Source: Rhodospirillum centenum SW
Lineage (GTDB): Bacteria; Pseudomonadota; Alphaproteobacteria; Azospirillales; Azospirillaceae
Assembly (NCBI RefSeq): GCF_000016185.1
Contig: NC_011420.2
Coordinates: forward strand, 4,271,501-4,335,500
Reading direction: 5' to 3'
DNA length: 64,000 bases
Made by a program: the position numbers and the translations under genes. The stretch's first letter is position 1; each line of letters starts with the position of its first letter. The notes beneath the pieces were generated by a model, which was given only the letters and a program-made list of their open reading frames with translations, had not been told where the DNA came from and made no database searches. Positions 1 to 64,000 of the stretch are shown here, in pieces.

Positions 1-94
1 CTTCCTGTCGGCTGCCATGCTGTTCGCCTTCTCGGCCCTGGTGATCTGGCTGGCGCCGCGCCCGCGCAAGGTGCAGGCCGGGCCGGCGCACTGA
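1..94 (+). CDS. C-terminal end of a membrane protein, possibly an MFS transporter (partial)
   Basis: Reading from base 2, the frame encodes about 30 residues ending in PRPRKVQAGPAH and a TGA stop at 92-94. The first 18 or so residues (FLSAAMLFAFSALVIWL) form one hydrophobic helix followed by a basic, cytoplasmic-looking tail. Such an ending is common in DHA2-type MFS exporters, but with only one helix visible the family is a guess. The gene starts outside the window. Confidence 0.55.
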   Translation, partial: FLSAAMLFAFSALVIWLAPRPRKVQAGPAH

Positions 95-113
95 GCGGGT
101 CCGCCCGTTCCCG

Positions 114-1496
114 TCAGCCGAGGTCGCGGATGATGGTCCGCGCCACCCGCGCCGCCTGCACCCGGATGTCGGGAATGGCCGTCGTCTCCCAGAAGGCGCC
201 GCGGGTCGGCGGACCCACGGCGTAGAAGCGACCGGCCACCCCGTCCGCCCCGACCAGCCGCCCGTCCGCATCGATGTCCAGGCCCAGGGTCAGCGGATCG
301 GCCCGGGCCAGCCCCTGGTCCAGCAGATCGCGGATGATCGGCGGGCCACTGTGCGACAGGTCGCCGCCGGGGCCGGTGCAGTTGATCACCCGCGCCACCC
401 GTGCGCAGTGCAGGCCGTCGCCGCCGCGGGGTTGCCAGTAGGCGGCGACCGTGCGGCCGGAGCCGTCCGTCTCCAGCACGAAGGAGCGCAGCCGGCCGGC
501 CACCACCCGCAGCTTGCCCCGGTCGCAGAGGGACAGGATGCGGTCGGCCACCTGCGGGGCCAGCCGGTGCCGGTGGATGTCCCACCAGGGCCGCAGGTGA
601 CGCAGGAAGCGCCGTTTCGTCTCCAGGTCCATCGCCTGCCAGAATCCGGTGGTGACCGGCCGCAGTGCGTCGATCACGCTGCGCCAGTCGCCGCCGCGGC
701 CGAAGGCGTCCTTGGGGCCGCGGGCCAGCCGCCGCACCAGATGCAGCGCCTCGGACAGCCGCGCCGGCAGCGGTGGCAGCGGGCCGGGCGGGATCGGCGG
801 CGGCGGGGCGTGCCGGTGCGGCAGCAGCCCCCGGCGGGACAGGGCGATGCGGGTGCCGTGGTGGCCCTGCTTCTCCAGGGACAGCACGACGTCCACCATG
901 GTCAGGCCGGTGCCCAGCAGCAGCACCGGATCGTCCGGGCGGAACCGCTCCAGCGCCCCGGCCCGCCAGGGGTCCGCCACATAGAGATCGGAGGCGTAGA
1001 GCCCGCTGTCGGATACCGTCGGGGCCTCCGGCCGGGGATTGCCGGTGGCGATCACCAGGGCGTCGATGCGGAAGTCCCGGCCCATGCCCAGTCGCAGACG
1101 GGGCCGGCTGCCCGGCTCGACCCCCACCGCCTCGTCGTTCACCAGCATCAGCCGGCCGACGGCGCTGGCGGTGGTCGCCGCCTCGCGCAGCAGGGACTGC
1201 AGATAGGCGCCGTAGACGCCGCGCGGCACGAAATCGCCGGGGCCTACCGGCCCCGGTCCCTTCTCCGCCATCCAGGCCAGGAAATGGCCGGGCCGGTCGG
1301 GAAAGGCGCTCATGTTGCCGGCGCGGACGTTCAGCAGATGCTCGGGGTTGCCCGTGGAATAGGCGGTCCCCGGGCCGAACCCCTCCCGCCGCTCGATCAG
1401 GAACAGGCGGGGGCCGTCGGGCTCCGACAGCAGATGCAGGGCCGTCAGGGCGCCGCTCGCCCCGGCGCCCACGATGGCGACCGTCGGCCGGACCAT
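114..1496 (-). CDS. FAD/NAD(P)-binding oxidoreductase
   Basis: A 460-residue flavoprotein-type protein from the ATG at 1496. It opens with a dinucleotide-binding fold, VAIVGAGASG, just after the start, and has the segment NPEHLLNVRAGNMSAFPDRP typical of the NAD_binding_9 family of FAD-dependent proteins; a second Rossmann-like stretch, LLLGTGLTMVDVVL, lies near the middle. The substrate is unknown. The frame is open further upstream to a TTG at 1568, but that would add a 24-residue extension in front of the Rossmann strand, so the ATG at 1496 is preferred. No strong ribosome binding site lies directly before it; instead a short open frame with a perfect AGGAGG ends 2 nt upstream (see 1499-1546). 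It lies convergent to the partial transporter gene. Confidence 0.75.
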   Translation of the reverse strand: MVRPTVAIVGAGASGALTALHLLSEPDGPRLFLIERREGFGPGTAYSTGNPEHLLNVRAGNMSAFPDRPGHFLAWMAEKGPGPVGPGDFVPRGVYGAYLQSLLREAATTASAVGRLMLVNDEAVGVEPGSRPRLRLGMGRDFRIDALVIATGNPRPEAPTVSDSGLYASDLYVADPWRAGALERFRPDDPVLLLGTGLTMVDVVLSLEKQGHHGTRIALSRRGLLPHRHAPPPPIPPGPLPPLPARLSEALHLVRRLARGPKDAFGRGGDWRSVIDALRPVTTGFWQAMDLETKRRFLRHLRPWWDIHRHRLAPQVADRILSLCDRGKLRVVAGRLRSFVLETDGSGRTVAAYWQPRGGDGLHCARVARVINCTGPGGDLSHSGPPIIRDLLDQGLARADPLTLGLDIDADGRLVGADGVAGRFYAVGPPTRGAFWETTAIPDIRVQAARVARTIIRDLG

Positions 1497-1498
1497 GC

Positions 1499-1546
1499 TC
1501 AGCGGGCCGGACAGGGGGGACGGGAACGCTCCATTCCATTCACCAT
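1499..1546 (-). CDS. Possible 15-residue leader peptide before the FAD protein
   Basis: A short frame begins with ATG at 1546, preceded by AGGAGG with 6 nt spacing (the best ribosome binding site in the neighbourhood). It reads MVNGMERSRPPCPAR and stops with TGA at 1501-1499, two bases before the ATG of the downstream oxidoreductase. This arrangement would permit translational coupling by re-initiation. An alternative is that the Shine-Dalgarno serves the TTG at 1568 or that a frameshift in the assembly separates it from the main frame; the sequence alone cannot decide. Confidence 0.35.
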   Translation of the reverse strand: MVNGMERSRPPCPAR

Positions 1547-1616
1547 GGCCGGCCTCCTGTGATGGCAACGGATTCCAGGGCGGACCTGCCGGGGGCCGGA
1601 CCTGCGGGCGGACGGG

Positions 1617-2618
1617 TCAGATGCCGGCGCCGTCGGTCAGCCCGTAGATATCGAAGGACGCCAGCCCGCGCGCGATCTCCGCGATCGCCTGATTGGCGGC
1701 GGCCAGGGCGCCGCCCATGGTGATGAAACCGTGGACCATGTCGCGGTGGCAGGAATGCAGGACCGGCACGCCGCTCTCCGCCAGCCGTCCGGCGAAGGCC
1801 CGCCCCTCGTCCAGCAGCGGGTCGAACCCGGCCGTGACCAGCACGGTCGGCGGCAGGCCGGACAGATCCTGCGCCCGCAGCGGCGACACACGCCAGTCGA
1901 GCGCGCTCGTCCCCTGGCCCAGATAGTTGCCGACGTACCAGAGATACTGCGCGCGGGTCAGCAGGTAGCCGTCCTCGCGCAGCCGGTGCGAGGGATGGTA
2001 GGCGACCAGATCCAGGCAGGGATAGATCAGGACCTGGCATTTCAGGTGCGGGCCGCCCGCGTCGCGTGCCTTCAGGGCCAGAACGGCCGCCAGATTGCCG
2101 CCAGCACTGTCGCCGGCGACGCCGATCGCCAGCGGGTCGATCGCCAGCAGCCGGGCATTCTCCACCAGCCAGGACAGGGCGGCCCAGGCATCCTCCAGCG
2201 GTCCCGGGAAGGGGTGCTCGGGGGCCAGCCGGTAATCCACGGCGACGATGGTGTGGCCGGTCGCCCGGGCGATCTGGCGGCACAGCGTGTCGTGGCTCTC
2301 CAGATCGCCGAAGGTCCAGCCGCCGCCGTGCAGATAGAGCAGGGCCGGCTGCGGCTTCCAGGTGAAGGAGGGACGGTAGAGGCGGAGCCGGAGCGGTCCG
2401 CCCGGCCCCCGGATCTCCTCGTCGCGCACCGAGGCGAGGTCCGGCGGCTCCGGCCCCAGGGACCGGCGCAGTGCCGAGAAATGGCGCCGGCTGGCGGTCA
2501 GATCGCCGGCCGGCGGGGGACTGTCGGCGAGCAGCCGCACAACCCGCGCGACAGCTTCCGGCAGGTCCGGGGCCACGAAGGTGGCGGGGGACGACGACGG
2601 GTGCAGCGACGTGGCCAT
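1617..2618 (-). CDS. Alpha/beta hydrolase, hormone-sensitive-lipase (HSL) family esterase
   Basis: A 333-residue esterase/lipase likely to hydrolyse short-chain carboxylic esters in the cytoplasm. The oxyanion-hole motif HGGG is at residues 97-100, the nucleophile motif GDSAGG at about 169-174 (Ser171), and the acid and base are Asp266 (in AGFDPLLDEG) and His296 (in DMVHGF). The ATG at 2618 was chosen because AGGAAGG stands about 8 nt upstream and the preceding in-frame residues look like non-coding shadow. The gene is separated by about 180 nt of AT-richer DNA from the response regulator gene upstream and likely has its own promoter. Confidence 0.85.
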   Translation of the reverse strand: MATSLHPSSSPATFVAPDLPEAVARVVRLLADSPPPAGDLTASRRHFSALRRSLGPEPPDLASVRDEEIRGPGGPLRLRLYRPSFTWKPQPALLYLHGGGWTFGDLESHDTLCRQIARATGHTIVAVDYRLAPEHPFPGPLEDAWAALSWLVENARLLAIDPLAIGVAGDSAGGNLAAVLALKARDAGGPHLKCQVLIYPCLDLVAYHPSHRLREDGYLLTRAQYLWYVGNYLGQGTSALDWRVSPLRAQDLSGLPPTVLVTAGFDPLLDEGRAFAGRLAESGVPVLHSCHRDMVHGFITMGGALAAANQAIAEIARGLASFDIYGLTDGAGI

Positions 2619-2695
2619 GCTCGGTCCCTTCCTGCGGACTGGCGCCCCTGTCCCCGTCCGCCGGACGGCGATGGCGGGCGCTGGCAGCACCGATG

Positions 2696-2721
2696 CTGGT
2701 CACGAATTCCTATCGTGTCAA
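2696..2721 (-). promoter_or_regulatory. Candidate -35 element upstream of the esterase gene
   Basis: On the minus strand a perfect TTGACA (2721-2716) is followed 17 nt later by CAGCAT, a weak -10 match. It lies about 80 nt upstream of the esterase start in a short AT-rich gap. Sequence match only. Confidence 0.3.
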
Positions 2722-2742
2722 TGGGATTTAAGGTTCGCGTAT

Positions 2743-2761
2743 ATACAGCAGATTGTTGTAT
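2743..2761. promoter_or_regulatory. ATAC-N11-GTAT dyad, LysR-type operator-like
   Basis: The bases ATAC (2743-2746) and GTAT (2758-2761) are separated by exactly 11 nt, the classical interrupted dyad bound by LysR-type regulators. It sits between the esterase start and the end of the response regulator gene. No LysR gene is adjacent, so the regulator would be encoded elsewhere. A dyad this short can arise by chance. Confidence 0.3.
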
Positions 2762-2800
2762 TTTTATCCTCCCCGTCACTCGCACCGCCGCGGTTTCCAC

Positions 2801-3589
2801 TCAGGCGCGGGTGACGCGGGCGGCGAACAGGTAGCCGGCGTTGCGGACGGTGCGGATCACGGGCGGGGCGTCGGGGTCGCGCTGGATCTTGCGCCGCAGC
2901 CGCGCGATCTGGACATCGACGCTGCGGTCGAAGGCCGGCGTGTTGTGGCCGTGGGTGACGTCCAGCAACTGGTCCCGGCTCAGCACCCGCCCGGCCCGCT
3001 CCACCAGCGCCAGCAGCAGGGTGAACTCGCCCGTCGTCAGATCCTCGTGTCCGCCGTCCGGACGGATCAGCATGTGGCCACGGCTGTCCAGCGTCCAGCC
3101 CTCGAAGCGGTAGACGGGGCCGCCGCCGTCGGGGCCGACGGGGGCCGTTGCCGGCGTGTTCTCCGGGAGTGGCGGGGCTGGGGCCGCCGGCGCAGGCGGG
3201 GCGGGCCGGTCGGGTCCGGCCGGTTCCAGCCGGCGCAGCACGCTTTTCACCCGGGCCAGCAGCTCGCGCGGTTCGAAGGGCTTCGGGACATAGTCGTCCG
3301 CCCCCACCTCCAGGCCGATGATCCGCTCCATCGGGTCGGAGCGGCCGCTCAGGATGATGACCCCGCAGCGCAGGCGCTGGCGCAGTTCCCGCACCACGGC
3401 CAGCCCGTCCATGTCGGGCAGGCCCAGATCGACGATCGCCAGATCGGGCCGGGTGTCCGCCACAACCTCCATCGCCCGGCTGCCGGACGGAGCCTCCTCG
3501 ACCGTGAAACCGGCGCCGGACAGCACCCGGATCACCAGGGCCCGGATGGCATCATCGTCCTCGACCAGCAGAATGCGTGCGATCGACAT
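2801..3589 (-). CDS. OmpR/PhoB-family response regulator
   Basis: A 262-residue DNA-binding response regulator. The N-terminal receiver has the acidic pair in VEDDD, the phosphoacceptor Asp54 (AIVDLGLPDMDG) and the conserved Lys103 in VPKPFEP. A Pro/Ala-rich linker of about 30 residues leads to a C-terminal winged helix (LTTGEFTLLLALVERAG ... RTVRNAGYLF) of the OmpR class. The start at 3589 places the first beta strand directly at the N-terminus; the 13 residues upstream have no such signal. It follows the HD-GYP gene by about 60 nt and may be the last gene of a three-gene response regulator operon. No kinase is on this strand; the divergent hybrid kinase at 5235 is the nearest partner candidate. 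Confidence 0.88.
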   Translation of the reverse strand: MSIARILLVEDDDAIRALVIRVLSGAGFTVEEAPSGSRAMEVVADTRPDLAIVDLGLPDMDGLAVVRELRQRLRCGVIILSGRSDPMERIIGLEVGADDYVPKPFEPRELLARVKSVLRRLEPAGPDRPAPPAPAAPAPPLPENTPATAPVGPDGGGPVYRFEGWTLDSRGHMLIRPDGGHEDLTTGEFTLLLALVERAGRVLSRDQLLDVTHGHNTPAFDRSVDVQIARLRRKIQRDPDAPPVIRTVRNAGYLFAARVTRA

Positions 3590-3652
3590 TCCCGCACCCC
3601 AATCCATCGGGGCAGAGAGTAGCCGCACCGCCGGGACGCATCCAGAGGTACT

Positions 3653-4672
3653 TCAGCGCGGCACGGCTGCCACCTGGGGCAGGCATCTCTCGAACGCCTC
3701 CAGAACCGCCGGGTCGAAGTGCGCCGGTACGGTGCGCGCGTCGCCCACGGTGATGGCGCGCACCGCCTCCTCGTGGGTCAGGGCCGCCTTGTAGGGCCGC
3801 GGCGAGCGCAGCGCGTCGTAGGTGTCGGCCAGGGCCACGATGCGCGCCGGCAGCGGGATCGCGTGGCCGGCGAGCGGCGCATAACCGCTGCCGTCGAAGC
3901 GGTCGTGGTGGTGCAGGGCGATCTGCGCCGCCAGCGTCGCCAGCGGGTGCGCTTCCGAGGCCAGGATGGCGTGCCCGATCACGGTATGCCGGCGGATCAG
4001 CGCGACCTCGCCGGGGTCCAGCGGGCCGGGCTTGCCCAGGATGGCATCGGGCACGCCGATCTTGCCGATGTCGTGCAGGGGGGCAGCGCGGCGGATGTCC
4101 TCCACCAGCGCCGGCGGCAGGCCCATGGCCGCCGCGATCAGCCCGGCATGGACGGCGACACGGCGGCAGTGGGCGCCGGTCTCGTGGTCCTTCCAGTCCA
4201 GCGCCCGCAGCATCCAGCCGATCCCGGCCGAGACCCAGGGGGCGGGCGGCTCCTCCACCGGCCCCGCCCGGGGCGTGCGGCGCAGGTCGGCGTCGATCCG
4301 CTGCGCCAGCTCGGCCAGGGAGAAGGGCTTCGGAATGGTCCCGGCGATCGCCAGTTCCGCTACGAGGCCGCGGTCCACCAGTCCGGGCGCGCCGGACATC
4401 AGATAGTAGCTGGCGGCGGTGCCCAGCCCCTGGCTGCGCGCCATGCTGACGAAGCCCGGCCCGTCCAGTCCCGGCATCAGCACGTCGGCCAGCACGCCGC
4501 GCACGTCCGGGCGGCGGGCCAGCAGCGACAGTCCGGCGAAGCCGTCCGCGGCCGTCAGCACGGAGAAGCCGGCCCGCGACAGCCCGCGGGACAGCAGGGT
4601 GCGGACCTCCGCATCGTCGTCCACCACCACCAGGGTCACAGGCTCCTGCGGAGCGGTCGCGGTCATGCTCAT
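3653..4672 (-). CDS. Receiver-HD-GYP response regulator, probable cyclic di-GMP phosphodiesterase
   Basis: A 339-residue two-domain protein. The receiver has Asp63 (VLADVLMPGLDG) and Lys115 (TIPKPFSL). The C-terminal half is an HD-GYP domain with the HD pair at 200-201 (HDIGKIGVPD), downstream histidines (RRHTVIGH and HHHDRFDGSGY) and the closing LADTYDAL motif. The signature third residue is changed: GYA (263-265) instead of GYP. HD-GYP enzymes degrade cyclic di-GMP; whether the GYA variant is fully active is not known from sequence. Its ATG overlaps the stop of the upstream single-receiver gene (ATGA at 4672-4669), indicating translational coupling. Confidence 0.88.
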   Translation of the reverse strand: MSMTATAPQEPVTLVVVDDDAEVRTLLSRGLSRAGFSVLTAADGFAGLSLLARRPDVRGVLADVLMPGLDGPGFVSMARSQGLGTAASYYLMSGAPGLVDRGLVAELAIAGTIPKPFSLAELAQRIDADLRRTPRAGPVEEPPAPWVSAGIGWMLRALDWKDHETGAHCRRVAVHAGLIAAAMGLPPALVEDIRRAAPLHDIGKIGVPDAILGKPGPLDPGEVALIRRHTVIGHAILASEAHPLATLAAQIALHHHDRFDGSGYAPLAGHAIPLPARIVALADTYDALRSPRPYKAALTHEEAVRAITVGDARTVPAHFDPAVLEAFERCLPQVAAVPR

Positions 4673-5058
4673 GGCTGGCCTCCTGGGGTCCGCGGCTCCA
4701 GGGCCGCGGCAAGGGTGTGGAGAAACTCGTTCCGGTCGAAAGGCCTGGTCAGCACGCCGGCCGCCCCCAGCAGGGTGGCGATGCGGCCGTAGTCGAGGGC
4801 GCTGCCGTCGCCGCCCTGGCCCAGGATGATGACGGGCATGCCGGTCAGGTGCGGATTGACCCGGCGCAGCAGCCCCAGCCCGCAGTCGCCCTTCAGGAAC
4901 AGGTCGGCCACGACCAGATCCACCGGCGTCTCCGCCAGAAGCTGGATGGCATCGTGGCCGTCATCGACGGCCACCACCCGCCAGCCGCTGCCTTCCAGCC
5001 ACCGGCTCACCAGATCGCGGATCTGGCTGTCGTCCTCGGCAATCAGCGCGGTGCCCAT
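4669..5058 (-). CDS. Single-domain response regulator (receiver only)
   Basis: A 129-residue stand-alone receiver domain with the acidic pocket (AEDD, residues 7-10) and phosphoacceptor Asp52 (VVADLFLKGDCG). The normally invariant lysine before the proline is replaced by arginine (LTRPFDRN, Arg105), which could alter phosphorylation-dependent switching. The ATG at 5058 is chosen because it places the first beta strand at the terminus; an upstream TTG gives a non-conserved extension. It is first in the minus-strand operon, overlaps the HD-GYP regulator gene by 4 nt, and is transcribed divergently from the hybrid kinase, so it may act as a phosphorelay intermediate. Confidence 0.82.
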   Translation of the reverse strand: MGTALIAEDDSQIRDLVSRWLEGSGWRVVAVDDGHDAIQLLAETPVDLVVADLFLKGDCGLGLLRRVNPHLTGMPVIILGQGGDGSALDYGRIATLLGAAGVLTRPFDRNEFLHTLAAALEPRTPGGQP

Positions 5059-5234
5059 CGTCGTCCCCGGTGCTTGGAATGGGTCCAGAGTGCCCGGCGC
5101 GCATGTCGCCCCGATGGACGGCGGGTGTCGCAATGTGTCGGTGTGTGTCCCGGGCGCACGGCGCGCGTGTGGGTTGTTGCCCGGCGCGCGCGCGTGCTAC
5201 GCTCCGGTCCGGTTACGCACAGAGCCCGGATGCC

Positions 5235-7562
5235 ATGTCGGCCATCCCGTCCAGCCCGACCGGCCTCGAAGAGGTCCGCCTGTCATCGGCGGCCCTGGCC
5301 CGGCGCCTGACCCTGCTCTACGTGCCGGCGCTGGTCCTGCTGGCCCTGCTGGCCTCCACCAAGTTCATCACCACCAGTCTGGTGGTCGAGGCGCAGGAGG
5401 TCTTCGCGGAGGTGATCAACAGCGCCGGGCGTCAGCGCATGAAGAGCCAGCGTCTGCTGGTCCTGGTCCACGACTATCTGGATGCGCGGGACGAGGCGAC
5501 CCGCAGCGACCGGCGGGCCGCCGTCGAGGACCTGATCGACCGCATGCTGGCCGCCCATGACCGGCTGCTGGGGCTGTCGCTGCCGCTGGCTCCGTTGGTC
5601 GAGCCGAGCACGGATCTGCAGAGGCTGTACCGGCAGCCGCCGCACGCCCTGGACCTCCGTCTGCACGGTTATATCGACAGGGCCAGGGCGCTGCTGGATC
5701 TTCCGGCCGGGTCCGTGGGGCCCGACGATCCGGCCTGGGAGGATTTGCGACAGACCGGCACGGGACCGCTGCTGGAGGCGCTGGAGGCAGCCGTTCAGTT
5801 CTATGAGGACGAGGCGGAGCGCAATCTGGCCGTGGTGCGGCAGGTCGAACTGGCGGTCTGGCTCGTGACTCTGCTGCTGCTGCTGGTCCTGGCCGTGGCC
5901 GTCTTCCGTCCGATGGTCGGTCTCGTGCGCCGCAACACCGCCGCGTCGGAGCAGGTGGAGACACGGCTGCTGTCGGAATCCGCCCGCCAGTCGCAGGACA
6001 TCGCCGACGAGAAGTCGCGCAATGCCGCCATCCTGGATACCGTGCCGGACGCGATCCTGACCCTGGACCAGGAGGGACGGATCACGTCGGCGAACCGCGC
6101 CACCGAGACCATGTTCGGCTGGGATGCGGCTGCCCTGGACGGTCAGCCCTTCTCCGTTCTGATCGCCGGTGGACTGGCGGAGGATGCCGGGGAGGCGGGG
6201 CGCCCGCCCGATGATCTGCTGCGGTCGGGCGGCGGTGTCCGCCGGCTGCCGCGCGAACTGGAGGGCCGCCGTCGCAACGGCACCCCGTTCCCGGTCGATC
6301 TGACCGTCACCGCGGCCCGGCTGGGCGGCCGTTCCGTCCATATCGCCATGCTGCGCGACCTGACCCTGCGCCGGGCCGGGGAGGAGCGCGAGGCGGCCCT
6401 GCGCGGGCAGTTGCAGCAGGCCGACAAGCTGCGCACGGTCGGCACGCTGGCCGGCGGCATCGCACACGACTTCAACAACGTGCTCACGCCCATCCTGGGC
6501 TATGCCGACCTGCTGCTGTCCAGCCTGCCGGAGGGCTCGCAGGACCACGAGGATGTGGAGGTGATCCACCGGGCGGCCCGGCGGGCGCGCGACATCGTCG
6601 CCCAGATGCTGGCCTTCAGCCGCCCCGGGAGCGAAGCGCTGGGTCCCGTGCCGGTGGCCGATGCGGTGGCGGAGAGCGTGAAGCTCCTGCGCTCCAGCCT
6701 GCCCCCGACCGTCCGGCTGACGGTCGGGCCTGTGCCGCCGGGGCTGCGGATCCGGGGCGATGCCGGTCGCCTGCAACAGGTGCTGGTCAACCTGATCAAG
6801 AACGCCGGTGACGCTTTGCAGGAGGAGGGCGGGCGCATCGCCGTGGATGTCGGCATCGTCCTCCGACCGGACGCCACGGCAGAGGGCGGGGAGGCCGGGA
6901 TGCGTCGCTGTGCGGCGATCACGGTGACCGACGACGGCCCCGGCATGCCCGACTCCGTATGCAGCCGCGTCTTCGAGCCGTTCTTCACGACCAAGCCGGC
7001 GGGCCGCGGCACCGGCCTCGGCCTCTCGGTGGCCTACGGAATCATCTCCGCCTGGGGCGGCGACATCGCGGTGCGCTCGGCCCCGGGAGAGGGCACGACC
7101 TTCACCATCCACCTGCCCCTGGCCGGGGATGACGGGACCGCCAGCGTGGCGGGGGAGGAAAGCGTGACCCCCGCCTTCCGCGGCGCCGCCCTGGTGGTGG
7201 ATGACGATCCCGATGTGCGGATCGTCGCCTGCCGCCTGCTGCGTCGGCTGGGGCTGGAGGTCGCGGCCGCGGCGGACATCGGTGAGGCGCTGGCGGACCT
7301 GGAGCGCCGGGGCCTGCCGCCCGACCTGCTGCTGACCGATCACTCGATGCCCGGCGGGTCCGTGCGGCAGTTGATCGCCGCAGCCCGCGCTGCCGGCGTT
7401 CCCCGTGTCATCCAGATGAGCGGCTTCGAGCTGGGGGTCGAGGCCGGGCAGATCGGGGCGGACGTCTTCGTGCGCAAGCCGCTGGCCCTGGCCAGTCTGG
7501 CGGACGCGCTCATCCGCGCCGGGGTGCTGCCGCAGGAAACAATCCGACACAATCCGACATGA
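5235..7562 (+). CDS. Hybrid histidine kinase with PilJ-type sensor and PAS domain
   Basis: A 775-residue membrane sensor kinase. Order of parts: transmembrane helix at about 23-42; a periplasmic four-helix sensor with the PilJ/NarX-type signature INSAGRQRMKSQRL (61-74); second helix at about 204-224; PAS domain at about 262-380 (ILDTVPDAILTLDQEGRI); HisKA with phospho-acceptor His411 (GGIAHDFNNVLTP); HATPase with N box LINLIKNAGDAL-like segment and G boxes DDGPGM and GRGTGLGL; C-terminal receiver with Asp702 (LLLTDHSMPGG). The ATG at 5235 is preferred because the upstream in-frame residues are Cys/Arg-rich shadow. It is divergent from the receiver operon and followed 71 nt later by a single-domain receiver gene. 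Confidence 0.9.
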   Translation: MSAIPSSPTGLEEVRLSSAALARRLTLLYVPALVLLALLASTKFITTSLVVEAQEVFAEVINSAGRQRMKSQRLLVLVHDYLDARDEATRSDRRAAVEDLIDRMLAAHDRLLGLSLPLAPLVEPSTDLQRLYRQPPHALDLRLHGYIDRARALLDLPAGSVGPDDPAWEDLRQTGTGPLLEALEAAVQFYEDEAERNLAVVRQVELAVWLVTLLLLLVLAVAVFRPMVGLVRRNTAASEQVETRLLSESARQSQDIADEKSRNAAILDTVPDAILTLDQEGRITSANRATETMFGWDAAALDGQPFSVLIAGGLAEDAGEAGRPPDDLLRSGGGVRRLPRELEGRRRNGTPFPVDLTVTAARLGGRSVHIAMLRDLTLRRAGEEREAALRGQLQQADKLRTVGTLAGGIAHDFNNVLTPILGYADLLLSSLPEGSQDHEDVEVIHRAARRARDIVAQMLAFSRPGSEALGPVPVADAVAESVKLLRSSLPPTVRLTVGPVPPGLRIRGDAGRLQQVLVNLIKNAGDALQEEGGRIAVDVGIVLRPDATAEGGEAGMRRCAAITVTDDGPGMPDSVCSRVFEPFFTTKPAGRGTGLGLSVAYGIISAWGGDIAVRSAPGEGTTFTIHLPLAGDDGTASVAGEESVTPAFRGAALVVDDDPDVRIVACRLLRRLGLEVAAAADIGEALADLERRGLPPDLLLTDHSMPGGSVRQLIAAARAAGVPRVIQMSGFELGVEAGQIGADVFVRKPLALASLADALIRAGVLPQETIRHNPT

Positions 7563-7633
7563 GCCGTCCATCCCGGCGACACCGGGATCGTGCATGATGG
7601 AGCCTGCGCTGCCGCATCAGGAAAGCCATCTCC

Positions 7634-8002
7634 ATGCCAGCCGCCCTCGTGGTGGACGACGATCCCGATATCCGCCGGCTGCTCCGGCGGCTTCTGCATC
7701 AGCGCGGCTGGTCCGTCCGGGAAGCCGCCAGCGGCGGCGAAGGGGTGGCCGCCGTGCGTGACAGCCGGCCCGACCTTCTGTTCACCGACATCTTCATGTC
7801 CGGTGGCACCGGCATCGATCTGCTGCACGCTCTCGCCCCGCACCGTGCAGGGCTGACGGTCGTCGTGATGAGCGGGGACAGCCACCATGACGGGATCGAC
7901 CAGTTCCAGCTCGCCCTCAGCCTGGGCGCCAGCGCCACCCTGCCCAAGCCGTTCGACGCCGCCATGATCGACGCCATCCTCCAGGCGCATCTCCCTCGGT
8001 AG
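7634..8002 (+). CDS. Single-domain response regulator
   Basis: A 122-residue stand-alone receiver. The acidic residues are in VVDDDPD (about 6-12), the phosphoacceptor is Asp52 (LLFTDIFMSGG), and the switch lysine lies in LPKPFDAAM near residue 105. AGGAAAG stands about 9 nt before the ATG at 7634. It follows the hybrid kinase gene on the same strand and its receiver resembles the kinase's own C-terminal receiver (both begin with LVVDDDPD), so the two probably work together, with this protein as diffusible phosphoryl target. Confidence 0.88.
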   Translation: MPAALVVDDDPDIRRLLRRLLHQRGWSVREAASGGEGVAAVRDSRPDLLFTDIFMSGGTGIDLLHALAPHRAGLTVVVMSGDSHHDGIDQFQLALSLGASATLPKPFDAAMIDAILQAHLPR

Positions 8003-8005
8003 GAA

Positions 8006-8037
8006 ACCCCGCATCCGTCTGATGACGGTGAAGGGGT
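8006..8037. repeat. Imperfect inverted repeat after the receiver gene
   Basis: Outer arms ACCCC (8006-8010) and GGGGT (8033-8037) enclose inner arms CCGTC (8015-8019) and GACGG (8024-8028) with a TGAT loop. The hairpin directly follows the stop codon at 8002, but on this strand it is followed by an A-run rather than a T-run, so it is not a canonical intrinsic terminator. It may still help to end or stabilise the upstream transcript. Confidence 0.35.
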
Positions 8038-8225
8038 GGCATAAAAAAACCCTGTCCGATCCATGTCCTCCGCGTCCAGATGCCAATGGCCCTGATGCAT
8101 TGCCGGACATCAGAAAGAGAAGGCCGGTTAATGTGGCAGTAACTCTTGTGGTTATGCCCTTGCGCGACCTGGAGCCGTAAAATCCGACACAGATCGGGGC
8201 TCGTCAAAAATTCTGGGGTGGGCCG

Positions 8226-9902
8226 ATGAAAAACCTCAAGATTTCCGTGAAAATCATGGGCGTTGTCGCGCTCATGCTTCTGATCTGTGTGATAATTTCT
8301 GCATTCTCTGGTATGAAACTGCGCTCGATTGATGCGCGCTATGCCAGCCTTATTGCCAGCGAGGTAGAGGCCGCGACCTGGGGGCCCCGTCTGACGGTCA
8401 CGACCATGCGGGTCGGGCGCAACATGTACAAGGCCATCGCCGTGACCGACAAGGGCGAGCGGGCGAAGGTCGCGCAGTCGACGAAGGAGCTGGGCGAGGC
8501 CTTCGCCCAGCGGGTGGCGACGCTGGTCACCATCATGCCGTCGCTGGCGGGGGAGGCGGCCGACCTGCAACGTCTGTTCGACGGCATGATGGGCCATGTT
8601 CCGGCCATCCATGCGGCGCTGGACCGGGGCGATGTGGCCGCCGCCAACAGGCTGATGGCCGAGACATTCGATCCCGCCCTCGACAGGGTGCGGGATGCGA
8701 CCATCGCCCTGACCGATGATCTGAAGCGCCGGATGGCCGAGGCCTCCGCAGCGGCGACCCAGGGGTCCTGGGCGGCAATCCGGCTGCTGGCCGTGATCAC
8801 GCTTGCCGGGGTCGTGGCCGCGGCGGTGGCGGCCCAGATCATCTCCCGGCGCGGCATTGCCGGCCCTCTTCTGGGCCTTGCCGCCGCCATGCGCGATCTG
8901 GCCGCCGGCAATCTCGACCGGACCGTGGACGGCAGCGACCGCGGCGACGAGGTCGGGATGATGGCCAAGGCGCTGGAGGTGTTCAAGCAGGGGGCGCTCG
9001 AACAGCGCCGGCTGGAGGCCGCGCAGCGGCAGGAACAGGCGGCCAGACAGGCCCGGGCCGCCGAGATCGAGCGTCTGGTCCGGCAGTTCGACCAGGCCGT
9101 GGGCGGCGTTCTCGACCGCGTCGGCGGTTCCGCAACGGATCTCAGCCGCACGGCCGACGGCATGGCCACACTGGCGGACCAGACCAACCAGCAGGCCGGT
9201 GCTTCCGCTGCGGCGGCCGAGCAGACCTCGGCCAACGTGCAGACCGTCGCCTCCGCGGCGGAGGAGATGACGGCCTCCATCCAGGAGATCAGCCGCCAGA
9301 TGGCCCGCTCCAACAGCGTCGCCGCGCAGGCGGCGGAGGAGGCGGAGCAGACCATGGCCACGGTCCAGAATCTGGCCGAGGCGGCGGCCCGCATCGGCGA
9401 CGTGGTCCGGTTGATCCAGGACATCGCCAGCCAGACCAACCTGCTGGCGTTGAACGCCACGATCGAGGCAGCGCGGGCCGGCGATGCCGGCAAGGGCTTC
9501 GCCATCGTGGCCAGCGAGGTGAAGGCCCTGGCCAACCAGACGGCCAGCGCGACCGAGGACATCTCAGCCCAGATCTCCAGCGTGCAGAGCGCGACCGACG
9601 GTACGGTCGCCGCCATCGGACGGATCGGGGCGACGATCACCAGCATGAACCAGATCGCCTCTTCCATCGCCTCGGCCATCGAGGAACAGAACGCCACCAC
9701 GTCCGAGATCACCCGCAACGTGCAGCAGGCGGCCCAGGGCACCCAGGAGGTCACGGAGAACATCGTGCAGGTGAAGGAGGCCGCGGTGCAGACGGGGGCT
9801 GCGGCCGGCCGCTTCCTCACCGCGTCCCATGATCTGTCCCGCGACGCCGAGGCCCTGCGCCGTCAGGTCGCCGACTTCCTGACGGCGATCCGGGCGGCAT
9901 AG
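8226..9902 (+). CDS. Methyl-accepting chemotaxis protein
   Basis: A 558-residue chemoreceptor. It starts with a short cytoplasmic stretch and a transmembrane helix at about 9-29, followed by a helical periplasmic domain of four-helix-bundle type, a second transmembrane helix at about 180-204, a HAMP domain ([23 protein letters not shown]) and the long coiled-coil signalling domain with the highly conserved tip [20 protein letters not shown]. It would signal through CheA/CheW, which are not in this window. The start region is AT-richer than the body of the gene, as is the 220-nt gap upstream; the ligand is unknown. Confidence 0.92.
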
Positions 9903-9952
9903 GGCGGCACAGGGGAGGGGACGCGCAGGGGGGAGGGCTGGCCGCCCCGCGC

Positions 9953-10897
9953 TCACCCCGTCGGCAGACGGCCGGTGTGCCGGCGGGCCAGGTCGTCGAT
10001 GATGGCCTGGCCGCGTTCCTGCATGAACTGGCGGAACTGGCTGTGGACCGGCAGCAGCGGCAGGCTGCGGCGGTGGACCACGTACCATGCGCGCATCAGC
10101 GGCAGCCCCTCGATGTCCAGCTCGCGCAGCAGGCCGATGGCCAGCTCAAGCTGGATGGTGTGGCGCGAGATCAGGGCGATGCCGATGCCGGCCATCACCG
10201 CCTGCTTGATCATCTCGTTGCTGCTGGTGGTCATGGCGATCCGCGGGGTCAGACCCTGGCTGCGGAAGAAACCGTCCATCAGCGCCCGGGTGCCCGATCC
10301 CTCCTCGCGCACGATGAACCGCTCGTTCTCCAGGTCGTGCAGCCGCAGCCGCCCGCCCCGGGTCAGCGGATGGCTGGGGGCGGCGATGATGGTCGAGGGG
10401 TGGTTGGCGAAGGCCACCGACTCGACCACCTCGGCCGAGGGCCGGCCCATGATGGCGATGTCCACATCGCCCTTGATGACGGCCGCATGGATCTTGCGGC
10501 GGTTGCCATCCTGCAGGGTGATGGTCACCCCCGGCCGCTCCGCCTGGAAGCGGGACAGCAGGTGCGGCACAATGTACTTGGCCGTGCTGACCAGCCCCAG
10601 CGTCACACTGCCGCCGGTGCTGCCGCGCAGCGCTTCCATCTGCTGGTCGGCGTCGTTCAGTTCCTTCAGGATCACGGTGGCATGGTCCAGCAATGCGGCC
10701 CCGGCATCGGTCAGCACCACGCTGCGGCCGACCCGCTCGAACAGCGGGAATCCGCACAGCCCCTCTATCTGCTTGATCTGGAAGGAGATCGCGCCCGGCG
10801 TCAGGCGGAACTGCTCGGCCACCCGGGCGAACGACAGGGTGCGCGCGGCCGCCGCGAAGATCTGGAGCTGCCGGATCGTGGCGTTGCGGATGGACAT
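9953..10897 (-). CDS. cbbR: LysR-type regulator CbbR
   Basis: A 314-residue LysR-family transcription regulator. The N-terminal helix-turn-helix is clear (TLSFARVAEQFRLTPGAISFQIKQIEG, residues about 20-46), followed by an effector-binding periplasmic-binding-protein-like domain. It is transcribed divergently from the RuBisCO large-subunit gene, the standard position of cbbR, and the intergenic region holds a palindrome with the LysR T-N11-A spacing. CbbR activates cbb operons in response to metabolites such as RuBP, NADPH or ATP depending on species. The assignment rests on fold plus position; the palindrome 13 nt upstream of its own start suggests autoregulation. Confidence 0.9.
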   Translation of the reverse strand: MSIRNATIRQLQIFAAAARTLSFARVAEQFRLTPGAISFQIKQIEGLCGFPLFERVGRSVVLTDAGAALLDHATVILKELNDADQQMEALRGSTGGSVTLGLVSTAKYIVPHLLSRFQAERPGVTITLQDGNRRKIHAAVIKGDVDIAIMGRPSAEVVESVAFANHPSTIIAAPSHPLTRGGRLRLHDLENERFIVREEGSGTRALMDGFFRSQGLTPRIAMTTSSNEMIKQAVMAGIGIALISRHTIQLELAIGLLRELDIEGLPLMRAWYVVHRRSLPLLPVHSQFRQFMQERGQAIIDDLARRHTGRLPTG

Positions 10898-10910
10898 GGC
10901 CGGCTCGGAA

Positions 10911-10934
10911 ATCGTTTAGGGATCCCTCAACGAT
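10911..10934. promoter_or_regulatory. Near-perfect 24-bp palindrome, probable CbbR operator
   Basis: The outer arms ATCGTT (10911-10916) and AACGAT (10929-10934) are exact inverse complements and flank a central GGGATCCC; only one base pair of the whole dyad mismatches. T10917 and A10929 match the LysR T-N11-A rule. The centre lies about 65 nt upstream of the transcription start predicted from the promoter at 10953-10981, which is the typical position of the LysR recognition site. Confidence 0.7.
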
Positions 10935-10952
10935 ACCGCCAGTCCATTTGAA

Positions 10953-12490
<1,538 letters not shown>

Positions 12491-12521
12491 TCGCGGCGGA
12501 TTGCAGAAGAGGACCAGACCC

Positions 12522-12962
12522 ATGCGGTTGACCCAAGGCCAATTCTCCTTCCTGCCGGACCTGACCGACGCGGAGATCTCCAAGCAGGTGCAGTACGCCC
12601 TTGAGCAGGGCTGGGCGGTGGCGGTCGAGTACACGGACGATCCGCACCCGCGCAACTACTACTGGCACATGTGGGGCACGCCCATGTTCGACCTCCGCGA
12701 CGCCAAGGGTGTCGTGATGGAGATCGACGCCTGCCGCAAGGCGCACCCGGACATGTATGTCAAGGTGCTGGCCTTCGACAGCTCGGAAGGGTTCGAGTCC
12801 GTGCGCATGTCGTTCATCGTCAACCGTCCCGCCGAGGAGCCCGGCTTCGAGCTGGTGCGCGACGAGGGCGCGGGCCGGCAGGTCCACTACACGATCCGCA
12901 GCTACGCCACGTCCAGCCCCGCGGGGCGGCGTTATCAGGCGGGGACGGGAAATGGCCGATAG
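12522..12962 (+). CDS. cbbS: RuBisCO small subunit, red type
   Basis: A 146-residue small subunit of form I RuBisCO; eight copies cap the CbbL octamer. It begins [16 protein letters not shown] and has the C-terminal extension characteristic of red-type small subunits ([17 protein letters not shown]). AGAGGA precedes the ATG at 12522. The gap to cbbL is 31 nt, and the 3' end overlaps the start of the epimerase gene by 11 nt, so the two are probably translationally coupled. Confidence 0.96.
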
Positions 12963-13683
12963 GCCCCCGCGGCGTCATCGTCTCGCCCCCTCCATCCTCT
13001 CGGCCGACTTCGCGCGGCTGGGGGAGGAGGTGCAGCGGGTCGTGGAGGCCGGGTGCGACGTCATCCATTTTGACGTGATGGACAACCATTACGTGCCCAA
13101 CCTCACGATCGGCCCGCTGGTCTGCGAGGCGATCCGGCCCTGCACCAAGGCGCCCATCGACGTGCACCTGATGGTGCGCCCGGTGGACGCCCTGGTCCCC
13201 ATGTTCGCCAAGGCCGGCGCCGACATCATCAGCTTCCATCCGGAAGCATCCGATCATGTGGACCGCACCCTGGCGCTGATCCGCGACCAGGGTTGCCGCG
13301 CCGGGTTGGTTCTCAACCCGGCGACGCCGCTCCATCATCTCGACCATGTGATGGACCGGCTGGACCTGATCCTGGTGATGTCGGTCAATCCCGGCTTCGG
13401 CGGGCAGTCCTTCATTCCGTCGGCGCTCGACAAGATCGCCGCCATCCGCCGCCGCATCGACGCCCACACCGAACGCACGGGGGCGGAGATCTGGCTGGAG
13501 GTGGATGGCGGCATCAAGCCGTCCAACATCCGCGCGGTGGCGGATGCCGGGGCGGATACCTTCGTCGCCGGGTCCGCCATCTTCGGCGCCCGCGATGCCG
13601 ACGGCGGCTACCATGAGGTGGTGCGCGCCCTGCGCGCCGCGCTGGAGGAGGCGCCGGCCAGCACCGGCGGGAGGTCGGCATGA
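12952..13683 (+). CDS. cbbE: Ribulose-phosphate 3-epimerase
   Basis: A 243-residue TIM-barrel enzyme interconverting ribulose 5-phosphate and xylulose 5-phosphate in RuBP regeneration. Family motifs are [17 protein letters not shown] (about 11-27), [37 protein letters not shown]-type segment, and [11 protein letters not shown]. The ATG at 12952 overlaps the end of cbbS, with GGGGACGGGAA just upstream. Its stop overlaps the ATG of cbbX (ATGA at 13680-13683). Placement of the epimerase gene between the small-subunit and activase genes is noteworthy. Confidence 0.95.
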
Positions 13684-14606
13684 GCACGCCCATGGACGGT
13701 CCCGCGGCGGCGGCGGGCGGTGCGGCGGCGTCAGACACGCCCCGGACGGTGGATCTGGACTCCCTGTACCGCGACTCCGGCATCGGCACGATGCTGGAAC
13801 AGATGGACCGCGAGCTGGTCGGCCTGAAGCCGGTGAAGACCCGCATCCGCGAGATCGCGGCCCTGCTGCTGGTGGAGCGGGCGCGCCGCTCCCTCGGCAT
13901 GCAGGCGGACCCGCCGCCGCTGCACATGTGCTTCACCGGCAATCCCGGCACCGGCAAGACCACCGTGGCCCGGCGGATGGCCGGCATCCTGCACGGGCTG
14001 GGCTACATCCGGCGCGACCATGTCGTCAGCGTCACGCGCGACGATCTGGTCGGCCAGTACATCGGCCACACCGCGCCCAAGACCAAGGACGTGCTGAAGC
14101 GCGCCATGGGTGGTGTGCTGTTCATCGACGAGGCCTACTACCTGTACCGCCCGGAGAACGAGCGCGACTACGGGCAGGAAGCCATCGAGATCCTGTTGCA
14201 GGTGATGGAGGACAACCGGGACGATCTGGTCGTCATCCTGGCCGGCTACAAGGACCGGATGGACACCTTCTTCAAGTCCAACCCCGGCATGGCCTCGCGC
14301 ATCGCCCATCATGTGGACTTCCCGGACTATGAGCCGGAAGAGCTGATGCAGATCGCGCGGCTGATGATGGACGGGATGAACTACCGCTTCTCGCCGGATG
14401 CGGAGTCGGCGATGCGGGATTACATCACGCGCCGGATGGCACAACCGCGTTTCTCCAATGCGCGCTCCATCCGGAACGCGCTGGACCGTGCCCGTCTGCG
14501 TCAGGCAAACCGGCTGTTCGAGGCGCGCGGAGCGCCGCTTGACCTGGAAGCCCTGCAGACGATCACGGGAGAGGACATCCGCAAGAGCCGGGTTTTCGCG
14601 CAATAG
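13680..14606 (+). CDS. cbbX: Red-type RuBisCO activase CbbX
   Basis: A 308-residue AAA+ ATPase that remodels inhibited red-type RuBisCO by pulling on the CbbL C-terminus. Walker A is GNPGTGKT (87-94), Walker B ends with Asp150-Glu151 ([12 protein letters not shown]), and the pore-loop segment [11 protein letters not shown] is present. The start overlaps cbbE by 4 nt. In characterised members the ATPase is stimulated by RuBP. The N-terminal 20 residues are Ala/Gly-rich and probably disordered. Confidence 0.96.
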
Positions 14607-14680
14607 GCGCCGTCCTTCCGGCGGTGAAACCGACAAGCTGGCGAGCGAACCGCCGGCAGGATTGAGAACGGGGGAATCAG

Positions 14681-15796
14681 ATGCCGCATCGTCGAACGAC
14701 GTTCAGTCGCTTCATAATCGAAGATCAGCGCCGCCGCGGTGGCAGCGATACCGAACTGACCGCGCTGCTGAACGACGTGCAGACCGCCTGCAAGTTCATT
14801 GCGACGGCCGTCGCCCGGGGCTCCCTCAAGCAGCCTTACACCCCCATCGGGGTGGAAACCGTCGCGGCGCCCGGCGTGAACGTCCATGGCGAGATGCAGA
14901 AGCCGCTGGACCTCATCGCCAACGAGATCTTCCTGCGGAACTGCGAGTTCGGCGGCCAGGTCTGCGGCATGGCCTCGGAGGAGATGGAGGAGCCCTACGT
15001 CATTCCCGCGCAGTTCCCGCGCGGCCGCTACCTCCTGGTCTTCGATCCGCTGGACGGTTCCTCCAACCTGGACGTCAACGTCACGGTCGGCACCATCTTC
15101 TCGATCCTGCGCGCGCCCGAGGGCGTGACCGAACCGACCGTCGAGGATTTCCTGCAGCCGGGCACGCAGCAGGTGGCGGCCGGCTTCGCCCTCTACGGCC
15201 CGGTGGACATGATCATCACCACCTTCGGCGAGGGCGTGCACGGCTTCACGCTGGACCGCGAGGTCGGCGCCTATACCCTGACGCATCCGAACATGCGCAT
15301 CCCCGAGAAGGCGTGCGAGTTCGCCATCAACGCCTCGAACGAGCGTTTCTGGGAACCGCCCGTCCGCCGCTACGTGGAGGAGTGCATCGAGGGCAAGACC
15401 GGCCCGCGCGGGCAGGACTTCAACATGCGCTGGGTCGCCAGTCTGGTGGCGGAGGTCTACCGCATCCTGATCCGCGGCGGCCTGTTCATGTACCCGCGGG
15501 ATACCCGCCCGTCCTGCAAGCCCGGCCGTCTCCGCTTGCTCTACGAGGCCAACCCCATCGCCATGGTGGTGGAACAGGCCGGCGGGGCCGCCAGCACCGG
15601 ACGTCAGCGCATCCTGGACATCAAGCCGGAGAGCCTGCACCAGCGCGTGCCCCTGATCCTCGGCTCCAAGGCCGAGGTGGAGCGGCTCGACCGCTACCAT
15701 GCAGCCTACGACCGGGGGGAGGACCTGAAGTTCGAGGCGCCGCTGTTCGGCACCCGCTCGGTCTTCATCACCCCCGTTTCCGCCACCCAGGATTGA
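14681..15796 (+). CDS. cbbF: Fructose-1,6-bisphosphatase class I
   Basis: A 371-residue sugar bisphosphatase releasing phosphate from fructose 1,6-bisphosphate; in Calvin cycle operons such enzymes often act on sedoheptulose 1,7-bisphosphate as well. The metal-binding signature [13 protein letters not shown] is clear, as are [10 protein letters not shown] and the C-terminal active site segment [20 protein letters not shown] precedes the ATG. The gap to cbbX (74 nt) is the largest among the early genes of the operon but holds no terminator. Confidence 0.95.
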
Positions 15797-15818
15797 GCCC
15801 GGACGGGCAGGAGCCACC

Positions 15819-16694
15819 ATGTCGGTCAAGCACCCCATCATCGCCATCACCGGCTCGTCCGGCGCCGGGACGACCACCGTCACCCGCACCTTCCAGCAGA
15901 TCTTCCGCCGTGAGGGCGTCACCGCGGCCATCGTCGAGGGTGACAGCTTCCATCGCTACGACCGCAAGGAGATGCGGGCGAAGATGAAGGAAGCGCAGGA
16001 GAACAACCAGCCCGACTTCAGCCATTTCGGCCCCGAGGCGAACCTGTTCGAGGAGCTGGAGGATCTGTTCCGCCACTACGGCGAGACAGGCCAGGGCCGT
16101 GTCCGCAAGTACCTGCACGACGACAAGGAGGCCGAGCCCTACGGTCAGGAGCCCGGCACCTTCACCGACTGGGAGACCTTGCCGGCCGACACCGACATCC
16201 TGTTCTACGAGGGCCTGCACGGCTGCGTGAAGACCGACCGGGTTGACGTGTCCCGCCATGTCGATCTCAGGATCGGCGTCGTGCCCATCGTGAACCTGGA
16301 GTGGATCCAGAAGATCCACCGCGACCGCAACATGCGCGGCTATTCGCAGGAGGCCGTGGTCGATACGATCCTGCGCCGCATGCCGGACTATGTGAAGTAC
16401 ATCTGCCCGCAGTTCAGCCTGACGGACGTGAACTTCCAGCGCGTGCCGACGGTGGACACCAGCAATCCCTTCGTCGCCCGCGACATTCCCAGCTCCGACG
16501 AGAGCATGCTGGTCATCCGCTTCGCCAACCCCAAGGGGATCGACTTCCCCTACCTGCTGGCGATGCTGAAGGACAGCTTCATGTCCCGGCCCAACACCAT
16601 CGTCTGCCCGGGCGATAAGATGGCGCTGGCCATGCAGTTGATCTTCACCCCCATGATCTGGCAGCTCATGGATCGCAAGAAGAAGGCGTTCTAG
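15819..16694 (+). CDS. cbbP: Phosphoribulokinase
   Basis: A 291-residue kinase that makes ribulose 1,5-bisphosphate from ribulose 5-phosphate and ATP, the committed RuBP-regenerating step. The P-loop GSSGAGTT occupies residues 12-19; [10 protein letters not shown], the FEGLHG-type segment ([10 protein letters not shown]) and the basic, helix-rich C-terminus match the octameric proteobacterial class. CAGGAG stands 6 nt before the ATG. It follows cbbF by 22 nt. Confidence 0.96.
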
Positions 16695-16749
16695 AATTCC
16701 AAGCACAAGGGTGGCCCGACGTCGCCCGAACCCACCCGGAGGATTTGCC

Positions 16750-18813
16750 ATGACCGCGACCGCAGAGGCCGGCGCACAGGAAGCCCTTGCCCCGACGATG
16801 CCCGACCCCCTGTCCCCGGCGGAGCGTCGGCACCTTGCCAACGCGCTGCGGGTGCTGGCGATCGACGCGGTGGAGGCGGCCAAGTCCGGCCACCCCGGCA
16901 TGCCCATGGGCATGGCCGACATCGCCGAGGCGCTGTGGCGCCGTCACCTGCGCCACAACCCGGCCGATCCGGCCTGGCCGGACCGTGACCGCTTCGTGCT
17001 GTCGAACGGCCACGGCTCGATGCTGCTCTACGGTCTGCTGCACCTCACCGGCTACGACCTGCCGATCGAGGAGCTGAAGCGGTTCCGCCAGCTCCACTCC
17101 AAGACGCCGGGCCACCCCGAATACGGCCTCACGCCGGGCGTGGAGACGACGACCGGCCCGCTCGGCCAGGGCATCGCCAACGCCGTCGGCATGGCGCTGG
17201 CCGAGCGCCTGCTGGCGGCCGAGTTCAACCGGCCGGACCACACCATCGTCGATCACCGCACCTTCTGCTTCGTCGGCGACGGCTGCCTGATGGAGGGTCT
17301 CAGCCACGAGGTCTGCTCGCTCGCGGGCACGCTGGGGCTGGAGAAGCTGGTCGTGCTCTATGACGACAACGGCATCTCCATCGACGGCCATGTCGTCGGC
17401 TGGTTCGCCGACGACACGCCGAAGCGGTTCGAGGCCTATGGCTGGCGCGTCATCCGCGACGTGGACGGGCACGACGCGGCGGCGCTGGACCGGGCGCTGG
17501 CCGAGGCGGTGACACCCTGCGGCAAGCCCACCCTGATCTGCTGCAAGACCGTCATCGGCTGGGGCAGCCCGGCCAAGGCCGGCACCCACGATGTCCACGG
17601 CGCGCCCCTGGGGGCCGCCGAGTCCGCCGCCGCCAAGGCGGAGATGGGCTGGACCGCGGCCCCGTTCGAGATCCCCGAGGACGTGCGCGCCGGCTGGGAC
17701 GCGCGCGGCCGCGGCGCCGCCCTGGAGGGCGCGTGGCAGGAGCGGTTCCGCCGTTATGCCGAGGCGCACCCCGATCTGGCGGCCGAGTTCACCCGCCGCG
17801 TCTCGGGCGAGCTGCCGGCGGACTTCGCCAGGGCGGCCGACGCCTGGATCGCGGAGACGGCGGCCCGCACCGACACCGTCGCCACCCGCAAGGCCTCGCA
17901 GCAGGCGATCCAGGCCCTGGCCGGCCTGCTGCCGGAGATGCTGGGCGGCTCGGCCGACCTGACCGGCTCCAACCTCACCGACTGGAAGGGTTCCGCCTCG
18001 GTCCGCATGACCGGCGGCGGCAGCTACGTGCATTACGGCGTGCGCGAGTTCGGCATGACCGCGATGATGAACGGCGTGGCGCTGCATGGTGGCTACCTGC
18101 CGTTCGGCGGCACTTTCCTGGTCTTCTCCGACTATGCCCGCAACGGCCTGCGGCTGGCCGCCCTGATGGGGCTGCGCGTCGTCCATGTGCTGACGCACGA
18201 CAGCATCGGCCTGGGCGAGGACGGGCCGACCCACCAGCCGATCGAGCACGCCGCCAGCCTGCGGCTGATGCCCAACATGGATGTCTGGCGGCCCTGCGAT
18301 GCGCTGGAGACGGCGGTCGCGTGGCGTACCGCCGTGGAGCGCCACACCGGCCCGAGCTGCCTGCTGCTGTCCCGGCAGGGGCTGCCGGCGCAGAGCGGCC
18401 CCGGCCGGACCGACGGCGCCGCCCGCGGCGGCTATGTGCTGGCGGAGGCCGATGGCGGCAGGCCGGACGTGGTGCTGATCGCCACCGGCTCCGAGGTGCA
18501 GGTGGTGATGGAGGCCAGGACGGTGCTGGCCGGGCGCGGCATCGCGGCGCGGGTCGTCTCCATGCCCTGCTGCGAGCTGTTCGACCGCCAGGACGAGGCG
18601 TGGAAGGCGTCCGTGCTGCCCGCCGGCGTGCCGCGCATGGCCGTGGAGGCCGGGGCCCCCGACCTCTGGCGCAAGTATGTCGGCCTGGACGGCGACGTGG
18701 TGGGCATCGCGCGCTTCGGCGAATCCGCCCCGGCCGGCGACCTCTACCGCTTCTTCGGCCTCACGGCCGATGCCGTGGCGCAGCGCACGGCGCGGCTGCT
18801 GGGCCGCGTCTGA
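16750..18813 (+). CDS. cbbT: Transketolase
   Basis: A 687-residue thiamine diphosphate enzyme moving two-carbon units between sugar phosphates in RuBP regeneration. The TPP/Mg motif [13 protein letters not shown] is near residue 177, with [17 protein letters not shown] near the start and a C-terminal transketolase domain. GGAGGA lies 7 nt before the ATG at 16750, which decides the start over an upstream in-frame GTG/ATG extension. The gene follows cbbP by 55 nt. Confidence 0.96.
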
Positions 18814-18843
18814 CCCGGGACTGGCAACGACGGCGCGACCGGC

Positions 18844-18867
18844 GCCGACACAACGGCCGACACAACG
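18844..18867. repeat. Perfect 12-bp tandem duplication before cbbA
   Basis: GCCGACACAACG occurs twice head to tail (18844-18855 and 18856-18867) in the 74-nt gap between cbbT and cbbA, ending about 20 nt upstream of the aldolase start codon. It looks like a replication-slippage product with no obvious role. Confidence 0.8.
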
Positions 18868-18887
18868 ACAGAATCTGGAGGAATCCG

Positions 18888-19943
18888 ATGGCCTTGATCT
18901 CCCTCCGTCAGCTCCTCGACCATGCCGCCGAGCATGGCTACGGGGTGCCGGCGTTCAACATCAACAACATGGAACAGATCCACGCGATCATGCAGGCGGC
19001 CGACGCCTGCGACAGCCCGGTGATCCTCCAGGCCTCCGCCGGTGCCCGCAAGTACGCCGGCGAGCCGTTCCTGCGCCGCATGGTCGAGGCGGCGGTGGAG
19101 ATGTGGCCGCACATTCCGATCTGCATGCACCAGGACCATGGCGGCAGCCCGGCCGTCTGCCAGCAGTCGATCCGCTCCGGCTTCACCAGCGTGATGATGG
19201 ACGGTTCGCTGAAGGAGGACATGAAGACCCCCTCCAGCTACGAGTACAATGTCGCGGTCACGGCCAAGGTGGTGGAGTTCGCCCACGCTGTCGGCGTTTC
19301 GGTCGAAGGCGAGCTGGGCTGCCTCGGCTCGCTGGAGAGCGGTCAGGCGGGTGAGGAGGACGGCTCCGGCGCCGAGGGCGTGCTCTCGCACGACCAGCTC
19401 CTGACCGATCCGGAGCAGGCGGCTCAGTTCGTCGCCGCCACCGGCGTGGACGCGCTGGCCATCGCCATCGGCACCAGCCACGGCGCCTACAAGTTCACCC
19501 GCAAGCCGTCGGGCGACATCCTCGCCATCGGCCGGGTGAAGGAGATCCACGAGCGCATCCCGAACACCCACCTCGTGATGCACGGCTCCTCCTCCGTGCC
19601 GCAGGACTGGCTGGAGATCATCCGGGAGAACGGCGGGGCCATCAAGGAGACCTACGGCGTGCCGGTGGAGGAGATCCAGCAGGGCATCCGCTACGGCGTG
19701 CGCAAGGTCAACATCGACACCGACGTGCGTCTGGTCATGACCGGCGCCATCCGCCGTCTGATGGCGAAGAAGCCGGACGAGTTCGACCCGCGCAAGTTCC
19801 TGGCCGAGGCGACCAAGGCCGCCAAGGCGCTCTGCCAGGAGCGTTTCGAGCAGTTCGGCACGGCCGGTCAGGCCTCGCGCATCAAGCCGCTGCCGCTGGA
19901 GAAGATGGCCGCCTTCTACGCCGCCGGGCGCGCTGCGGCGTGA
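18888..19943 (+). CDS. cbbA: Class II fructose-bisphosphate aldolase
   Basis: A 351-residue zinc-dependent aldolase condensing glyceraldehyde 3-phosphate and dihydroxyacetone phosphate (and probably erythrose 4-phosphate). The zinc and catalytic segment [23 protein letters not shown], and the phosphate-binding GTSHGAYKF and NIDTDVR motifs are all visible. GGAGG stands 6 nt before the ATG at 18888. Its stop overlaps a possible GTG start of the next gene, consistent with tight operon packing. Confidence 0.96.
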
Positions 19944-19957
19944 GCGGGAGCACGGCG

Positions 19958-20662
19958 ATGACTTCCCGTCCGGAGCCGACCGTCCAGGCCTTCCCGGCCC
20001 TGGTCTTCGATCTGGACGGGACCCTGCTGGACAGCGTTCCCGACATCGGGCAGGCGCTGAACCGCACGCTGATGGATCTGGGCCGGCCGACCGTGTCGCC
20101 GGCCCAGGTGCGGCGCTTCGTCGGCGATGGCGTGCGCCGGCTGGTGGAGCGCGGGCTGGAGGCGACCGGCGGCCTGCCCGACGCGGGGGCGCAGGACGCC
20201 GCCCTCGACCGCTTCATGGCCATCTATGGCGCCATCCCCGCCGATCCGGCCTGCATCTTCCCCGGGGTGCTGGACACCCTGCGGGCGCTGGCCGCGGCGG
20301 GGCACGGCCTTGCCGTCTGCACCAACAAGCCCGAGGCGATCACCCGCGACCTGCTGCGCGACCTCGGCCTGCTGGATCTGCTGGCCGCCGTCGTCGGCGG
20401 CGACACGCTGCCCCAGCGCAAGCCGGCGCCGGAGCCGCTGCTGGCGGCTATCGCACGCATGGGGGCATCGCCGGCCGGGGCCCTGATGGTGGGCGACAGC
20501 GAGAACGATGTCGCCACGGCGCGCGCCGCCGGGGTGCCCGTCGTCGCCGTCACCTACGGCTATTCCCGCGTGCCGGTCCCCGAGCTGGGGGCCGACCATG
20601 TGATCGACCGATTCGATGCGTTGCCCGGCGCGATCGCCTCCCTGGCGTCGCGGCGGGCCTGA
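19958..20662 (+). CDS. cbbZ: Phosphoglycolate phosphatase (HAD family)
   Basis: A 234-residue HAD hydrolase with motif I FDLDGTLLDS, motif II in VCTNKPE, Lys in QRKPAPEP and motif IV GDSENDVATA, the pattern of Gph/CbbZ. It would dephosphorylate 2-phosphoglycolate formed by the oxygenase reaction of RuBisCO. The ATG at 19958 has GGGAG 7 nt upstream; a GTG at 19940 overlapping the cbbA stop is an alternative start adding six residues. The position in the cbb operon supports the function; HAD substrate assignment from sequence alone is otherwise uncertain. Confidence 0.85.
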   Translation: MTSRPEPTVQAFPALVFDLDGTLLDSVPDIGQALNRTLMDLGRPTVSPAQVRRFVGDGVRRLVERGLEATGGLPDAGAQDAALDRFMAIYGAIPADPACIFPGVLDTLRALAAAGHGLAVCTNKPEAITRDLLRDLGLLDLLAAVVGGDTLPQRKPAPEPLLAAIARMGASPAGALMVGDSENDVATARAAGVPVVAVTYGYSRVPVPELGADHVIDRFDALPGAIASLASRRA

Positions 20663-20693
20663 TCCGGCCCCCACCCCCGCAGAAAGGGACCCC

Positions 20694-21446
20694 ATGCGCC
20701 CGAAGGCCATCCTCTTCGACGTGGACGGCACCCTGGCCGAGACGGAGGAACTGCACCGTCAGGCCTTCAACCGGACCTTCCAGGAGTTCGGCCTGGACTG
20801 GGACTGGGACCCCGCCCTCTACCGCGATCTCCTGGCGGTGGCCGGCGGCAAGGAGCGTCTGCTCCACTACATCGCGGCCTATGACCCGCCCGACGCGGCG
20901 CGGGCCGAGGCCTCGCTGGCGGATCTGCACGCGGCGAAGACCCGGACCTATGCCGACTTGATCACGGCGGGGGAGGCGCGGCTGCGGCCCGGCGTGGCCC
21001 GGCTGATGCTGGAGGCGCACGCGGCCGGCATTCCGGTCGCCATCGCCACCACCACCAGCCCGGAGAATGTGGAGGCGCTGCTGGCGACGGCGGGGCGGGA
21101 CGTGGCGCATACCGTTGCCGTCATCGCCGCCGGCGACATGGTGCCGAACAAGAAGCCCGCGCCGGACGTCTACCATTACGCCCTGGAGCGGCTCGGCTGT
21201 GCCGCGGCGGACTGCGTCGCCATCGAGGACTCGGCGGCCGGCGCCGAGGCCGCCCTGGCGGCCGGCCTGCCCACGGTCATCACCCGTTCCGCCTTCACCG
21301 AGCCCGGCCCGGCGGAGCGGGTGCTCTGCGTGCTGAGCGACCTGGGCGAGCCGGACGCCCCCTTCGTCCGTCTGGCCGGCGGCGAGGAGCGGGAGGGGGA
21401 GGGCATGGTCACCCTCGACCTGTTGCGGCGCTGGCTGGCGGACTGA
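20694..21446 (+). CDS. cbbY: HAD phosphatase CbbY, probable xylulose-1,5-bisphosphate phosphatase
   Basis: A 250-residue HAD-family protein with motif I FDVDGTLAETEELHRQAFN, the CbbY-type cap, ATTTSPENVEALL (motif II), PNKKPAPDVY (motif III) and AIEDSAAGAEAAL (motif IV). Characterised CbbY proteins remove xylulose 1,5-bisphosphate, a misfire product that inhibits RuBisCO. AAAGGGA lies upstream of the ATG at 20694. It is the last gene of the operon and is convergent with purT 33 nt further on, where a small hairpin with arms GCTCC/GGAGC is present. Confidence 0.9.
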   Translation: MRPKAILFDVDGTLAETEELHRQAFNRTFQEFGLDWDWDPALYRDLLAVAGGKERLLHYIAAYDPPDAARAEASLADLHAAKTRTYADLITAGEARLRPGVARLMLEAHAAGIPVAIATTTSPENVEALLATAGRDVAHTVAVIAAGDMVPNKKPAPDVYHYALERLGCAAADCVAIEDSAAGAEAALAAGLPTVITRSAFTEPGPAERVLCVLSDLGEPDAPFVRLAGGEEREGEGMVTLDLLRRWLAD

Positions 21447-21479
21447 TCCGCCTCCCGGCTCCCGTTCGGAGCGCCGGCC

Positions 21480-22652
21480 CTATTCGTAGCGGATATGCAC
21501 CCGTGCCGCGGCCTCGGTCGCGGTGCGGCGTGCCTCCTCGGCGGTGGTGCCGGTGGCGAGCGCCACGCCCATGCGGCGGTAGGGGCGCGTCGTCGGCTTG
21601 CCGAACAGGCGCACATCCACTGCCTGGTCCGCGCGGCCCACGGCCAGCGCCTCGGCCAGACCCTCGAAGGCGAAACGGTCGGAATCGCGGTCGGCCAGGA
21701 TGACGGCCGAGGCGGTCGGCCCGCGCAGGTCGATGGCCGGGATCGGCAGGCCCAGGATGGCGCGGGCGTGCAGGTCGAATTCCGACAGGGTCTGCGACAG
21801 CAGCGTCACCATGCCGGTGTCGTGCGGCCGCGGGCTCAGTTCGGAGAAGATCACCTCGTCCTTCGTGACGAAGAACTCCACGCCGAAGATACCGTAGCCG
21901 CCCAGATCGTCCACCACCTTGCGCGCCATCTCCTGCGCGGCGGCCAGCAGGGCGGGGGCCATGCCCACGGGCTGCCAGGATTCCTGGTAGTCGCCGCGCT
22001 CCTGCCGGTGGCCGATCGGCTCGCAGAACAGCACGCCCTGCCGCGTCCGCACGGTCAGCAGGGTGATCTCGTACTCGAAGCGGATGAACTCCTCGACGAT
22101 CACCTTGCGGCGGTCGCCACGCATGTTGGCGACGGCGTACTCCCAGGCGGCGGCCAGCTTGTCCGGTGCGTCCACCGTGCTCTGGCCCTTGCCGGAGGAG
22201 GACATCACCGGCTTGATGACGCAGGGAAACCCGGTGTGGGCCGCGGCCGCCTCGACGTCCTCCAGGCTCTCGGCATAGCGGTAGCGGGAGGTGCGCAGCC
22301 CCAGCTCCACCGCTGCGACCTCGCGGATGCGGTCGCGGTTCATGGTCATGTAGGTGGCGCGGGCGGAGGGCACGACGGTGAAGCCCCGGGCCTCCACCTC
22401 CTGCAGCACCTCAGTACGGATCGCCTCCACCTCCGGCACGATGAAGTCCGGCCGGTGGCGCTCGATGGCGTCGCGCAGCCGGTCGGCATCCAGCATGGGG
22501 AAGACCTCCGCCGCGTCGGCCACCTGCATGGCGGGAGCGCCGGCATAGCTGTCGCAGGCCACGACATGGCAGCCCAGCCGCTTGGCCGAGATGGCGAACT
22601 CCCGACCCAGCTCGCCGGAGCCGAGCAGCAGAATCCGGGCGGTGAAGGCCAT
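21480..22652 (-). CDS. purT: Formate-dependent phosphoribosylglycinamide formyltransferase
   Basis: A 390-residue ATP-grasp enzyme that formylates GAR with formate and ATP in purine biosynthesis, independent of formyl-tetrahydrofolate. It begins with a Rossmann-like LLLGSGELGREFAISAKRLG, followed by YMTMNRDRIR, the ATP-grasp segment CVIKPVMSSSGKGQS, and FVTKDEVIFSELSPRPHDTG. The ATG at 22652 is chosen since GAGGGGACA lies upstream and the family begins just before this Rossmann strand. It is a stand-alone gene, convergent with the cbb operon. Confidence 0.96.
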   Translation of the reverse strand: MAFTARILLLGSGELGREFAISAKRLGCHVVACDSYAGAPAMQVADAAEVFPMLDADRLRDAIERHRPDFIVPEVEAIRTEVLQEVEARGFTVVPSARATYMTMNRDRIREVAAVELGLRTSRYRYAESLEDVEAAAAHTGFPCVIKPVMSSSGKGQSTVDAPDKLAAAWEYAVANMRGDRRKVIVEEFIRFEYEITLLTVRTRQGVLFCEPIGHRQERGDYQESWQPVGMAPALLAAAQEMARKVVDDLGGYGIFGVEFFVTKDEVIFSELSPRPHDTGMVTLLSQTLSEFDLHARAILGLPIPAIDLRGPTASAVILADRDSDRFAFEGLAEALAVGRADQAVDVRLFGKPTTRPYRRMGVALATGTTAEEARRTATEAAARVHIRYE

Positions 22653-22755
22653 GCGCTGTCCCCTCGTCTCAAGGTCCGGCCCGACGGCGGCCGGTCGCGG
22701 ATGTGTGCATCGGCCGCCGTCCGGGCGCAAGGGCCGCGCGCGCAGCCAGGCCGCG

Positions 22756-23667
22756 TCAGTGCGCCGTCAGCCGGTCCAGGCAGCGCCGCACCCCGGCCCG
22801 CCAGTCCGGCGCCGCGATCCCGTAGACCGTTCCGATCCTGGTACAGTCCAGCACAGAGAAGGCCGGGCGGCGGGTCGGCGTGGGATAGTCCGCGGTCGTG
22901 ATCGGCAGCAGCCGGGGCACCGGCAGGCCTCTCCGTTCCGCTTCCGCAAAGATCGCGGCGGCGAAGCCGTGCCAGGTCGTCGCCGGGGTGCCGGCGACGT
23001 GGAAGGTGCCCCACAGGGGGGAGGCGTCGTCCGGCCGGTCCGCCGCCAGCCGGTCCGCGATGCCCAGACAGGCGGCGGCGATGTCGTCCGCGGCGGTGGG
23101 GCAGCCCCGCTGGTCGTCCACCACCCGCACCTCCGGCCGCTCCCGGCCCAGGCGCAGCATGGTGCGCAGGAAGTTGTTCCCGTCGGGGGAGAAGACCCAG
23201 GCCGTGCGCAGGATCACATGCCGCGGCCCGGCCTCCCGCACCGCCGCCTCTCCGGCCGCCTTGCTGGCGCCGTAGACGCCCAGCGGCGCCACCGGATCGT
23301 CCTCCCGGTAGGGCCGGGTGCCGCTGCCGTCGAAGACATAGTCGGTGGAGAGGTGCAGCAGCGGCCGTTCCGCCTCCGCACAGACACGGGCCAGCAGGCC
23401 AGGCCCCGTCGCATTGGCGGCGATGGCGGCGTCACGCTCCGTCTCCGCCTGATCCACGCGGGTGTAGGCGGCGGCGTTCACCACCAGATCCGCCGCCGCG
23501 ACCGCCTGGCGGAGACTGTCCCTGTCCGCCGTCGCAAGGTCCAGCACGGACCGTTCCGGAGCCGAAACGGACCAGCCGCGCTCAGGGGCCAGCCGGCGCA
23601 GGGCGGTGCCCACCTGTCCCGTGCCGCCGAGCAGGAGCAGGCGGCGGCGCTCCATCGTCTCAGGCAT
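22756..23667 (-). CDS. rfbD: dTDP-4-dehydrorhamnose reductase
   Basis: A 303-residue short-chain dehydrogenase (extended type) reducing dTDP-4-keto-L-rhamnose to dTDP-L-rhamnose, a precursor of surface polysaccharide. It has the NAD(P)-binding GGTGQVGTAL, NAAAYTRVDQAE, STDYVFDG and the catalytic YGASKAAGE. The ATG at 23667 overlaps the rfbC stop by 8 nt; a second in-frame ATG at 23655 starts 4 nt after that stop and is equally plausible. rfbA and rfbB are not adjacent and must be encoded elsewhere if the pathway is complete. Confidence 0.92.
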   Translation of the reverse strand: MPETMERRRLLLLGGTGQVGTALRRLAPERGWSVSAPERSVLDLATADRDSLRQAVAAADLVVNAAAYTRVDQAETERDAAIAANATGPGLLARVCAEAERPLLHLSTDYVFDGSGTRPYREDDPVAPLGVYGASKAAGEAAVREAGPRHVILRTAWVFSPDGNNFLRTMLRLGRERPEVRVVDDQRGCPTAADDIAAACLGIADRLAADRPDDASPLWGTFHVAGTPATTWHGFAAAIFAEAERRGLPVPRLLPITTADYPTPTRRPAFSVLDCTRIGTVYGIAAPDWRAGVRRCLDRLTAH

Positions 23668-24235
23668 CCGTTCCGCCTTCGTAATGGAACAGCGGGCCGA
23701 GATCGGCGAGGCGGGGGAGCACGCGGTCCTTGTCGGAGACGACGGCCCGGTCGGGTCCCGCCGGCCAGTCGATGCCCAGCGCCGGATCGGCCCAGTGGAT
23801 GCCGCCGTCATGCTCCCGGGAATAGGGGGCGGAGACCTTGTAGTGGACCTCCGTATCCGGTTCGAGCGTGCAGAAACCGTGGGCGAAGCCGGCCGGGACA
23901 TAGAGCTGGTTGCCCGCCTCCGCCGACAGGGTGACGGCGACATGCCGGCCGAAGGTGGGGGAGCCGTGGCGGATGTCCACCGCCACGTCCACGATGCTGC
24001 CGCGCAGGACCTGGACCAGCTTCGCCTGGGCGAAGGGCGGGCGCTGGAAATGCAGGCCGCGCACGGTGTAGACCGGGCGCGACAGGGACCTGTTGTCCTG
24101 CATGAAGCGCGCGTCCACCCCGGCGGCGCGGTAGCGCTCCTCCTGGTAGAGTTCCACGAAGTAGCCGCGGTCGTCGAAGAACCGTCGGGGCGTGATCAGC
24201 AGCACGCCGGCGATCGGAGTCGTCTCCACCTGCAT
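23660..24235 (-). CDS. rfbC: dTDP-4-dehydrorhamnose 3,5-epimerase
   Basis: A 191-residue cupin-fold epimerase acting before RfbD in dTDP-L-rhamnose synthesis. Typical segments are DDRGYFVELYQEERYRAAG, MQDNRSLS, VRGLHFQRPPFAQAKLV, the catalytic-region DVAVDIRHGSPTFG, and VPAGFAHGFCTLEPDTEVHYK. The ATG at 24235 gives the normal length. It heads a two-gene unit with rfbD and is divergent from the glycosyltransferase gene across a 200-nt gap that should hold both promoters. Confidence 0.94.
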   Translation of the reverse strand: MQVETTPIAGVLLITPRRFFDDRGYFVELYQEERYRAAGVDARFMQDNRSLSRPVYTVRGLHFQRPPFAQAKLVQVLRGSIVDVAVDIRHGSPTFGRHVAVTLSAEAGNQLYVPAGFAHGFCTLEPDTEVHYKVSAPYSREHDGGIHWADPALGIDWPAGPDRAVVSDKDRVLPRLADLGPLFHYEGGTDA

Positions 24236-24435
24236 CCCGGTCCCCCGGTCCTTGCCCTTGTTCGCGCCGGCCCCCGGCGCCACGGTCCGCTGGTAGCACA
24301 GCGTCGCGGGCGCAGCAAAGCCCTGCCGCTGCCCGGGATTGCCTTCCGGCCGCGCGGCCCTGTACTGATCGTCGCCGATACCGGCCGCCGCCGACCTGAC
24401 GCGGCGGCGCAAGACCGACGGCCCGGAGACCGAGC

Positions 24436-26565
24436 GTGACCCCAGCGGGCAGACCCTTCCTCGCCACCCTGAAACGGTCCCTGGCCTCCGTTCCGGGCCT
24501 GCAGGGCTGGGTCCACCGGCTGCGCCGGCTGCGCGCCGGCCGCCAGCGCTCCACGGCCGACCATGCCTTCGCCCGCAGCCGCGAGGAGTTCCGCCGCGAG
24601 GCGCGGGCGCGCATGGAGGACTTTCTGGCGGGGCAGGGGCGCTTCACCGTGCCCCCGGCGCCGGCGCCGGCCCCGGAGGTCAGCGTCGTGCTGATCCTGT
24701 TCAACAATGCGGAGCTGAGCTTCGAGTGTCTGCGACATCTGTTCGCCGCCGATCTGCCGGCCTGGGAACTGATCGTCGTCGACAACGCCTCCGCCGACGA
24801 CACCGGGCGGCTGCTGGAGCGTTGCGCGGGGGCCCGGATCATCCGCAACGGCGACAATCTCGGCTTCCTTCAGGCCGTCAACCAGGCGGCGGAGGTGGCG
24901 CGGGGCCGCTTCCTGCTGCTCCTGAACAGCGATGCCTTCCTCGCCCCCGATGCCGTGCGGCTGGCCCTGGAGACGGCCGCCGATCCGGCGGTCGGCGCCG
25001 TGGGCGGGCGCATCGTGCTGCCCGACGGCAGCCTGCAGGAGGCCGGCTCCATCGTCTGGAACGACGGCACCTGCAAGGGCTACGGCCGCGGCGGCCATCC
25101 GCTTGCCGGTCCGTACATGTTCCGGCGGACGGTGGACTACTGCTCCGGCGCCTTCCTGCTGTTCCGCCGGGAGGTGTTCGAGCGGCTGGGCCGGTTCGAC
25201 ACCGCCTACAGCCCGGCCTACTATGAGGAGACGGATTTCTGCCTGCGCCTCTGGGCGGCCGGGCTGGCGGTGGTCTACGACCCGCGGGTGCGGGTCAACC
25301 ATCTGGAATTCGGCAGTTCCGAGAAGCGCGACCATGCGCTGGAGCTGCAACGCCGCAACCGCGGCCTGTTCGCGGCGAAGCACCACGACGCCCTGGCCCG
25401 GCGCCAACCGCCGGGGGCGGATCTTGCCGGCCGCATCTGGCCGCCGCCCGCCCGCCGCGTGCTGATCGTGGACGACCGGCCGCCGGCCCCGGAGCTGGGC
25501 GCCGGCTTCCCCCGCGCCCTCGCCATCCTCAAGCAGATCCAGGGTTCCGGCGCGGCCGTCACCCTGGTTACCACCGCGCCCGAGACCTACGGCTGGGATG
25601 CGATCCGCCGCCATGTCCCCTGGGAGGTGGAGGTGGTGCAGGGCGACGACTGTCCCTCCCTTGACCGTTTCCTGGCCGAGCGCTTCCTGGCCGGGCGGGG
25701 CGGATGTTTCGACCTGGTCCTGGTCAGCCGCCCGCACAACATGCGCGCCTTCCTGGCGGCCGGCGGCCGGCGGCGGATCGGGTCCGCGCGGCTTGTCTAC
25801 GACGCCGAGGCGATCTTCACCGACCGGCTGGCGGGAGAGGCGGCGCTGGCCGGCCGACCCCTGCCGGCAGCGCGGGAGGCGGCGCTGCGGGCGCGCGAGA
25901 TGGCGCTGGCACGGCAGGCCGATACCGTGATCGCCGTCAGTCCGCTGGATGCCGACGCGATGCGGCGGGCCGGTGTTCCCGATGTGCGGGTGATCGGCCA
26001 TGCGCTCGAGGCGGCGCCCACGCCCGCCGGGCCGGAGGCGCGCGCGGGCCTGCTGTTCGTCGGCAACATGGATGCCGACCTGTCGCCCAACGTGGACGGG
26101 ATCCTCTGGTTCCTGGACGAGGTGCTGCCGCTGCTGCCCGAGGCGCTGCGGGAGCGCGCCGCTGTCACCCTGGTCGGGTCGGCGGGCAGCGCCCGGCTGG
26201 CCGCCCGGGTGGCAGGCCGGGCCACCGTCGCGGGGCGGCAGCCGGCGCTGGAGCCGTTCTACGACGGGCACCGGGTCTTCATCGCCCCGACGCGCTTCGC
26301 CGCGGGAATCCCGCACAAGGTCCACGAGGCGGCGGCGCACGGCCTGCCGGTCGTCGGCACGCCGCTGCTGGCCCGGCAACTGGGCTGGCAGCCGGGGCGG
26401 GACCTGTTGACGGGCGCGACTCCGGCCGACTTCGCCCTGGCCTGCACCCGGCTGCTGACCGACGACGGGCTCTGGTGGTCCGTGCGGACGGCGGCGCTGG
26501 CGGCGGTGACGCGGGACTGCGGCCCCGACCGTTTCCGCGCCGCCGTCGCGGCCCTGCTGGACTGA
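24436..26565 (+). CDS. Two-domain glycosyltransferase (GT2 fused to GT4-like)
   Basis: A 709-residue protein. Residues about 80-330 form a GT2 (GT-A) domain: VSVVLILFNNAELSFECL, VVDNASADDTGRLL, LLNSDAFL, the EETDFCLRLW acceptor-site region. The remaining part is a GT4 (GT-B) domain ending with GNMDADLSPNVDGILWFLDEVLP and a C-terminal PHKVHEAAAHGLPVVGT segment. Two transferases in one chain suggest consecutive additions to a polysaccharide or glycoprotein. The GTG start at 24436 has GGAG 7 nt upstream. Next to the rhamnose genes, it may use dTDP-rhamnose, but the donor is not evident from sequence. Confidence 0.85.
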   Translation: MTPAGRPFLATLKRSLASVPGLQGWVHRLRRLRAGRQRSTADHAFARSREEFRREARARMEDFLAGQGRFTVPPAPAPAPEVSVVLILFNNAELSFECLRHLFAADLPAWELIVVDNASADDTGRLLERCAGARIIRNGDNLGFLQAVNQAAEVARGRFLLLLNSDAFLAPDAVRLALETAADPAVGAVGGRIVLPDGSLQEAGSIVWNDGTCKGYGRGGHPLAGPYMFRRTVDYCSGAFLLFRREVFERLGRFDTAYSPAYYEETDFCLRLWAAGLAVVYDPRVRVNHLEFGSSEKRDHALELQRRNRGLFAAKHHDALARRQPPGADLAGRIWPPPARRVLIVDDRPPAPELGAGFPRALAILKQIQGSGAAVTLVTTAPETYGWDAIRRHVPWEVEVVQGDDCPSLDRFLAERFLAGRGGCFDLVLVSRPHNMRAFLAAGGRRRIGSARLVYDAEAIFTDRLAGEAALAGRPLPAAREAALRAREMALARQADTVIAVSPLDADAMRRAGVPDVRVIGHALEAAPTPAGPEARAGLLFVGNMDADLSPNVDGILWFLDEVLPLLPEALRERAAVTLVGSAGSARLAARVAGRATVAGRQPALEPFYDGHRVFIAPTRFAAGIPHKVHEAAAHGLPVVGTPLLARQLGWQPGRDLLTGATPADFALACTRLLTDDGLWWSVRTAALAAVTRDCGPDRFRAAVAALLD

Positions 26566-26578
26566 GGGTGGTGGATGC

Positions 26579-26632
26579 CCTCACGCGCGCCGTCGTGCGG
26601 ACGGCGCGCGGGGGGCTGCGGCAGCCGTGAGG
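26579..26632. terminator. Branched palindromic structure between convergent genes
   Basis: Outer arms CCTCAC (26579-26584) and GTGAGG (26627-26632) enclose a perfect 10-bp hairpin (GCGCGCCGTC 26585-26594, loop GTGCG, GACGGCGCGC 26600-26609) and a smaller hairpin (GGCT 26614-26617 and AGCC 26623-26626). It sits between the 3' ends of the glycosyltransferase and the first solute-binding protein gene, so a bidirectional terminator role is likely although no T-run follows. Confidence 0.5.
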
Positions 26633-26638
26633 TGGCCG

Positions 26639-27400
26639 CTACTTCTTCACCCAGTCCTTCAGCCCGTACTTCTTCAGAATCTCCACCAGCCGGCCGCTCT
26701 GGCGCAGGGCGGCGATGCCGTCCTCCAGCCGCTTCGCATGCTCCGCCCCCTTGGGATCGGCCGGGGAGAAGGCGACATAGACCGGGGCGCCTTCGCTGGC
26801 GACGTTCAGCTCGAACAGGTTGGACAGCTTCATCTGCTCGATCGTGTATTCCAGCACGGCGTCGCTCTCGATGATGACATCCACCTTCCCCTGGGCCAGC
26901 AGCATCACAAGGTCGTGCGTGGCGGCATCGCCGGACACGGCGACCACGGCGGGCGTGTCCTTGTTCGCCGCGATGTAGGCGTCCAGCGCGTCGTCGTAGG
27001 TGTAGTCGGCGATCATCCCCAGCCGCTTGCCCTTGAGCGAGTCGGGTCCGGTGTAGCGGAAGCCGCTGCCCTTGGGCGAGGCGAAGGCATAGGAGGAATA
27101 GCCCTCCGCCGAGCTGGTGAAGATCAGGTCCGGCGCGTCCTTCTTCGCCGCGCCCACGACGGCCGTCACCGTTCCGGCCCGCACCGCCTGGATGGCGTCC
27201 TCATAGGCCATGAGCTGGTAATCGACGGTGATGCCGGCCGGTTCGAACACGGCCTTCGCCAGATCGATCAGATAGCCGGCCGGCTCCTGCCCCGGCTCGC
27301 AGTTGTAGGGGCACCAGAGGTCTGCCCGCAGGGTGATGGTTTCCGCCCGCGCCGGCAACGCCAGGAACAGGCCGAGGAAAAGGACCGCAAGGTGGCGCAT
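26639..27400 (-). CDS. Periplasmic solute-binding protein (family 3 type)
   Basis: A 253-residue secreted protein. The signal peptide is MRHLAVLFLGLFLALPARA, cleaved before ETITLRADLW. The mature part has the SBP family 3 fold (YLIDLAKAVFEPAGITVDYQ, the hinge region and GKRLGMIADYTYDD). A conserved WCPYNC segment close to the mature N-terminus could form a disulfide. The ATG at 27400 has AGGAC upstream. It is the downstream member of a tandem pair with the paralogue at 27539-28369; no permease or ATPase gene is near, so import is not proven and a sensory role is possible. Confidence 0.82.
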   Translation of the reverse strand: MRHLAVLFLGLFLALPARAETITLRADLWCPYNCEPGQEPAGYLIDLAKAVFEPAGITVDYQLMAYEDAIQAVRAGTVTAVVGAAKKDAPDLIFTSSAEGYSSYAFASPKGSGFRYTGPDSLKGKRLGMIADYTYDDALDAYIAANKDTPAVVAVSGDAATHDLVMLLAQGKVDVIIESDAVLEYTIEQMKLSNLFELNVASEGAPVYVAFSPADPKGAEHAKRLEDGIAALRQSGRLVEILKKYGLKDWVKK

Positions 27401-27538
27401 GGTTGTTCTGTCCTGCAACCGTGGTGGTGCGCCCTATCCTAACGGATCTGTGTTGACGATAAATTGCGACGGATCGGTTCCCTTACCGGTTCGCAGCCGT
27501 CCTGCCCGGCCCTCCGGACCGGCGGGCGGGACCGGCCG

Positions 27539-28369
27539 TCACCGCCCGGGCGGGGGCGCCACGGCCGCGGCATGCCCGACCGTCCAGTCCGTCAGGCCGT
27601 AGCGGCTCAGGATTTCCGCCAGCCGGCCGCTCCGGCGCATCTCGCGCAGGCCGGCATCCAGCACGGCCGCATGGTCCGCCGCCTTCGGATCGGCGGGGGA
27701 GAAGGCGATGTGGATCACCTCCGGCGCGCTGATCGCCTGACTTTCCGCCAGCCCCGTCAGCCCTTCGGCGGCCAGCGTGTAGTCCAGTACGTTGCGGTCC
27801 TCCAGCACCAGATCGACCCGGTTCGCCAGCAGCTTGCGCAGGTTCTGCACGGTCACGTCCTCGCCGGACGCGAGGCTGACGGCCTCGCCCGCCTCGGCAT
27901 GGGCGGCGATGTAGGCGTCGATCTCCGGTTCGTAGCTGTAGTCGCGCACGGCGGCCAGTCGGTGGCCGTCCAGGCTCTCTGCGCCCCTGTAGGTGAAACC
28001 ATATCCCCGCCGGGCGGCCAGCGCGTCGGAGGAGAAGCCGACGGCCTCTTCCCCGAAGACCAGATCCTCGCCCTCCTGCCGGGTGGCACCGATCACCCCG
28101 GAGATCTTGCCCTGCCGCACCGACTCCAGGGCGCGCGCCCAGGGCATCAGGGCATAGTCCACCTCGATGCCGCGGGCGGCGAACACCTCGCGGGCGATCT
28201 CCACCACATAGCCAGGGCGGGCACTGCCCGGGGCGCAGTTGTAGGGGCACCAGGCGTCGGCGCGCAGGGTGATGGTCTCCGCCCGCGCCGGCAGGGCGCC
28301 GGGCACGCCGGCGAGCATAAGCACGGCCAGTCCGCAAAGCCGCACCCTTGTGAACAGCCACGTCCGCAT
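27539..28369 (-). CDS. Periplasmic solute-binding protein (family 3 type), paralogue
   Basis: A 276-residue secreted protein closely related to the product at 26639-27400. The signal peptide extends over about 30 residues and ends in LPARA; the mature protein begins ETITLRADAWCPYNC, matching the neighbour nearly residue by residue. Shared blocks include the AFSPADPKA(A/E)DHA segment and the SGRLAEIL(S/K)(R/K)YGL(T/K)DW ending. The two evidently arose by tandem duplication. The gap of about 138 nt between them suggests they may be separately expressed. The ligand is unknown; family 3 proteins usually bind polar amino acids. Confidence 0.82.
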   Translation of the reverse strand: MRTWLFTRVRLCGLAVLMLAGVPGALPARAETITLRADAWCPYNCAPGSARPGYVVEIAREVFAARGIEVDYALMPWARALESVRQGKISGVIGATRQEGEDLVFGEEAVGFSSDALAARRGYGFTYRGAESLDGHRLAAVRDYSYEPEIDAYIAAHAEAGEAVSLASGEDVTVQNLRKLLANRVDLVLEDRNVLDYTLAAEGLTGLAESQAISAPEVIHIAFSPADPKAADHAAVLDAGLREMRRSGRLAEILSRYGLTDWTVGHAAAVAPPPGR

Positions 28370-28574
28370 CCGAGGTCTCCCAGGAGCCTGTCCGTCCGGG
28401 CAGGATACCCATGCCCGGCCTCGGGAAAAGTGAAGCTATCGGGACAGCGGCACGGGGCGGTTGCGGCGGCCCGCTGCGGTCCGGGACATCCGGCTGCCCG
28501 CAGATGCCGGGCGTTGCCGTGCCGGGCCGGTTCGGCGATGGTGGCGTCATGTCCGACCGTTTCCGCCCCGTCCC

Positions 28575-29801
28575 ATGAGCCGCCCTCCGGAGAGTCCGCC
28601 GCCGGCGCTTCCGCCGCTGGACTACGACACGGCCAAGGCCCTGGCCGCCGATCCCGACCCGGCGGTGCGGGCGGGGCTGGCAGCGCGCGCCGACGCGCGG
28701 CCGGAGCTTCTCTACTATCTGGCCGATGACGACAGCCCCGCGGTGCGCCGGGCCGTGGCGGCGAACGCGGCCACGCCGCTGCGGGCCTCTGCCCGGCTGG
28801 CGCGCGACCGGGACGACGATGTGCGCGTGCTGCTGGCGGGCAAGCTGGCCCGCGCCCTGCCGGGTCTTACCGCGGCCGAGCAGGCCGCCCTGCGCGACGT
28901 TGCCCACCATGCGTTGGAGCTTCTGGCGGCGGACCAGGTGGTGCGGGTCCGGGCGGCCGTTGCCAGCGCGCTCAAGGACGTGGACTGCGCTCCGCCCGGC
29001 CTTGTCGCCCGGCTTGCCCGCGATGTCGCCCGCGAGGTGGCGGAGCCGATCCTGCGCACCTGCGCCACCCTGTCCGATGCGGATCTGATCGCCATCCTGA
29101 AGGCGCAGCCGCAGCCCTGGGTGGCCGACGCCATCGCGCGCCGACAGGCTGCCGGTCCGGGGGTCAGCGATGCCGTTCCGGCCGGGGAGGCGCCTCCCCG
29201 GCCGGCACCGGACCTCGACCCGCCGCCGGAGCCGCCCGCGCCCGTCGCCCTGCCGCCGGCCCTGCCCGGGCAGGTCCTGGCCGTCCGCCCGGCCGTGCCC
29301 GAGGCCCTGGCCGGGCGCCTGTCCGAGGCGGTGCAGGACAGCCTGCACCAGGCGCTGGCGGAGCAGGGCGAGTTCGATCCGGAGACGCTGGAGGCCATCG
29401 CCGGCACGGCGCGGCGGCGCATTGACTGGGCCCGCGAGTATGCCCGGCGCGAGCCGCCGGAGGTCCGCGCCCGCCGCCTGCACGCGGACGGCACGCTGGA
29501 CGAGGCGGCGGTGCTGGATGCGCTCGCCTGGGGCGACCGCCCCTTCGTCGAGATCGCTCTGGCCCTGCGTGCCGGCATCGCGGCGGAGGTCGTGCACCGC
29601 ATCCTGGAGACGCAGCGGCCCAAGAGCGTGACGGCCCTGTGCTGGCGTGCCGGGCTTTCCATGCGGGCGGCCCGGGTCGTGCAGGCGAAGGCGGCCCGCA
29701 TCCCCCTGCGCAGCGTCCTGAACGCCCGCCACGGCACCGACTATCCGCTGACCGAGGCGGAGATGCGGACGCTGCTCGCGCTCTTCGACATTCCCGGCTG
29801 A
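28575..29801 (+). CDS. DUF2336 domain-containing protein
   Basis: A 408-residue soluble protein, mostly alpha-helical and Ala-rich, with HEAT-like repeats near the start (AADPDPAVRAGLAARADARPELLYYLADDDSPAVRRAVAAN) and the LYYLADD/VRRAVAAN pattern common in alphaproteobacterial DUF2336 proteins. A Pro-rich linker at about residues 200-230 separates the N-terminal repeat region from a second helical domain. The ATG at 28575 is the first one after which the frame looks like protein. Function unknown; I recall related proteins near regulatory genes, which is not evidence here. Confidence 0.75.
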   Translation: MSRPPESPPPALPPLDYDTAKALAADPDPAVRAGLAARADARPELLYYLADDDSPAVRRAVAANAATPLRASARLARDRDDDVRVLLAGKLARALPGLTAAEQAALRDVAHHALELLAADQVVRVRAAVASALKDVDCAPPGLVARLARDVAREVAEPILRTCATLSDADLIAILKAQPQPWVADAIARRQAAGPGVSDAVPAGEAPPRPAPDLDPPPEPPAPVALPPALPGQVLAVRPAVPEALAGRLSEAVQDSLHQALAEQGEFDPETLEAIAGTARRRIDWAREYARREPPEVRARRLHADGTLDEAAVLDALAWGDRPFVEIALALRAGIAAEVVHRILETQRPKSVTALCWRAGLSMRAARVVQAKAARIPLRSVLNARHGTDYPLTEAEMRTLLALFDIPG

Positions 29802-29818
29802 GATCGTCGGCCGGCGGG

Positions 29819-30310
29819 TCAGCGCAGACCCGCGGGACCCGTCCGGCCGGGGGCAGGGTCGTCCAGGCCCGGGCGCCGGGGTTCCTTCTCGATCAGCCTC
29901 CCGCTGTCCTCGCCGCGGGGACGGACGCCGGGGCCGCGGCCGGTCCAGTCCACCAGGACGCGGCGCCACTCCTCCACTGCGCAGCGCTCGCGCAGGGCCA
30001 CCAGCTCCGGCGGCGGGCCGCAGCAGGAAGTGAAGGGCCGGACCCAGAGCGGGATCGACTGCATCGCAGGGTCGATCATGATCTCCAGCAGGTTGGCGTT
30101 CAGCCGGCAGTCCCCCAGCGGCTCGGACGCCGTCTGCGGCAGTTCCCGCTCCGCCCGCGGGCCGGAGGGGGCGGTGTCCGGCTGCGCCCGGGCGGGTCCT
30201 GCGACCGTCAGGGCCAGCAGAACGGTCAGCATCGTGGCCGGGGGGCCGGGCAACCGGGGCAGACGGACCCGATGCGGCGGGGACCGGCGGCGGGGTGTGG
30301 CATGCTGCAT
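29819..30310 (-). CDS. Small secreted hypothetical protein
   Basis: A 163-residue protein with an N-terminal basic stretch and a hydrophobic segment (MLTVLLALTVAGPARA) that looks like a long signal peptide cleaved before QPDT. The mature part is polar, with two or three cysteines in a CCGPPPELVALRERC region. CAGGAG stands 7 nt before the ATG at 30310, strongly supporting the start. I do not recognise the family. It is convergent with the DUF2336 gene with only 17 nt between stops. Confidence 0.65.
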   Translation of the reverse strand: MQHATPRRRSPPHRVRLPRLPGPPATMLTVLLALTVAGPARAQPDTAPSGPRAERELPQTASEPLGDCRLNANLLEIMIDPAMQSIPLWVRPFTSCCGPPPELVALRERCAVEEWRRVLVDWTGRGPGVRPRGEDSGRLIEKEPRRPGLDDPAPGRTGPAGLR

Positions 30311-30453
30311 CGGGGACTCCTGTCGTCGTCGCTGGGGCGCGCCGGCGGCTCCGGCGGGCCGCCTTCCGGAAGAAGCAACCCCGCATCCGGGCCGGCTGTT
30401 CCCGCCGGAACCTAACCGGGTGGCGGCTTGCCCCGGCGGGCGAATCAGGCTAA

Positions 30454-31566
<1,113 letters not shown>

Positions 31567-31592
31567 CCCCGGCCGGCCCGACGCCGTTCCGG

Positions 31593-31627
31593 AACCCCGC
31601 GCCGTCCACCCGGCGCGGGGTTTTTCT
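31593..31627 (+). terminator. Rho-independent terminator of mdh
   Basis: A perfect 12-bp stem (AACCCCGCGCCG, 31593-31604, with CGGCGCGGGGTT, 31611-31622) with a 6-nt loop is followed by TTTCTT, starting 26 nt after the mdh stop. It is the clearest intrinsic terminator in the window. Confidence 0.93.
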
Positions 31628-31637
31628 TGCCCGCCCG

Positions 31638-32357
31638 CTACCGCCGCGGACCCGACAGGGTGGTGGCGCCGTCGGCATAGGTGAAGCCCGGCATCCTCTC
31701 CACCTCCGCCGCCGGCAGGTCCAGGGTGACCGGGCGCTTGCCGTCGGCGGCACCGGCGGGGTCCAGCTTCAGCGCCTCCGCCGGCACCCGCAGCAGCCCT
31801 TCGCCCAGGCCCAGCACGCCGCCGCGGCCCAGGATCACGGCCTCGATCCGCGCATCCGTGCCCTGCACGACGAAGTCGCGCACGGTGCCGATGCGCTCGC
31901 CCTCCCGGCTGACCGCGGTGCGGCCGATCAGGGCCTCGGCCTCGCGCGCCGTCAGCCGGGCCAGCCCGGCCGCCGCCCCGGGGGTCAGGGCGATCTCGGG
32001 ATCGCCCTGCGCTGGCGCGGTGCGCAGGGCATCGGCCAGGGCGGGGGCACCGTCGTCGGGGGCATCTCCGTCCGGACCCGGCTGCACCGGGACCGGGGTC
32101 GTGGTGGCGATGTCGCCCTCTCGCGCCCCGGTGGTCAGCGGGGCCTGCACCTGGCGGTCGTCGGGGGGCGGCACGGGCAGCGTGGCGGCGTCCGGTGCGG
32201 GTGCCGGAACGGGCCGCAGCGGGTCTGCCGGCACGGCGGGCGGCCTGTCTTCGGTCGGGGCGCCCTGGGGGGCGCCCTGGGGCGCCGTCCGGGCGACGGC
32301 CGGGGACAGGGCGACGACCGCGGCCGTCAGGACGGCGGCAGTGGGCAGGCTGCGCAT
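31638..32357 (-). CDS. Secreted PRC-barrel domain protein
   Basis: A 239-residue exported protein. The signal peptide is MRSLPTAAVLTAAVVALSPAVA; a long low-complexity Pro/Ala/Asp-rich stretch (about 25-115) leads to a C-terminal PRC-barrel: LIGRTAVSREGERIGTVRDFVVQGTDARIEAVIL. PRC-barrels mediate binding in photosynthetic reaction centres and RNA-processing proteins, and are frequent in alphaproteobacterial envelope proteins. The start at 32357 has GGGACA upstream. It lies tail-to-tail with mdh across the terminator. Confidence 0.8.
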   Translation of the reverse strand: MRSLPTAAVLTAAVVALSPAVARTAPQGAPQGAPTEDRPPAVPADPLRPVPAPAPDAATLPVPPPDDRQVQAPLTTGAREGDIATTTPVPVQPGPDGDAPDDGAPALADALRTAPAQGDPEIALTPGAAAGLARLTAREAEALIGRTAVSREGERIGTVRDFVVQGTDARIEAVILGRGGVLGLGEGLLRVPAEALKLDPAGAADGKRPVTLDLPAAEVERMPGFTYADGATTLSGPRR

Positions 32358-32476
32358 GGGGCGTGTCCCGTTTCTGGGGTGTGTGCGGGAAACGCGCCGC
32401 CAGCATGGCCGGTTCCGCCCCTTTCCGCCGGACGGGCGTCCGTCGCCATGCACTCCCGGCCCGTCACCGGGTCGGG

Positions 32477-33196
32477 TCAGCCCCGGCGCAGCAGGAAGAC
32501 GGCCTGTTCGCCCAGCAGGTTGGAGGTCAGGCTGTCCGGTGCCGCCGGGATCGGGCGTCCCTTCGCCCCCAGGATCTCACCGTGCTCGATCACGACATCC
32601 AGGCCGCGGCAGAGGTCGATGAAGTCCGCGATGGTGCAGAAATGGATGTTGGGCGTGTCCCACCAGGCATGGCCCAGCGTCTCCGTCACCGGCATGCGGC
32701 CGCGGAACATCAGGTAGAGCCGCACCCGCCAGTAGGCGAAGTTGGGGACGGAGACGATGGCGTGCCGGCCGATGCGGACCAGATGGTCCAGCACCTCGCG
32801 CGGGCGGCGCATGGCCTGCAGGGTCTGCGACAGGATCACATAATCGAAGCTGTCGCTGGGATAGTCCTTCAGGTCGGTGTCGGCGTCGCCCTGGATGATC
32901 GGCAGGCCGCGGGCGACGCCGGCGCGCACCCCGTCCATGGACAGCTCCAGCCCGCGGCCGTCCACGCCCTTCTCCCGCACCAGATAGCCCAGCAGCTCGC
33001 CGTCGCCGCAGCCCACGTCCAGCACCCGCGCGCCGGGCTCCACCCAGTCGGCGATGCGGCGCAGGTCGGCGCGGATGCGGCCCGCACTCCGGGCCGAGGC
33101 CGCGCCCGTCTCCGGCGCCCGCCTGTCCGGACCCTGCGGTTCAGGTCCGCGCGACGCGGCCGGCCGGCCGGCGCTGAAGCGGCTGCCGTCCGCCAT
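32477..33196 (-). CDS. metW: MetW, methionine biosynthesis methyltransferase-like protein
   Basis: A 239-residue SAM-methyltransferase-fold protein required with MetX for homoserine acylation in several proteobacteria. It has VLDVGCGDGELLGYL, the YDFVILSQTLQ-like segment (FDYVILSQTLQAMRRP) and VPNFAYWRVRLYLMFRGRMP typical of MetW. The ATG at 33196 follows the metX stop by a single base, so the two are translationally coupled. The first 55 residues are poorly conserved and basic. Confidence 0.92.
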   Translation of the reverse strand: MADGSRFSAGRPAASRGPEPQGPDRRAPETGAASARSAGRIRADLRRIADWVEPGARVLDVGCGDGELLGYLVREKGVDGRGLELSMDGVRAGVARGLPIIQGDADTDLKDYPSDSFDYVILSQTLQAMRRPREVLDHLVRIGRHAIVSVPNFAYWRVRLYLMFRGRMPVTETLGHAWWDTPNIHFCTIADFIDLCRGLDVVIEHGEILGAKGRPIPAAPDSLTSNLLGEQAVFLLRRG

Positions 33197-33197
33197 C

Positions 33198-34406
33198 TCA
33201 GCTCCCCGTCCGCGGCAGCCCGCGGTGTTCGGCGCAGCCCTCCAGGAAGCCGCGCACCACCTGGTAGAATTCCGGCTCGTCCAGCAGGAAGGCGTCGTGG
33301 CCCTTGTCGCTCTCGATCTCGACGAAGCTGACATTGGCTGCGACGGCGTTCAGCGCATGCACCACGGCCCGGCTCTCGCAGGTCGGGAACAGCCAGTCGC
33401 TGGAGAAGCTGACAAGGCAGAAGCGGACCGGCGTGGCGGTGCCGCCCTTCGGTCCCGGCGTGCGGAAGGCGTTGGCCAGCACGCCGCCATGCTCCGCCGC
33501 GAGGTCGAAATAGTCCATCGCGCGGGTGATGTAGAGGTAAGAGTTGGCGTCGAACCGCTCGACGAAGCTGATGCCCTGGTGGCGCAGATAGCTCTCCACC
33601 TGGAAGTCGGCGTCGAAGCCGAAGCTGATGCGGCTGCGGTCCTGGAGGTTGCGGCCGAACTTGCGGTGCAGCGCCGGCTCCGACAGATAGGTGATGTGCG
33701 CCGCCATGCGCGCCACCGCCAGCCCCCGCTTCGGCCGCGTGCCGCGGTTCAGATAGTCGCCGCCGTGCCAGTCCGGATCGGCCATGATCGACTGCCGGCC
33801 GACCTCGTGGAAGGCGATGTTCTGGGCCGAATGCCGGGCCGCCGTGGCGATCGGCACCGCGGCGAAGACCCGCTCGGGATAGGTCGCGGCCCACTCCAGC
33901 ACCTGCATCCCGCCCATGGACCCGCCGATGACGCAGAACAGCCGGTCGATCCCCAGATGGTCGATCAGCAGCTTCTGCGCCCGCACCATGTCCGCGATGG
34001 TTACGACCGGGAAGGACAGGCCCCAGGGGCGTCCCGTCGCCGGGTCGGTCTCCTTCGGTCCCTCGCTGCCCATGCAGCCGCCGATGACGTTGGAGCAGAT
34101 CACGAAGTAGCGGTCGGTGTCGATCGGCCGCCCGGGGCCGACCATCAGCTCCCACCACCCCGGCTTGCCGGTGATCGGGTGGCGCTCCGCCACGTACTGG
34201 TCGCCGGTCAGCGCATGACAGACCAGAACCGCGTTCGAACGGTCAGCGTTCAGCGTGCCGTAGGTCTGATAGGCCAGATGGAAGGGACCCAGCGTGCCGC
34301 CGTTGTCCAGCGGCATCGGTTCCGCCGTGCCCAGCAGGAGCCGGTGTCCGGGCAGCTCAAGGCTGGCCGGCGGGGCGGCGGACGGCTGGACGGAGGGCAG
34401 GGTCAT
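33198..34406 (-). CDS. metX: Homoserine O-acetyltransferase
   Basis: A 402-residue alpha/beta hydrolase-fold enzyme activating L-homoserine with acetyl-CoA (or possibly succinyl-CoA) for methionine synthesis. The nucleophile elbow is [25 protein letters not shown] and [12 protein letters not shown] are family segments, and the catalytic Asp and His lie in [18 protein letters not shown]. The ATG at 34406 is used; a candidate promoter lies 46 nt upstream. It is divergent from the chorismate mutase gene, as often seen in Rhodospirillales. Confidence 0.94.
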
Positions 34407-34452
34407 GGGGAAAGCCCGGCGGGGCGGTTTCGGCCGTTTCGTTGGATGGCTA

Positions 34453-34481
34453 CAGCTAGGGAGGGGGGTATGGGCTGTCAA
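34453..34481 (-). promoter_or_regulatory. Candidate metX promoter
   Basis: On the minus strand a perfect TTGACA (34481-34476) and TAGCTG (34458-34453) are separated by 17 nt, 46 nt upstream of the metX ATG. The region lacks the conserved parts of the SAM-II riboswitch that often precedes metX/metA in alphaproteobacteria. Confidence 0.45.
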
Positions 34482-34552
34482 TGTTTTCTTTGATTTTGGG
34501 CCGGGGGCCGACTAACACTAGACCTCCCTGCACGCTTCGCTCCCGGCATTCT

Positions 34553-35410
34553 ATGGTCCCCGTTTCCCAGACGCTGAACGAGTTGCGCAGCGAGATCGAC
34601 GAGATCGACGCAGCCCTCCACGATCTGGTGATGCGCCGGACGGCGCTGGTGGAGCAGATCGGCGCCGTCAAGCCGCCCGGCCGCCCGGCCCTGCGTCCGG
34701 CGCGGGAGGCGGAGATCCTGCGCAACCTGATGGACCGCCACCAGGGCGCTTTCCCTCCGGCAGCCCTGTCCCGCATGTGGCGGGAGATGATCTCGGCCCT
34801 GACCCGTCTGCAGGGTCCCTTCGCCGTCGCGGTCTATGCCCCGGACGACCAGCGCGGCTTCTGGGATCTGGCGCGCGACCATTACGGCAGCGCCACCCCG
34901 ATGCAGGCGGCCAACAGCAGCCTCGCCGTGCTCCGCCTCGTGGCGGAAGGGTCGGCCACCGTGGGCGTGCTGCCCTGGCCGGAGGACGACGATCCCGATC
35001 CCTGGTGGCGCTACCTGTTCACGGCGGACGCCAAGTCACCGCGCATCATCGCGCGCCTGCCCTTCCTGGCCCGCGCCGGCCGCGAGGAGGTGGAGGCCAT
35101 GGCCATCGCCGCCCTGCCGCTGGAGGAGACGGGCGACGACCGCACCCTGCTGGGCATCGAGCTGCGCGAGGACATGAGCCGCGGCCGCCTCAAGGACAGC
35201 CTGGAGGCGGCGGGCCTGCCGCCGTTGCAGCTCCGCACCTTCCACCTTCCCGGCGGTGCCGGGTCGGTCCACCTGACGGAGGTGGAGGCGTTCGTCGGTC
35301 CCGACGATCCCCGCCTTGCCGCGCTGTACCAGCGGCTGGGGGAGGCGCTGGTGCGGCTGCTGCCGATCGGCACCTACGCCACCCCCATCGGCCTCGCCCG
35401 CCGCGGCTGA
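34553..35410 (+). CDS. Chorismate mutase with C-terminal domain
   Basis: A 285-residue protein. Residues about 5-85 are an AroQ-type chorismate mutase (LRSEIDEIDAALHDLVMRRTALVEQIGAVK ... PAREAEILRNLMDRHQG), converting chorismate to prephenate. The C-terminal 190 residues (AVYAPDDQRGFWDLARDHYG ...) form an additional domain resembling the regulatory/PDT-like domain often attached in this clade; its activity is unclear. The ATG at 34553 is chosen over an upstream one because the earlier residues are non-conserved. It starts a tyrosine-branch unit with hisC and tyrA. Confidence 0.85.
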   Translation: MVPVSQTLNELRSEIDEIDAALHDLVMRRTALVEQIGAVKPPGRPALRPAREAEILRNLMDRHQGAFPPAALSRMWREMISALTRLQGPFAVAVYAPDDQRGFWDLARDHYGSATPMQAANSSLAVLRLVAEGSATVGVLPWPEDDDPDPWWRYLFTADAKSPRIIARLPFLARAGREEVEAMAIAALPLEETGDDRTLLGIELREDMSRGRLKDSLEAAGLPPLQLRTFHLPGGAGSVHLTEVEAFVGPDDPRLAALYQRLGEALVRLLPIGTYATPIGLARRG

Positions 35411-35520
35411 GCGGGGCGCCGTCTCCGGAACGCCCCGGTGGCGGGGCTGTCCCGGTATCGTCCGGCGGCCCCGGTATCCCCGGCCCCGGCAGTCCCCGTC
35501 CCGAAGCCCTGCGAGCTGGC

Positions 35521-36609
35521 ATGAGCGGTCCGATCCCCAACCCCGGAATCCTCGACATCGCCCCCTATGTCGGCGGGGAGCATTCCGCCCCCGGCGTGAC
35601 GCGGCTGCTGCGCCTTGCCTCCAACGAGGGGGCGCTGGGGCCCAGCCCCCGCGCGGTGGAGGCGTTCCGTGCCGTCGGGCCGGAGATCCACCGCTATCCC
35701 GACGGCGGCTCGACCCGGCTGCGGGAGGCCATCGGCCACCGTTTCGGCCTCGATCCGGCGCGGGTGCTCTGCTTCAACGGCTCGGACGAGGTGCTGCACC
35801 TGCTGGCCCAGGCCTATGCCGGCCCGGGCGGGGAGGTGCTCTACAGCCGGCACGGCTTCCTGGTCTACCCGATCGCCGCCCGCGCCGCCGGGGCGACGCC
35901 GGTGGCCGCACCGGAGCGGAACCTGACCACCGACGTGGACGCCCTGCTGGCCCGGGTCAGCGAGCGGACCCGCATCGTCTATGTCGCCAACCCGAACAAC
36001 CCGACCGGCAGCTATCTGCCGGCCGACGCGCTGGCGCGCCTGCACGCCGGCCTGCCGCCGCATGTCCTGCTGGTGATCGACGCGGCCTATGCCGAGTACG
36101 TCACCGCCAACGACTATGCCGACGGCACCGCCCTGGTGGCCCGTTTCGACAATGTCGTGATGACCCGCACCTTCTCGAAGCTGTTCGGGCTGGGCGGCAT
36201 GCGCCTGGGCTGGGCCTACTGCCCGCCCGCCGTGGCGGATGCGCTGCACCGTGTCCGCAGCCCCTTCAATGTCAGCGTCGCCGCCCAGGCGGCCGGCGTC
36301 GCGGCGCTGGAGGATCTGGAGTTCCAGGAGCGCAGCCGGGCGCTGAACGAGCAGAGCCGGACCGCCTTCACCGGCCGGGTGCGGGCGCTGGGGCTGGTGG
36401 TGCATCCCTCCGTCTGCAACTTCGTGCTGGTGGACTTCGCCGCCACCGGCCGCCCGGCGGAGGAGGCGCGGCAGTTCCTCAAGGCGCGCGGCATCCTGGT
36501 GCGCCAGATGGGCGCCTATGGCCTGCCGGACTGCCTGCGCATCACCATGGGCCTGCCCGCGGAGATGGAAGAGGTGGCGGACGCCCTGGGCGACTGGCTG
36601 AAGGGATGA
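35521..36609 (+). CDS. hisC: Histidinol-phosphate / aromatic aminotransferase
   Basis: A 362-residue PLP enzyme of class I/II aminotransferases. The PLP-binding Lys is in TRTFSKLFGLGGMRLGW; YVANPNNPTGSYLP, VIDAAYAEY and LRLASNEGALGPSP are HisC-type motifs. Flanked by chorismate mutase and tyrA, it probably transaminates aromatic substrates (prephenate or 4-hydroxyphenylpyruvate), alone or in addition to the histidine pathway step; its neighbours rather than its sequence suggest this. The gap to the upstream gene is 110 nt with no clear terminator. Confidence 0.92.
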   Translation: MSGPIPNPGILDIAPYVGGEHSAPGVTRLLRLASNEGALGPSPRAVEAFRAVGPEIHRYPDGGSTRLREAIGHRFGLDPARVLCFNGSDEVLHLLAQAYAGPGGEVLYSRHGFLVYPIAARAAGATPVAAPERNLTTDVDALLARVSERTRIVYVANPNNPTGSYLPADALARLHAGLPPHVLLVIDAAYAEYVTANDYADGTALVARFDNVVMTRTFSKLFGLGGMRLGWAYCPPAVADALHRVRSPFNVSVAAQAAGVAALEDLEFQERSRALNEQSRTAFTGRVRALGLVVHPSVCNFVLVDFAATGRPAEEARQFLKARGILVRQMGAYGLPDCLRITMGLPAEMEEVADALGDWLKG

Positions 36610-36613
36610 TGCC

Positions 36614-37504
36614 ATGACCGCCCCGCCGCTGTTTCCCCGCGTCGCCGTCATCGGGCTCGGCCTGATCGGGTCATCGCTCGCCCGCGTGCTGCGCGCCGAC
36701 CCGACCCTGGCGGGGGAGCTGGTGGCGGCCGACCGCAGCGCGGCGGTCTGCGCCCGGGTGCTGGAGCTGGGGCTGGCCGACCGGGCGGAGACGGACCCGG
36801 CCTGCGCGGTGGCGGGGGCTGACCTCGTGATCCTGGCCGTGCCGATCGGCGCCTGTGCCGACCTTGCCGCCGCCATCGGCCCGCATCTGAAGCCGGGCGC
36901 CATCCTCACCGATGTCGGCTCGGTCAAGCAGGCGGTGATCCGTGATGTCGCCCCGCAGGTGCCCGACGGGGTTCATTTCGTCCCCGGCCATCCCATCGCC
37001 GGCACCGAGCATTCCGGGCCGGACGCCGGCTTCGCGGACCTGTTCCGCGGGCGCTGGTGCATCCTGACACCGCCGCCGGGCACCGATCCCGCCGCGGTGG
37101 AGAAGGTGGTGGAGCTGTGGCGCCGGGCCGGCTCGATGATCGAGGTGATGGAGCCCGGCCACCATGACCGCGTTCTCGCCATCACCAGCCACCTGCCGCA
37201 CCTGATCGCCTACACCATCGTCGGCACGGCGACCGACCTGGAGGAGCACCTGAAGTCGGAGGTGATCCGCTTCTCCGCCTCGGGCTTCCGCGACTTCACC
37301 CGCATCGCCGCCAGCGACCCGGTGATGTGGCGCGACATCTTCCTGAACAACCGCGAAGCGGTGCTGGAGATCATCCAGCGCTTCACCGAGGATCTGACCG
37401 CGCTGCAACGGGCCATCCGCTGGGGTGAGGCGGAGACGCTGGAGCACCTGTTCACCCGCACCCGCGACATCCGCCGCGGCATCATCGACGCCCGGCAGGC
37501 GTGA
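36614..37504 (+). CDS. tyrA: Prephenate/arogenate dehydrogenase
   Basis: A 296-residue NAD(P)-dependent dehydrogenase of tyrosine biosynthesis. It starts RVAVIGLGLIGSSLARVL, has ILAVPIGACADL, TDVGSVKQAVI and the catalytic-region histidines in PGHPIAGTEHSGPDAG, plus the C-terminal helical domain with FRDFTRIAASDPVMWRDIFLNN. It begins 4 nt after hisC and ends 3 nt from the convergent rlpA-like gene, so no room for a terminator remains. Confidence 0.95.
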   Translation: MTAPPLFPRVAVIGLGLIGSSLARVLRADPTLAGELVAADRSAAVCARVLELGLADRAETDPACAVAGADLVILAVPIGACADLAAAIGPHLKPGAILTDVGSVKQAVIRDVAPQVPDGVHFVPGHPIAGTEHSGPDAGFADLFRGRWCILTPPPGTDPAAVEKVVELWRRAGSMIEVMEPGHHDRVLAITSHLPHLIAYTIVGTATDLEEHLKSEVIRFSASGFRDFTRIAASDPVMWRDIFLNNREAVLEIIQRFTEDLTALQRAIRWGEAETLEHLFTRTRDIRRGIIDARQA

Positions 37505-37507
37505 TCC

Positions 37508-38071
37508 TCAAGGCCTGGTCGCCGCTGGCGCGGGCGGAGCCTGTTCCCCGTCGTCCCCGTTGGCCACCTCCAGGACCTTCCGCCTCAGTTCCTCCGTCGG
37601 CTGGTCCGAGGGACGGGCGACCACCTCCACCGGGGCCGTGCCCTCCTGCTTCGTGAGCCCGACCGCCTTTGCCGCCTGCTTCGACAGGTCGATGATCCGC
37701 CCCTCCACATAGGGGCCGCGGTCGTTGACGGTGACCTCCACCGACCGCCCGGTCTCCAGGTGGGTCACCTCCGCCCGGGTTCCCAGCGGCAGATCCTTCG
37801 AGGCGGCGGTGGGCTTCGCCTGGTCGAAGCGCTCGCCCGATGCCGTTCTGCGGCCCTGGAAACCGTCGCCGTAGAAGGACGCCTCGCCGCGGTCCAAGGC
37901 CACCGGCTCCCGCGCGGCGGACGTCCCCGCTTCGGGTTCGCCCGCCCGCGCTCCCGTGGCCGGCAGTAGGAGCGCGAGCCAGAGGGCACCGACAAGACGG
38001 GGGGGGCCGACGAGGCGGGTGGCACCGATGAGACGGGCGCCGAAGACGGCGGGGCGGGCGGAGGCAGGCAT
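37508..38071 (-). CDS. RlpA-like secreted protein (double-psi beta-barrel)
   Basis: A 187-residue protein with an N-terminal signal sequence (about residues 1-40, ending ATGARA) and an RlpA-type double-psi beta-barrel: GEASFYGDGFQGRRTASGERFD ... LPLGTRAEVTHLETGRSVEVTVNDRGPYVEGRIIDLSKQAA. RlpA proteins act as septal or peptidoglycan-binding lytic transglycosylases; the SPOR domain is absent here, and no lipobox Cys is seen. The start at 38071 lies in a frame that is open further upstream, but the signal peptide fixes it. Confidence 0.82.
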   Translation of the reverse strand: MPASARPAVFGARLIGATRLVGPPRLVGALWLALLLPATGARAGEPEAGTSAAREPVALDRGEASFYGDGFQGRRTASGERFDQAKPTAASKDLPLGTRAEVTHLETGRSVEVTVNDRGPYVEGRIIDLSKQAAKAVGLTKQEGTAPVEVVARPSDQPTEELRRKVLEVANGDDGEQAPPAPAATRP

Positions 38072-38139
38072 GGCGGCACCGGACAGGCTTGTGGTCGGGG
38101 AAAGCCCCAACAGCCCCCGGTGCCGCCGGTTGCCGCCTG

Positions 38140-40188
38140 CTACTTCTTCGCCGCCAGCGCCTCCGCCACGCCGGGCACCCCCTGGGCGCCTTCCGGCACC
38201 GTCAGGCTGGCCCCGTCGAAGTCCGTGCCCACCGGCTCGTGCGCCCCGCCCAGGCAACGGGACAGGAACGCCTCCGTCACGGCGTTGAAGGAGATGCGGT
38301 TCTGCGGCCGGGCGAAACCATGGCCCTCGTCCGGGTACAGGACGTAGGTCACCGGGATGCCCTTCTCCTTCATCGCCGCCACGATCTGGTCGGACTCGCG
38401 CTGGATCACGCGCGGATCGTTGGCGCCCTGGCCGATCAGCAGGGGTTTGCGGATGTTCTGCACATGGCTCAGCGGCGACCGCTCGGTCAGCAGCGCGCGG
38501 CCCTCCTCGGTGCGGTCGTCGCCCATGCGGCGGGCGAAGTTCTCCCGCACGCTGGCCCAGTAGGGCGGGATGCTCCCCAGCAGGGTGATCAGGTTGGACG
38601 GACCGACGATGCTGACGCCGCAGGCGAAGCGGTCCGGCGTCGCGGTCATGCCCCAGAGCGTGGCGTAACCGCCGTAGGAGCCGCCCATGATAGCGACCTT
38701 GTCGGCGGTGGTGACGCCCTGCTTCACGGCCCAGTCCACGCCGTCGATCAGGTCGTCGTGCATCTTCCGGCCCCATTCCAGGTTGCCGGCGTTGACGAAG
38801 CCCTTGCCGAACCCGGTGGAGCCGCGGAAATTGACCGACAGCACGGCATAGCCGCGGTTGGCCAGCCACTGGTGCGTGCCGTTGTAGCCGTAGCCGTCAC
38901 GCGCCCAGGGGCCGCCATGCACGCTCAGCACCAGCGGCACCGGCGTCTCGGGCTTTCCGTCGCCGTCCTTGTCCGATCCCGGCGGCAGCGTCAGGTAGGA
39001 GACGAGCGTCAGCCCGTCGCGGCTCGGGATCTGCACCGGGTGCATGGTGGCCAGCGTCCGGCCCTCCAGCTCCGGCCGGGTGGTGAACAGCCGCGTCAGG
39101 GCCTTCTTCTTACGGTCGTAGAGATAGAAGGCCGGCGCCTCCGTCACCCGGTCCACCGCCACGGTCCAGATCCGGTCCGCGTCGTCGCGGCTGGTGACGG
39201 ACCACTCGCCGCCCGCCTTCTCGTTCAGGAACGCGATGTCCGCCTTGAGGGCATCGCCGACCGGGAACCACTCGTTCGTCTCGTAATAGGCGCTGTAGGC
39301 TTCGACCACGCCCGTGCGCGGATTCGCCATCAGGCCGCCGATGTCGGCCTTGGCGTTCTCCGCCACCAGCGTCGTCCGGCCCGAGGCCATGTCCATGGCG
39401 AACAGGGCGGAGGTGTCGCGGCCGCGGCTGTCGCGCAGATAGAGCGTCTTCCCGTCCGTGGTGAAGCCCAGCGCGCCGCTGGTCAGCCCGTCCTCGTGCG
39501 GGATGGTCAGGAACGGCGCGGTCGTCCCGTCCGGCCCGATCGTCTCCACCGCGTAGCCGCCGTCGGCCGTGGCCTTGGTCGCCAGCCGCAGGGTCAGCGT
39601 GTCGTCCGCGGCGAAGCCGGCATAGCCGTCGTTCTGGCGGACCAGGGTCAGCTCGCCCGTCTTCAGGTTCAGGCGGTGGACATCGTGCCAGCGCGGATCG
39701 CGGTTGTTCACGCCAACCAGGATGGCGTCCTTGATCGTCTCGCTGATGGCGATCACCTGGACCCGCGTCTTCTCGAACGGGGTCAGGGTGCGCGTCTCGC
39801 CCTTCGCCAGATCGACGCCGTAGAGCAGGAAGTTCTCGTCGCCGCCCTTGTCCTGGATGTAGAGGATCTGGCTCGAATCCGGGGCCCAGAAGTAGGAACG
39901 GATCGGGCGCAGCGTCTCCTGCGTCAGCGGCTTCGCCTTGTCGGGCGTCGCCAGCGGCGCCACCCAGACATTCATCACCCCGTCCTTCGGCGCCAGGAAG
40001 GCGATGGACTTCCCGTCCGGGCTGACGGTCGCGGCGGTGCGGCTGGGGTTGCCGAACAGGTCCTTGCGCGGGATCAGCTCCTGCGCCGGCCGGGCCTGCT
40101 GCGCCAGCGCCGCGGCCGTCGGCACCAGGGCGGCGAGCGGCAGCAGCGCCACGGCGGCGGCGCGGAGTCCGGTTCTGAACGATGTCAC
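38140..40188 (-). CDS. S9-family prolyl oligopeptidase-like serine peptidase
   Basis: A 682-residue exported peptidase. The GTG at 40188 is chosen because ACAGGGAG stands 8 nt upstream and the product then begins with a signal peptide (VTSFRTGLRAAAVALLPLAALVPTAAALA). A seven-bladed beta-propeller-like N-terminal region is followed by the catalytic domain: Ser in MGGSYGGYATLW, Asp in GANDPRV, and His in EGHGFARPQN. Such enzymes cleave oligopeptides in the periplasm. It is isolated from pathway neighbours. Confidence 0.9.
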   Translation of the reverse strand: MTSFRTGLRAAAVALLPLAALVPTAAALAQQARPAQELIPRKDLFGNPSRTAATVSPDGKSIAFLAPKDGVMNVWVAPLATPDKAKPLTQETLRPIRSYFWAPDSSQILYIQDKGGDENFLLYGVDLAKGETRTLTPFEKTRVQVIAISETIKDAILVGVNNRDPRWHDVHRLNLKTGELTLVRQNDGYAGFAADDTLTLRLATKATADGGYAVETIGPDGTTAPFLTIPHEDGLTSGALGFTTDGKTLYLRDSRGRDTSALFAMDMASGRTTLVAENAKADIGGLMANPRTGVVEAYSAYYETNEWFPVGDALKADIAFLNEKAGGEWSVTSRDDADRIWTVAVDRVTEAPAFYLYDRKKKALTRLFTTRPELEGRTLATMHPVQIPSRDGLTLVSYLTLPPGSDKDGDGKPETPVPLVLSVHGGPWARDGYGYNGTHQWLANRGYAVLSVNFRGSTGFGKGFVNAGNLEWGRKMHDDLIDGVDWAVKQGVTTADKVAIMGGSYGGYATLWGMTATPDRFACGVSIVGPSNLITLLGSIPPYWASVRENFARRMGDDRTEEGRALLTERSPLSHVQNIRKPLLIGQGANDPRVIQRESDQIVAAMKEKGIPVTYVLYPDEGHGFARPQNRISFNAVTEAFLSRCLGGAHEPVGTDFDGASLTVPEGAQGVPGVAEALAAKK

Positions 40189-40350
40189 GGCGTTTTCTCC
40201 CTGTGGTTCGGCCTGTGGCTCGGTCCTGTGGGGGCTGTGACCGGCGCGCGGGTGCCCGGTCCCCCCTTGCACGGAAGTATAGCCGGCATGATCCGGGGGG
40301 ACAGGCCCAATCGCCTCGCCGCGGGCCGGTCCACCCGGATGCCGGCGGAC

Positions 40351-41397
40351 TCAGGACCCGGCGGGCCAGACGACGAGCGGCAGCGTCAGCACCGGCACCG
40401 GGCCGACGGTCAGGCGGCCGTCCTGCACCGTCACCGGGACCTGCACGGTCCGGCGTCCGTCCGGGCCGGGGGCGGCCAGCAGGCCCAGGGTGGCCCGCGC
40501 GATGGCGGCCTGGTTCCGGCGCAGGTCGCCGGCCGCGGCCAGGGCATCGACCAGCCGGTCCGGTTCGGGCGTGCGCAGGGTGCCGGCGCCGATCGGCTGA
40601 AGGTTCCCGTCCAGGGCCAGGGTCGCGGTGACGCTCAGGTCGAGCGGCCCCCAGATCGCCGTCAGCGCGTCCAGTTCCACGGTCCCGCCGGCACTGCTCC
40701 AGCGCCGCACCTCGGGCTCCGTCAGGGCCGCCGGCGGCATGCCGGTGACGCGCAGATGCAGCGCCACCTGACCGAGGGTCGGCCCCAGGGCGGGGGAGGG
40801 GGGCTGCGGCAGGGTCAGGGAGGAGAGGTCCAGGCGCACGTCCAGCCCGGTCGCGGTGTGGTCCGCGGGCGGCTCCGCCGGCCGCTCCAGCGCCAGCGCC
40901 ACCCAGGCCGCCGTCACGGCGGCGGTCCCGTCGCCGTCCGCGGCCTGCGTCACCACCGGCGCCTCCAGCCGGACTTCGGCCGTCAGCACGCGACCGTCGG
41001 TCGCCAGCCCGGCCTGTCCTTCCGCCTGCGGCGCCGTGAGAGTCAGGGCGGGGCGCGCTCCCGCCGCCGGCAGCGCCAGCGACAGCCCCTCCGCCGCCTC
41101 GGCATGCAGGTCCAGGGGCGCCCAGGGCTCGGCATACAGCTCCAGCCGCCCGGCCGTGGCCGTCAGGCCGTCCGCACGCCGCAGCGAGAGAGCCTCCGCC
41201 GTCACTGCCAGCCGCAGCGGATAGCCCCCGACCGCCAAGGCGTCATAGGCGATCTCCGCCCCCTCGGCCCGGCGCTCGGCGATCCAGCGCTCCACCTGTC
41301 CGCGCAACGCCGAGGCGGCCGACGCCCACCAGGCCGTGTAGGAGAGGACGACCAGCAGGATGAACGCCAGGACCACGGCGGCGGGGCGCAGACGCAT
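40351..41397 (-). CDS. DUF2125 domain-containing membrane-anchored protein
   Basis: A 348-residue protein with an N-terminal membrane anchor (MRLRPAAVVLAFILLVVLSYTAWW) and a long beta-rich region typical of DUF2125: WIAERRAEGAEIAYDALAVGGYPLRLAV. It is probably exported and held in the inner membrane. The ATG at 41397 has AAGG upstream. The function is unknown. The IS element inserted downstream of its start (about 120 nt upstream in its promoter direction) may have replaced its native promoter region. Confidence 0.8.
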   Translation of the reverse strand: MRLRPAAVVLAFILLVVLSYTAWWASAASALRGQVERWIAERRAEGAEIAYDALAVGGYPLRLAVTAEALSLRRADGLTATAGRLELYAEPWAPLDLHAEAAEGLSLALPAAGARPALTLTAPQAEGQAGLATDGRVLTAEVRLEAPVVTQAADGDGTAAVTAAWVALALERPAEPPADHTATGLDVRLDLSSLTLPQPPSPALGPTLGQVALHLRVTGMPPAALTEPEVRRWSSAGGTVELDALTAIWGPLDLSVTATLALDGNLQPIGAGTLRTPEPDRLVDALAAAGDLRRNQAAIARATLGLLAAPGPDGRRTVQVPVTVQDGRLTVGPVPVLTLPLVVWPAGS

Positions 41398-41511
41398 CAC
41401 GGACCTTGGGGCGAGGGGGGCTCAGGGAGGAAGCCGGCTGGGGCGGCGCCGGAGCGGCGCATCAGGACAGCGATTCTGCCACACCCCGCGCAGCGGCGGC
41501 AAGCCGGGGCC

Positions 41512-41521
41512 GTCCCGTCTC
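41512..41521. repeat. Target site duplication, left copy
   Basis: The 10 bases GTCCCGTCTC directly precede the left end of the insertion sequence and recur directly after its right end (42734-42743). Confidence 0.93.
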
Positions 41522-42733
41522 CACGGCTATCGCATTTGCCCGAGGATGGTTCGGGCATAGTCGTCGGACCATCCGGCGCGTTTTCTGCGGAGGCGGATGG
41601 AATCCTGGTTGTTGGCGGAGCGGACGACGTTGAGTGCGAGTTTTCGGAGTGTGGCGAGGTTTTCCGGGCCATGGTCCTTGCGGTTACGGGCGCGGTCTTC
41701 GTCGAAGGAGGTGTCGAGCACCCAATGGACGGCGGCCTCGATGCTCCAGTGGGCGCGGACGGCGCGGGCGAGCGTCTTGGGCTCCAGCGCGGCGGAGGAG
41801 AGATAGAGGGTTCGGGTGGCGGTAGTGCGGCCGTCGGGGCTCGTGACCGTGCGTTCGACCAGGCCCAGGATCTTCAGGCCCGGCAGTACGGCCTCGTCGG
41901 GGAAACGTCGGTCGGAGGCGAGCCAGGCCACGTCGTGGCTTACCCAGTGGCGGCGCACCTCGATACGACCGTGGTCGGCATCGGTGGTGACATGGGGCAC
42001 GGCCAGAACCGTTGCCGGGTCCGCGAAGTAGCGCTCAACCTCGGCCCGTAGCGCAGGGCGGTTGTCTTTCAGCGGAAAAAGCCAGTCGCCGCCCCGCTCC
42101 AGGATGGTCTGCGCCGTCCGCTCCTGCGCGTGCAGAGCGTCACCGGTTACCAGCACACCCTTGAGATCGAACAGTTCCAGCAACGCCCGCGCCGCCACGA
42201 TCTCGTTCTCGCCCGCGGCCACCGCCCGCTGCCCCACGATCATCCGCGCGCCGGACGCAAACGCGCTCACCACATGTAGAGCCGAACGCCCCGCCGCCCG
42301 GTCGAAGGAGCGCCGTAGCGTCTTGCCGTCAATGGCCAGGACCCCGGCCCCATCCTCCCCCAGATGATCAAGGAACTGCTGGAAACAGCGGGAAAACGCC
42401 ACCGGGTCCAGAAGCCGGAATACCCGTGAAAACGTGTCGTGGCTGGGCAGCCCGCCGGGAAGCTCGAGGAACTCCTCGAACAAGGCCCGCCGGTCCCGCG
42501 CGAAGGTCGCAAAGTCCACGCAGCTTTCCGCCCCGCAGATCGACGCCGTCAACGCAATCGTCAGAACATCCAGAAGAGCGTGACGCCGCGCATTCCCTGT
42601 CCGCGGATCGGGAAGACCTTGAAACGAAATCCGAAAAATTCCAGCCATCGACCCCTCCCATAGATCAGGGCCGACATACAGAATCCATTTCCCAACACCG
42701 CGCTACAAAACTTTCCCTAATGCGATTCCCGTG
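41522..42733 (-). mobile_element. Insertion sequence of the ISAs1 family (complete)
   Basis: The element is 1212 bp. Its ends are imperfect inverted repeats: the left end reads CACGGCTATCGCATTTG and the inverse of the right end reads CACGGGAATCGCATTAG, 14 of 17 identical. Both ends are bounded by the perfect 10-bp duplication GTCCCGTCTC, matching the 8-10 bp typical of ISAs1. It contains one full-length transposase gene, so it is probably active or recently active. It was inserted between a DUF2125 gene and a ChaC-like gene. Confidence 0.95.
41527..42648 (-). CDS. ISAs1-family DDE transposase
   Basis: A 373-residue transposase that fills the element. It starts MAGIFRISFQGLPDPR and contains the DDE-type catalytic acids: Asp in LAIDGKTLRRSF, Asp in VTGDALHAQE and a C-terminal Glu-rich region (VHWVLDTSFDEDRARNRKDHGPENLA). 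No frameshift or stop interrupts it. The stop codon lies about 5 bases inside the left end, and the start about 85 bases from the right end. Confidence 0.96.
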   Translation of the reverse strand: MAGIFRISFQGLPDPRTGNARRHALLDVLTIALTASICGAESCVDFATFARDRRALFEEFLELPGGLPSHDTFSRVFRLLDPVAFSRCFQQFLDHLGEDGAGVLAIDGKTLRRSFDRAAGRSALHVVSAFASGARMIVGQRAVAAGENEIVAARALLELFDLKGVLVTGDALHAQERTAQTILERGGDWLFPLKDNRPALRAEVERYFADPATVLAVPHVTTDADHGRIEVRRHWVSHDVAWLASDRRFPDEAVLPGLKILGLVERTVTSPDGRTTATRTLYLSSAALEPKTLARAVRAHWSIEAAVHWVLDTSFDEDRARNRKDHGPENLATLRKLALNVVRSANNQDSIRLRRKRAGWSDDYARTILGQMR

Positions 42734-42743
42734 GTCCCGTCTC
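42734..42743. repeat. Target site duplication, right copy
   Basis: GTCCCGTCTC directly follows the right end of the insertion sequence, identical to the left copy. Confidence 0.93.
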
Positions 42744-42872
42744 CCAGAGCCATCACCGATGATCCGGTGCCTTCGGCATCCGACGGGAGCTGAAGGCTGG
42801 TGCCGGTGGGGCAGCATCCCCTGGACGTCGGGTCTTGGGCTTCCCGCGCCGGGATGCTAGGGGTTGGGGATC

Positions 42873-43460
42873 ATGGAGACCGCCCCGCCGACCGTTCCCG
42901 CCCCGCATGCCGAGTTCGGCCACCCGGCCGGCAGCGACCTCTGGGTCTTCGCCTACGGCTCGCTGATGTGGAATCCCGGCTTCCCGCACCTGGAGCGGCG
43001 CGGGGCCCTGCTGCGCGGCTGGCACCGCTCCTTCTGCGTGCTGTCCTGGCGCCACCGCGGCACGCCGGAGCGGCCGGGCGCCGTGCTGGGCCTGGACCGC
43101 GGCGGTTCCTGCCGCGGCATCGTCTACCGTGTCGCCGCGGACCGGGTCGAGGAGACGCTGGCCTATCTCTGGGAGCGGGAGATGGTGAACCGCGTCTACC
43201 GCCCCCGCCGGCTGGCCGTGCGGACGGCAGGGGGCGGCAGCGCCCCGGCGCTGGTCTTCACCGTGGACCGGACGCACCCGCAGTACTGCGGCCGGCTCGG
43301 GCCGGAGGGGCTGGAGACGCTGGTGCGCCAGGGCGTGGGCCAGTCCGGCCGCAGCGCCGACTACCTGCTCAGCCTCGTCGCCCACCTGCGCGACCTCGGC
43401 ATCCGCGATGCCGGCCTGGAGGATCTGGCCGCGCGGGTGGGCGGACCCCCGCCGGACTGA
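42873..43460 (+). CDS. ChaC-like gamma-glutamylcyclotransferase
   Basis: A 195-residue protein of the ChaC family, which degrades glutathione to 5-oxoproline and Cys-Gly in the cytoplasm. The opening motif is FAYGSLMWNPGFPH, with WHRSFCVLSWRHRGTPE, GSCRGIVYRV and ALVFTVDRTHPQYCG further on; the catalytic Glu probably lies in the LWEREMVNRVY segment. AGGGGTTGGGGATC precedes the ATG at 42873. Its upstream region begins right at the IS right end, about 130 nt away. Confidence 0.87.
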   Translation: METAPPTVPAPHAEFGHPAGSDLWVFAYGSLMWNPGFPHLERRGALLRGWHRSFCVLSWRHRGTPERPGAVLGLDRGGSCRGIVYRVAADRVEETLAYLWEREMVNRVYRPRRLAVRTAGGGSAPALVFTVDRTHPQYCGRLGPEGLETLVRQGVGQSGRSADYLLSLVAHLRDLGIRDAGLEDLAARVGGPPPD

Positions 43461-43474
43461 AGACCGCCGGGTCC

Positions 43475-45163
43475 TCAGGCGGCCCGCACGGCGTCGAGGA
43501 AGCCCGCGACCTCGCTGCGCAGGACTCCGGACTGCCGTGTCAGACCTTCGGAGGCGTCCAGCATCCGGGTCGCCATGCCGCCCGCCTCCGCCGCCACCTC
43601 GTTGACACCGGCGATGGTCGCGCTGACCTCCTCGGTGCCGCGGGCGGCTTCCTGCACGTTCCGGGCGATGTCGCGGGTCGCGGCGGTCTGTTCCTCCACC
43701 GCGGCGGCGATCGCCGCGGCGATCTCGCTCATGCGCCGGATGGTCTGCCCGATGCCGACGATGGCCGTCTGTGCCGATCCGGTCGCCTGCTGGATTTCGG
43801 CGACCTTGGCCTGGATGTCCTCCGTGGCGCGCGAGGTCTGGGTGGCCAGCGCCTTGACCTCGCTGGCGACGACGGCGAAGCCCTTGCCGGCATCGCCCGC
43901 GCGGGCGGCCTCGATGGTGGCGTTCAGCGCCAGCAGGTTCGTCTGGCCCGCGATGCTGGAGATCAGCTCCACCACCTGGCCGATCTGGACCGAGGCGGCG
44001 ACAAGCTGCTGGATCTGCGTGGTCATCCGCTCGGCCTCGGTGACCGCGTCCCCGGCGATCCGGGTGGAACTGGACACCTGCCGGCCGATCTCCTGGATCG
44101 AGGCGGTCAGTTCCTCGGTCGCCGCCGCCACGGTCTGGACGTTGGAGGAGGCCTGCTTCGAGGCGGCGGCCACCGTCCCCGCCCGTTCCGCCGTGGACCG
44201 CGCCGTGCCGGTCATGGCCGTAGCCGTTTCCTGCAAGTCTCCTGCGGCGGCGGAAACGGCATCGACCACGGTCTGGGCCGTCTGCTGGAACTGGCGGAGC
44301 AGCCCGTCGATCCGGGTGGCGCGCTCCTCCTTGGACTTGCGTTCCGCCTCCTGCTCCGTGGTCAGCCGGGCGGCCTCGATGGCATTGCGTTTGAACACCT
44401 CGATGGCGCGGGCCATGGACCCGATCTCGTCGCGGCGGTCGGTGCCGGCGACGGCAATGCTCCGGTCGCCCTGGGCCAGCCGTCCCATCACCTGTGTCAT
44501 CGCGGCCACCGGGGTGGCGATCAGCCGGGACAGCAGCCCGCCCATCAGGGCCGCGACGAGGGCGCCCCCCAGCACGCTCAACACCACGGTCCATCGCAGG
44601 GAAGCGAGCGCCGCCTCCTGCTCCGCCGCCCGCACGCCCAGGAGCTGCCGCTCCGCCTGTTCGACCTCTGCCACCTTGGCACGGATGGCGTCCATGTACC
44701 GCTTCCCTGCGCCGGAGGACTCCAGGGACCGCGCCTGCTCCTGCGTCGCGGGATTGCGCATCAGCACGATCTCCCGCTCGGCGATCTCGCTCCGCCAGGA
44801 GCGGACCTCTTCCATCAGGGCGTCCAGCCGGGCCTGCTGCGCGGGATTGTCCGCGGTCAGCCTCTTGGCCTCCGTGAACGCGGTCTGGAATTCGGATTCC
44901 CCGGCGGTATAGGGCGCGAGAAACTCCTCCTTCCCGGTCAGAAGGAAGCCCCGCAGCCCGGTCTCCTGGTTCACCATGGCGGACAGGATCGCGTCCATGG
45001 CATCCAGGACCGCATAGGTATGGGTCGTCCACCGGCCTGCGCGCTCGATGGTGTCCGCAGCCCGCCAGGTGAACAGGCCGGACAGGACGGCCACGGCGAT
45101 GACGGCCGAAAAGCCGATGATCAGTTTCCGGATGAAACTCAGATTGGCAAGATAGGTGGACAT
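43475..45163 (-). CDS. Methyl-accepting chemotaxis protein with CHASE3 sensor
   Basis: A 562-residue chemoreceptor. Transmembrane helix at about 13-32, a CHASE3-type periplasmic domain with [20 protein letters not shown], second helix at about 195-216, HAMP, and a coiled-coil signalling domain with the conserved tip ([20 protein letters not shown]). The two adjacent ATGs at 45166 and 45163 both fit; GGGAGGA precedes them, and the second has the better spacing. Its signalling domain resembles that of the receptor at 8226 closely. Confidence 0.92.
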
Positions 45164-45552
45164 CATTCCTCCCGTCGCCGGCCGGACCCTGACAGCTTCA
45201 CGATTCGGACATCATCATGATGCGGAAAGTGGCCGGTATTCCAAGGCTCCATCAAAGCGTCTGATCCGTTTATCAACCATTAACCGCTCGGTATTTCTGT
45301 TTCATGGCGCGATACTTGGTCTTTTCGCGGCCCTTTCGATAAGAATGCTCCGGCAGCGCGCCAGTCCTGGCAGGCGGCATGCATGTCCTGGTTGTCCGGT
45401 CCAGTGATTTTTGATTGTTAGCAGATGTGCTTGGCAAGGCAAGGCGTCACTTCCAGAGGCAGACTGCCAGCTTGAGCAACGACTGGATCAGTGCCCGTGG
45501 ACGTGCGGGGACGCCATCTCTCTGTTCGCTGGCGGGCGGGAGCCTTGCCGCC
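45164..45552. other. Non-coding gap between chemoreceptor and ribonucleotide reductase genes
   Basis: This stretch is AT-richer than its surroundings (for example the ATTAACC and GATTTTTGATTGTT segments). I see no open frame with a ribosome binding site, no tRNA and no clear hairpin with T-run. It must contain the promoter of the chemoreceptor gene and the end of the ribonucleotide reductase transcript coming from the right would have to terminate here or read through. Confidence 0.5.
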
Positions 45553-48500
45553 TTACCCGCACCTGGAATAGCCGCAGTTGGTGCAGAGGTCGCAGCCCTC
45601 CTGCCGCAGCAGGGTGGCCTGGGCGCATCGGGGGCACTGGCCCAGGCGGGCGGCGCTGGGGTCGGTCGCCGGTCCGGGGTCCGGGTCTGGGGCCGGATCG
45701 GCCGCGGCGGGGCCCCCGGTGGCGGCCGGCAGGCGGGGGGCGCCGGCCGCAGCCCCGGGGCGGGGCAGGAAGCCGGTTTCCAGCATGTGGCGCTCGATCA
45801 CCTGTCCGATGGCGGCCAGCAGCGAGGGCACATAGCGCCCCTCCACCCACTGGCCGCCGCGTGGGTCGAACACGGCCTTCAGCTCCTCCACCACGAAGGA
45901 GACGTCGCCGCCGCGGCGGAACACGGCGGAGATCATGCGCGTCAGCGCCACCGTCCAGGCATAGTGCTCCATGTTCTTGGAGTTGATGAAGACCTCGAAC
46001 GGCCTCCGCCGCCCGTCCTGCACGATGTCGTTCACGGTGATGTAGAGGGCGTGGTCGCTGTCCGGCCATTTCACCTTGTAGGTGTGGCCGGGCAGGGCCT
46101 CCGGCCGGTCCAGCGGCCGGGTCATGTAGACCACGGCACCCTCGCCGCGCGCCGGCTCCGCGCGTCCCGGCGCGGATGTCGGCCCCGGCGCCTGAACGGG
46201 CGCCTGAACGGGCGGCTGGACGGGCGCCTGGGCCGGGGCGGCGGCCGGCGCACCGCCCGTGGCCTGGACCGACAGGACCGACCCCGTCACGGCGTTCGGC
46301 CGATAGGTGGTGCAGCCCTTGCAGCCCAGCTCGTAGGCCTGCCGGTAGACATCCTTGAACGCCTCGAACGGCAGGTCTGCCGGGCAGTTGATGGTCTTGG
46401 AGATGGCGCTGTCCACATGCCGCTGCGCCGCCGCCTGCATCACCAGATGCGCCGCCGGCTCCAGGCTCTGGGCATCGACGAAGGCGTCGGTCAGCGGCGC
46501 GTCCGGCCCCATTCTCTCCCGGTACAGGCGGTAGGCCAGGTCCTGCACCGTCTCTGTCCGCCGGCTGCCGTCGGGCATCAGCACGGCACGCTGGTACTCG
46601 TAGGCGAAGACCGGCTCGATGCCGGAGGAGACGTTGCCCGCGAACAGGCTGATGGTCCCGGTCGGCGCGATGGAGGTGACCAGCGCGTTGCGCACGCCCT
46701 GCGCGGCGATGGCTTCGCGCACGTCCGGCGGCAGGGCGCGCACCATGGGCCGCTCCAGGAACGCCTCCCGGTCGAACAGGGGAAAGGCGCCCTTCTCCGC
46801 CGCCAGGGCGGCGGAGGTGCGGTAGGCCGCGACCTGGATCGCGCGCAGCCATTCCTCCGTCAGCCGCACCCCGGCTTCCGAGCCGTAGCGCACGCCGCAC
46901 AGGATCAGCGCGTCGGCCAGCCCGGTGACGCCCAGCCCGATCCGCCGCTTGGCCTGCGCCTCGGCCTCCTGCGCCTCCAGCGGGAAGCGGGAGACATCCA
47001 CCACGTTGTCCATCATCCGCACGGCCAGCGGCACCACCCGCGCCAGTTCCTCCCGGTCCAGCCGGGCCGCCGGGGTGAAGGGATCGCGCACCAGGGCGGC
47101 CAGATTGACCGAGCCCAGCAGGCAGGCCCCGTAGGGGGGCAGGGGCTGTTCGCCGCAGTTGTGGACAACGAGGCCGTTTGCCTCGAAGGCGTTCGCCCCC
47201 GGGATGCGGACGTCGAAGACCTCGGCCTCGCCGTCCGGCACCAGTTCCGCCACCTCGGCCGTCCAGTCCTCCCGGTCGGGCCGGCGCCGGCAGGCGGAGA
47301 GTGCTGCGCGCAGCCGGCCGGCCTTGTCCGCGTCCGCGAAGCCGATCCGTGCGGCGAAGCGGCCGACATTGTCCCGGGCGATGATCAGTTCGTGGTCGGC
47401 AGCACCGGCACAGGGCCGCCGGCCGCCCCGTCCTTCCGGCAGCAGGCGCAGGGACCGCGCCCGCCGGTCCGCGGCCAGGGTGGAGACGATGCCGAGGCGG
47501 AGCAGCATCCGCTGCACCGCCCGCAGCCGTTCCAGGTCGCTCTGCGCCAGCCAGATGCTGACGCCCTTCGCCTGACTGCCCTGCACGCGGCCGTCCGCAT
47601 CGAACAGGCCGCGCAGGAAGGCCGCCTGGAAGAGGCTCGACGCCCGCTCGATTTCCGGCGTCACGGCCTTGGCGCCGGGCGCCAGCCCGAACCGGGCCGC
47701 CAGGTTCCGCAGGGCCGCGGTGGCCAGCCGGTACTCCCGGCGTCCGGCGACGGCGGCCCGGCCATGGAAATCGGCGCGGTGGGGCAGGAACCGCGCCGCC
47801 GCCTCCGCCGCGGCCATCACGCCCCGCATATCGGCCGGGGCGTCCTTCTCCGCCGCGGGCAGCCAGACGGACAACACCGCCTTGTCCCGCTTCAGCGCGG
47901 CGTCACCGACCAGCAGGCTCAGCAGATAGCCGGCCACCTCCCCCTCGGCGGTCGAACCGGGCGGGGGCGGCCAGCCCGGCTCCACCGCGGCTTCGCCCAG
48001 GCGGACGCGGTCGCCGGGCTTCAGCGCCCCCAGCGCCGTCCATTCTTCCGCGGCCCCGCCATCCGCCCTGGCCACCACCCGCCGCACCGGATGGTCGGCC
48101 GTGGCGCGCAGTTCCAGGCCCTCGCGGGTGCGCAGGCGCAGCACCGGCCTGACCCCGGTCGGGAAGAAGCCTTCCGGCGCCGACGGCCAGGGCCGGCCAT
48201 GCAGCAGGGCGGTGAAGGGCCGGCCGACCAGCTCCCGCACCTGCCGCGGCCCCTCGGCGGTCCCCACCCAGGTCTCCGCCGTGACGCACGGGTTCGTGGC
48301 GCTGATCGTCTCGCAGTAGCTCAGGTTGTTCTGCTCGTTGATGCGGTCGATGAAGATGACGCCCGGCTCGGCATAGTCGTAGGTCGCCCGCATGATGCGG
48401 TCCCACAGGGCGCGGGCCGGCACGGTGCGGAAGACCCGGCCGTCGAAGCGCAGCGGCCAGGGCCGGTCCTCCCGCACCGCGGCCATGAAATCGTCCGTCG

Positions 48501-49128
48501 CCAGGACCGACAGGTTGAAGTTGCGCAGCCGGCCGGGCTCGCGCTTGGCGTCGATGAACAGTTCGATGTCGGGGTGGTCGCAGCGCAGGGTCGCCATCAT
48601 GGCGCCGCGGCGGCTGCCGGCGCTCATGATGGTGCGGCACATGCTGTCCCACACGTCCATGAAGGAGACGGGGCCGGAAGCGTCGGCCCCGACGCCGGCC
48701 ACGGGCGCCCCCTTGGGCCGCAGGGTGGAGAAGTCGTAGCCGATGCCGCCGCCCTGCTGCAGCGTCAGTGCCGCCTCCCGCAGGTGGGCGAAGATGCCGC
48801 CCATGTCATCGGGCACGGTGCCCATGACGAAGCAGTTGAACAGCGTCACCGTCCGCCGTGTCCCGGCCCCGGCCAGGATGCGGCCGGCGGGCAGGAAGCG
48901 GAACCCCTCCAGCGCCGACCGGAAGCGCTCCTCCCAGGCCGCCGGGTCGCGCTCCGGTGCTGCCAGCGCCCGCGCCACGCGGGTCCAGGTGTCCGCCACG
49001 GTGGCGTCCACCGGCGCACCGTCCGGCGCTTTCAGCCGGTACTTCATGTCCCAGATCTGCCGGGAGACGGGCGGCAGTCCGGCCCCCGCGGGGCCGGTCA
49101 CATCATCGGTCGTCGCAGAGTCCGCCAT
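45553..49128 (-). CDS. nrdJ: Adenosylcobalamin-dependent (class II) ribonucleotide reductase with in-frame intein
   Basis: A 1191-residue precursor, which after splicing would give an 814-residue class II ribonucleotide reductase making deoxynucleotides with an adenosylcobalamin radical. The finger-site region FNCFVMGTVPDDMGGI is near residue 97, the radical-site motif NPCGEQPLPPYGACLLGSVNL is split by the intein, and APTGTISLFAGNVSSGIEP is near 821. The C-terminus has a Pro/Ala/Gln-rich spacer (about 960-990) and a cysteine-rich tail (CPRCAQ ... CDLCTNCGYSRC), as in other NrdJ proteins where it reduces the active site or binds zinc. The ATG at 49128 is used. An SOS-type box lies upstream. 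Confidence 0.93.
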   Translation of the reverse strand: MADSATTDDVTGPAGAGLPPVSRQIWDMKYRLKAPDGAPVDATVADTWTRVARALAAPERDPAAWEERFRSALEGFRFLPAGRILAGAGTRRTVTLFNCFVMGTVPDDMGGIFAHLREAALTLQQGGGIGYDFSTLRPKGAPVAGVGADASGPVSFMDVWDSMCRTIMSAGSRRGAMMATLRCDHPDIELFIDAKREPGRLRNFNLSVLATDDFMAAVREDRPWPLRFDGRVFRTVPARALWDRIMRATYDYAEPGVIFIDRINEQNNLSYCETISATNPCVTAETWVGTAEGPRQVRELVGRPFTALLHGRPWPSAPEGFFPTGVRPVLRLRTREGLELRATADHPVRRVVARADGGAAEEWTALGALKPGDRVRLGEAAVEPGWPPPPGSTAEGEVAGYLLSLLVGDAALKRDKAVLSVWLPAAEKDAPADMRGVMAAAEAAARFLPHRADFHGRAAVAGRREYRLATAALRNLAARFGLAPGAKAVTPEIERASSLFQAAFLRGLFDADGRVQGSQAKGVSIWLAQSDLERLRAVQRMLLRLGIVSTLAADRRARSLRLLPEGRGGRRPCAGAADHELIIARDNVGRFAARIGFADADKAGRLRAALSACRRRPDREDWTAEVAELVPDGEAEVFDVRIPGANAFEANGLVVHNCGEQPLPPYGACLLGSVNLAALVRDPFTPAARLDREELARVVPLAVRMMDNVVDVSRFPLEAQEAEAQAKRRIGLGVTGLADALILCGVRYGSEAGVRLTEEWLRAIQVAAYRTSAALAAEKGAFPLFDREAFLERPMVRALPPDVREAIAAQGVRNALVTSIAPTGTISLFAGNVSSGIEPVFAYEYQRAVLMPDGSRRTETVQDLAYRLYRERMGPDAPLTDAFVDAQSLEPAAHLVMQAAAQRHVDSAISKTINCPADLPFEAFKDVYRQAYELGCKGCTTYRPNAVTGSVLSVQATGGAPAAAPAQAPVQPPVQAPVQAPGPTSAPGRAEPARGEGAVVYMTRPLDRPEALPGHTYKVKWPDSDHALYITVNDIVQDGRRRPFEVFINSKNMEHYAWTVALTRMISAVFRRGGDVSFVVEELKAVFDPRGGQWVEGRYVPSLLAAIGQVIERHMLETGFLPRPGAAAGAPRLPAATGGPAAADPAPDPDPGPATDPSAARLGQCPRCAQATLLRQEGCDLCTNCGYSRCG
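47158..48288 (-). other. Intein with LAGLIDADG homing endonuclease domain, inserted in nrdJ
   Basis: Residues 281-657 of the nrdJ product (377 residues) interrupt the NP/CGEQ motif. It begins with Cys281 (CVTAETWVGT), has the block B-type ATADHPV (342-348), two LAGLIDADG-like helices GYLLSLLVGDA (400-410) and LRGLFDADG (505-513), and ends NGLVVHN followed by the +1 Cys658. All residues needed for splicing (Cys, TxxH, His-Asn, Cys) are present, and the acidic residues of both endonuclease motifs are kept. Confidence 0.94.
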
Positions 49129-49152
49129 GCAAGACCCCCGCTCCGGTGCCCT

Positions 49153-49203
49153 CCCGCCCCTGCCGCGGGCGGCGTCCGCCGGGCTGTCCGCGGCAGGGGC
49201 GGG
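49153..49203 (-). promoter_or_regulatory. Long GC-rich hairpin in the nrdJ leader
   Basis: A perfect 15-bp inverted repeat, CCCGCCCCTGCCGCG (49153-49167) with CGCGGCAGGGGCGGG (49189-49203), encloses a 21-nt loop that itself can pair (GGCGG/CCGCC). It lies 25 nt upstream of the nrdJ ATG. No T-run follows and the cobalamin riboswitch B12 box is not visible, so it is a leader hairpin of unknown role. Confidence 0.55.
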
Positions 49204-49227
49204 CGGTCCGGCTCGTCGTCACCCTGC

Positions 49228-49257
49228 AGAGTAGGGAGCGGGCGGCGGGCAAGTCAA
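49228..49257 (-). promoter_or_regulatory. Candidate nrdJ promoter
   Basis: On the minus strand TTGACT (49257-49252) and TACTCT (49233-49228), 18 nt apart, resemble -35 and -10 boxes. They lie about 100 nt upstream of the start codon, between the LexA-type box and the leader hairpin. Confidence 0.4.
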
Positions 49258-49263
49258 GGCTGT

Positions 49264-49278
49264 GTTCGTATTATGTTC
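49264..49278. promoter_or_regulatory. Alphaproteobacterial SOS (LexA) box
   Basis: GTTCGTATTATGTTC is an exact GTTC-N7-GTTC direct repeat, the LexA operator known in alphaproteobacteria. It lies just upstream of the candidate nrdJ promoter, 136 nt before its start codon. No other gene start faces it. Confidence 0.7.
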
Positions 49279-49375
49279 ACCCAATGTTTGCGCGTGGCGG
49301 CCCGTTCCCGCCGATTCGCCTGGGCGGCAAGGCCCACAACGGGATGCTGCTCACCGTCGTTCCCGCACCCGGGGC

Positions 49376-50173
49376 TCAGGCGCTCGCCTGCCCGCGCGCG
49401 CGGGCCACGGTACGCAGCCGGATCCGGCGCGGGGTCGTCGGCCGTTCGGTCGGGGGGCCGCCGGCGGCCAGCGACAGCCGCTCGCTCGCCGTCTCAAGCC
49501 GTTCCTCCAGCTCGGCCATGGCGACGTCGCGCGGCAGGCCGGGCGGGATCGGCGGCAGGAACTCGATGGTGATGGTGCCGGGGCGGCGGATAATCGTGCG
49601 GCGTCCCCAGAACAGACCGGAGTTCAGCGCCATCGGCACGATGGGCAGGTCCAGATCCTGGTACAGCACCCCGATCCCCACCTTGTAGGGCCTGTAGGTG
49701 CCGGGCGCCAGCCGGGTGCCCTGGGGGAAGATGACGATCGGGCGGCCCTGCGCAGCCACGGCGCGCGCTCCCGTCACCAGCGGCGACAGGGCGGCGCCGC
49801 GGCGGCTGCGGTCCACCGGGATCTGCTGCGACTTCGCCGCGTACCAGCCCCAGATCGGTAGCCAGAGAAGCTCGCGCTTCAGGATAATGGCCGGATCGTC
49901 CAGGATCAGATGCAGCTTCATCGTCTCCCACATGGACTGGTGCTTCGCCCCGACCAGGAAGCTGCCGTGGGTCGGCAGGTGCTCCAGCCCCCGCACCTCG
50001 TAGTGCAGGCCGATGATGGTGCGCTCCAGCCAGGCCAGCGTGCGCATGTACCAGGCCAGCACGTCGATCATCCGCCGGCGCGGGATGAACAGCATCCACA
50101 GCAGGCCGACGCAGCACAGCATCGTCCAGACGTAGAAGACCAGGTTGAACAGCAGCGAGCGCAGCACGAGCAT
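49376..50173 (-). CDS. Lysophospholipid (1-acylglycerol-3-phosphate) acyltransferase-like protein
   Basis: A 265-residue membrane-bound PlsC-family acyltransferase that would acylate lysophosphatidic acid or another lysolipid. The N-terminus has hydrophobic helices (FNLVFYVWTMLCCVGLLWMLF). The catalytic HX4D motif appears as KHQSMWET, that is HX4E, and the block III EGTR appears as FPQGTR; both are variants. The ATG at 50173 is chosen since upstream residues overlap an oppositely directed small gene. It is the first of several cell-envelope genes in this direction. Confidence 0.87.
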   Translation of the reverse strand: MLVLRSLLFNLVFYVWTMLCCVGLLWMLFIPRRRMIDVLAWYMRTLAWLERTIIGLHYEVRGLEHLPTHGSFLVGAKHQSMWETMKLHLILDDPAIILKRELLWLPIWGWYAAKSQQIPVDRSRRGAALSPLVTGARAVAAQGRPIVIFPQGTRLAPGTYRPYKVGIGVLYQDLDLPIVPMALNSGLFWGRRTIIRRPGTITIEFLPPIPPGLPRDVAMAELEERLETASERLSLAAGGPPTERPTTPRRIRLRTVARARGQASA

Positions 50174-50326
50174 GGCCGGGTCCGCCCTTCCGGAAGCAGG
50201 CAGGCCAGCATTAACCACGGTCACGGGCCCTGTCCAGAACGGGGCACTCCACCCCGTCCGGGGAACCGCCGCGCTGCCGTCCGGTTGACGGGAGAGACCG
50301 CAACGCAACGGAAGGACAGCCGGAAC

Positions 50327-50563
50327 ATGGCCGACAGACCCCAGGACCCGACACAGCGGATGCCAAAGGCCCCGGAGGGGGCCGACGAGGAGGCGCGGCG
50401 CATCCTGGAGCAGCAGCACACCGGCAACCACCAGAAGCCGGGGGCGGAATCCGGTGCCGCGGACCGGCGCGGCGGCACACGCGCCGGGGCGGAGACGGTG
50501 GAGGATACGGACAGCCCCGGCCCCGGCCCCAGGCCCGGCCCAGGCCGCGACGCCGGCGGCTGA
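50327..50563 (+). CDS. Small hydrophilic hypothetical protein
   Basis: A 78-residue frame from ATG 50327 with GAAGGAC upstream. The product is charged, Pro/Gly-rich toward the C-terminus and shows no membrane segment (MADRPQDPTQRMPKAPEGAD...). It is probably intrinsically disordered. I do not recognise the family. It sits divergently beside the acyltransferase gene and tail-to-tail with the YdcF-like gene. A real but poorly conserved gene is plausible; a chance open frame in GC-rich DNA cannot be ruled out. Confidence 0.5.
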   Translation: MADRPQDPTQRMPKAPEGADEEARRILEQQHTGNHQKPGAESGAADRRGGTRAGAETVEDTDSPGPGPRPGPGRDAGG

Positions 50564-50573
50564 ACGGCAGGGT

Positions 50574-51308
50574 TCAGCGGCTCAGCGGTTCCGGCCGCTG
50601 CCAGACCCCGGGCGGCACGTCCGCCGGAGGGGTGGCGGCCGGGACCGGCAGCAGGGCGCGGGTCCAGGCCAGCAGAAACTTGTTGTATTCACCCACGATC
50701 AGGCTCGCCGTGCCCGGCCAGCGCCACCAGTGCTCCAGACGGACATTGGGCGGCGCTACCGGATGGGCGATCAGGTCGACCTCCGGCAGGGCGCGGCGGA
50801 ACTCCACCAGACTGCGCGGCATGTGGTAGTTGGCGGTGACCACCCGCAGCGAACGGAATCCCTCCTGCCGGACCCAGAGGGCGGTCTCCGCCGCATTGCC
50901 CTCGGTGTCGTCGGCGGCATAGCCCAGCACGATGCAGCATTCCAGGTCGCCCGGCGCCTGCCGCGACAGCCGCAGCAGTTCCTGCACGTCCACGCCGCGG
51001 TAGACGCCGGAGATGAACAGCTTCCGGGCCCGGTGCGCCCGCAGCAGCTCGAACCCGGCGGCCAGCCGCTCGCTGCCGCCGGTCAGCACGACGATGGCAT
51101 CGGTCTGCCGGTCGTCCTCGGGCGGGGTGCGGGGCAGCCCGGCCGCGAACAGGAACAGGCCGGCGAACCAGGCGACGGCCAGGGTCAGCGCCCCGCCGAA
51201 CAGGGCGTGCAGCAGCGGATGGCGTCCGGAACCTGCCGGCGGCTCACCGTCGGGCAGGCGTCCGCCCGGCCTGTCCGCCCGCTGCGCTCCCCCGAAGGGA
51301 AACCTCAT
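50574..51308 (-). CDS. YdcF/SanA-like DUF218 membrane protein
   Basis: A 244-residue protein with an N-terminal transmembrane helix (LLHALFGGALTLAVAWFAGLFLFAAGL) and a DUF218 domain: DAIVVLTGGSERLAAGFELLR, KLFISGVYRGVDVQELL and NAAETALWVRQEGFRSLRVVTANYHMPRS. Related ElyC/SanA/YdcF proteins take part in envelope biogenesis. The ATG at 51308 overlaps the ftsX stop by 4 nt (ATGA), so it is translated together with ftsX. Confidence 0.88.
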   Translation of the reverse strand: MRFPFGGAQRADRPGGRLPDGEPPAGSGRHPLLHALFGGALTLAVAWFAGLFLFAAGLPRTPPEDDRQTDAIVVLTGGSERLAAGFELLRAHRARKLFISGVYRGVDVQELLRLSRQAPGDLECCIVLGYAADDTEGNAAETALWVRQEGFRSLRVVTANYHMPRSLVEFRRALPEVDLIAHPVAPPNVRLEHWWRWPGTASLIVGEYNKFLLAWTRALLPVPAATPPADVPPGVWQRPEPLSR

Positions 51309-52189
51309 GGCAGCCGCTCCAGGGCCCGCATCACCGTCAGCCGTGCGGTGACCGCGGCCAGCAGGGCTGCCGCTGCCGGCACGCCCGCAAGCGACAGCCA
51401 CTGTTCCGCCGTCAGCGACAGCCGCGGCAGCAGTGCCGCCGTCAGGTTCTGCGCCGCCGCGTCCAGCCCCCACAGGGTCAGCAGCGCCAGGACCAGCCCG
51501 GCGGCGCCGCCGATCAGGGTCAGGCGCAGCACATGGCGCTGGAACTGCCCGGCGACATAGCCGTCGGAGGCGCCGATCACATGCAGCAGTTCCACCTCCG
51601 CCCGGTGGACGGCCAGCCCGGCGCTGGCGGCGAAGATGACGGAGGCGACGGCGACGGCGCCGATCAGCCCGACGACGGCGGCGGACACCCACTGCACCGT
51701 CGCCGCCAGCCGGCGCAGGCCGGCCAGCCAGTCGCCCGGATCGTCCACCTCCACCCCCGGTACGGCGCCTTTCAGTTCTGCCGCCAGCGCCTTGGCGTCC
51801 GCGTCGGGCCGCAGGCTCAGGTCGATCAGGGCGGGCACCGGCAGATCGTCCAGCAGGGCACCGCTGCCCAGCCAGGGCTCGACCAGCCGCACCGCCTCCT
51901 CGTGCGGCAGGGCGCGGACCTCCGTCACGGATGGGCGGCCTTCCAGCCGCTTCAGCACGTCCTGCACCCGCGCTTCCACCGTCGGCGCGTCCTTGCCCGA
52001 CAGGGGGCGGACCTGCACCGTCAGGCTGCCCGACAGGCCGGTGTCCCAGCGCGCCGCCAGATCGGACATGACCATGGCGGCGACCAGGGACAGGCTCGCC
52101 AGATAGACCATCAGGGCGATGATCCAGGGCAGGAAGCGTCCGGTCGCATCGCGTTTCAGGGGGATGTCGTAATGGCCGCGGCGGCTCAT
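51305..52189 (-). CDS. ftsX: Cell division protein FtsX-like permease
   Basis: A 294-residue membrane protein with a cytoplasmic N-terminus (MSRRGHYDIPLK), helix 1 (WIIALMVYLASLSLVAAMVM), a periplasmic domain of about 120 residues and three C-terminal helices, as in FtsX. FtsX with its ATPase FtsE couples divisome to peptidoglycan hydrolases. The ATG at 52189 is used. The expected ftsE gene is not found directly upstream; the region to 52495 carries no recognisable ATPase sequence. It is followed by the overlapping ydcF-like gene. Confidence 0.87.
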   Translation of the reverse strand: MSRRGHYDIPLKRDATGRFLPWIIALMVYLASLSLVAAMVMSDLAARWDTGLSGSLTVQVRPLSGKDAPTVEARVQDVLKRLEGRPSVTEVRALPHEEAVRLVEPWLGSGALLDDLPVPALIDLSLRPDADAKALAAELKGAVPGVEVDDPGDWLAGLRRLAATVQWVSAAVVGLIGAVAVASVIFAASAGLAVHRAEVELLHVIGASDGYVAGQFQRHVLRLTLIGGAAGLVLALLTLWGLDAAAQNLTAALLPRLSLTAEQWLSLAGVPAAAALLAAVTARLTVMRALERLP

Positions 52190-52495
52190 CGCTGGACGGT
52201 TCCGGGCTGGTCGGTTCAGGTCGGCTGCGTCATCGGGGCCCCAGGATGCCGACGATTCCGGCTTTTGTCCGGCGGCACGGCAGTCCCGCCCGGGGCGGCG
52301 GAGCGGCGACAATGATCGCACGGGCGCCGCCGCCGCGTCCAGCCATTGACGCCGGTTCCGCCGCCGCAGGCGCTTCCGCCGTCTGTCCCCGCTGCTCAAA
52401 GGGCGAGTCCCTGGACCCGCGGCAGGTCCCCGCCTTGCGCTGGGGCGTGCCACTTTCTATAAGGGTTGAACCCTTCGCACAGGTCGCTTCCACGG

Positions 52496-53350
52496 ATGAT
52501 CCTCTCCTGCCCGGCGTGCTCGAAGCGTTTTCTGCTCGATGCGGCATTGCTCGGCAGCGGCCGTCGCGTGAAGTGCGGCAACTGCGGGCACATCTGGCAT
52601 CAGGAGCCCGACCGCGCCGCCGCGGCTGCGCCGGCCATGGCGCCCCGTCCGGCTGCCCGGCCCGCCCCCCGCCCGGCGCCGGCTCCCGCGCCGGAAGCGG
52701 CGTCGGCGGATCTTTCCCCCGGCTTCCCCCCGGATTTCTCCCTCGACGGGTCGGCCGGCTTCGAGTCGGCACCCGACGACGATCCCTTCGCGCCCGCGAC
52801 CAGCGCCGCCCCGGCGCAGAGGCCGCGGCCGCTTCCCCTCGGCTCCAACCTGCCGGTGCCGCTGGAGCCGGAGCGGCCGCGCCGCGGCGCCATGCTGCGC
52901 TGGGGCGGGCTTGCCACCGTGGTCGCCGGTCTGGCGGCGGGGATCTTCTTCGGGCGGGATGCCATCGTCGAAGGCTGGCCGCCGGCCAAGGCGTTCTACG
53001 AGCTGGTCGGGATGCCGGTGGCGCCGGAGCTGCCGGGGGCCGGGCTGGTTCTGCCGCCGGACAAGGTGCGTAGCGAGTTCCGCACCATCGAGGGCACGGT
53101 GCTGCTGTTCGTCAGCGGCGCCATCGAGAACACCTCGGACCGGGAGCGCCCGGTGCCGGACGTGTTGGCCTGGGCCATCGGCGCGGACGGTCAGCGCCTC
53201 TTCTCCTGGCGGATCATTCCGCCGGCCCGGGTGCTGGCCCCGGGCCAGTCGGTCACCTTCGACTCCCGCATGCCGGAACGGCAGGGGGAGGCGAAGGCGA
53301 TTGAATACAGCTTCGTCGCCCCCGAACCGGTGCCGGAGACCGGCTTCTAG
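52496..53350 (+). CDS. MJ0042-type zinc-ribbon / DUF3426 membrane protein
   Basis: A 284-residue protein. The N-terminus is a zinc-ribbon (CPAC ... CGNC, residues 5-41), followed by a long Pro/Ala-rich linker, a transmembrane helix (LRWGGLATVVAGLAAGIFFG, about residues 143-162) and a periplasmic DUF3426 region with VRSEFRTIEGTVLLFVSGAIENTS. The ATG at 52496 is used; the TTG at 52466 would add ten residues ahead of the zinc ribbon. It is divergent from ftsX, a location common in alphaproteobacteria. Confidence 0.88.
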   Translation: MILSCPACSKRFLLDAALLGSGRRVKCGNCGHIWHQEPDRAAAAAPAMAPRPAARPAPRPAPAPAPEAASADLSPGFPPDFSLDGSAGFESAPDDDPFAPATSAAPAQRPRPLPLGSNLPVPLEPERPRRGAMLRWGGLATVVAGLAAGIFFGRDAIVEGWPPAKAFYELVGMPVAPELPGAGLVLPPDKVRSEFRTIEGTVLLFVSGAIENTSDRERPVPDVLAWAIGADGQRLFSWRIIPPARVLAPGQSVTFDSRMPERQGEAKAIEYSFVAPEPVPETGF

Positions 53351-53378
53351 GCCGATCGCGGAGGCCGGTGGGCGGGCT

Positions 53379-56024
53379 TCAGAACCGGTCCAGCAGGCGC
53401 TCGATATAGTCCCGCTCCAGCTTCGGGCGGTCCGGCTCCCCGGCGCGCCGGCGCAGTTCCTCCAGGATCTCGCGCGAACGCTGCACGTCCCCCTCCTCCG
53501 GGATCTTCACCCGGTCGGTGTTGAACATGCCCTGGCCGGGAAGCTGCCGGCCCAGCGGGTCGCGGCCGGGCTGGCGGCCCGCCTGCGGGCGCTGGCCCGG
53601 GCGCATGCCGGCGGCGGCCATCATCTGCTGCTGCATCTGCTCGACCATGGTCTCCAGCCCCTGCTGGAGCTGGTCCACCGCCTGCCCCTGCGACGGCACC
53701 GCCTGACCGGGCAGGCCCTGCTCCAGCGCCTCGCCGGCATCGCGCATGGCGCGTTCGGCGCGGCCCAGGGGGCTGGGGATTTCCCCGCCCATCTCCCCGA
53801 AGCGGCGCATCAGGTCGCCCAGCTCGCGCCGCAGCGCCTCCTGGTCCGCGGCCATGCCGGCGGGATCGCCGCCCTGCGGCCCGGCCTGTCCCGGCTGGCC
53901 GGGGCGGGGCTGGCCGGGCTGGGGTTGCCCGGGCTGGCGGTTCGGTCCCTGCATCCCGGGCAGGGGCATGTCCGGCGGCAGCATCTCGTCCTGCGCCTCG
54001 CCGGACTGCCGGAAGGTCTCGTCCATCAGCTCCTGCTGGCGCTGCGCCAGATCCTGGAGCTGCTGCATCATCTCCATCGCCTGCCGGGCCGCCTCCTGGC
54101 CCTGCTGCTGCTGGTTCCCCGTCTGCCCGGTGCGCAGATTCTCCATCATCTGCTGGAGCTGGGAGAGCATCTGCCGGGCCGCCTCGCGCGATCCGGTCTG
54201 CGCCAGTTCGCGCATGCGCTCCATCATCTGCTCCAGCCCCTGGCGGTCCATGCTCTGGAGGTTCGGCATGTCGGGCATCTCGGGCGGCATCTCGCCCCGC
54301 TCCATGGCCTCGCGGACCTTCTCCTCCAGGGCGTCCATGAACTGCTGCATGGCCTGCTGGAGCTGCTGCATCAGCCGGTCGATCTCTTCGTCCGGGGCGT
54401 TGCGGTCCAGCGCCTCCATCAGCTCCCGCTGGGCGTCGCGCAGGTCGCGCTCGGCCAGGGACAGGCCGCCGTCCTCCACCCGCAGGGCCGTCTCCCACAG
54501 CGTGTCCTGGACCGAGGCCAGCGCGTCCGGCTCCTGGTTGCGGCGCAGCCGCGCCACGGCGGAGCGCAGCCCCATGAAGACCGACAGGTCGCCGCGGTAG
54601 CCGTCGGGCCGGGCGGAGATGTCGGAGAGCGCGCGGGACACCGGGTCCCGGACCCCGTCGCCACCCAGGGTCAGGCGCCGCCGTTCGGCGATGATGGCCT
54701 GGGCGACCGGGTGGCTGAAGGGCCGTTCCGGCAGCACGAAGGGCTGCTCGGCGCTGCGCCCGGTCTGGCCGGCGCCGTCGGTGGCCTCCAGCCGGATGCT
54801 CACCGGCAGCCCGGCCCAGGGATGCGGCGTCAGGTCGGTGAAGCCGGTGGCCGCCACCTGCCTGGGGGTCACGCCGGGCAGCGGCAGCGGCAGTTCCAGC
54901 GGCGTGCGGTCGATTCCCGGCGCGGTCTCCGCCGCCAGGGTCAGGACCGCGACCGCCCGGGCGACGCCGTAATCGTCCGCGGCGGTGTAGTCGATCCGGG
55001 TGGCATGGCGCTCCGTCGCGGCGGGCGGGGTGCGGAAGGCGATGCCGGGCCCCATGTCGGGGACGACCCGGATGTTCCAGGCCCCCAGCTCCCGGCCGCG
55101 CTGGGTCACGCTCAGCCGCTGGCCGGCGCCGACCGGCCGGTCGATCTGGAAGCCGCCGCCGGCGACCCCGGTGAAGGGCGTGGCGCTGCCGTCGATCTCC
55201 AGTTCCGGCGTGCCGCTGCCGCCGCTGACCCGGGCCAGCAGTGTGCTGCCGACAGGGATGTCCACCGGCGCGGCGGGCGCCGCGTCGGCCCCGTCCCCTT
55301 CGGTTCCCGCCGCCGGCACGGGCTGGCGGGTCAGGAAGACGGGCGGCAGGCCGGTGTAGTCCGGCGGCGTGATCCAGACATCCAGGGAGGCGGGCGCGGC
55401 CGGCCCCAGCCCGGCGATCCGGGGCTGGAGCGCCAGCCCCAGCCGCTCGCTCCAGTCGTCGCGGGCGACGCTCGCCGCCACCAGCAGCACCAGCCCCAGG
55501 GCGATCCGCAGGGCCCAGGGATCGCGCGCCAGCAGGTTGGGGTGCGGGGCGTTCAGGCGCAGGTCGCGGACCTGCCGCCGCGCCCGCTCCTGCGCCATCT
55601 GCCAGAGCGCATCGGCCACCGGGTCGCCGTCGCCGGTGGCGCGGCCGTCGCGGAGCGTCGCCAGCGGCCGGTGGGCCAGGGCGCTGTCGCGCTCCAGCCG
55701 GCGGCGGCCTTCCTCCACCCCGGGCCAGCGGAAGCCGCGCAGCCGGGTGACGGCCAGCCAGCCCACGCCGCCGGCCGTCGCCAGCAGCACCAGCAGGTGC
55801 AGCCAGCCCGGCAACAGGGGCGGCAGACCGAACAGGGCGGCGGCCAGGAACAGGCCGGCCACGCCCACGGCCGGCCAGAGCCGGGGCCACAGCCGCTCCC
55901 AGGCCAGGGCGGCGCGGGCCGCGTGCAGGCGCAGGCCGGGGGCGTCCGGCGCCTTACCGCGGCGCAGGGCGGGCGTCTCCGCGGCGTCGGCGGGCATCTC
56001 CCGGGCACGGAACCGGCTCTGCAT
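53379..56024 (-). CDS. TIGR02302/DUF4175 family membrane protein
   Basis: An 881-residue protein with two to three transmembrane helices in the first 210 residues (ARLWPAVGVAGLFLAAALFGL-type and LLHLLVLLATAGGVGWLAV), a beta-rich region and a long C-terminal half made of Met/Gln/Ala-rich amphipathic helices with the repeated pattern QQLQQAMQQFMDALE, probably coiled coil. This is typical of the alphaproteobacterial TIGR02302 family, whose function is not established. It follows lysA on the same strand by 50 nt and is the last gene of the argH-lysA unit. Confidence 0.88.
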   Translation of the reverse strand: MQSRFRAREMPADAAETPALRRGKAPDAPGLRLHAARAALAWERLWPRLWPAVGVAGLFLAAALFGLPPLLPGWLHLLVLLATAGGVGWLAVTRLRGFRWPGVEEGRRRLERDSALAHRPLATLRDGRATGDGDPVADALWQMAQERARRQVRDLRLNAPHPNLLARDPWALRIALGLVLLVAASVARDDWSERLGLALQPRIAGLGPAAPASLDVWITPPDYTGLPPVFLTRQPVPAAGTEGDGADAAPAAPVDIPVGSTLLARVSGGSGTPELEIDGSATPFTGVAGGGFQIDRPVGAGQRLSVTQRGRELGAWNIRVVPDMGPGIAFRTPPAATERHATRIDYTAADDYGVARAVAVLTLAAETAPGIDRTPLELPLPLPGVTPRQVAATGFTDLTPHPWAGLPVSIRLEATDGAGQTGRSAEQPFVLPERPFSHPVAQAIIAERRRLTLGGDGVRDPVSRALSDISARPDGYRGDLSVFMGLRSAVARLRRNQEPDALASVQDTLWETALRVEDGGLSLAERDLRDAQRELMEALDRNAPDEEIDRLMQQLQQAMQQFMDALEEKVREAMERGEMPPEMPDMPNLQSMDRQGLEQMMERMRELAQTGSREAARQMLSQLQQMMENLRTGQTGNQQQQGQEAARQAMEMMQQLQDLAQRQQELMDETFRQSGEAQDEMLPPDMPLPGMQGPNRQPGQPQPGQPRPGQPGQAGPQGGDPAGMAADQEALRRELGDLMRRFGEMGGEIPSPLGRAERAMRDAGEALEQGLPGQAVPSQGQAVDQLQQGLETMVEQMQQQMMAAAGMRPGQRPQAGRQPGRDPLGRQLPGQGMFNTDRVKIPEEGDVQRSREILEELRRRAGEPDRPKLERDYIERLLDRF

Positions 56025-56074
56025 CGCTCACCCTCCGGGGCGTCCGTCCGGGCTCCGGCCCGGCCCGCCCCCTG

Positions 56075-57385
56075 TCAACGGGACCCCGGCGGCGGCAGCC
56101 ACGCCGGGACGCTTTCCATCGCCAGCAGTTCTTCCAGCGTCGGGCGCCGGCGCACCACCGCCCGCTCGCCGCCCGCCACCAGCACCTCCGGCACCAGCGG
56201 GCGGGAATTGTAGGTGGAGGCCATGACCGCGCCATAGGCGCCCGCGGTCAGGATCGCCACCAGATCGCCCGCCTGCATGGGCGGCAGCCGCCGCCCCTTG
56301 GCGAAGGTGTCGCCGCTCTCGCAGACCGGGCCGACGACATCCATCGCGCTGAGCGGGGCGCCGCGGGCGGGCTGTCTCACCGGCAGGATAGTGTGCCAGG
56401 CATCGTAAAGCGAGGGGCGGATCAGGTCGTTCATGGCCGCGTCCAGGACAAGAAAGCGGCGGTGCAGCCCTTCCTTGACATGGACGACCCGCGACAGCAG
56501 GACACCCGCGCTCGCCACCAGGGAGCGGCCGGGCTCCAGCGTGATGTGGCAGCCCAGATGCCCCACCGTCTCCCGTACCACCTGCGCATAGGCGCGGTGG
56601 TCGGGGCCGATGTCCTCCTCCCGGTAGGGGACGCCGACACCGCCGCCCAGGTCGATGCGCTCGATCCCGATGCCATGCGCCCGCAGGTCCGTCACCAGCT
56701 CCGCCACCTTGGCGAAGGCCAGCGCGAAGGGCGAGGTCTTCAGGAGCTGGGAGCCGATGTGGATCGCCACGCCCAGCGGGCGCAGGCCCGGCAGGGCCGC
56801 GGCGCGGGCGAAGGCAGCGCCGGCCTGGGACCAGTCGATGCCGAACTTGTCCTCCTTGCGGCCGGTGGCGATCTTGCCGTGCGTCTGTGCGTCCACGTCG
56901 GGGTTGACGCGCAGGGCGACGGGCGCCACCAGCCCCAGCCCGCTGGCCACCGCCGACAGCAGGTCCAGCTCCGGCAGGCTCTCCACGTTGATCTGGTGGA
57001 TGCCGGCCTTCAGCGCCGCTGCCAGCTCGTCGCGGGTCTTGCCCACGCCGGAGAAGACGATGCGGTCGGCCGGGATGCCGGCGACCAGCGCGCGCTGCAT
57101 CTCGCCCACCGACACCACGTCGGCCCCGGCCCCCAGGGCGGTCAGGGTGCGGATGACGGCAAGGTTGGAGTTGGCCTTCAGGGCATAGCAGACGGCCACG
57201 TCGCGCCCGCCGGGGCCGTCCAGGTCGAAGGCGTCGGCATAGGCCCGCCAGTTCGCCCGCAGCTCCGCCGTGGAATAGACATAGGCCGGCGTGCCCGCCT
57301 CCGCCGCGATGGCGGACAGGGGCACGTCCTCGACATGCAGTTCCCCGTCGCGGTAGGCGAAGCCGGGGGAGGGGACCTTCGCCAT
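56075..57385 (-). CDS. lysA: Diaminopimelate decarboxylase
   Basis: A 436-residue PLP enzyme converting meso-diaminopimelate to lysine. The PLP lysine lies in CYALKANSNLAV, with VSVGEMQRALVAG, HIGSQLL, LGGGVGVPY, LEPGRSLVASAGVL and the C-terminal CESGDTFAKGR. The ATG at 57385 overlaps the stop of the lipoprotein gene by one base (TGATG), so translation is coupled; a GTG directly before it is an alternative. Confidence 0.97.
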   Translation of the reverse strand: MAKVPSPGFAYRDGELHVEDVPLSAIAAEAGTPAYVYSTAELRANWRAYADAFDLDGPGGRDVAVCYALKANSNLAVIRTLTALGAGADVVSVGEMQRALVAGIPADRIVFSGVGKTRDELAAALKAGIHQINVESLPELDLLSAVASGLGLVAPVALRVNPDVDAQTHGKIATGRKEDKFGIDWSQAGAAFARAAALPGLRPLGVAIHIGSQLLKTSPFALAFAKVAELVTDLRAHGIGIERIDLGGGVGVPYREEDIGPDHRAYAQVVRETVGHLGCHITLEPGRSLVASAGVLLSRVVHVKEGLHRRFLVLDAAMNDLIRPSLYDAWHTILPVRQPARGAPLSAMDVVGPVCESGDTFAKGRRLPPMQAGDLVAILTAGAYGAVMASTYNSRPLVPEVLVAGGERAVVRRRPTLEELLAMESVPAWLPPPGSR

Positions 57386-57732
57386 CACATGCCCCCGCCG
57401 CTCGGCGGGATGGCGGGGCCGGAGCGGCTGCCGGGACGGCGGGCGATCGGATCGACCGGCTTCAGCGCGTCCTCCGCGCCCGGTGTGGCGACCGTGCCGG
57501 TGCCCGGCGTGGCGCCGGGCTGCCCGGCGGCGGGAGCGGGCGTGCCGGGGACCGGGCGGGACGCCTGTCCGGCGGGCTGCGGGTCCAGCGCCGGATCGGG
57601 GTAGAAGCGCCCGGGCTCGGCGTTCGGCGGTGCGTCCGGAAAACCCGGCTTCTTGCCGCAGGCCGTCAGCGCCAGGGGCAGGGCCAGCAGCAGGGCCGCG
57701 GGCCAGAGGGGGACGGATCGGGTCCGGCTCAC
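57385..57732 (-). CDS. Small lipoprotein, LptM/YifL-like
   Basis: A 115-residue secreted protein. The N-terminus is a lipoprotein signal peptide with lipobox LTAC at residues 22-25, followed by [16 protein letters not shown], which resembles the short LptM (YifL) proteins that help the LPS translocon LptDE mature. The rest is Pro/Gly/Ala-rich. The GTG at 57732 overlaps the argH stop (GTGA), and the stop overlaps lysA. The position between argH and lysA is typical for this family in alphaproteobacteria. Confidence 0.8.
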
Positions 57733-59180
57733 AGGAAACGCTCCCGGGCGGCCTGGGCCGCCCTGCGCACGAGATCGGGCGCGGTGCCGCCCGGACTGGT
57801 GCGGGAGGCGACCGACGCCTCCACGCTCAGCACGGGGAAGATGTCCGCGGTGATGCGGGGCTCCACGGCCTGGAGCGCCTCCAGCGGCAGGTCGGACAGG
57901 CCGCAGCCCCGCTCCTCCGCCGCCTTGACGATGCGGCCGGTGACATGGTGCGCCTCGCGGAACGGCATGCCCAGCCGCCGCACCAGCCAGTCGGCCAGAT
58001 CGGTGGCGGTGGGGAAGCCCGCCTCGACGGCGCGGCGCATGGCGGCCGGGTCGGCCGTCAGGTCGCGAACCATGCCGGTCATGGCGGCAAGGCAGAGCGA
58101 CAGCGTCTCCTCCGCCTCGAACACCGGCTCCTTGTCCTCCTGCATGTCCTTGGAATAGGCCAGCGGCAGGCCCTTCATCATGACCAGCAGGGCGTTCAGG
58201 CTGCCGATCACCCGCCCGGCCTTGCCGCGCACCAGCTCGGCCGCGTCGGGGTTGCGCTTCTGCGGCATGATCGAGCTGCCGGTGGTGAAGGCGTCCGTCA
58301 GCCGGATGAAGCGGAACTGGCTGGTGCACCAGAGGACGATCTCCTCCGCCAGCCGCGACAGGTGGACACCGCAGATGGCGCCGGCCGACAGGTACTCCAG
58401 CGCGAAGTCGCGGTCCGACACGGCGTCCAGCGAATTCGCCGTCGGCCGGTCGAAGCCCAGCGCCGCGGCCGTCATGGCGCGGTCGATGGGATAGGGCGTG
58501 CCGGCCAGGGCGGCGCTGCCCAGCGGGCACTCGTTCAGCCGGACCCGGGCGTCGCGCACGCGGCCGCGGTCGCGGCCCAGCATCTCGACATAGGCCAGCA
58601 GATGGTGGCCGAAGGTCACCGGCTGCGCCGTCTGGAGATGGGTGAAGCCGGGCATCACCGTGCCGGCGTACTCCTCCGCCCGGTCGATCAGGGCGGCCTG
58701 CAGGGCCCGCAGGTCGCCGTCCAGCCGGTCCAGCGCGTCGCGCACCCAGAGCTTGAAGTCCGTCGCCACCTGGTCGTTGCGCGAACGGGCCGTGTGCAGC
58801 CGGCCGGCCGGTTCGCCGATCAGCTCCTTCAGCCGCGCCTCCACGTTCATGTGGATGTCCTCCAGCGCCGTGCTGAAGGTGAAGCGGCCCTCGCGGATCT
58901 CCGCCGCCACCTGCTCCAGCCCGGCGACGATGGCGTCCGCGTCGGCGGCCGGGATGATTCCCTGGGCGGCCAGCATCCGGGCATGCGCCTGGGAGCCCGC
59001 GATGTCCTGGGACCAGAGCCGGCGGTCGAAGCCGATGGAGGCGTTGATGCGCTCCATGATCTCGGCGGGGCCGCGGGCGAAGCGGCCGCCCCACAGTTCG
59101 TTGGAACGGGGACCGCCGGCCTCGGGCCGGGCAGCGGTCGGGCTGGGCTGTGACGGAGTGTCGGACAGGCTTGACGTCAT
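57729..59180 (-). CDS. argH: Argininosuccinate lyase
   Basis: A 483-residue enzyme of the fumarase/aspartase superfamily that cleaves argininosuccinate to arginine and fumarate. The signature [12 protein letters not shown] is present, along with [11 protein letters not shown] near the N-terminus, [18 protein letters not shown] and [16 protein letters not shown]. The ATG at 59180 is used; a Ser/Pro-rich stretch of about 25 residues precedes the conserved part. It heads the argH - lipoprotein - lysA - TIGR02302 unit and is divergent from the tlpA-like gene. Confidence 0.97.
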
Positions 59181-59267
59181 GCGGGCGGAGGCCGAGCTAT
59201 GTCCGGGACGGCGGCGGCGCCGCAGCGCGCCGCACCCGTTCCGGAACGGAGAGGAACGAGGGGAAGA

Positions 59268-59891
59268 ATGGCGATTTTGCGGCGCCCCGCAATGCCCGTG
59301 CTGGCCTTGGCGGCGATTCTCTTGCTGGCGGCCTGCGGCGAACAGGATCAGGGCGGCTCCCGGACCGCGGGAGAGACCACGGGTCAGGCTGCGGGACAGG
59401 CGGCGGCAGGAGGGGGCACGCTGGCGGAGTCGCTGGCCCCCTTCACGGTGACCGGCACGCCGCAGCCGGCGCCGGACATCGCCTTCACCGACCGCGACGG
59501 CCGTCCGGTCACGCTCGCCGCTTTCCGCGGCAAGGTGGTGCTGCTGAACCTCTGGGCCGTCTGGTGCCCGCCCTGCGTCAAGGAGATGCCGTCGCTCGAC
59601 CGGCTCCAGGCGGCGCTGGGCGGGGACGACTTCCAGGTCGTGGCGCTGTCGCAGGACCGTGGCGGCGCGGCCCAGGTGCTGCCCTTCTACGAGAAGGCGG
59701 GGATCGCCCACCTGCCGGTCTATCTCGACCCGCAGACCGCGGCGATGGCGGCGCTCAAGGCCCGCGGCCTGCCCACCACCTACCTGATCGACCGCGAGGG
59801 ACGCCTGCTCGGCCGGCTGGAAGGGGAAGCCGCCTGGGACGCCCCGGCCGCCCTGGACCTGATCCGCCACGTCATCGCGGGGCGCTACTGA
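59268..59891 (+). CDS. tlpA: TlpA-like thioredoxin-fold lipoprotein
   Basis: A 207-residue thiol-disulfide oxidoreductase. The N-terminal signal peptide ends in a lipobox (LLLAACGEQ), a low-complexity linker follows, and the AhpC/TSA-like thioredoxin domain carries the redox motif WAVWCPPC ([21 protein letters not shown]) and [12 protein letters not shown]. TlpA proteins act in the periplasm, for example in cytochrome maturation. GAGGGGAAGA precedes the ATG. It is divergent from argH and is the last gene of typical composition before the AT-rich island. Confidence 0.91.
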
Positions 59892-60069
59892 CCGGCGAGA
59901 TTCGACCGTTCAGGATGTCCTGCGTCCAGATTGCGTGGGATCGAAATGCCTTGCTTCTTGGCAGACAACTGAATTGAGCTTGCGGGGTTGCAGAGCGCGA
60001 CCTTGTAACAGCGTATTGGATTCAAGTCTCTTTCGTGGCATCATATGGACGGTGGGATCGGAGGTTTAA

Positions 60070-62361
60070 ATGAACGACTCAGACGACGAGAATTCCGTAT
60101 TCGAAGCTGAGGTGCGCCGTATCGCTAGAGAACTTTTTCCAAAGGCGCGGATTAATGGCCCGGTTATAGTGGATGGTCGTGAGCGCGACTGTGTTTTTAA
60201 CGACGGTGAGGTAATGCATGTTATTGAAGCAACAGTATCACGCAGAAAAGATAAAGCGACAAAGGACTTAGAAAAGAGCGCCGAACTTGTGAAGTCCCTC
60301 AGGAGGCAACACCAGGACGTGAACTTTAAAATATGGTTCATTACAAAGAGGGAGCCGAGCGCTGATCAAAGTGCTGTCGGATCGGAGATAAAAAAGCTTG
60401 CGAAATGCCCGGTCGATGTTTGCAGCTTTCGGACATTTTCGGCAAAGCTGGTCGATGCTTCAAGTTATTTGAGTTTGCGAGAAAATCATCCTTTTGGTAG
60501 TGTGAGAAATCCGGCTGACGACGCGGACTACGCGGTGCCTAGAGAAGATTATGTCCAAATAGATCTTTTAAATTTCCGCGACAAATCATTAGTTAATGTC
60601 GCTTATCTTCCTGAGCGCATGTCGGAATCGCCAGGAGTTTATCTGTTGGTGGGAGATTTCGGGGCCGGAAAAAGCATGACAATGAGGTATATGTATGATA
60701 TTCTGGCAGATAAATACATGTCGGGATCGACGACAACATTTCCAGTATATTTGAATCTGCGTGATCATTTTGGGCAGAGCAACCCCAGTGAAGCCCTGCT
60801 CCGGCATGGCAATGAAATTGGCTTTGCGGCGCCAAATCAGTTGGTGGCTGCCTGGAAGGCGGGTCACTGCCATGTCTTTTTAGATGGCTTTGATGAGCTG
60901 TCATCCACGAGGCTAGTTCGCGGAGTGGGTGGTCTTAGAGCGGCTCGGCGGGAAGCGATGCGTCTAGTACATGCTTTTGTATCGCATCATCCGCGTGACA
61001 CATCAATATTTGTTGGTGGTAGGCAGCACTATTTTGATAGTTTGGAGGAATTGGAAAAAGCTCTTGGTTTGCCCTCTAATTTTGTGCACTTGACGCTGAA
61101 TGAGTTTACTCATGAGCAGGTGACAAAATTTCTTAAAGGTAAAGGATTTAATGAACGGGTTCCCAATTGGCTCCCCTCGCGGCCTCTGCTGCTCGGGTAC
61201 TTGGCTATTAAAGGCGTTCTGGCGCGTCACGATCCCGACATTAGTTCTCTTGCCCGAGAAGAAGGTTGGGACTATCTCGTAGATCGGATATGTGAACGTG
61301 AGGCGAGGCAGATTGATCCAATTAGTATTGACCCTCATGCAGTAAGAGAATTTGTTGAGCGCTTGGCGAGTTGGGCCCGTAGGACTAATTCTGGGCGGGG
61401 GCCCGTTCACCTAAATAATATATATTCCATATTCGAAGGTGTTTTCTCTATGCCGCCTGATGAAAAGGCATCGACGTTGATATTTAGAATGCCTGGTCTT
61501 ACCTCGGCATCTGGTCAGGAGGACGCACGAGAGTTCATTGATGATGATTATGTTGATGCTTGCCGGAGTGGTGATATTATTCGGTTTATAGAGTCTCCCC
61601 ACGATCCGAAATCAGAGCTTCTTGATGAATCAACCATAAACATGGGAGATCTTGGTGCAAGTTTATCTGCTTATAAGCTGTCTGGGGCGACTGCTAAAAA
61701 GCTTTCGGCCGCTCTCGATTCGGCTGCCAGAAGAAATGCACCCTGTTTATCCTTCGATGTCTTGCGAGTAATGCAGCAGATAAACGCGTCGTATGTGGGG
61801 CCAAATATAAAAATATCAGATGGATTCTTTAGTGAATACCAAATTAGCGCAAGTCCAGATTTGTCAAAAGTGACATTTTCAGAATGCTATTTTAATGTAG
61901 TTGAGATTGATGAGGGCGCGAATGCTGGTCCTGAATTCGTTAAATGCCAAATAGAGAAGGTTGTTGGCTGTATAGGACAAAAAGATCTGCCTAGTTTTGT
62001 TGCCTCTTCGGCGGATGGTATATCAAAGTTTGAGGATGAGGCCCAGACAAATGCAGATATTCTAGACTTGCCTATGCCAATGAGCACAAAAGTATTAATG
62101 ACAATCTTAAGAAAGCTTTTTGTTCAGGCTGGAAGAGGGCGGCGCGAGAATGCCTTTTACCGGGGCCTCGACGGTAGATCTAAGGTCTATGTTCCGGAAA
62201 TTCTCCAGATAATAGAGAAGATGGAGTTTGCGTCTCCGAGTAAAAATAGTGGACCGGTTGTTTGGTTCCCAAACCGTAGCTTAGCTCGTGATGCGCATGA
62301 AATTTTGCAGGCACCTCTTCATTCAAATCATCCGCTGGCTGCCCAGGTTCGAATACTTTGA
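60070..62361 (+). CDS. NACHT-domain STAND NTPase with nuclease-like N-terminus; candidate anti-phage protein
   Basis: A 763-residue protein. Residues 10-130 look like a PD-(D/E)XK nuclease of the Mrr-related type: GRERDCVF (D40), HVIEATVSRRKDK (E53) then Lys-rich helix, IWFITKREP. The NACHT domain follows: Walker A GDFGAGKS (195-202), Walker B VFLDGFDE (269-276), and the sensor-like GGRQHYFDS. A helical region and a beta-rich C-terminal part (about 575-635: GPNIKISDGFFSEYQ ... VTFSECYFNVVEI) with pentapeptide-like character would be the sensing part. NACHT-nuclease proteins are known bacterial NLR-like defence proteins. Codon usage is AT-rich, unlike all neighbours. GGAGG is 5 nt before the ATG. 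Confidence 0.85.
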   Translation: MNDSDDENSVFEAEVRRIARELFPKARINGPVIVDGRERDCVFNDGEVMHVIEATVSRRKDKATKDLEKSAELVKSLRRQHQDVNFKIWFITKREPSADQSAVGSEIKKLAKCPVDVCSFRTFSAKLVDASSYLSLRENHPFGSVRNPADDADYAVPREDYVQIDLLNFRDKSLVNVAYLPERMSESPGVYLLVGDFGAGKSMTMRYMYDILADKYMSGSTTTFPVYLNLRDHFGQSNPSEALLRHGNEIGFAAPNQLVAAWKAGHCHVFLDGFDELSSTRLVRGVGGLRAARREAMRLVHAFVSHHPRDTSIFVGGRQHYFDSLEELEKALGLPSNFVHLTLNEFTHEQVTKFLKGKGFNERVPNWLPSRPLLLGYLAIKGVLARHDPDISSLAREEGWDYLVDRICEREARQIDPISIDPHAVREFVERLASWARRTNSGRGPVHLNNIYSIFEGVFSMPPDEKASTLIFRMPGLTSASGQEDAREFIDDDYVDACRSGDIIRFIESPHDPKSELLDESTINMGDLGASLSAYKLSGATAKKLSAALDSAARRNAPCLSFDVLRVMQQINASYVGPNIKISDGFFSEYQISASPDLSKVTFSECYFNVVEIDEGANAGPEFVKCQIEKVVGCIGQKDLPSFVASSADGISKFEDEAQTNADILDLPMPMSTKVLMTILRKLFVQAGRGRRENAFYRGLDGRSKVYVPEILQIIEKMEFASPSKNSGPVVWFPNRSLARDAHEILQAPLHSNHPLAAQVRIL

Positions 62362-62374
62362 AGTTGCTTCAAAG
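62356..62374. terminator. Inverted repeat over the NACHT gene stop codon
   Basis: CTTTGAAG-TTG-CTTCAAAG is a perfect 8-bp inverted repeat with a 3-nt loop and includes the TGA stop at 62359-62361. It lacks a following T-run; it could still end transcription of the island gene. Confidence 0.4.
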
Positions 62375-62383
62375 ACCGCACCT

Positions 62384-62593
62384 GCTCATATCACGTTCGA
62401 GGCCATGGTGGCCGAGGGGCTGATCCGGGTGGACAGCGAGTTCCAGTGGGACAACACCTGGGACGAGCCCTACGCCTACGGCGTCTACCACATCGACTTC
62501 GGCCAGGGCCGGGTGGTGGAACTGCTGGGCGGCGACTTCGGCGCGGGCGGCCTCACGGCCGCCAACCTGACCTTCTTCGGGACCTTCGCTTAG
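62384..62593 (+). pseudogene. 3' remnant of a GC-rich gene, cut by the island
   Basis: Directly after the AT-rich island an open frame of normal GC composition runs to TAG at 62591-62593 (about 69 residues from AHITFEAMVAEGLIR...). Its codon usage is host-like, yet no start codon with ribosome binding site precedes it; the first in-frame ATG is at 62405. It appears to be the end of a gene whose 5' part was removed or lies elsewhere. A short intact 62-residue gene from 62405 is the alternative. I do not recognise the family. Confidence 0.5.
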
Positions 62594-62615
62594 ACGCGCC
62601 GGAGGGGCGGGCCGT

Positions 62616-63488
62616 TTACCGCGTCGGCCGCGGCACGTCGCCGGAATAGTCGTAGAAGCCGCGCCCGACCTTGCGGCCCAGCCAGCCGGCCTCGACATAC
62701 TTCACCAGCAGCGGGCAGGGGCGGTACTTGCTGTCCGCCAGCCCCTCATAGAGCACCTGCATGATGGACAGGCAGGTATCCAGCCCGATGAAGTCGGCCA
62801 GCTCCAGCGGGCCCATCGGGTGGTTCGCCCCCAGCTTCATGGCGGTGTCGATGCCCTCGACCGTGCCGACGCCCTCGTACAGGGTGTAGACGGCCTCGTT
62901 GATCATCGGCAGCAGGATGCGGTTGACGATGAAGGCCGGGAAATCCTCCGCGATGGCGGCGGTCTTGCCCAGCTTCGCCGTCAGCTCCTTGATCGCCTGG
63001 AACGTCTCCTCGTCCGTAGCGATGCCGCGGATGATCTCGACGAGCTGCATCACCGGCACCGGGTTCATGAAGTGCATGCCGATGAATTTGTGCGGCCGGT
63101 CGGTGCTGGCGGCCAGCCGGGTGATGGAGATCGACGAGGTGTTGGTGGCGACCAGCGCGTCCGCCTTCAGGTGCGGCACGAGCTGCTTGAAGATGGCGCG
63201 CTTGACGTCCTCGCTCTCCGTCGCCGCCTCGATCACCAGATCGCAGTCGGCCAGCGCCGACAGATCGGTCGCGGTGGCGATGCGGGCCAGTGCGGCGTCC
63301 TTCGCGGCCTCGGCGATCTTGCCCTTGGCGACCTGCCGCTCCAGGTTCCGGCCGATGCCGCCGACCGCCTTGGTGAGCTGGTCCTCGCGCACATCCACCA
63401 GCTTCACCTGGAAGCCGGCCACCGCGCTGACATGGGCGATGCCGCTGCCCATCTGGCCGGCACCGATGATACCGATCTTCTCGATCAT
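62616..63488 (-). CDS. hbd: 3-hydroxybutyryl-CoA dehydrogenase
   Basis: A 290-residue NAD(P)-dependent dehydrogenase of butyrate/polyhydroxybutyrate and fatty acid metabolism. The N-terminus has IGIIGAGQMGSGIAHVSAVAGF, followed by VIEAATESEDVKRAIFKQL, NTSSISITRLA, the catalytic His-Met-Asn in GMHFMNPVPVMQLVEII, and DTAMKLGANHPMGPLELADFIG. The ATG at 63488 is used over an upstream start because of the Rossmann motif position. It lies downstream of etfA on the same strand. Confidence 0.95.
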   Translation of the reverse strand: MIEKIGIIGAGQMGSGIAHVSAVAGFQVKLVDVREDQLTKAVGGIGRNLERQVAKGKIAEAAKDAALARIATATDLSALADCDLVIEAATESEDVKRAIFKQLVPHLKADALVATNTSSISITRLAASTDRPHKFIGMHFMNPVPVMQLVEIIRGIATDEETFQAIKELTAKLGKTAAIAEDFPAFIVNRILLPMINEAVYTLYEGVGTVEGIDTAMKLGANHPMGPLELADFIGLDTCLSIMQVLYEGLADSKYRPCPLLVKYVEAGWLGRKVGRGFYDYSGDVPRPTR

Positions 63489-63568
63489 GCCGCTACCCTG
63501 ACGCCGCAATGGAAACGAAGGCGCGCCGGGCCCGCCATGGTGGAAGCGGGGGACGGGACCCGGACGCG

Positions 63569-63598
63569 GAAGGGGCGGCCCGACGGGGCCGCCCCTTC
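63569..63598. terminator. Strong hairpin between etfA and hbd
   Basis: A perfect 13-bp inverted repeat, GAAGGGGCGGCCC (63569-63581) with GGGCCGCCCCTTC (63586-63598) and loop GACG, lies 11 nt beyond the etfA stop codon. There is no T-run on the minus strand, so it may be a processing/stability element or a weak terminator separating etfA from hbd expression. Confidence 0.5.
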
Positions 63599-63609
63599 AC
63601 GATGGCACA

Positions 63610-64000
63610 TTACTTGTCGATCTGCTCGGTCAACTCGGGCACGACCTTGAAAAGATCGCCCACCAGGCCGTAGTCGGCGATCTGGAAGATCGGCGCCTCC
63701 TCGTCCTTGTTGATGGCGACGATCACCTTGCTGTCCTTCATGCCGGCCAGATGCTGGATGGCCCCCGAGATGCCGACGGCGATGTACAGCTCCGGCGCCA
63801 CGATCTTGCCGGTCTGGCCGACCTGGTAGTCGTTCGGCACGAAGCCGGCGTCCACCGCCGCGCGGGAGGCGCCGACGGCGGCGCCCAGCTTGTCGGCCAG
63901 TGCTTCCAGCAGGTGGAAATTGTCGCCCGACTGCATGCCGCGGCCGCCGGAGACGACGACGCGGGCGGCGGTCAGTTCCGGCCGCTCGGACTTCGACAGC
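63610..64000 (-). CDS. etfA: Electron transfer flavoprotein alpha subunit, C-terminal part (partial)
   Basis: The C-terminal about 130 residues of EtfA, which binds FAD and passes electrons from acyl-CoA dehydrogenases to the respiratory chain. FAD-binding motifs are visible: [68 protein letters not shown] and [23 protein letters not shown]. The gene continues past base 64000; etfB is expected further on. It precedes hbd in the same direction, a usual arrangement in beta-oxidation gene sets. Confidence 0.95.

What the first reader, a model, noticed from the sequence alone, without database searches (positions are those of the whole stretch)
60070..62361. NACHT NTPase with nuclease-like N-terminus on an AT-rich island: candidate defence system
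The gene has Walker A GDFGAGKS and Walker B FLDGFDE of a NACHT/STAND ATPase, a PD-(D/E)XK-like N-terminal region with D40 and E53, and a beta-rich C-terminus. The composition is AT-rich within a GC-rich chromosome and no other gene accompanies it. Bacterial NACHT proteins with nuclease effectors are known anti-phage proteins; this single-gene architecture with E-x-T in place of E-x-K in the presumed active site may be a variant or new subtype.
Basis: partly seen in the sequence, partly recalled or inferred. Interest (0 to 1): 0.8.

Follow-up and report, generated by a model that had tools for sequence, protein, structure and literature searches.

The report
Solitary phage-borne NACHT–nuclease immune protein
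A foreign, AT-rich single gene in this bacterial chromosome encodes an immune-receptor-like protein with a DNA-cutting-enzyme fold whose usual catalytic lysine is replaced by threonine in the whole family; it travels on phages, plasmids and chromosomes of at least ten phyla and is most likely a one-gene anti-phage system.

Summary
Window 60070-62361 is one intact 763-aa gene, 46% GC in about 73% GC DNA. It sits alone between tlpA and hbdA, which are adjacent in many Azospirillaceae relatives (empty site).

Structure prediction gives three parts: an N-terminal restriction-endonuclease fold (FokI, N.BspD6I, Can2/Card1), a NACHT STAND ATPase (NLRC4 Z 21, NLRP3), and a C-terminal beta-solenoid plus winged helix. 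I found about 65 full-length relatives in at least ten phyla, including phage Haddon, 12 IMG/VR contigs and an Erwinia plasmid. Nearly all are lone genes poorer in GC than their flanks, with no recurring partner.

Three acidic nuclease residues (E12, D40, E53) are almost invariant, but the catalytic lysine is T or S in all 63 members that can be read. Homologous NACHT proteins with canonical E/D-x-K align at the same columns. So threonine is a family-wide substitution, accompanied by a conserved K-x3-D-x2-K helix.

Best reading: a one-gene STAND defence protein that oligomerises when its variable C-terminus senses phage, and activates a variant nuclease. Catalysis and defence are untested. It is a new variant of a known kind, absent from PADLOC (2023 release) and NCBIfam; the nearest characterised protein is bNACHT25.

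The parts
60070..62361 (+). REase-NACHT gene, 763 aa, intact
   Evidence: relatives; family alignment of 64 rows
60052..60069 (+). ribosome-binding region (GGAGG) of the gene
   Evidence: sequence; read by eye
60070..60489 (+). residues 1-140: PD-(D/E)XK/REase-fold domain, alpha-beta-beta-beta-alpha-beta-alpha-beta
   Evidence: AF2 model of the domain alone pLDDT 89, pTM 0.81; FokI Z 11.0 over 124 aa, rmsd 2.8; profile match to canonical REase-NACHT N-termini, 96% probability
60103..60105 (+). codon of E12, invariant acidic residue of the first helix
   Evidence: 61 of 61 readable members
60187..60189 (+). codon of D40, metal-site aspartate
   Evidence: 62 of 62 readable members
60226..60234 (+). 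codons of E53-A54-T55, the E-x-T that replaces E-x-K
   Evidence: E 59 of 63 (M in 4 Burkholderiales), T 61 and S 2 of 63
60253..60276 (+). codons of K62-x3-D66-x2-K69, conserved stripe on the following helix
   Evidence: K62 61, D66 58, K69 60 (R in 3) of 63; the whole motif E-x-[TS]-x6-K-x3-D-x2-[KR] in 54 of 64
60520..61149 (+). residues 151-360: NACHT NTPase core with Walker A 195-202 and Walker B 270-276
   Evidence: Pfam PF05729; G198, K201, S202, D272, D275, E276, R318 invariant in 64 of 64; NLRC4/NLRP3 structural match
61150..61689 (+). residues 361-540: winged-helix/helical part of the STAND module
   Evidence: AF2 model and NLRC4 alignment over model residues 127-576
61690..62079 (+). 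residues 541-670: most variable part, containing a beta-solenoid of about 21-residue turns (580-654); presumed sensor
   Evidence: mean pairwise identity 22% against 35-38% for REase and NACHT; weak pentapeptide-repeat matches
62080..62358 (+). residues 671-763: winged-helix-like tail
   Evidence: AF2 secondary structure; R691 invariant in 64 of 64

Best explanation
It is a single-gene STAND (NACHT) anti-phage protein carried as mobile cargo. The C-terminal beta-solenoid/winged-helix part senses a sign of phage infection; ADP-to-ATP exchange in the NACHT module drives ring- or filament-like oligomerisation; this brings the N-terminal REase-fold domains together and switches on metal-dependent cleavage of DNA (host and phage), giving abortive infection. 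The active site uses E12, D40 and E53 to hold metal, and the lysine usually at E-x-K is replaced by T55, with K62 and/or K69 of the next helix the likely substitutes. Shown here: gene, domain architecture (by prediction), invariant residues, purifying selection, horizontal mobility, carriage by phages, absence of a partner gene. Inferred: oligomerisation, nuclease activity, substituted lysine, sensing, defence.
For: REase fold of residues 1-140 and profile homology (96% probability, P 1e-9) to N-termini of NACHT proteins with canonical [ED]-x-K, with E12, D40, E53 and T55 falling on FE, D, E/D and K. E12, D40, E53 and all Walker residues nearly invariant across at least 10 phyla. dN/dS 0.04-0.13 in the REase domain, as low as in the rest. 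The effector and NTPase parts are conserved and the C-terminus is the most variable, the pattern expected of effector-switch-sensor. Best structural relatives of the whole model are NLRC4, NLRP3 and Avs4. Carried by phage Haddon inside a mosaic region between non-structural and lysis genes, by 12 IMG/VR contigs including a P2-like one with terminase, portal and replication gene, and by a plasmid. Gene GC below flank in 68 of 69 loci, mean 14 points lower. No recurrent companion in 73 loci. Empty site in close relatives. Precedent: bNACHT25 and bNACHT32 have N-terminal PD-(D/E)XK DNases needed for defence (PMC12169576).
Against: No defence or nuclease assay exists. The E-x-K lysine is missing in every readable member, and four Burkholderiales also lack E53. 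No enrichment in defence islands over the far-flank control could be shown. The sequence link to a Pfam 'inactive REase' family is weak but present.
Confidence: 0.68

Rival explanations
1. The N-terminal domain is a pseudo-nuclease (inactive REase) that binds nucleic acid or a partner; the STAND switch then acts by another route (DNA binding through the winged helix, recruitment of a host enzyme, or membrane or translation effects).
For: T or S instead of the catalytic lysine in 63 of 63 members; Pfam PF22722 'NACHT-associated inactive Restriction Endonuclease 1' touches two members at E about 0.02-0.04, one of them over residues 84-117 only; E53 is M in four Burkholderiales members that are otherwise intact.
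Against: E12, D40 and E53, which serve only a metal site, are kept at 61/61, 62/62 and 59/63. A conserved K-x3-D-x2-K helix accompanies the loss, of which D66 and K69 are not seen in the canonical relatives inspected. No other effector domain is present.
Confidence: 0.22
2. A STAND transcription regulator or other regulatory NTPase (MalT-like) with no defence role.
For: Winged-helix tail; STAND proteins such as MalT are regulators (one search lists the MalT complex 8bob among structural matches).
Against: Sporadic, foreign, single-gene distribution with no constant neighbour to regulate; carriage by phages; nuclease-fold N-terminus.
Confidence: 0.05
3. A phage-benefit gene of another kind (superinfection exclusion of relatives, or counter-defence) that was left behind in chromosomes.
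For: Present in phage Haddon and in prophage-like contigs; absent from the other Pseudomonas phages that share its flanks.
Against: Most genome copies stand alone without phage genes. The architecture is that of a sensor-effector. This reading overlaps with the defence reading: prophage-borne defence is superinfection immunity.
Confidence: 0.05

Closest known systems
bNACHT25 / bNACHT32 (bNACHT clade 6; Kibby et al.; PMC12169576)
   Same: Single protein, N-terminal PD-(D/E)XK DNase effector with an essential aspartate (D48), central NACHT module, C-terminal sensor; abortive DNA degradation.
   Different: Clade 6 carries an NCH1 domain; Pfam scans list none here. This family has T for the catalytic lysine and a beta-solenoid/winged-helix C-terminus. 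I could not align the bNACHT25 sequence itself.
Canonical REase-NACHT proteins such as WP_167377947.1 (Rhizobium gallicum) and QND17926.1 (R. leguminosarum)
   Same: Homologous REase N-terminus (96% HHalign probability), NACHT, and in two of them weak matches to the C-terminal solenoid profile.
   Different: They have [ED]-x-K; this family has E-x-T. NACHT identity is low, and they fall outside the family by BLAST.
Avs4 (AVAST type 4; PDB 8dgf)
   Same: Best Foldseek hit of the whole model (E 4e-9) and second of the isolated N-terminus: nuclease plus STAND ATPase in one chain.
   Different: Avs4 is a 1,534-residue chain in 8dgf that binds the phage portal; here 763 residues with an unrelated-looking C-terminus.
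PF22722 NA-iREase1, NACHT-associated inactive restriction endonuclease 1
   Same: Position N-terminal to NACHT; REase fold.
   Different: Only two of 21 members match, below the curated cut-off, one of them shown to match only at the C-terminal end of the domain; here the acidic residues are conserved.
DS-8 (NF053861; PMC13092281)
   Same: Single-protein NACHT defence; weak match in 6 of 21 members, presumably through the shared NACHT domain.
   Different: DS-8's effector is a metallophosphatase, not a REase fold.

Membership tests
NACHT/STAND NTPases (bNACHT) | Walker A GxxGxGKS and NACHT Walker B D-G-x-D-E | tested here: met
   G198, G200, K201, S202, D272, G273, D275, E276 in 64 of 64; Pfam NACHT matches 21 of 21 members
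NACHT/STAND NTPases (bNACHT) | NACHT + winged-helix + helical domain fold as in NLRs | tested here: met
   NLRC4 Z 21.4, rmsd 5.2, 373 aligned, model residues 127-576
NACHT/STAND NTPases (bNACHT) | Tripartite effector-NACHT-sensor layout | tested here: met
   Conserved N-terminus and NACHT, variable C-terminus; that the C-terminus senses is inferred
PD-(D/E)XK nuclease superfamily | Core REase fold | tested here: met
   (FokI Z 11.0, N.BspD6I 10.8, Can2 10.4); predicted model, not solved
PD-(D/E)XK nuclease superfamily | Metal-binding D and E | tested here: met
   D40 62/62, E53 59/63
PD-(D/E)XK nuclease superfamily | Catalytic lysine at E-x-K | tested here: not met
   T 61, S 2 of 63; K in five homologous NACHT proteins at the aligned column
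PD-(D/E)XK nuclease superfamily | Metal-dependent phosphodiester cleavage | not testable with these tools
   needs protein
bNACHT clade 6 (bNACHT25) | NCH1 domain C-terminal to NACHT | tested here: inconclusive
   Not listed by Pfam scans of 21 members, but only the 25 commonest families are shown and the presence of the model in the library was not verified
Avs4 | Long (about 1,500 aa) chain with large C-terminal portal-binding domain | tested here: not met
   763 aa; C-terminal 220 aa is a beta-solenoid plus winged helix
PF22722 NA-iREase1 | Score above the family's curated cut-off | tested here: inconclusive
   14.5 bits against 27 in one member when the N-terminus is scanned alone; not reported for the window protein
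Catalogued defence systems (PADLOC-DB 2.0.0, NCBIfam 20.0) | Match to a model at a meaningful score | tested here: not met
   Window protein: mad8 E 0.035 only in PADLOC, nothing relevant in NCBIfam
Anti-phage system | Protection from phage | not testable with these tools
   needs plaque assays

The most novel reading that the evidence does not exclude
A previously uncatalogued, cross-phylum family of one-gene STAND immune proteins whose restriction-endonuclease effector works with a rewired active site (E-D-E-x-T plus a K-x3-D-x2-K helix) in place of the E-x-K lysine.
Probability: 0.45. Interest if true: 0.65.

Novelty: new variant of a known kind. Interest (0 to 1): 0.55.

Why it matters
If true, it adds a compact (about 760 aa) self-contained NLR-like immune protein that moves as a single gene between phages, plasmids and chromosomes of distant phyla and is missing from the 2023 PADLOC models and from NCBIfam. 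The invariant threonine in place of the catalytic lysine makes a clean, directly testable question about how restriction-type nucleases can work, or be reused as pseudo-enzymes, inside NLR-like switches.

Tried and rejected
Defence-island association: PADLOC scan of 117 near neighbours gave RM, PARIS-like, C3a187, Cas2e and MADS-type matches at a few loci (140 families listed), but 117 far-flank genes of the same loci also gave Cas type I-E, GajA and Pycsar-like matches (67 families). I claim no enrichment. The longest-ORF gene calls used there are crude in GC-rich DNA. One search identified two of the near loci: a type IIG RM gene in L094 and a NERD-UvrD gene in L095.

Partner gene: none in more than 3 of 73 loci.

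att-like repeats, integrase or tRNA at the insertion: only chance-length repeats, no tRNA in the window; one relative, L049, has tRNA-Ala nearby.

Promoter/terminator scan: not above chance.

Profile search of the N-terminus against PDB sequences found no nuclease, so the fold claim rests on structure prediction and on profile homology to canonical REase-NACHT proteins.

A match of L036 (another E-x-K NACHT) to the N-terminal profile failed. First scans with the single sequence found nothing; alignments were needed. E. coli genomes: no DNA-level match, which does not exclude protein-level relatives. A paper on phage Haddon says nothing that I could find about this gene. Bacterial-NACHT catalogues (Kibby 2023) and the PD-(D/E)XK survey of 2012 are not in the library, so I could not check whether this clade was numbered there.

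Full report
WHAT IS THERE. Window 60070-62361 (+) is an intact 763-codon gene with a good ribosome-binding site. The genome is a complete 4.36-Mb alphaproteobacterial chromosome, and the gene is the only relative of itself and the only NACHT hit found in it. Its third codon position is 42% GC against 89-94% in the two flanking genes. The neighbours are tlpA (59199-59891, +) and hbdA (62616-63509, -). In several members of the same family tlpA and hbdA are adjacent, about 50-90 bp apart (L058, L059, L063, L065, L070, L075, L080), and in others the same spot holds different cargo (L054, L055, L082). So the gene is an insertion into a variable intergenic site. I found no integrase, tRNA or target repeat.

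ARCHITECTURE. An AlphaFold2 model on 19 family sequences (mean pLDDT 86, pTM 0.72) and one of residues 1-145 alone (pLDDT 89, pTM 0.81) give: (i) residues 1-140, helix-three strands-helix-strand-helix-strand, the restriction-endonuclease topology. VIA-align scores are 11.0 with FokI (124 residues, 2.8 A), 10.8 with N.BspD6I, 10.4 with Can2, about 10 with EndoMS, 9.4 with Card1; Foldseek lists N.BspD6I, Avs4 and Card1 first, with E about 1e-3. (ii) Residues 127-576 are an NLR-type NACHT module: NLRC4 Z 21.4 over 373 residues, NLRP3 17.1; whole-model Foldseek best hit Avs4, E 4e-9. (iii) Residues 580-654 contain strands that repeat every 21 residues, a solenoid-like pattern; weak pentapeptide-repeat matches in a few members and in the C-terminal profile support this loosely. 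(iv) The tail 671-763 looks like a winged helix.

FAMILY. Searches by protein and by alignment found full-length relatives in phage Haddon (34% identity), one Erwinia plasmid (25%), 12 IMG/VR contigs, about 56 loci in GTDB species genomes and a few per cent or less of sampled alphaproteobacteria (3 of 99 close relatives counting itself; 5 full-length of 385 in the class). The tree of 64 full-length rows spans Pseudomonadota, Actinomycetota, Acidobacteriota, Chloroflexota, Gemmatimonadota, Bacteroidota, Planctomycetota, Spirochaetota, Myxococcota and Nitrospirota, with phyla intermixed. The closest relative is only 48% identical.

MOBILE CARGO. In 68 of 69 loci with enough flank the gene is poorer in GC than its surroundings, on average by 14 points. 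Among 761 neighbouring ORFs no family recurs in more than three of 73 loci. Neighbours are housekeeping genes such as gyrA/parC, urocanase and HSP90. In phage Haddon it lies in a mosaic block next to the lysis genes; 104 other Pseudomonas phages share parts of the flanks, yet Haddon is the only record in the phage collection that has the gene. In L021 it sits between the portal gene and a P2-like replication gene. Several copies are broken (L084, L129, L131, L132, L133, L137), as expected for a costly accessory gene. All this is what one sees for defence cargo, but association with other defence genes was not shown to exceed a control.

THE ACTIVE SITE. Across the family E12 is kept in 61/61, D40 in 62/62, E53 in 59/63 (four related Burkholderiales have M), and position 55, where E-x-K nucleases have lysine, is T in 61 and S in 2 of 63. 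K62, D66 and K69 on the next helix are kept in 61, 58 and 60 (R in 3) of 63. Five more distant NACHT proteins (L005, L155-L158) have E/D-x-K. Their N-termini align to this family's profile at 96% probability (P 1e-9, 121 columns), with E12, D40, E53 and T55 on FE, D, E/D and K in the members that carry all of these (L005 alone). So the domain is a true member of the REase fold in which lysine was replaced at the base of the family. The REase domain is as conserved as the NACHT core (35% against 38% mean pairwise identity) and under purifying selection (dN/dS 0.04-0.13), whereas residues 541-670 are the least conserved (22%).

MECHANISM. By analogy with bNACHT25/32, whose PD-(D/E)XK DNases degrade DNA on infection and need the active-site aspartate (PMC12169576), the most likely mechanism is: variable C-terminus senses infection, NACHT exchanges nucleotide and oligomerises, the paired REase domains cut DNA, and the cell dies or stalls. 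The three acidic residues argue that metal binding is retained; K62 or K69 could supply the missing lysine. This last step is inference; I could not measure distances in the model. The main rival is a pseudo-nuclease, suggested by the missing lysine and by a weak match to Pfam's 'inactive' REase family.

NOVELTY. No PADLOC (2023) or NCBIfam model covers the protein. NACHT defence proteins with PD-(D/E)XK effectors are known. What is new is the family, its lysine-less active site and its single-gene cross-phylum mobility. I could not check the published bNACHT clade list or recent preprints, so the clade may already bear a number there.

Noticed in passing
62361-62593: A GC-rich stretch right after the NACHT gene encodes about 80 aa (ending ...LTFFGTFA, stop at 62591-62593) with no match in any fetched locus; possibly a fragment of another gene brought in or cut by the insertion.
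   Followed up: partly
L054, L055, L082 between tlpA and hbdA: The same intergenic spot holds other, unrelated insertions in relatives (in L054 apparently an ion-channel-like gene, read by eye), so it is a variable site.
   Followed up: partly
L125, L126, L127, L128: Four Burkholderiales members have M in place of the otherwise invariant E53 (LIMATT) but keep D40, K62, D66, K69 and the Walker motifs: a natural test set for loss of nuclease activity.
   Followed up: partly
L024 (IMG/VR contig 2617270734_000004), ORFs at about 1-4950, 9563-13345, 17351-20278: Three large ORFs (1650, 1261, 976 aa) on one 20-kb phage-labelled contig each match the NACHT profile.
   Followed up: no
L155 1-1352 and 1513-4245 (Rhizobium gallicum plasmid): Two neighbouring genes both annotated 'restriction endonuclease'; the second is a 910-aa REase-NACHT with canonical D-x-K.
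   Followed up: no
L096-L120 (Actinomycetota loci): The PADLOC scans of near and far genes list Cas2e and Cas3e/7e/8e/11e, one gene each, probably one type I-E CRISPR-Cas locus near one of the homologues; which locus was not identified.
   Followed up: no
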